From a bacterium (lineage in GTDB: Bacteria; ARS69): a stretch of 22,043 nucleotides of DNA. The position numbers and the translations under genes were made by a program. Shown one piece after another: positions 1 to 22,043 of this stretch. Below the pieces are notes generated by a model. It searched no databases. It was not told where the DNA came from and was given only the letters and a program-made list of their open reading frames with translations. The stretch is from assembly GCA_025774865.1 (NCBI GenBank), contig JALGZO010000584.1, positions 1 to 22,043 of the forward strand, in the 5' to 3' direction. Numbering within the stretch: the first letter of the stretch is position 1; each line of letters begins with the position of its first letter.

Positions 1-192
1 CTGGGCACGGTCGTGACGCTCCCGGTGTGGGTGACTTTCCGCGCCTTTTCGCTCGAATACCTCGCCCAGTTCGGTCCGGAGTTGAATCTGTTCCCGGACG
101 AAGGAGGCGCCGCGGTCGCGGGAGCGCCGCCGCCACCACCCGCGTCACCGCCGCCGGCGGAGCCGCCTCAGCCGCCCCGCCAGATCGAGTAG
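1..192 (+). CDS. C-terminal end of a probable membrane protein, truncated by the window edge
   Basis: An open frame enters from the left edge in frame 1 and ends at TAG (190-192), giving the last 63 residues of a protein. The visible part starts with a hydrophobic segment rich in V, L, W and F (LGTVVTLPVWVTFRAFSLEY), continues with an Asn/Pro-containing loop, and ends in a low-complexity Pro/Ala tail of repeated PPPPPASPPPAEPP type. The hydrophobic stretch followed by a soluble tail suggests the last membrane segment of an integral membrane protein with a cytoplasmic or periplasmic Pro-rich tail. I do not recognise the family. It converges with the DUF2752 gene on the other strand, and the two 3' ends overlap by 25 bases. 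Coding is likely because the frame reads like protein up to the stop, but the start and most of the gene lie outside the window. Confidence 0.6.
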   Translation: MGTVVTLPVWVTFRAFSLEYLAQFGPELNLFPDEGGAAVAGAPPPPPASPPPAEPPQPPRQIE

Positions 193-554
193 CCCCACCC
201 GGTCACGACGATCACCGTGCCGATCCCGGCCAGAATCCGCCGCTCCACCCGAGTCGCCACCACACGCCAGCCGGCCGCGGACGCCACGGCCCAGAGGATC
301 ATCAGGACGATGGCCGCGAACACGAGGGGGTTCGCCGCCGCCGCGCCGATCGGGTCACCCTCTCCCAGCGCTTCGAGGAGCCGCGTGGAGCCACAGGTCG
401 GGCACGGCACGCCGGTCGCCGCGCGCAGGGCGCACTCGGGAAGCGGAAGGTCCAGCCGCCGCCAGATCACCGCGAAGATCAACGCCACGACGACGATCGC
501 CCCAGGGATCAGGCGGCGCGACCTCGTCAGCCGGTCGAGTCGCTCGATTCTCAC
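168..554 (-). CDS. DUF2752 family small membrane protein
   Basis: A 128-residue protein with two hydrophobic segments, one near residues 16-28 (IPGAIVVVALIFAVIW) and one near 80-98 (NPLVFAAIVLMILWAVASA). Between them lies the DUF2752 hallmark, a Cys followed by CPTCGSTR and a helix ending in an NPL turn. The family is of unknown function; members are small inner-membrane proteins, and the CPxCG motif suggests metal or redox chemistry, which is unproven. I chose GTG at 554 because GGGAGGA sits 4 to 5 bases upstream. The frame stays open to an ATG at 659, but that extension (RMRRRSPAAACC) is low-complexity and has no ribosome site. The gene follows argH on the same strand after 138 bases and overlaps the convergent left-edge gene at its 3' end. 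There is no evidence that it belongs to arginine metabolism. Confidence 0.8.
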   Translation of the reverse strand: MRIERLDRLTRSRRLIPGAIVVVALIFAVIWRRLDLPLPECALRAATGVPCPTCGSTRLLEALGEGDPIGAAAANPLVFAAIVLMILWAVASAAGWRVVATRVERRILAGIGTVIVVTGWGYSIWRGG

Positions 555-692
555 GATTCCTCCCGAGGAACGATCATCACCCGAACCCGCCCGCTTGTGA
601 ACGCAGCAAGCGGCAGCTGGACTCCGTCGCCGCATTCGCGAGACGGAAGAAGGTGACATCTGGATGATGGAAGCGGGGGAAGGCGCCCGGTT

Positions 693-2066
693 CTAGCTCT
701 CGGCGCGCTCTCGTGCCGTCGCCAGGGCCCGCGCGACCTCGGCGGGCGCTGTCGAGCCGAACGTCTTCTTCGCCGCGATGCTTCCCCGCGCCGTCAGGAG
801 CTCTCGATCGAGATCCGCGAGACCGATCGCCGCGAGCTCCTCGTCCGTCGCGTCCGCCAGTCCGCGCCCGCCGGCCTCACACGCCGCGACGAGTCGACCC
901 ACCCGCTCGTGCGCTTCCCGGAACGGGACTCGGCGCCGCACGAGCTCCTCGGCGAGATCGGTGGCGGCGCTCATGTCGGCGGCGTCCGCCGCCGGCTCGT
1001 GAAACACGGCGCTCGCGATCGCCCCGGCGAGCATCCGCGCACAGCCCTCGGTGGCGTCGGCCGCGTCGAACAACGGCTCCTGCCCTTCCTGCAAGTCCCG
1101 GTTGTACGCGAGCGGCATCCCCTTGATCAGCGAGTGCAGCGCCATGAGATGCCCATGCACGCGCGCGGCCTTGCCGCGAACGAGCTCGGCCACGTCCGGG
1201 TTGCGCTTCTGCGGCAGCATCGAAGAGCCCGTGCACCACGCGTCGTCGAGGGTCACGATCCCGAACTCGCCACTCGACCAGAGCACGATCTCCTCGGCGA
1301 GCCGGGACATGTGGTCCAGCGCGATTGCGCAGGCCGACACGAACTCGAGGGCCCAGTCGCGGTCGCTGACGGCGTCGAGGCTGTTCTCGGCGACCCGCGC
1401 GAATCCGAGGCGCTCCGCCGTTCGCCCTCGATCCAGCGGCAAGCTCGAGCCGGCACACGCCCCCGCCCCCAGCGGGCACCGGTCGGCGCGGCTGCGTGCG
1501 TCGCGAAGCCGATCGACGTCCCGGTCGAGAGCCTCGAAGTGCGCCAGCAGATGATGCGCGAGCAGCACCGGCTGGGCACGCTGCAAGTGCGTGTACGCGA
1601 AGATGACGACGCTCTCGTGTGCCTCCGCCGCGTCCACGAGCGCGAACTGAAGCTCGCGAATCTCGGACTCGACCCGCTCGGACTTCTCCCGCAGCCACAG
1701 CAGCAGGTCCGTGACGACCTGATCGTTGCGACTCCGGCCCGCATGGATCCGTCGCCCGGTCTCGCCGCAGAGCTCGACGAGCCTCGCTTCCACCGCGGAG
1801 TGCACGTCCTCCGGCAACTCGTCGCCCTCGGCCTGGGGGGGAAACGTGCCGGCCGCGATCTCCTCCTCGATGCGATCGAACGCGGTGGCGAGCGCGCGCA
1901 TCTCGTCCTCGTCCAGAACGCCGGCGTCCCTCAGTGCCGCGGCGTGCGCGCGGCCGCCCTGCACGTCGAACGCGGCGAGCCGCCGGTCGAAGGGGAGCGA
2001 GCTCGAGAAACGGCGAAGCTCCGCGTCCAGTTCGCCGGTGAAGCGTCCGCCCCAGAGCTTCGTCAC
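693..2066 (-). CDS. argH: Argininosuccinate lyase
   Basis: A 457-residue protein, the usual length for ArgH. It cleaves L-argininosuccinate to L-arginine and fumarate, the last step of arginine synthesis, in the cytoplasm as a homotetramer of the aspartase/fumarase superfamily. Visible signatures are the N-terminal KLWGGRF, HAGRSRNDQV near residue 107, FAYTHLQRAQP near residue 155, and the flexible-loop signature GSSMLPQKRNPD near residue 280 carrying the catalytic serine. YNRDLQEGQEPLF follows. The start is GTG (2066-2064), which overlaps the argG stop in the sequence GTGA and has GGGAGG about 8 bases upstream, so the two genes are translationally coupled. The GSSMLP form differs slightly from the textbook GSSxMP but keeps the serines and lysine. 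No terminator with a T-run is visible after the stop. Confidence 0.97.
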   Translation of the reverse strand: MTKLWGGRFTGELDAELRRFSSSLPFDRRLAAFDVQGGRAHAAALRDAGVLDEDEMRALATAFDRIEEEIAAGTFPPQAEGDELPEDVHSAVEARLVELCGETGRRIHAGRSRNDQVVTDLLLWLREKSERVESEIRELQFALVDAAEAHESVVIFAYTHLQRAQPVLLAHHLLAHFEALDRDVDRLRDARSRADRCPLGAGACAGSSLPLDRGRTAERLGFARVAENSLDAVSDRDWALEFVSACAIALDHMSRLAEEIVLWSSGEFGIVTLDDAWCTGSSMLPQKRNPDVAELVRGKAARVHGHLMALHSLIKGMPLAYNRDLQEGQEPLFDAADATEGCARMLAGAIASAVFHEPAADAADMSAATDLAEELVRRRVPFREAHERVGRLVAACEAGGRGLADATDEELAAIGLADLDRELLTARGSIAAKKTFGSTAPAEVARALATARERAES

Positions 2067-3298
2067 GACGGCACCTCCCGGGCCACCGGCAGGCGATGCG
2101 GATCGACGCCGTGCTGCACCTGCGCCGCCGTCCGCGCCCCCAACCCGAAGATGTCGATGAAGCCGGGCGCGGACGCGTGGCCGAAGGCGTCGCCCTCGCC
2201 GTAGGTGGCGAGCGAATGATCGTAGAGAGCGAAGGGTGATTTCCGGCCGACCGCCGTCACGTTCCCCTTGTGCAGGGAGAGGCGAACCTCACCGGTGACC
2301 GGGCGGCTCGCGGCGTCGACGAACGCCTGGATCGATTCGCGCAGCGGTGTGAACCAGAGGCCGTCGTACACGAGGCGCGCGAACTCCGCGCCGAGCTGGG
2401 CCTTCACGCGCTGCGTGTCACGGTCCAAAGTCAGCTGCTCGAGTGCGGCTCGCGCCGTGTGCAGCGTGATCGCCGCGGGGGCCTCGTACACTTCCCGCGA
2501 CTTGATTCCGACGAGGCGATCCTCGATGAGATCGAGCCGCCCCACGCCGTGATCACCAGCGAGGACATTCAAACGGTCCAGGAAGGTCGGGCCGTCCAGA
2601 CGATCGCCGTCGAGCGCAACCGGCACGCCGCTCTCGAACTCGATCGAGACTTCCTCGGGTTCGTCGGGCGCCTCGAGCGGGTTCGTGGTGAGCCGCCAGC
2701 AGTCGGCCGGCGGAGCAGCCCACGGATCCTCGAGCGCGCCGGCTTCGATCGCGATCCCCCAGAGGTTCTCGTCGATCGAGTAGGGCGTCGCGGACGTCGC
2801 CTCCACGGGAATCCCCCGCGACTTCGCCCACTCGATCTCCTGCTCGCGCGTCTTGAGCTCCCACTCGCGCAGCGGGGCGAGGCACCGGAGGTCCGGCGCG
2901 AGAGAGAGCACTCCGACTTCGAGTCGAACCTGATCGTTTCCCTTCCCCGAGCAGCCATGCACCACCACCTCGGCGCCGACCTTGCGCGCGACGTCCACGA
3001 GCTTCTTCGCGATGAGCGGCCGGCCCAGGGCCGTGGCCAGAGGATAGACCCCTTGGTAGAGAGCGCCGGCCCGGAGGCTCGGCCAGAGAAACTCGTTCAC
3101 GAACTCTTCGCGAAGGTCCTCCACGCGAACGTCGACGGCGCCCGACGCTTCCGCCTTCTCGCGCACCCCCACGAGCTCCGAGTGCTGGCCGAGGTCCGCG
3201 GTGACGGTGACGACGTCGGCTCCGTGCGTCTCCTGCAGCCACTTGAGCATGCACGAAGTGTCGAGACCACCCGAGTAGGCGAGCACGAATACAGGCAT
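2063..3298 (-). CDS. argG: Argininosuccinate synthase
   Basis: A 411-residue protein of the ATP-pyrophosphatase class. It joins citrulline and aspartate using ATP to give argininosuccinate, AMP and pyrophosphate, in the cytoplasm. The N-terminal PP-loop AYSGGLDTS is at residues 7-15. The family motifs HGCSGKGNDQVR and YSIDENLWG (near residue 170) are present, and the length fits the usual 400 residues. The ATG at 3298 has AGGAG 6 bases upstream. argR ends 15 bases before it and argH starts inside its stop codon, so argR-argG-argH form one operon. Citrulline would have to come from carbamoyltransferase genes outside this window. Confidence 0.97.
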   Translation of the reverse strand: MPVFVLAYSGGLDTSCMLKWLQETHGADVVTVTADLGQHSELVGVREKAEASGAVDVRVEDLREEFVNEFLWPSLRAGALYQGVYPLATALGRPLIAKKLVDVARKVGAEVVVHGCSGKGNDQVRLEVGVLSLAPDLRCLAPLREWELKTREQEIEWAKSRGIPVEATSATPYSIDENLWGIAIEAGALEDPWAAPPADCWRLTTNPLEAPDEPEEVSIEFESGVPVALDGDRLDGPTFLDRLNVLAGDHGVGRLDLIEDRLVGIKSREVYEAPAAITLHTARAALEQLTLDRDTQRVKAQLGAEFARLVYDGLWFTPLRESIQAFVDAASRPVTGEVRLSLHKGNVTAVGRKSPFALYDHSLATYGEGDAFGHASAPGFIDIFGLGARTAAQVQHGVDPHRLPVAREVPS

Positions 3299-3313
3299 GG
3301 TTCGCTCCTGGGT

Positions 3314-3778
3314 TCAGTCGAGGTCAAAGAGCGCGGCCAGCTCTCGCCGGAGCGCCTCGATCGTTTTGGTCGTCCGCGGGATGACGAGAATCGTGTCGTC
3401 GCCGGCGATGGTCCCGAGCACGTCACGGAGATCGAGCTCGTCGAGCTGGGCCGCGACCCCCTGCGCCCGCCCCGCTCGCGTCCGGATCACGACGGCCGAC
3501 TCGTTGCTCGCCACCGATCGCAGCTCACGCGCGACGGTCGACTGCAGCGCTTCCGTTTCGGGGGGAGCCGGATCGCGGTCGGAAAACGCGTACCGGTAAC
3601 CGGCGTCGGTCGGGAGACGCACGATCCCGAGCTCCCGGAGATCCCGGGACAGCGTCGACTGCGTCACGGTGTGGCCGCGCGAGGCCAGCAGCTTGCCCAG
3701 CTCTTCCTGGCTCGTGATGCTCCGGCGCTTCACGAACTCCCGGATCCGGCGCTGTCGACGAATCTTCTCGGACGTCAT
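3314..3778 (-). CDS. argR: Arginine repressor
   Basis: A 154-residue protein matching ArgR/AhrC in length and layout. Residues 1-70 form a winged helix-turn-helix with the DNA-recognition segment TVTQSTLSRDLRELG. The C-terminal domain carries GTIAGDDTILVI, the conserved arginine-binding and hexamerisation motif. ArgR hexamers bind ARG boxes when arginine is plentiful. The start ATG at 3778 has GGAGG 6 bases upstream. Two ARG boxes lie just upstream on the predicted promoter, so the gene most likely represses itself together with argG and argH. Confidence 0.95.
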   Translation of the reverse strand: MTSEKIRRQRRIREFVKRRSITSQEELGKLLASRGHTVTQSTLSRDLRELGIVRLPTDAGYRYAFSDRDPAPPETEALQSTVARELRSVASNESAVVIRTRAGRAQGVAAQLDELDLRDVLGTIAGDDTILVIPRTTKTIEALRRELAALFDLD

Positions 3779-3799
3779 GCCTCGCCTCCGTCCTCGATG

Positions 3800-3837
3800 A
3801 ATGCATGACTATGCACATATGCGCATGATTATGCAAT
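3800..3837. promoter_or_regulatory. Tandem ARG boxes (ArgR operator pair)
   Basis: Two imperfect palindromes of identical design: GCAT-gact-ATGC (3803-3814) and GCAT-gatt-ATGC (3823-3834). Expanded to the usual 18 bases they cover 3800-3817 and 3820-3837, separated by 2 bases. Known ArgR operators are pairs of 18-bp boxes 2-3 bp apart, so the geometry fits well. The core differs from the Escherichia coli TGAAT/ATTCA form but resembles the Gram-positive TGCAT/ATGCA variants. The pair sits 22 to 59 bases upstream of argR. Confidence 0.8.
3808..3836 (-). promoter_or_regulatory. Predicted argRGH promoter
   Basis: On the minus strand TTGCAT (3836-3831) and CATAGT (3813-3808) are 17 bases apart, a standard sigma-70 spacing. 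CATAGT matches the -10 consensus at 4 of 6 positions; TTGCAT matches the -35 at 3 of 6. One ARG box covers each hexamer, which would let ArgR block polymerase directly. The hexamers are part of the palindromes themselves, so their promoter role is inferred. Confidence 0.45.
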
Positions 3838-3859
3838 CGGGATCGCGCCGCCGGAACCC

Positions 3860-4399
3860 CTAGCCCGCGTCGCGGGTGAGGCCGAGGCTCCCGAGAAGGA
3901 GGAAGGCCGCGACGAGAAACGCCACTTGGACCAGCCATCCGATGACGCACACCGCGATCGCCCGCCCGGTGGTCTCGTAGTCGAGAGCCTGGCGGACCGC
4001 GATGATCATTGCGACGAGCATCCACATCGATCCGGCGAAAAGAGCGATCGGACCGAGACCGGGAACGATCCCCAGCGCCCGGATCAAGCCCGGCGAGCTC
4101 GAGAAGCCCGTCGTGCGGAGGAGCTCTCCGATATCCGCTTTGGTGTTGGGGCCCGGCAAGAACCTCGTCCCGATGAAGTAGGTCAGGAAGGCCCAGATGT
4201 ACCAGCCCACCAGCGCGGCGATGACCCCGACGACGAGACCCGGACCGCCCTCCCCCGACGTCCCGATGCCCGCGGCGATGCTGGTCACGATGACCACCAC
4301 CATCGCCTGCCCGGTGGCGCCGGTGTCGGCTTCGACCTCTTCGTAGAGGTTCACATCCAGCTTGGCGGCACGGATCATGCGATCGACGATCCCGTTCAT
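3860..4399 (-). CDS. YIP1-family integral membrane protein
   Basis: A 179-residue protein with about five hydrophobic segments, near residues 31-47, 52-77, 106-121, 123-135 and 145-170. It has the YIP1-like layout: an amphipathic N-terminus (MNGIVDRMIRAAKLDVNLYEEVEAD), then paired helices separated by a conserved-looking GIVPGLGPIALFAGSMWML segment near the middle. Bacterial YIP1-domain proteins are uncharacterised inner-membrane proteins. The ATG at 4399 has AGGAGG about 5 bases upstream. Only 9 bases separate it from the stop of the kinase, so the two are almost certainly cotranscribed and the membrane protein may be a kinase partner or target. This last point is inference. Confidence 0.8.
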   Translation of the reverse strand: MNGIVDRMIRAAKLDVNLYEEVEADTGATGQAMVVVIVTSIAAGIGTSGEGGPGLVVGVIAALVGWYIWAFLTYFIGTRFLPGPNTKADIGELLRTTGFSSSPGLIRALGIVPGLGPIALFAGSMWMLVAMIIAVRQALDYETTGRAIAVCVIGWLVQVAFLVAAFLLLGSLGLTRDAG

Positions 4400-4408
4400 G
4401 GTCTCCTC

Positions 4409-7129
4409 CTATTCCGTGGGCACCAGCCGGCGAAGCTCGTCGAGCCAGTTCGTTACCACGACGACATGCGATTGCGTGTCCTCGGTCGAGGGCTCCGGCC
4501 GGAGCACATACGCGTGCGTGCCGTCCGGGGCCACGGCGGCCGACCACCCACCTTGTCCGCGCACGGAGTCGTCGATCGCGAGCGTATCCGGCCGGCCGGC
4601 CGAGAGAGTGCCCTCCCCCAGAGCCAGGGGGATGCGGATGATCGCATTCAGATCCGCCACCAGGATCGCGCTCTGGTCCGGGGCCCAGGTGACACCCCGC
4701 AGCGCCGCGCCCTTCAGGATCTGCCACCGGCTTCCCTCATCCGGGTAGCGCTGGATGTTGAGCTCCGCGGTCAATCCCAGTGCGCTCGAGCCGTATGAAA
4801 TCCAGCGACCGTCGGGAGAGAACTGGGCCCACAGCTGATTGCCGGGACCTCCGGCGAGCAACTCGGGGCGCGCTTCCGGATCGGTCAGCGACAGCGACAT
4901 GACGTCGAACGCATCGCCCTCCGACATGACGTTCAGCAGCAGCAGACGCTCATCGGGAGCGACTCCCGTGACCCCCAACGGGATGTTGGACCGGTACAGC
5001 TCCTCCTCCGGACCGGAGCCGTCGGCCGGTCGGCGAAGCACCACGTGTTGATTCTTCACGCCCCGGGTCCAGTAGAGAGTCTTCGAGTCCGGGGACCAGC
5101 AGGCCAGCCGGTCGGTGGTGTCGCGCTCGAACGTCAGTCGACTTTGCGTCCCGGTGGCGAGGTCGACCAGGAACAGAGACGACTCGCTGCCCGCCACGCC
5201 ACTCATGACGAGCCGACGCCCGTCCGGAGAAAGAGCGAGCCTCCCCAGATCCCCGGGCTCGGTGATTCGCTCCCGGGACCCGGTGGAAAAGTCGATCCGG
5301 GCCACGTGGATCTTCGCGGAGTGCCCGGTGCGATAGGCGAGCGTCCCGTCCGGGGAGACGTCGAACTGAGCGGTGCCGTCGTGGGCATCCTCGCTGTCGA
5401 CCCGGGCCCAGATGCTGCTCAGAACAGGAACCGGGAGCCTGGCCGGCACGGCCTCCCCGAGGTCCAGCGGGGTGGCGAACAGAGTGCCGTCGCGGACGAA
5501 GAGCAAGTGGCCGGTCGACACGTACCGCGGCGAGGACCCTCCTCGGTAGACCGCTCGTTGATCTCCTCCGGCCAGCGAGACGATGCGAATCTCCGAAGCA
5601 TCGTACTGCTCGCTCAAGTACTGGCACTGAAACACCACGGACTCCCCGTCCGGCATTCGGGTGGGCCAGCGGTGAGATCTCTCCCCGGCTTCGGCGTCGA
5701 CGGCGGTCAGCTCCTCCATTCGCCCATCCGAGAGAGAGACTCGGTGGAGGCCGGTGATGACGTCCGGAGCTACTACAAGCGTGGCGTCGTTCACCCACGT
5801 GAGGCCCCGCGCCGTTCCGATATCGCAAAGGTCGATGGACGTTCCGCCGTCGACGCTCACGCGACGGAGCATCCCCCGACCGACGAAGGCGATCCACCGA
5901 CTGTCGGGCGAAAACGCGAATTGCCGGGCACCGTCGGTGTCCTCCAGAAGGCGTTCTCCGCGCGCGTCGAAGCGACGCACTCGGATTCCCTCCGGAGTGA
6001 GGTACCCGAGCGTCGTTCCGTCGGGAGAAACCTGCAAGCCGACTCCTCCGTCGATGGGCATCGACTCTTCGTGCGCCAACCGAATTTCCAGGTGGAGGCT
6101 GCGGCGGGGAGAGACACTGTCCTGGCTTTGCCGGGCCCAACCCCAGAGAGCCGCCACGACGCCGACGGCCGCCACCGCCCAGGGAAGCCACGCACGTTTC
6201 CCGGCGGCCGCAACGGTCGGCACTGCGATGATGTCCAGTGAGCTGGGATCGCTCGTCCACCGTTCGAGCCGCACGCGCGCCTCCCCGATGTCGCGCAGCC
6301 GCTTGCGAGGATCGCGCTCCAGGCATCGCTCGAGCAGTCGGCGGACCGGGGCCGGAACCGCAGCCGGCAGATCCTCCCAGGGGATCTCCGCCCGCAACAC
6401 GGCGGCGAGCGTATCGCCGATGTCCTCGCCCTCGAACAGCCGCTTGCCGGTGAGCATCTCCCAGAGGAGCACGCCGAACGCCCAGAGATCCGTCCGCCGA
6501 TCGACCGGCTTGCCCTTCGCCTGCTCCGGGCTCATGTAGCCGGCCGTGCCGAGAATCACATGCGCCTGAGTCAACGCTCCGGTGATCGTCGGCGACGTGG
6601 AGAAATCGGATTCGTCGACCGCTTCTCCCTGGAACGCACGCGCCAGGCCGAAGTCGAGGATCTTGACCTTGCCGCCGGGCGTGATCATCACGTTGGCCGG
6701 CTTGAGGTCGCGGTGCATGACCCCCTGCTCGTGCGCCTCCTCGAGGCCGTCGGCGATCTGACGCGCCAGGTCGAGCGCCTCTTCGACCGGGATCGCGCCC
6801 CTTTTCAGTCGTTCGGCCAGGTCCTCTCCCTCGACGAGCTCCATGACGAGGAATCGGTGCTCCTCCGCCTCGTCCACCCCGTAGATGGCCGCGATGTTCG
6901 GATGGTTCAAGGACGCGAGGGTGCGCGCCTCACGCTGGAAGCGGGCGATCCGTTCGGCATCCCCGGCAAACGTCTCGGGAAGGAGCTTGAGCGCGACGTC
7001 GCGGTTGAGCTTGGAATCGCGGGCGAGGTAGACCTCGCCCATGCCGCCCACGCCGAGCGTCTCACGGATTTCGTAGTGAGTGAGCGATTTGCCGATCAGC
7101 GGACGATCTCCGGGCACAGGGGAAATCAC
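4409..7129 (-). CDS. Ser/Thr protein kinase with C-terminal WD40-like beta-propeller
   Basis: A 906-residue single-pass membrane kinase. Residues 19-290 form a complete Hanks-type kinase domain: glycine loop GVGGMGEV (26-33), VALK lysine 48, alpha-C glutamate about 67, catalytic HRDLKPAN (139-146), DFG (159-161) and SPE (200-202). The key residues are present, so it should be active. A transmembrane helix lies near 316-333 (WLPWAVAAVGVVAALWGW). The remaining 570 residues carry repeated WD40-like/TolB blades (SPDGTTLGYL, SPDSRWIAFV, SPDGRRLVMS, SPDGRWISYG, APDGTHAYV), predicted outside the membrane as a sensor. This architecture is common in Acidobacteriota and Eisenbacteria-like genomes; ligands are unknown. 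The start shown is GTG at 7129; it has no clear Shine-Dalgarno, and a second GTG lies 12 bases downstream, so the exact start is uncertain. The YIP1 gene follows after 9 bases. Confidence 0.93.
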   Translation of the reverse strand: MISPVPGDRPLIGKSLTHYEIRETLGVGGMGEVYLARDSKLNRDVALKLLPETFAGDAERIARFQREARTLASLNHPNIAAIYGVDEAEEHRFLVMELVEGEDLAERLKRGAIPVEEALDLARQIADGLEEAHEQGVMHRDLKPANVMITPGGKVKILDFGLARAFQGEAVDESDFSTSPTITGALTQAHVILGTAGYMSPEQAKGKPVDRRTDLWAFGVLLWEMLTGKRLFEGEDIGDTLAAVLRAEIPWEDLPAAVPAPVRRLLERCLERDPRKRLRDIGEARVRLERWTSDPSSLDIIAVPTVAAAGKRAWLPWAVAAVGVVAALWGWARQSQDSVSPRRSLHLEIRLAHEESMPIDGGVGLQVSPDGTTLGYLTPEGIRVRRFDARGERLLEDTDGARQFAFSPDSRWIAFVGRGMLRRVSVDGGTSIDLCDIGTARGLTWVNDATLVVAPDVITGLHRVSLSDGRMEELTAVDAEAGERSHRWPTRMPDGESVVFQCQYLSEQYDASEIRIVSLAGGDQRAVYRGGSSPRYVSTGHLLFVRDGTLFATPLDLGEAVPARLPVPVLSSIWARVDSEDAHDGTAQFDVSPDGTLAYRTGHSAKIHVARIDFSTGSRERITEPGDLGRLALSPDGRRLVMSGVAGSESSLFLVDLATGTQSRLTFERDTTDRLACWSPDSKTLYWTRGVKNQHVVLRRPADGSGPEEELYRSNIPLGVTGVAPDERLLLLNVMSEGDAFDVMSLSLTDPEARPELLAGGPGNQLWAQFSPDGRWISYGSSALGLTAELNIQRYPDEGSRWQILKGAALRGVTWAPDQSAILVADLNAIIRIPLALGEGTLSAGRPDTLAIDDSVRGQGGWSAAVAPDGTHAYVLRPEPSTEDTQSHVVVVTNWLDELRRLVPTE

Positions 7130-7143
7130 GCGAGCGGGGTTCA

Positions 7144-7149
7144 GTCTAA
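7144..7149 (-). promoter_or_regulatory. Possible -10 element before the kinase gene
   Basis: On the minus strand TAGACT lies 14 bases before the GTG start of the kinase and fits TANNNT (4 of 6 to TATAAT). No convincing -35 is visible at 16-18 bases. If real, it would give a very short leader, which would fit the missing ribosome-binding site. Weak evidence. Confidence 0.25.
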
Positions 7150-7183
7150 CCGCGCGGACCGCAAAAGACGACGGCGGCCTGGC

Positions 7184-9154
7184 TCAATGGGAGCCCTCCA
7201 GCGACCGAAGCAGTTCCCCGGCGGCAACGGTCAGATCCGGATTCCGCGAGGCCCGATTCAGGAGGTTGACCGCGTCTGCCGCACGCCCGATCAGAACATA
7301 CGAATCGGCGAGGGCGACGATCGCCTCCCACCCCTCGATCGAGTAGTCCGCGCCGACGCCCCTCTCGAGGCATCGTACGGCCGACGCATGGTCGCCGGTG
7401 AGATTGTACGCGAGGCCGAGGTACCGTAGAACTTCGGGGCTGTCGGCGTGTCCGAACCGCAGAAGAAGCTCGCCCAACTCGATCGCCTCGCCGCACAGGG
7501 CGACGTCCTCCGCGGACGGTTGCTCCTGCAATTGACGACGGCATCGAAGGATCTGCCAGACCAGCTGGAGTCTCCACAGCGACACCGTGGGGACCGATGC
7601 GCGGGCCGAGAAGAAAAGTCTTTCCGCCGTCGCGAAGTCTCCTTCCTCCATCCGGTACACGCCGACCACGAACGAGAGGGGCCGATCTGTCGCCCCGTGG
7701 AGACCCGGATCTCGCCAGCGCGCCACGGCGCGTCGATCGATCTCGCTCATCGACTCGCCGAGCTGGAGGCAGACTTTCTCGGCCCTCTCCGCGGCCGCGC
7801 GATTGTTGACTCGCAGAAACGGGATCTCGAACAGCGCCTTGATGCGGCTCGCAGCGACGTAATCCGTGTACACGCTTTGCCCCAGGCGGTCGGCGAAGAC
7901 TCGCCAGTCGGGAAGCTGCTCGATCTGGTGCTCTTCCACCCGAAGCGGACCGGTCAGCGACTCCATCGATCGGAGAATCGCCGTCGCGAAGAGCGCTTGT
8001 CCGCGGATCGTCAGGTGCACGTGATCGTCCATCAGGTCCCACCCGATGACGTGACCTTCGGCGGCGGACCGGAACTCCGCCTCCATGTCGCACAGGACGG
8101 CGCCTTCGTTCGCCGCGTCCAGAACGACGGCGCGGGCCGTGCTTGTCGCTCGCCACGGCATGGGATCGAGATCACGGGCTTGCAGGTAGGCAGCCCGCGC
8201 CTCCTCGTGGCGACCGAGGCGGAACAACGAGTCGGCGCGCGCGTGGTGCAGGCGCGCGGAGCGATCTTCGGCGCTCTCCTCCTCCACGCCGATCGGAGCC
8301 ATCCGCTCGTTCGTGGGAATCGTGCACAGGATGACGGGCACGCCACGCTCGCGGCACCGGCGAACCATCTTTCCGAGGTGCGCCCGCAAGGACCGCCTCG
8401 CACCCCGCCGGGCCGAGTCGTCGGGACCGATCCGGCGTTTCACCGCGACCTGCTCCATGAGCTTCCCGGACGGAAGCGGCCGCCGGGGACGCAGAGACGT
8501 CAACCACTGCACGAGGCCCGACCCGCGGAGCCAGCGCGTCGCGCTCATCGCCGCCGGAGAGCGCCCCGCCGAGTGCAGGGACTGGACACCGTAGGCTCCG
8601 TAGAACTCGTTGTTGCCGGACATGACGACCACCAGGTCGGGCTCGTGGTCGAGGACCGCTTCCAGGAAGTGCAGCACGGGGAAGCTCGCAACGGCCGTGG
8701 CGCCGAAATTCAGCACCTCGACGCCTCGGGCGCCTCCCCACGCCTCGCGGAGCATCGCTGCCAGGAAGGAGCCGTTCGTGAGGGGAAGCGGCTGCGGGAA
8801 GCCCTGGGCCGCGGATCCGCCGAGGATCGCGATGCGGACGGTGTTCGGAGGCTTCGGCGTCGTGAAGTGGACTTCGCGCATCCCGCCCGTGAGAGACAGA
8901 CGCGTGTCGAAGAACGTGTCGGTTCCGAGACGGTGCGTGGAGTACCAGTGTCGGCTCCCGTCGTCGCCGACATCGACGATGATCGGCGGGTAGCCTCCGT
9001 AGCCGAAGTGGCGGCAAACGAGCTCAGCGACACCCAGCCCGACGAACGGAAGAAGTACGGCCGCGACGAAAAAACCCAGCTCCTTGAGTCGCGTGCGCGG
9101 CGGCGGCTCAGCGCGGGGCCGGCGTCTCCTCTTCCGGTGCGGATTCTTCGCCAT
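7184..9154 (-). CDS. Membrane-anchored SGNH hydrolase with TPR-like repeats
   Basis: A 656-residue protein. A very basic N-terminus (KNPHRKRRRRPR) precedes one transmembrane helix (about 27-45), so the body should face the periplasm. The SGNH/GDSL fold is shown by AILGGSAAQG with nucleophile Ser114, GNNEF at 180-184 and a D-x-x-H pair (D377, H380) in DDHVHLT. Such enzymes remove acyl groups from glycans or lipids; the substrate here is unknown. Between the second and last catalytic blocks (about 300-335) is a TPR-like insertion (RADSLFRLGRHEEARAAYLQ), and residues 390-656 look like further helical repeats (YRMEEGDFATAERLF, YNLTGDHASAVRCLERG). The frame stays open to an ATG at 9247, but that extension crosses a perfect hairpin and reads as low-complexity sequence. 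I prefer ATG 9154, although it has no clear ribosome site. The next gene downstream on the strand is the kinase, after 54 bases. Confidence 0.85.
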   Translation of the reverse strand: MAKNPHRKRRRRPRAEPPPRTRLKELGFFVAAVLLPFVGLGVAELVCRHFGYGGYPPIIVDVGDDGSRHWYSTHRLGTDTFFDTRLSLTGGMREVHFTTPKPPNTVRIAILGGSAAQGFPQPLPLTNGSFLAAMLREAWGGARGVEVLNFGATAVASFPVLHFLEAVLDHEPDLVVVMSGNNEFYGAYGVQSLHSAGRSPAAMSATRWLRGSGLVQWLTSLRPRRPLPSGKLMEQVAVKRRIGPDDSARRGARRSLRAHLGKMVRRCRERGVPVILCTIPTNERMAPIGVEEESAEDRSARLHHARADSLFRLGRHEEARAAYLQARDLDPMPWRATSTARAVVLDAANEGAVLCDMEAEFRSAAEGHVIGWDLMDDHVHLTIRGQALFATAILRSMESLTGPLRVEEHQIEQLPDWRVFADRLGQSVYTDYVAASRIKALFEIPFLRVNNRAAAERAEKVCLQLGESMSEIDRRAVARWRDPGLHGATDRPLSFVVGVYRMEEGDFATAERLFFSARASVPTVSLWRLQLVWQILRCRRQLQEQPSAEDVALCGEAIELGELLLRFGHADSPEVLRYLGLAYNLTGDHASAVRCLERGVGADYSIEGWEAIVALADSYVLIGRAADAVNLLNRASRNPDLTVAAGELLRSLEGSH

Positions 9155-9178
9155 CAGACGCGAGCCTATCACGAACGA

Positions 9179-9207
9179 GAGCCCCGGGGTCCCTGCCCCC
9201 GGGGCTC
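9179..9207 (-). terminator. Perfect GC-rich hairpin, probable terminator of the glycan operon
   Basis: GAGCCCCGGGG (9179-9189) and CCCCGGGGCTC (9197-9207) are perfect 11-bp inverted arms around a 7-base loop. It lies 47 bases beyond the stop of the 271-residue secreted protein and 25 bases before the preferred SGNH start. There is no clear T-run on the exit side (TCGTTCGTG), so it is a T-poor hairpin typical of GC-rich genomes, or an RNA 3'-end stabiliser. Confidence 0.6.
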
Positions 9208-9253
9208 CGACACCCTGGCGTCCGAAGACAACCGGGCCGCGCTCCATGTCCGG

Positions 9254-10069
9254 CTAGCGGTAGAGCGACTTGACCATTCCGAACGAGCCGTCTTCCACGG
9301 AAATCGGGCCCTTGAGGTTCAGGTACTTGATCTCGTTCCAGACCGCCGTCAGGCCCGCGTTCGGGTTCCCGCCCTGCAGGAACGCCTGCAGGTGTCCACC
9401 CACGCGACCATCGTTGAGCATTCCCCAGAGTCCGTAGGGCGGATCCTCGCCGGGGTTGCCCTCATCGAAGGGCAGCTCGCCACTCGTGTACTGCGTGTTG
9501 TTGTACAGGAGCTCGTACTCGATCGTCGCCGGAGACTCCATCGACAGACCGTTCGGGAGATACGTGATCGTCAAGCGGATGGTCGTGCCCTTCGTGTACG
9601 TCACGCCTTGCTCGGCCGTGAACGAATAGAACGGCAGCCGTCCGCCAAAGGCGGCGATCTCCCCGTCCGTCGTACGGACGTTCAATCTTCCGTCCACGTC
9701 CTGGGACCACCAGGGCGAGACCTGGAGACCCGCCTCACCGTCGCTCGTGCCCGAGATCGTCAGGTTCGCGGAGAACTTGAACGCGGAGTCGTTGTTGAAG
9801 ACTGCCGCCGTGGCGCCTCCGTCGTCCGAGAAACGCCAGTTGTGCAGGTTCGCGAATCCCCCACAGTCGAGCACTTGATCGTCGATCGAAATCGTCCCGG
9901 GGTATGCATTAACCGTGGTGAGAACCGACGTCGGGCAGTCGTTGAAGATCCGCTCATTGATGAGGGCGCTGTCCACGTTCGGCGACGCGGAGGCGCCGCC
10001 GGGCGTGAGAACCGTTCCCACGAAAACCAGAACGGTCGCCAGAGCGCTGAAGTAGGTGATGTGTTTCAT
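9254..10069 (-). CDS. Secreted protein of unknown function, last gene of the glycan operon
   Basis: A 271-residue protein with a clear signal peptide (MKHITYFSALATVLVFVGTV, cleavage near ASA-S at about 28). The mature part is rich in Asn, Gly, Thr and aromatics with alternating beta-strand patterns, and has two cysteines (C45, C69) that could form a disulfide. Stretches such as FKFSANLTISGTSDGEAGL and TIRLTITYLPNGLSM suggest a beta-sandwich of the lectin or carbohydrate-binding type; I cannot name a family. No T9SS-like sorting domain is visible (it ends VKSLYR). ATG 10069 has AAGGAGG about 9 bases upstream. It is separated from the glucoamylase gene by 78 bases, the longest gap in the operon, and is followed by a hairpin. 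It could be a soluble glycan-binding protein; that is inference from context. Confidence 0.8.
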   Translation of the reverse strand: MKHITYFSALATVLVFVGTVLTPGGASASPNVDSALINERIFNDCPTSVLTTVNAYPGTISIDDQVLDCGGFANLHNWRFSDDGGATAAVFNNDSAFKFSANLTISGTSDGEAGLQVSPWWSQDVDGRLNVRTTDGEIAAFGGRLPFYSFTAEQGVTYTKGTTIRLTITYLPNGLSMESPATIEYELLYNNTQYTSGELPFDEGNPGEDPPYGLWGMLNDGRVGGHLQAFLQGGNPNAGLTAVWNEIKYLNLKGPISVEDGSFGMVKSLYR

Positions 10070-10147
10070 CGCTGCGTTCCTCCTTGGAGTATTCGATCAT
10101 CGATGGAATCGACACAATCGCGTTGTACCGACACCTCCCTTCCCGTT

Positions 10148-11782
10148 TCACTTGATGATGACGCACTTCTTTCCGTCGAATTCGCCGCCCGCCTCGAGGC
10201 GGTAATAGTAAACGCCGGCCGGAAGCCCTTCCCCTCGCAACGTCACCTGGTGGATTCCCGCCGACTGAATGCCCTCGGCCAGAGTACGAACGTTCCGTCC
10301 GGCCACGTCGTAGAGCACCAGTGAGACCGTTCCTTCCTCGCTGAGATTGTAGGAGATCGCCGTATGCCAATGGAAGGGATTGGGTACGTTCTGCGACAGA
10401 GAAAGCGCGCTCGACGGGGCCGCGGCGTCCACTCCGGTCGCGGGCACGAACCCCGCCCTGGAGAGGCCGGTCTGGAGGTCCGCGTTCTGGGTGAAGCGGT
10501 TCCAAACCGAGCCGTTCAGGTAGTTCTCCATCATGATGATGATGGGACCCTGGTCGATGCCCAGGTAGTCCGTGTCCCACCAGCCCTGCGTCAGATTGAA
10601 GGCATCCTTGAAGCCGTAGGGCCCCCAGAGCAGGGGATAGCTGTCATACAGGTTGTGAAGCACCGGAATCACCTCCGTCGGGGCGAACGGAATGGAGCTC
10701 GCCACCGCCGTGGGGGCGATCGTTCCGTTTTCGTTCTGCGGCGGCGGAGCCCCGTGTGCGAGATACCCGCCGGGGTCGTCGCTCGCGGTGATCCCCCACA
10801 GGTCCGCGCCATACCCCGTCCACCCGAACGGGTTCACGATGCAATACTCCCGCTGGGCCAGCGTCGCCCGCCGTGAGTTCTCGAAGTAGGTGATCCCCTT
10901 CGACTGCATGTAAATGTCCTGGATGGACCGGAAGTCGATCCAGCAGTGTGAGTATTGATGGCCGAAGAGCGGTGGGAAGTTCACGTAGGTCTGTCCGTAC
11001 TGGAACGACCACACGTAACCGCTCGTCCAGGTGAACCACGTGCTCGCAGGGACCGGAAACGTCGGAGAGCCGAGCGCGAGGATGTAGAGGATCATCGCTT
11101 CGTTGTAGCCGACCCACGTGCCGAACGGATCGAATCCCGATTCGGGCGTCCACCCCATGCGGATCCCGACGCCCGAGTTCCGGGACCAGTCCCAGTCCGC
11201 TCGGTAGTAGAGCGAGTCGGCGAGCGCTCGAATCTGGACTTCGTCCGCGTCGGCGCCGCCGAAGTACTCCTTGCAGTCCAGAATGCCGGCGAACAGCAGC
11301 GCAGAGTCGATCGTCGACAGCTCGCTGCTCCAGGTTCGCGTCGCCGTGGTCATGTCCAGGAAGTGGTAGAAGAGACCTTTGTACCCGATATTGCCGTTCG
11401 ACTCGGGCCCCTGCGGTCCGTTCCAGAACGTTTCCAGAGTCGTGAGGACGCGGTCGCGGCCCGCCGCGCGCGTCACCCACTCGTGATCAATACCGATACA
11501 GATCGCCGTAAGGCCGAATCCGACGGCCGCGATGCTCGCCGGTGATCCGGAGGTGCTCCGATCCTTGACGAGACCGTTGGACGCGTTCGCTTCGTTCCAG
11601 AAGTAGTCGAACGCACCGTGTTGCAGGCTGTCTACGAGGGCCGGCGTGGTGATCGCCTCCGCCGGCCCGACGCTCGCCGCGCTCACGGCAAGAGTCACCA
11701 GGGTGAGCACTCCCGCGAGGCCCCACCGGACCCTCCTCCCCCTTTTCCTCCTCGCTTCGCGCTCGCTGCTTGACTGCATCAT
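10148..11782 (-). CDS. PF10091 'glucoamylase' family protein (GH144-like) with C-terminal sorting domain
   Basis: A 544-residue exported protein. A long basic N-region and hydrophobic core (about 19-43, ending AEA) form a signal peptide. Residues 50-445 are the PF10091 domain, an (alpha/alpha)6 barrel with many family motifs: FDYFWNEAN (58-66), VGYNEAMILYILALGSP (224-240), FGHQYSHCWIDFR (273-285), FENSRRATLAQREYC (300-314), ENGTIAPTA (351-359), GFKDAFN (390-396) and GIDQGPI (408-414). The family includes GH144 endo-beta-1,2-glucanases; the name glucoamylase is historical. Residues 464-544 (NVPNPF...YDVAGR...GVYYYRL...CVIIK) match a T9SS type A/FlgD-like C-terminal domain, which predicts surface display or release. 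ATG 11782 is 4 bases after AGGAG and the next codon is also ATG with 7-base spacing, so either may be used. It follows the PorV-like gene after 7 bases. Confidence 0.92.
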   Translation of the reverse strand: MMQSSSEREARRKRGRRVRWGLAGVLTLVTLAVSAASVGPAEAITTPALVDSLQHGAFDYFWNEANASNGLVKDRSTSGSPASIAAVGFGLTAICIGIDHEWVTRAAGRDRVLTTLETFWNGPQGPESNGNIGYKGLFYHFLDMTTATRTWSSELSTIDSALLFAGILDCKEYFGGADADEVQIRALADSLYYRADWDWSRNSGVGIRMGWTPESGFDPFGTWVGYNEAMILYILALGSPTFPVPASTWFTWTSGYVWSFQYGQTYVNFPPLFGHQYSHCWIDFRSIQDIYMQSKGITYFENSRRATLAQREYCIVNPFGWTGYGADLWGITASDDPGGYLAHGAPPPQNENGTIAPTAVASSIPFAPTEVIPVLHNLYDSYPLLWGPYGFKDAFNLTQGWWDTDYLGIDQGPIIIMMENYLNGSVWNRFTQNADLQTGLSRAGFVPATGVDAAAPSSALSLSQNVPNPFHWHTAISYNLSEEGTVSLVLYDVAGRNVRTLAEGIQSAGIHQVTLRGEGLPAGVYYYRLEAGGEFDGKKCVIIK

Positions 11783-11789
11783 TCCGCTC

Positions 11790-12800
11790 CTAGAGCTCGA
11801 GGGTCAGTGTGAATCGATGGGTCTCCGCCAGATGCTCGTGGTCGGCCCAGGCGTAGTCGAACTGGAACCCGCTTTCTCCGAGCCCGCCGTACAAGCCCGC
11901 GCCCAACGTCAGCCCCATTTCAGAATCGGTCTGGAACATCGTTTGGTAGCCGGCACGTAGCGCGAGCACGTCGCTCCACGACCACTCGGCGCCCACGTTC
12001 GCGCTTTCTGTGTTGTCGTTCGGGTGCAACGCATCGACCGAGAAGAGCAACCGATTCCGATCGCTGATTCGATGCGGGTAGGTCAACCCCACCCGGAACA
12101 GGAGCGGCACGGGAAACTCGTCGGTGAATTGCACCGCGGGAAGCGCACTGTTGTCTCCGAACGCGTCCGGATCCGCATCGAACTGGATCGCCAGATCCGG
12201 CCCCATGTAGCGGGATTTCGTTCCCAGATTCGACAAGGCGGCCCCGAGCTGCAGGCCGTTCTCCTGCAGAGCGTACACCGTTCCGATGCTGAATGTGATC
12301 ATCTCCTGCGAGGTGTGCCAGATTCGCTCGTTCACGTAATTGATCTGAAAGCCGGTCGCAACGCGGTCCGAAAGCAGCCGTCCGTAGCCGATACCGATTG
12401 CGATGTCTCTGACGTCGTACCGCTCACCTGTCCCGAGCGGCTGGGAAACCGTCCTGACGTCGATGTCGCCGGAGCTGAGAGACGTGACGCTGGCGAAGAG
12501 AGTGCCGAATCGTCTGACCGGAACGGCGGCAGCCACGTAGTCGTAATTCATCCCCGCGAACCACTCGCTGTGCGTGAACTGGACCGCGGTCCGGTCGAGC
12601 GTGGCGATGGCTCCCGAGTTGAAGTAGACCGCTTCGATCCCCTGCACGAGAGCGACTCCGGCGTTCCCCATCGCCGCGACCCGCGCGCTCGGCTCGATGC
12701 CGAGAAACTGGGCCATCGATGTGCCGGTCTTGGTCTGAGCCGTCGCCGCGCCGGTGACCAACAACGTCGAAAGCAGGCTCAGCGCTGTGACTCTCCTCAT
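11790..12800 (-). CDS. PorV/PorQ-family outer-membrane beta-barrel protein
   Basis: A 336-residue protein with a signal peptide (MRRVTALSLLSTLLVTGAATAQ) and a body of amphipathic beta-strands ending in RFTLTLEL. The family signature near the N-terminus is present: a short hydrophobic segment followed by EPSARVAAMGNAGVA and VYFNSGAIA, as in PorV/PorQ/UPF0164 proteins (FadL-like barrels). PorV is the outer-membrane shuttle that carries CTD-bearing cargo from the T9SS translocon to the attachment complex in Bacteroidota. In other FCB phyla, relatives often sit beside CTD proteins. GTG (12803) and ATG (12800) are adjacent; I list the ATG. Its ribosome site is weak (GGA), and it starts 12 bases after the preceding stop, so coupling from upstream is likely. 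Confidence 0.88.
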   Translation of the reverse strand: MRRVTALSLLSTLLVTGAATAQTKTGTSMAQFLGIEPSARVAAMGNAGVALVQGIEAVYFNSGAIATLDRTAVQFTHSEWFAGMNYDYVAAAVPVRRFGTLFASVTSLSSGDIDVRTVSQPLGTGERYDVRDIAIGIGYGRLLSDRVATGFQINYVNERIWHTSQEMITFSIGTVYALQENGLQLGAALSNLGTKSRYMGPDLAIQFDADPDAFGDNSALPAVQFTDEFPVPLLFRVGLTYPHRISDRNRLLFSVDALHPNDNTESANVGAEWSWSDVLALRAGYQTMFQTDSEMGLTLGAGLYGGLGESGFQFDYAWADHEHLAETHRFTLTLEL

Positions 12801-12812
12801 CACGTCATCCGA

Positions 12813-15800
12813 TCACTTGATGACCGCGAACTTGCCGGTGGCCGCGCCGACGGCTCCTCCGTCGGCATGGAAGATATAGAGCCCGGGCGCCACGTCGAGA
12901 TTGTCCTTGGTTCGTAGATCCCATTCGACGAAACCGGCGCTGGAGCCTTCGTGTCGGAGCGTCTGTACGAGTTCTCCACGCACCGTGTAGATGCGGATCG
13001 TGCACTCCGCCGGCAGCCCCCGGAACTCGAGCCGACGCTCACCGCGCCCGGAGATCCCGAACCGCTCGGGTTCGAAGCTCGCCGAACCAATGTACGGATT
13101 CGGCACGACGTACGGTGCGAACTCCACCTTGGCCTGGCCGGGATCCACCTTCTCGCCCCGAGTCTCGAACGTGAACACGTCCTCGAACCCGAGCGGCTTC
13201 GTGAGCACGAGCTCGAATGAGTCGCCCGCGGCCGGTGGCTGCAGTGGTGACGGCAGCGGTACGGCGAGCTCCAGGCGCCACCTACGGTCAAACGCCGTCG
13301 GCGGCGCGCTCTGATCGTAGGCCACGATGTCGATTCTGTCGTTGCGGTGGCTGAGCGTGCCGTCGGAGTCAACGTCGCGGAACCCAAAGTCGAGCTTGAT
13401 CTCTCCGTGGACCGTGTGGGCGAATATCTCGAACTTCGCGGGCAGATAATCGGGGAGCTGAACGTCCAGCGAATCCGACGTGTCCACCACCACGTCGTGG
13501 AACACGACCGTGATGTCGTCTGGGAAGCCGGGGCGGCGCTCGTTGATCGAGAGCCCTTCGCCCTTGTAGGAAACGGCGAGGGTAGCGTTCGTGGGGCTCC
13601 CGGCCGCGAAGCCGGTCGCTTCACGATCCACCTCCACCGTCGCCGGCGTGTAGACGACCGGAAGCACGCCCGATCCGACGGGCCCGATCCCGCGCCCGTC
13701 CAGATCGTTTCCCGTGTCGAAGAACACCTCGTCCGTATCGAGATCCCTGAGCGTGTACGACGTGGCGCGGACTTCGCTCGGGTCGGACTGGAACGAGATC
13801 TCGAAGACGTGTCCGTTGGGAACCAGCTCCGAGTTCACGACCTCGACGGCCACCGTACCGGTGCCGTCCCCCTCGCGTTGCGTCGCCGCTTCGACGCCGG
13901 CGGGTACGTACCCCGCGATCCTCGGATTCGGACGAACGGCCACCACGTTCGGCGGAGCCACGAAGCCCCCGCGGAGCGTGCGAGAGACCGCGATCGCGTT
14001 CTCCGATGGGTAGAACGCGACCTCCGCGCCGGGGCTCGAGGGACCGTAGTCGTAGGCGGTTACGGCGTAGTAGTAGAGCTGGCCGTTCGTGACGCTGTAG
14101 TCGGTCCACGTGTGGGTGATTCCGCTGTTCGTGCCGAGGAAGTACGAAACGCCCTCGACCGACTGCTCCGAGAACCCGCTGCGGTCGTTGTCGAGGTCGA
14201 ACTGCGCGATCGGTTTCCCGTTGCCGATCGGGCCCGAGCCCGTCCCGGTCGTGATGACCTGCGGGTCCCGGAACTCCGGATCGGTGGACCGGTAAACACG
14301 ATAGCCCTCGAAGTCGATCTCGCCGGTCACCGGGTCCGCGCTGCGCTCGGCGACGTCGTCCCACGACAGGCGGACCCACCCGTCGCCGGCTTCCGCCGTC
14401 ACCGTCGGCCGCTTCGGTGGCACCGCGAAGCGGTAGTTCGCGTCGTAGATCTGCTGCACCGTCTGGACCGTGCGACGCAGCTCGCTGAGATCCGCTCCGA
14501 ACGCCAGTGCGAGGCTGAACCGCTCGCGCTGCCCGGCCTTCAAGGTGAACGGCCCCGACGCGAACAGGAAGCCGATGTTGTAGTTCTCGGCGACCGGCGC
14601 CCCGAAGCGTACGCTCGGGTCGGGGTCGGTGAACTGTTCGTAAAGCCGCTCGGGCCAGTTTGCGTTGTTCGTGAAGAACAGGATGTCGTCGATTTGCGGA
14701 TTCGGGTTTCCTTGGCCGGCGGCGATCCGGTTGAGGCGGAATCCGGTCAGACCGATCTGATCCGATTCGTGGAGGTCGGTGCGGTCGAAGTTCGGCTCGC
14801 CTTCCGTCGGAACTCCATCCCCTTCGCCCGTGTCACCGGTCCCGGTGAGGCCGTCGGCTCCCGTGTCGTGGAGCTCGGCCACCCAATCCAGGTCCTCGTC
14901 GCCCGTCCACCACCGCGCGTTGCGATAGGCCGGGCGGTTCGCGAGCGGGCCGTAGGTGATCTCGAACCGCCCGACGTCGTAGTTACCGGCGAGATACGCG
15001 TCGATCGCCCCCTGGCTCTCGAGGAGCAAGCCGGGACCCGTGTCGCGAGTCTCGTCCGTGATCCCGTCCTCGTCGTTGTCGACGCCGTCCAGGAAGTTTC
15101 CCGGCGTCTCGAGGTACGCGTAGCCGAGGTAGCCGGTCGTGGCGCACCCGCTCGAGAGACTCCGGCCGTGGCCGAACCGGTCCCAGGTGTACACGAGGTT
15201 GATGACCCGCTCGTCGAACTCCCGGTTGAAGAACGCATTGTCGTCGTCCGACTCGAAGATGCCGTCGCAGGAGAGCGTGGAGCCGCCGACGCCGGAGTCC
15301 ATGTACAGGCCGAAGATGATGTTGTCGTCGTAATCCGTCGTGCCCTCGTTCGTGATGTCGTAGTGCCAGAAGATCACGTTGCGGGCCTGGGGGTTCGACC
15401 ACTGGAAGCCCCGCACCTCGATCCGGAGCCCCAGACCCCGGCGGGTCGGATCGCGGCTGTCGGGGGTGAAGTCCCACGCGTCGTAGAAGTTGTCGTCCAT
15501 GACCATGTAGCTTTCCTGGTCGGCGACGATCTGCTTGCCGAAGTAGCCGTTCCAGCTGTCCGCCCAGCCCGGGTCGTCGCCGTCGGTCCGCTTGTCCGGC
15601 CACGAGTCGGGCCACGTGCGCGGGTCGTTACTGATGGCGGGGGAGCGCGCGGGATTGAGAACCGGGTCCGGCTGGAAGAAACCGGGGCGCGGCTCGAAAC
15701 GCATCACCCGGTTGAACTGCGGGCTGATCCCCTGCCTCTCCCGGAATCCCGTCTCCATGATGTGGGTCTCGACCCCGTTGTTCTGCGTGATCTTGGCCAG

Positions 15801-16097
15801 GACGAATGGCGTGATCCCGTCGCTGTAGTTCAGGCCGCTGCCCTTGGGGACCTCGGCCGAGTGAAAGACACTCAAGTCCACGTTGCCGGGATCCGGCGGG
15901 TAGTCGCCCACCATTCCGTAGTTCCAGAACACGGTGCGGATGTTGCTCGCGTCGTGGATTCCCGAACGCTCCGCACCGAGACGGCCGCGCTCGTTCTCGG
16001 GCACGGTGGGCTCCAGGTCGGCCCCCGCTCGCGGGATGGCCACGAGAGCCCAAAGGGCGCCCGCCGCCAGGACCGTTGTGCCGCCGCGCGCTCGCAT
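12813..16097 (-). CDS. Large secreted protein with fibronectin-III-like segment and C-terminal sorting domain
   Basis: A 1094-residue protein with a signal peptide (residues 1-26, hydrophobic TTVLAAGALWALVAI). Residues 50-555 form a large domain I do not recognise, rich in Asp, Asn and aromatics. It has Asp-rich loops that look like calcium sites (DGVDNDEDGITDE near 338-350) and two or three cysteines near 277 and 318. About 562-695 resembles a fibronectin type III domain (PTVTAEAGDGWVRLSWDD ... YYYAVTAYDYGP). A beta-rich region follows with a second Asp-rich loop (DVDSDGTLSHRND). About 1010-1094 is a T9SS-like sorting domain (VPNPYIG...IRIYTVRGELVQTL...PGLYIFHA...KFAVIK). The ATG (16097) overlaps the receptor's TGA by one base (TGATG) with GGGAGG about 6 bases upstream. 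Open frame continues further upstream inside the receptor gene, but that is a shadow frame. Placement right after the receptor suggests a partner lipoprotein-like role. Confidence 0.88.
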   Translation of the reverse strand: MRARGGTTVLAAGALWALVAIPRAGADLEPTVPENERGRLGAERSGIHDASNIRTVFWNYGMVGDYPPDPGNVDLSVFHSAEVPKGSGLNYSDGITPFVLAKITQNNGVETHIMETGFRERQGISPQFNRVMRFEPRPGFFQPDPVLNPARSPAISNDPRTWPDSWPDKRTDGDDPGWADSWNGYFGKQIVADQESYMVMDDNFYDAWDFTPDSRDPTRRGLGLRIEVRGFQWSNPQARNVIFWHYDITNEGTTDYDDNIIFGLYMDSGVGGSTLSCDGIFESDDDNAFFNREFDERVINLVYTWDRFGHGRSLSSGCATTGYLGYAYLETPGNFLDGVDNDEDGITDETRDTGPGLLLESQGAIDAYLAGNYDVGRFEITYGPLANRPAYRNARWWTGDEDLDWVAELHDTGADGLTGTGDTGEGDGVPTEGEPNFDRTDLHESDQIGLTGFRLNRIAAGQGNPNPQIDDILFFTNNANWPERLYEQFTDPDPSVRFGAPVAENYNIGFLFASGPFTLKAGQRERFSLALAFGADLSELRRTVQTVQQIYDANYRFAVPPKRPTVTAEAGDGWVRLSWDDVAERSADPVTGEIDFEGYRVYRSTDPEFRDPQVITTGTGSGPIGNGKPIAQFDLDNDRSGFSEQSVEGVSYFLGTNSGITHTWTDYSVTNGQLYYYAVTAYDYGPSSPGAEVAFYPSENAIAVSRTLRGGFVAPPNVVAVRPNPRIAGYVPAGVEAATQREGDGTGTVAVEVVNSELVPNGHVFEISFQSDPSEVRATSYTLRDLDTDEVFFDTGNDLDGRGIGPVGSGVLPVVYTPATVEVDREATGFAAGSPTNATLAVSYKGEGLSINERRPGFPDDITVVFHDVVVDTSDSLDVQLPDYLPAKFEIFAHTVHGEIKLDFGFRDVDSDGTLSHRNDRIDIVAYDQSAPPTAFDRRWRLELAVPLPSPLQPPAAGDSFELVLTKPLGFEDVFTFETRGEKVDPGQAKVEFAPYVVPNPYIGSASFEPERFGISGRGERRLEFRGLPAECTIRIYTVRGELVQTLRHEGSSAGFVEWDLRTKDNLDVAPGLYIFHADGGAVGAATGKFAVIK

Positions 16098-18754
16098 CAC
16101 GAGCCTCCCGATCCGAAGCTGATCCCGAGTTCGATCCGGCGAGGTCCGAAGTAGCGGGTCGGGTCGGCCAGCGTGACGCGGTCCGCGACCGGATTCCTCG
16201 AATAGAAGGGACTTCCGGAGCTCTCGAAAACGAAACCGTTGAAGAACCGCGCATCGAAGAGGTTGAACACCCGGCCGAACACACTGAGCCGCGACCCGAG
16301 GCCTCGGATCTCTTTCTCCGCGCGCAGGTCGACGAGCATTCCGCTCGGCCTCCGAGCCGAGTTCGCGAGCTGATCGAGACCGAACGCCTGCTCGATGATC
16401 GGCGTGTACGGCTGACCGCTCGCAGCCTTCACGATCGTACTGAACGAGTAGTTCCCAGGATCCGACAGCCCCAGCACCAGGTTGAACGTGTGTCGCTGGT
16501 CCCAGCTGAACGGGATGCGACGGGGGCGCGCGTCCTCGCCAGCCTCGGTCCGGTTCAGCGTCTCCTCCGGGTCGCTGGCGTTGCCCACCGCGCGCAGCCA
16601 CGTGTAGTCGATCGCGACCTCCGCCGGTCCGATCCGTCGGTGATCGAGGGCAACCGTGAACCCGAACACGTTCCCGAAATCGACGTTCGTCAAGCGCACG
16701 TACTGGGCGTCGTTGTAGGTGGAGATGTACTCGACCCCCAGCAGGTCCCTGATGTCCTTGTAGAAGACGGTGACGTCTCCGCCGAAATCCCGCGAGAACA
16801 CGTGCCGGTATCCCATCTCGTACTGCACCGTCTTCTCGGGCTTCACGTCGGGATTCCCCAGGACGGCGGGGATCACTCCGGCCTGGAGAGTCGTGAGGAC
16901 CGCGTAATCCGCATTGTTGAAGATGTCGCCGACCGCCGGGAACTGGTTGAAGTGACCGTACGCGAAGTGAACGGATCCCCGGTCGAGGATCGGGTACGCC
17001 ACTCCGAGCCGGGGAGAGAGCGGCGCCTTGATCGTCGTTTCCCGCGGCGTCGATTCCGGAGCGCCGGTGATCGCGTTCGCGGGGTTCGCGAGGTCGGAGG
17101 GAATCGTCGCGCGGGCATTGAAGTAGTCGAGCCTGAGCCCCGCCCTCACCATGAGGTCGGCCCATTCGATCTGGTCCTGCACGAACGCGGCTCCGAGGTG
17201 TGGATAATACGTCCGTACGAGAGGAAACTCGGGCGAGTCGTCGACCACGCGGTCGACGATCTGTCGACCACTCTCGATCACGAGTCGGAGGTGACCCCCC
17301 GGGGTTCCGAACTGGACCTCGGGCCGGTGAAACTCGCCTCCGATCTTGACGTGGTGCTTCGACGTCACGAGGCTCGTGAGAGTGGCCTTGTAGACTCGGT
17401 CGTCCGTTCTCTGGCGAAAACGGGTGAACTCGACCCCGGTCAGCACGTCGCCCGTCACGGGATCGATGAGCGGGTTCCTGGCCGCGTCGTAACGGGGGTC
17501 GAATACGTCCTCGTAGACGTAGTCCTGATAGTCGAAGTAGTTCTGTCGCACGCTCAGATCGAGATACATCAGTCGGCTGAACGAGTAGGTGACGTCGAGT
17601 CCGTGGGAAATCGAGAACGTCGTCTGCTCGGAGAGTCCGTCCGGATTGTTACGGAAACGGAAGTCGCGGGATCCGAAGTCGAGGCTCTGCCCCGCGATGT
17701 CGTTGACGATGGCCTGGTAGCTCGCCTTCGTGTTCGGGATCGACGTGTTCGTCAACTTCACCAATCCGGATTTTTCCCGTGCGAAACCCAGCGGTACTTC
17801 CGCACCGTCCCCGGTGGGAAACCGTGTGCCGTGCTCGAGGCTGACCGAGTCGGACGGTACGAAGGTGCGCGTACCGTACACGTATTCGTCCAGTGAGTAG
17901 TAGCGCCCGCTCAGGAAGAAGACCGTGTCGGGGATCGGCACGGGGCCACTCAACGTCCCCTGGTAGCTCTGGACGTCACCCGGGCGAAACGTCGACTCGA
18001 TGATCCGATTGTCCCCGTAGAGGAAGCCACCCGCCAAGACCTCACCGCTCCATTGGAAATCGGGCGTTCCCTCCTTGAGGACGGCGTTCACGACCCCGCT
18101 CATGGCCTGGCCGTACTCGGCGTCGAAGGTCCCGCTGATGACCTGGACTTCCTGCAGCAGCGACCGGTCGAGCCGGAGCACCGAGGAGTTGTCGTAGAGG
18201 TTGTTCACGCTGACGCCGTCAACTTGATACTGCACCTCGCCCAGACGCCCGCCGCGAAAGTGCCCGTCGACGACCCCGGCTTGCAGGTTGACGATGTCGT
18301 CGAGATCCTGCACGGGCAGGGATTTGATCACGTCGGCGCTGATGTTCGACTGGGAGCTCGTGAGGAAGAGGTCGACCGGGGGGCGCTCTGCGACCACGAT
18401 GACCTCCTCTATCGCACCGGCCGCGCCGAGCTGGACGTGTTGCCAGGTCGTGAGGTCGGCGGAAACGACGACTTCCTGGATCCGGACCGTCTCGTAGCCC
18501 GCTCCCGTCACCCGCAACTCGTAGGTCCCGGAGGGAACGTTGAGGATGACGTACGATCCGTCTTCGCCCGCTTCGGCCTGGAACGCCCGGCCCACGATGC
18601 CGACCGTGGCGTGCGCGACCGGATCGCCCACCCGGTCGACGATCGTGCCGGTGATCTTTCCGGTCGTGCCCGCCCAGAGCTGGCTGGCCGGCAGCGCCGC
18701 GAGCAATGAGATACAGGACGCTCGCAGGAGCCGTCGGGCCGAGCTGCCGATCAC
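16097..18754 (-). CDS. TonB-dependent outer-membrane receptor with carboxypeptidase-regulatory-like domain
   Basis: An 885-residue receptor. Signal peptide (CISLLAALPASQLWAG), then a carboxypeptidase-regulatory-like beta-sandwich (about 32-113: GKITGTIVDRVGDPVAHATV ... GSYVILNVPSGTYELRVTGAGY), a plug domain (about 125-235: AERPPVDLF, VKSLPVQDLDDIVNLQAGV-like, VQYQVDGVSVNNLYDN, TFDAEYGQAMSGVVNAV), and a 22-stranded barrel to the end. It should import an oligosaccharide or other large ligand with TonB-ExbB-ExbD energy; these genes are not here. The last strand (RRIELGISF) is followed by GSGGS, not the usual terminal aromatic. The start is GTG: GGGAG lies 7 bases from the GTG at 18754 but only 1 base from the GTG at 18760, so 18754 is preferred. 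The preceding gene ends 13 bases upstream. Confidence 0.94.
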   Translation of the reverse strand: MIGSSARRLLRASCISLLAALPASQLWAGTTGKITGTIVDRVGDPVAHATVGIVGRAFQAEAGEDGSYVILNVPSGTYELRVTGAGYETVRIQEVVVSADLTTWQHVQLGAAGAIEEVIVVAERPPVDLFLTSSQSNISADVIKSLPVQDLDDIVNLQAGVVDGHFRGGRLGEVQYQVDGVSVNNLYDNSSVLRLDRSLLQEVQVISGTFDAEYGQAMSGVVNAVLKEGTPDFQWSGEVLAGGFLYGDNRIIESTFRPGDVQSYQGTLSGPVPIPDTVFFLSGRYYSLDEYVYGTRTFVPSDSVSLEHGTRFPTGDGAEVPLGFAREKSGLVKLTNTSIPNTKASYQAIVNDIAGQSLDFGSRDFRFRNNPDGLSEQTTFSISHGLDVTYSFSRLMYLDLSVRQNYFDYQDYVYEDVFDPRYDAARNPLIDPVTGDVLTGVEFTRFRQRTDDRVYKATLTSLVTSKHHVKIGGEFHRPEVQFGTPGGHLRLVIESGRQIVDRVVDDSPEFPLVRTYYPHLGAAFVQDQIEWADLMVRAGLRLDYFNARATIPSDLANPANAITGAPESTPRETTIKAPLSPRLGVAYPILDRGSVHFAYGHFNQFPAVGDIFNNADYAVLTTLQAGVIPAVLGNPDVKPEKTVQYEMGYRHVFSRDFGGDVTVFYKDIRDLLGVEYISTYNDAQYVRLTNVDFGNVFGFTVALDHRRIGPAEVAIDYTWLRAVGNASDPEETLNRTEAGEDARPRRIPFSWDQRHTFNLVLGLSDPGNYSFSTIVKAASGQPYTPIIEQAFGLDQLANSARRPSGMLVDLRAEKEIRGLGSRLSVFGRVFNLFDARFFNGFVFESSGSPFYSRNPVADRVTLADPTRYFGPRRIELGISFGSGGS

Positions 18755-18767
18755 ACTCACTCTCCCT

Positions 18768-20672
18768 CTATTTCAAGAGGACGGTCTTCCCGTTGAGCGA
18801 CGTCCGAAGCGCACCGCTCTGCGGATCCAGCAGCTTGAGGCGGTAAAGGTAGACGCCCGCCGCCCTTCCGTTCCCGCGGAAGGACAGCTCGCGCACGCCG
18901 GGATCGAGCACTCCGACCGCCCGACTCTCGACGAGCCGTCCGGCCACGTCGAACACCTCGAAGTGGACCCGGCTCGAGTGCGGCACCGAGAACTGAATCG
19001 TCGCGCGTCTCCCCGGGTTCGGATAGCTGCGCGCCCATGCGTCGTTGCTGGCCACGCCCGCGACCTCGTGGACGCCCACCGGGGACGGCGCGAGGTACGC
19101 CCAGACCGGGCAGCACTCGTCTTCGTACTCGCGGTACCACCAAGTTCGTGTTCCGTAGCTGTCCGTGGTCGGGATGAAAGAGTCCCCATCGAGCAGGTTG
19201 ACCCCGACGAACAATCGGCCGTCTCCCAGGCCGGCCGGGTAGCCGAGCCCCTTCAGGTCGATCTCGAGCTCCGCCGTGTAGCCCGTGTCGGGGACCATGC
19301 CGAGCGTGTCGACGACCGTCCCCGGTTTGAGCTCGATCGCGACCTGCGCGTCACCCTGGCCGATCAGCGTCGCCAGGTAATCCTGGGGCAGCGCCGAGCC
19401 GTCGGCGTCGACCTGGAACGAGATCCGACGACTCATGAGCTGGTTGTCGTTACCCCGGAGGTCGTATTCGTTCAGCGTGATGAGGAAGCCGTCCCAGCGA
19501 TCGAACGAAGTGTGATGCTGCACCACGAGATCATTCACGTCGAAGCCGAAATAAAGGAAGTCCCCTTGGTGAAAGATCTTCACCTCGGCGTCGCCGGGAT
19601 CGACGACGAACGCGAGCAAGCTCCCGACGATCGCCGGCTGGAACTGCCCGGCCCGGTACGGGCCGACGGCCTCGTAGGTTTGCCTCAATGCGTCGTCGTC
19701 GAAACGGATATCGAACGTGTGAACCGTCGGATCGCTCCAGATCGCTTCCGACGGATCTCCGTCGATCGTGGGCGGCGAGCCGTCGACCTGCGCGATGACG
19801 AGCTCGGGGCCGACGTCCGGCACGGGGCCGGATGTCGTGGTCACGGTCGGGTTCGCATGAATGCGAACTTCGCTGTACCACGCCGCGTTGCCCCACGGGG
19901 ACTGCCACCAGACGCGGTTCGTGGTGAATTTCGGGCCATCGAACGGCCAGAACCAGTCGGAGTCGTAGATCGAGATGTTCCACTCGATGATGTCGCCGCC
20001 AGACTGCGTGACGTTGTAGCCCATCGCGGCGACGTTGAAGCGCATTTCGACCGTGTAGCTCTCATCGATCGTCGTGTCGTCATTGGAGAGGCCGTCCACG
20101 ACGGTGACGGCGTCCCAGTTCGCGATCTGCACCGGCGTCCGCGGCGACCCGGGAGGCCACTCCGCCCATATCCCGACGAAGCCCGGAGATCGACCGGCGG
20201 GCTGCGGGTCGGGGCCGGTCACGGTCGTGTCGGGATACCACCATGAGTAGAAGTACTCGGCCGGCGGCTTCGGGGCTCCCGGATCGGCGTGGTTCTTGAT
20301 CGCCATCAACAAGCCGTCGAAGCGATTGAACTCCACCGAACCGCCGACGGAGGAATCGCTCACCACGGCGCCCAGGTAGAGCTCGTTGCCGATGACGAGG
20401 AACTTCAGCGTGGCGGACGTGGGATCAGACGGGACGAATTGCCCCGCCTCGACCTTCCAGCCGCTCCCGGGGATGCCGGCGTCCTGTTCCCACTGGATCG
20501 TCATCGACTCCGCCTGCGCCCACTCCGCCTCGTCGAGCACGCCGTCGAGCGTGATGGGGCCCGTGGCGGTCCGGGCCCAGATGAGGTCTTCCCTCGCGAC
20601 TTCCCCGACCGCGGGCAGCGCCGCAGCGAGTGTCGTCGCGATCAGCAATGCTGTTACCGGTCCCGTTTTCAT
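18768..20672 (-). CDS. Secreted protein with two CBM9-like domains and a sorting domain
   Basis: A 634-residue protein with a signal peptide (VTALLIATTLAAALPAVGE). Two copies of a CBM9/DOMON-type beta-sandwich are marked by repeated openings: ITLDGVLDEAEWAQAE (about 40-55) and PTIDGDPSEAIWSDP (about 285-300). Each is followed by a strand-rich body containing YLGAVVSD or FLYFGFDVND and RFDGLL or RWDGFL. The C-terminus (about 545-634: SYPNPGRRATIQFSV...FDVAGRLVESR...GVYLYRLKL...KTVLLK) is a T9SS type A-like domain. CBM9 domains bind sugar chain ends; here I infer a surface glycan-binding role like SusE/F. The ATG at 20672 overlaps the LacI TGA (ATGA) and has AGGAGG about 9 bases upstream. Open frame continues to 21308 through the LacI gene, but that is a shadow frame. 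Confidence 0.9.
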   Translation of the reverse strand: MKTGPVTALLIATTLAAALPAVGEVAREDLIWARTATGPITLDGVLDEAEWAQAESMTIQWEQDAGIPGSGWKVEAGQFVPSDPTSATLKFLVIGNELYLGAVVSDSSVGGSVEFNRFDGLLMAIKNHADPGAPKPPAEYFYSWWYPDTTVTGPDPQPAGRSPGFVGIWAEWPPGSPRTPVQIANWDAVTVVDGLSNDDTTIDESYTVEMRFNVAAMGYNVTQSGGDIIEWNISIYDSDWFWPFDGPKFTTNRVWWQSPWGNAAWYSEVRIHANPTVTTTSGPVPDVGPELVIAQVDGSPPTIDGDPSEAIWSDPTVHTFDIRFDDDALRQTYEAVGPYRAGQFQPAIVGSLLAFVVDPGDAEVKIFHQGDFLYFGFDVNDLVVQHHTSFDRWDGFLITLNEYDLRGNDNQLMSRRISFQVDADGSALPQDYLATLIGQGDAQVAIELKPGTVVDTLGMVPDTGYTAELEIDLKGLGYPAGLGDGRLFVGVNLLDGDSFIPTTDSYGTRTWWYREYEDECCPVWAYLAPSPVGVHEVAGVASNDAWARSYPNPGRRATIQFSVPHSSRVHFEVFDVAGRLVESRAVGVLDPGVRELSFRGNGRAAGVYLYRLKLLDPQSGALRTSLNGKTVLLK

Positions 20673-21760
20673 GGTTGGGGGCCTCCTGCCTGGTTTGGAT
20701 GAGGACGGGTTCGCTTCCGTACCGGTCGGCTGTCCCGCCGTGACGCGGATCCGCGCGCTATCAGCCGGGAGCCGCACGAGTCCCGCACCACGAGAGGAGC
20801 GGGCAGCACTTCGTGCTTGGACTCCGGAGGGCCGTCGGATCTCAGCGATGAGATCAGAAGACGCACCGCCCGCGCCCCCAGTTCGTAGGCGTCGACGTGC
20901 ACGGTCGTGAGCGGCGGACTCAGGTAACGCGCGATCGCGATGTCGTCGAATCCGACCACGGCCAAGTCCCGCGGAATCTGGATGCGGCGCAGCGCGAGCG
21001 CACTGACCAGCCCGACCGCCATCGAATCGTTCGCCGCGAACACCGCGGACGGAAGGGAGCCCTGTCGAACGATCTCCTCCACGATTTCGTAACCCGAGGC
21101 TTCCGTGAAGTCTCCGCGAAACTCGAGCGCGGACGACGGCTCGACTTCCGCGTTGCGCAAAGCGTCCCGGTAGCCGCGAAGCCGCTCCGCAGCGTCCGCA
21201 TTGCCCGCCGGCCCGGCGAGCGTCGCGATATGGCGGTGACCGAGCGCCAGCAAGTGTCCCGTGGCGGAGTAGGCACCGTCGAAGTTCGCGATCGACACGG
21301 CGCTGCACCCGGTGACGTCGAAGCGCGGGTTCAGCAGGACGACCGGAAACGTCTGCTTGATTCGATCGATCCCATGCGCCGAGCCGGCGTCCGGCGACAT
21401 GATGACCAGTCCGTCGATTCGCCCTTGCATCGACCGCGCGGCGGATAGGACGGTGTCAGTGTCGGCGTGAGAACTGGAAATGAGTGTCTGGAAGCTCTGC
21501 TCACGCGCGGCGTGGTCGAGGCCGCGGATGACCTCGGAGAAGAACTCCCCGTGGAGATCGGGGAGGAGCACGCCGAGCGTGTGAGTCCGGCGGGTGCTGA
21601 GACTCCGCGCCGCCCCGTTCGGCCAGTAGTCCAGTGCGTCCGCCGCGGCTCCGACCCGCTGTCGCGTCGCTTCGCTGACTCGGGCGCTGCCGTTGAGAGC
21701 GCGCGACACCGTGGCGATCGAGACTTCCGCCGCCCGGGCGACGTCGCGGATGGTAGCCAA
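20669..21760 (-). CDS. LacI-family transcriptional regulator
   Basis: A 363-residue regulator. The N-terminal helix-turn-helix with hinge helix is complete (TIRDVARAAEVSIATVSRA, residues 3-21, then NG and ALDYWPNGAARSL). Residues about 60-330 are a periplasmic-binding-protein-like sugar-sensing domain (LGVLLPDLHGEFFSEVIRG ... FAANDSMAVGLVSAL ... VVGFDDIAIARYLSPPLTTV). A 30-residue basic tail (ARGSASRRDSRPVRKRTRP) is extra for the family. The start is TTG at 21760 with GGGAGA about 5 bases upstream. Its stop overlaps the CBM9 gene's start (ATGA), so regulator and first structural gene are made together. A perfect palindrome 75-88 bases upstream is the probable operator, implying autoregulation and operon-wide control by a sugar ligand. 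Confidence 0.95.
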   Translation of the reverse strand: MATIRDVARAAEVSIATVSRALNGSARVSEATRQRVGAAADALDYWPNGAARSLSTRRTHTLGVLLPDLHGEFFSEVIRGLDHAAREQSFQTLISSSHADTDTVLSAARSMQGRIDGLVIMSPDAGSAHGIDRIKQTFPVVLLNPRFDVTGCSAVSIANFDGAYSATGHLLALGHRHIATLAGPAGNADAAERLRGYRDALRNAEVEPSSALEFRGDFTEASGYEIVEEIVRQGSLPSAVFAANDSMAVGLVSALALRRIQIPRDLAVVGFDDIAIARYLSPPLTTVHVDAYELGARAVRLLISSLRSDGPPESKHEVLPAPLVVRDSCGSRLIARGSASRRDSRPVRKRTRPHPNQAGGPQP

Positions 21761-21834
21761 CTGATTCTCCCACAGGGTGTTCCACGATCCGAGCTCGGTA
21801 GCTTCCGGGCACGTCTCCGACGACGGAAACGGTA

Positions 21835-21848
21835 TGTAAACGTTTACA
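21835..21848. promoter_or_regulatory. LacI-type operator
   Basis: TGTAAACGTTTACA is a perfect 14-bp palindrome with a central CG, the classic shape of LacI/GalR-family operators. It lies 75 bases before the LacI start and covers the predicted -10. I found no second copy of this palindrome in the window. Confidence 0.8.
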
Positions 21849-21870
21849 CGAAACTGGGGGTCTCCGTCAA
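21843..21870 (-). promoter_or_regulatory. Predicted promoter of the glycan operon
   Basis: On the minus strand TTGACG (21870-21865, 5 of 6 to the -35 consensus) and TGTAAA (21848-21843, 4 of 6 to the -10) are 16 bases apart. The -10 is inside the operator palindrome, so a bound repressor would exclude polymerase. Confidence 0.55.
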
Positions 21871-22003
21871 CTCCGCCAAGACCTTCCCCATCTTGGCTGG
21901 AATCGGCAAGGGCTGGCGCCGGGGGGCCGGCTCGCGATGTCGAGGCCTCGGTGGGGGTCCGATGCGACCACCGGCCGCGGGTGCGCTACTCTCAGGAACT
22001 CTG

Positions 22004-22043
22004 GTGAGCGTGGATCCGGCCCGGCGGTTTCGGGCCGACCCAT
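22004..22043 (+). CDS. Possible 5' start of a divergent gene, cut by the right edge
   Basis: GTG at 22004 follows AGGA (21994-21997) with 6 bases between, and TACTCT (21986-21991 region) upstream could be a -10. The 13 visible codons (VSVDPARRFRADP) run open to the edge. The region 21871-22003 otherwise shows no gene that I can support. Too little sequence to name a product, and the start may be chance. Confidence 0.2.
   Translation, partial: MSVDPARRFRADP

What the first reader, a model, noticed from the sequence alone, without database searches (positions are those of the whole stretch)
9179..21870. SusD-less glycan-utilisation operon with T9SS-type targeting under a built-in LacI switch
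Seven consecutive minus-strand genes run from a LacI-operator promoter to a perfect hairpin: LacI, CBM9-like binder, TonB receptor, 1094-residue unknown, PorV-like barrel, PF10091/GH144-like hydrolase and an unknown secreted protein. Classical polysaccharide utilisation loci in Bacteroidota rely on a SusC/SusD pair and HTCS or ECF regulators. Here there is no SusD, and binder, unknown and hydrolase each carry a T9SS-like C-terminal domain with a PorV relative in the same operon. This would be a different locus type for acquiring a glucan at the cell surface. Operon layout is seen; substrate and role are inferred.
Basis: partly seen in the sequence, partly recalled or inferred. Interest (0 to 1): 0.78.

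Follow-up and report, generated by a model that had tools for sequence, protein, structure and literature searches.

The report
SusD-free operon for bacterial β-1,2-glucan uptake
This seven-gene operon is conserved across several little-studied bacterial phyla and most likely lets cells capture, cut and import the sugar polymer β-1,2-glucan with an outer-membrane module that replaces the textbook SusC/SusD pair; relatives of the same module sit beside starch enzymes.

Summary
Seven tightly packed minus-strand genes run from a palindromic LacI-type operator (21835-21848) to a GC hairpin: LacI, CBM9-like binder, TonB-dependent receptor (TBDR), 1094-residue unknown (UNK), PorV/PorQ-family barrel, GH144 hydrolase, small secreted protein. 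The order recurs in dozens of MAGs from Krumholzibacteriota, Eisenbacteria, Latescibacterota, KSB1, Ignavibacteriota and others. The operator precedes lacI in 33 of 38 loci and stays with the operon when lacI is moved. Substrate: the hydrolase is 52% identical to the characterised endo-β-1,2-glucanase XcSGL with its clan residues kept, and GH94 genes flank about half the loci, so β-1,2-glucan is very likely. SusD is absent from this genome. UNK is modelled as a β-supersandwich (N-domain fold of GH94/GH15/GH116, without the catalytic barrel), FN3-like domains and a PorZ-like T9SS C-terminal domain. TBDR-UNK-PorV is a recurring triad: 31/31 close and 23/27 diverged loci, some beside GH13/CBM20 starch proteins. 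Of 290 surveyed genomes 46 carry the UNK N-domain, 7 SusD, 3 both. I read the triad as a SusCD-like capture/import module built on T9SS. The enzyme chemistry is known; I found no description of the triad. Glycan binding and complex formation are inferred.

The parts
21835..21848 (.). LacI-family operator, perfect 14-bp palindrome TGTAAACGTTTACA, about 75 bp before lacI
   Evidence: only match in the assembly; same motif within 250 bp upstream of lacI in 33 of 38 related loci
20669..21760 (-). LacI-family repressor
   Evidence: orthologues lead the operon in relatives
18768..20672 (-). CBM9-like secreted binder with T9SS-type C-terminal domain; ATG at 20672 overlaps the lacI stop
16097..18760 (-). 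TonB-dependent receptor with CarboxypepD_reg N-domain; not of the SusC model (TIGR04056 38 bits against cut-off 368)
12813..16097 (-). UNK, 1094 residues: signal peptide, beta-supersandwich (about 36-556), FN3-like domains (about 556-985), T9SS C-terminal domain (985-1094)
   Evidence: AlphaFold2 pLDDT 87.6; structure matches; weak profile hits to PorZ and PorU tails
11790..12803 (-). PorV/PorQ-family outer-membrane barrel
   Evidence: NF033709 185.6 bits, cut-off 90
10148..11782 (-). GH144 endo-beta-1,2-glucanase candidate with T9SS C-terminal domain; clan residues E228, F273, Y340
9254..10069 (-). Small secreted protein, concanavalin-like jelly roll (lectin/CBM66/PL7-like fold), no T9SS tail
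   Evidence: AlphaFold2 pLDDT 84.3; conserved in many related loci
9180..9207 (-). GC-rich perfect hairpin after the last gene, no U-tract; possible terminator

Best explanation
The locus is a LacI-controlled operon for acquiring beta-1,2-glucan. Without inducer, LacI binds the palindrome before its own gene and shuts the operon. When a beta-1,2-gluco-oligosaccharide or a product releases LacI, the cell makes an outer-membrane and surface apparatus. The CBM9-like protein and the jelly-roll protein hold the polymer. The GH144 enzyme cuts it to sophoro-oligosaccharides at the surface. UNK, carried through the outer membrane by T9SS via its C-terminal domain and held by the operon's PorV-type barrel, presents its beta-supersandwich to the oligosaccharide and hands it to the TBDR, doing the job that SusD does for SusC but with an unrelated fold. 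A GH94 phosphorylase, encoded next to lacI in relatives and on another contig of this fragmented assembly, finishes degradation. Shown: gene content, order, operator, enzyme family and key residues, predicted folds, triad linkage. Inferred: inducer, sugar binding by UNK, T9SS export, PorV as anchor, complex with the TBDR.
For: Conserved order in 48 cross-phylum loci. GH144 52% identical over 401 positions to XcSGL (XCC2207, 8XUL), a tested beta-1,2-glucanase in PMC12102758, with E239/F286/Y367 equivalents kept. GH94 in about half the loci, ABC sugar transporters, GH3 and GH2 in others; [quoted passage not shown] Operator conserved and tied to the operon rather than to lacI: in L107 it precedes the binder gene when lacI is moved, in L077/L080 it precedes the binder although no lacI was found in the locus, and in L086 a second site precedes the displaced jelly-roll gene. 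Triad, TBDR upstream and PorV downstream of UNK: 31/31 close and 23/27 diverged loci. Diverged triads sit beside GH13 and CBM20 proteins. UNK domain and SusD rarely in the same genome: 46 and 7 of 290, overlap 3. SprA and PorU encoded.
Against: No binding, uptake or expression data. A beta-supersandwich is a fold seen in enzymes' N-domains and does not by itself prove sugar binding. GldM was not detected in ten genomes, with no positive control, so T9SS energisation is unclear. Some diverged triads lie beside peptidases rather than glycan enzymes, so the module may serve other cargo. Four of 27 diverged UNK loci lack the triad. The GH94 gene is on another contig.
Confidence: 0.62

Rival explanations
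1. The operon takes up beta-1,2-glucan as proposed, but UNK is not a SusD-like capture protein: it is a structural or assembly partner of the TBDR or of PorV, or a cell-surface scaffold, and sugar capture is done by the CBM9-like protein alone.
For: UNK's fold match is to non-catalytic N-domains and its tail is a T9SS sorting domain. TBDR-UNK-PorV linkage also occurs beside peptidase genes, which suggests a cargo-neutral role. The CBM9 family is the recognised sugar-binding type.
Against: Triads recur with different glycan enzymes while the CBM9-like gene is missing in several (L114, L115, L117, L131), as expected if UNK is the constant partner of the TBDR.
Confidence: 0.25
2. The operon serves turnover or remodelling of the cell's own cyclic beta-1,2-glucan rather than nutrient uptake.
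For: [quoted passage not shown]
Against: A TBDR, a secreted enzyme with T9SS tail, LacI control, and ABC sugar transporters in relatives are the marks of catabolism. Relatives were not checked for a synthase.
Confidence: 0.08
3. The hydrolase acts on a different beta-glucan or a mixed polymer, and the locus is not a beta-1,2-glucan locus.
For: Relatives of PF10091 include exo-acting and transglycosylating enzymes.
Against: 52% identity to XcSGL with clan residues kept, linked SOGP-type GH94, and the published Ignavibacterium album cluster with a similar enzyme set.
Confidence: 0.07

Closest known systems
SusC/SusD polysaccharide utilisation loci of Bacteroidota
   Same: TonB-dependent receptor beside a surface-exposed partner protein, extra binders and glycoside hydrolases in one regulated operon
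   Different: No SusD family member; the partner is a beta-rich T9SS-type protein, not an alpha-helical lipoprotein; receptor is not of the SusC model; a PorV-type barrel is part of the unit; regulator is LacI, not HTCS or ECF
Endo-beta-1,2-glucanase (SGL) gene cluster of Ignavibacterium album (PMC8861115)
   Same: GH144, GH94, TonB-dependent transporter and ABC transporter for sophoro-oligosaccharides
   Different: That paper is about enzymes; its text does not mention SusD or LacI. Whether its cluster holds UNK, PorV or CBM9 could not be checked here. It contains a GH35 glucosyltransferase not seen in the flanks scanned
XcSGL, GH144 (XCC2207, 8XUL; PMC12102758)
   Same: Catalytic domain 52% identical, key residues kept
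   Different: The window enzyme carries a T9SS-type C-terminal domain and sits in the TBDR-UNK-PorV operon
T9SS shuttle protein PorV and cargo C-terminal domains
   Same: PorV/PorQ family membership; CTD of UNK matches that of PorZ
   Different: This PorV is one of several paralogues; another sits beside PorU on contig C615

Membership tests
SusC/SusD PUL | SusD-family protein encoded next to the receptor | tested here: not met
   PF07980 absent from window genome and four relatives; no SusD hit among window proteins; UNK model is beta-rich
SusC/SusD PUL | SusC-type receptor | tested here: not met
   TIGR04056 38 bits against cut-off 368
SusC/SusD PUL | Receptor linked to glycan enzymes and surface binders in one operon | tested here: met
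GH144 / clan GH-S endo-beta-1,2-glucanases | Sequence family and clan-defining residues (E, F, Y) | tested here: met
   PF10091 1.3e-80; E228, F273, Y340
GH144 / clan GH-S endo-beta-1,2-glucanases | Activity on beta-1,2-glucan | not testable with these tools
   needs an assay
T9SS cargo | C-terminal sorting domain | tested here: met
   TIGR04183 for binder and hydrolase; PorZ-like CTD for UNK
T9SS cargo | Secretion machinery in the genome | tested here: inconclusive
   SprA and PorU found; GldM not found but no control rang
PorV/PorQ family | Match above the curated cut-off | tested here: met
   NF033709 185.6 bits, cut-off 90
LacI-family repressor with local operator | HTH and sugar-binding domains, palindromic operator upstream | tested here: met
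CBM9 | PF06452 match | tested here: inconclusive
   window protein itself below threshold; 18 of 26 family members match, best 2.5e-13

The most novel reading that the evidence does not exclude
TBDR-UNK-PorV is a general outer-membrane glycan-uptake module of FCB-group phyla, with a T9SS-delivered beta-supersandwich protein in the place of SusD, and it is swapped between loci for different glycans (beta-1,2-glucan, starch and others) as SusCD pairs are in Bacteroidota.
Probability: 0.45. Interest if true: 0.85.

Novelty: new variant of a known kind. Interest (0 to 1): 0.68.

Why it matters
SusCD pairs are the model for how Gram-negative bacteria feed on glycans. A recurring module that keeps the TonB receptor but replaces SusD with an unrelated T9SS-type protein would show that the same task was solved twice, would explain glycan feeding in many uncultured lineages that have no SusD, and would give annotation a marker (the UNK N-domain) for such loci. 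It also gives a regulon with a clear operator and a single likely substrate, so it can be tested.

Tried and rejected
A profile of the binder family found no solved relative, and PorV found none by sequence. The end of the window was searched for a divergent GH94 start: nothing convincing; the gene is on contig C312, lacking about 58 N-terminal residues, which fits but does not prove that C312 adjoins the window. Operator matches on other contigs of relatives (L156, L157, L163) showed no related genes within 1.5 kb. A sigma-70 promoter scan found nothing. Antisense ORF clusters (C1, C2, C4, C9) were taken to be GC-rich artefacts. Considered and dropped: UNK as a SusD-fold protein (model is beta-rich; no SusD entry appeared among its structure matches) and UNK as an enzyme (no catalytic barrel in the model). 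The hairpin region as a whole is not unusually stable against shuffles (z -0.8).

Full report
WHAT IS THERE. The window is a whole contig (C588) of a 4.7 Mb MAG. Seven minus-strand genes lie between 21760 and 9254: LacI, CBM9-like binder, TonB-dependent receptor, a 1094-residue unknown (UNK), a PorV/PorQ-family barrel, a PF10091 (GH144) enzyme and a 271-residue secreted protein (SEC). Start and stop codons of the first six overlap or are at most about 9 nt apart, so one transcript is likely, though not shown. Downstream lie an SGNH/TPR protein, a Ser/Thr kinase with a propeller, argG and argH.

CONSERVATION. Full UNK relatives were found in three of four family members, and the order LacI-CBM9-TBDR-UNK-PorV-GH144-SEC holds there up to contig ends; the fourth, a smaller and complete genome, lacks it. 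A scan of 84,980 species genomes gave 48 loci whose records are named as Krumholzibacteriota, Eisenbacteria, Latescibacterota, KSB1, Ignavibacteriota, Gemmatimonadota, Fibrobacterota and Bacteroidota, nearly all with the same order. UNK stays 53-76% identical in all but two. In the UNK tree these labels are partly mixed, so horizontal transfer or misnamed bins are both possible. Pairwise distances of CBM9, TBDR, UNK and PorV correlate well (r 0.74-0.92), GH144 less (0.59-0.67), perhaps because GH144 has paralogues.

REGULATION. TGTAAACGTTTACA at 21835-21848 is the only match with up to 1 mismatch in the assembly. A motif with up to 2 mismatches lies within 250 bp upstream of lacI in 33 of 38 loci, against an expectation of 0.0017 per 250 bp from the rest of the same loci. 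In L107, where lacI lies downstream, the motif precedes the binder; in L077 and L080, where no lacI was found, likewise; in L086 a second copy precedes the displaced jelly-roll gene. The operator therefore belongs to the operon, and the jelly-roll gene to its regulon.

SUBSTRATE. The GH144 domain is 52% identical to XcSGL (XCC2207, 8XUL), shown to be a beta-1,2-glucanase in PMC12102758, and keeps the three residues that define the clan. GH94 genes flank about half the loci, divergent from lacI or after PorV; GH3, GH2 and ABC sugar transporters occur in others. [quoted passage not shown] A similar enzyme set was published for Ignavibacterium album (PMC8861115).

UNK AND THE TRIAD. AlphaFold2 on 64 sequences gives pLDDT 87.6. 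Residues about 36-556 match the beta-supersandwich N-domains of glucodextranase, GH94 phosphorylases and GH116 enzymes (Z 15-20, about 230-280 aligned residues, rmsd 2.9-4 A), without their catalytic barrel; the last 110 residues match the T9SS sorting domain of PorZ (Z 12.4, 92 residues). The naming of the domain as a supersandwich rests on what those matched enzymes are known to carry. The window genome has no SusD. With a profile of the N-domain, a TBDR directly upstream and a PorV directly downstream on the same strand were found in 31 of 31 close loci and 23 of 27 diverged ones with enough DNA on both sides. Diverged triads lie beside GH13 alpha-amylases and CBM20 proteins (L131, L133, L115, L117), some with a LacI, and beside peptidases in others. 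The window genome has a second triad on C549, shared by its family. Of 290 survey genomes, 46 carry the N-domain, 7 carry SusD and 3 both.

T9SS. SprA and PorU are encoded above cut-off in the window genome. GldM was not found in any of ten genomes, but the search had no positive control. Export of UNK, binder and hydrolase by T9SS is therefore likely, not shown.

READING. The simplest account is a LacI-controlled operon for beta-1,2-glucan with a TBDR-UNK-PorV unit doing what SusC and SusD do elsewhere. The enzymes and the idea of a beta-1,2-glucan cluster are known. The triad, its breadth, its starch-linked relatives and the operator were not found in the papers searched, a library that lacks most subscription journals. 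The weak points are the untested sugar binding of UNK and the role of PorV.

Noticed in passing
[quoted passage not shown] 796 bits to Agrobacterium Cgs 8RF9) in the same genome, cut by the contig ends
   Followed up: partly
L034 6424-12604 (G000:C549): A second TBDR - FN3/CTD protein (748 aa) - PorV triad, conserved in other family members including the small genome G001; the gene that follows it (517 aa in G001) has no Pfam match
   Followed up: partly
window 7184-9247: SGNH hydrolase with TPR repeats just after the operon (start probably at 9154); SGNH-type proteins also lie next to triads in L119 and L115
   Followed up: no
L178 (G000:C615): PorU and a PorV paralogue side by side, probably the housekeeping T9SS pair
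   Followed up: no
L071 17078-18592 (G004): A second GH144 gene follows the jelly-roll gene; several Ignavibacteriota- or Bacteroidota-named loci carry tandem GH144 genes
   Followed up: no
L141 6217-8223 and L127 15150-18596: Diverged triads next to C25 and C10 family peptidases, so the triad may also serve non-glycan uses
   Followed up: no
window 4409-7129: Ser/Thr protein kinase fused to a TolB-like propeller, outside the operon
   Followed up: no
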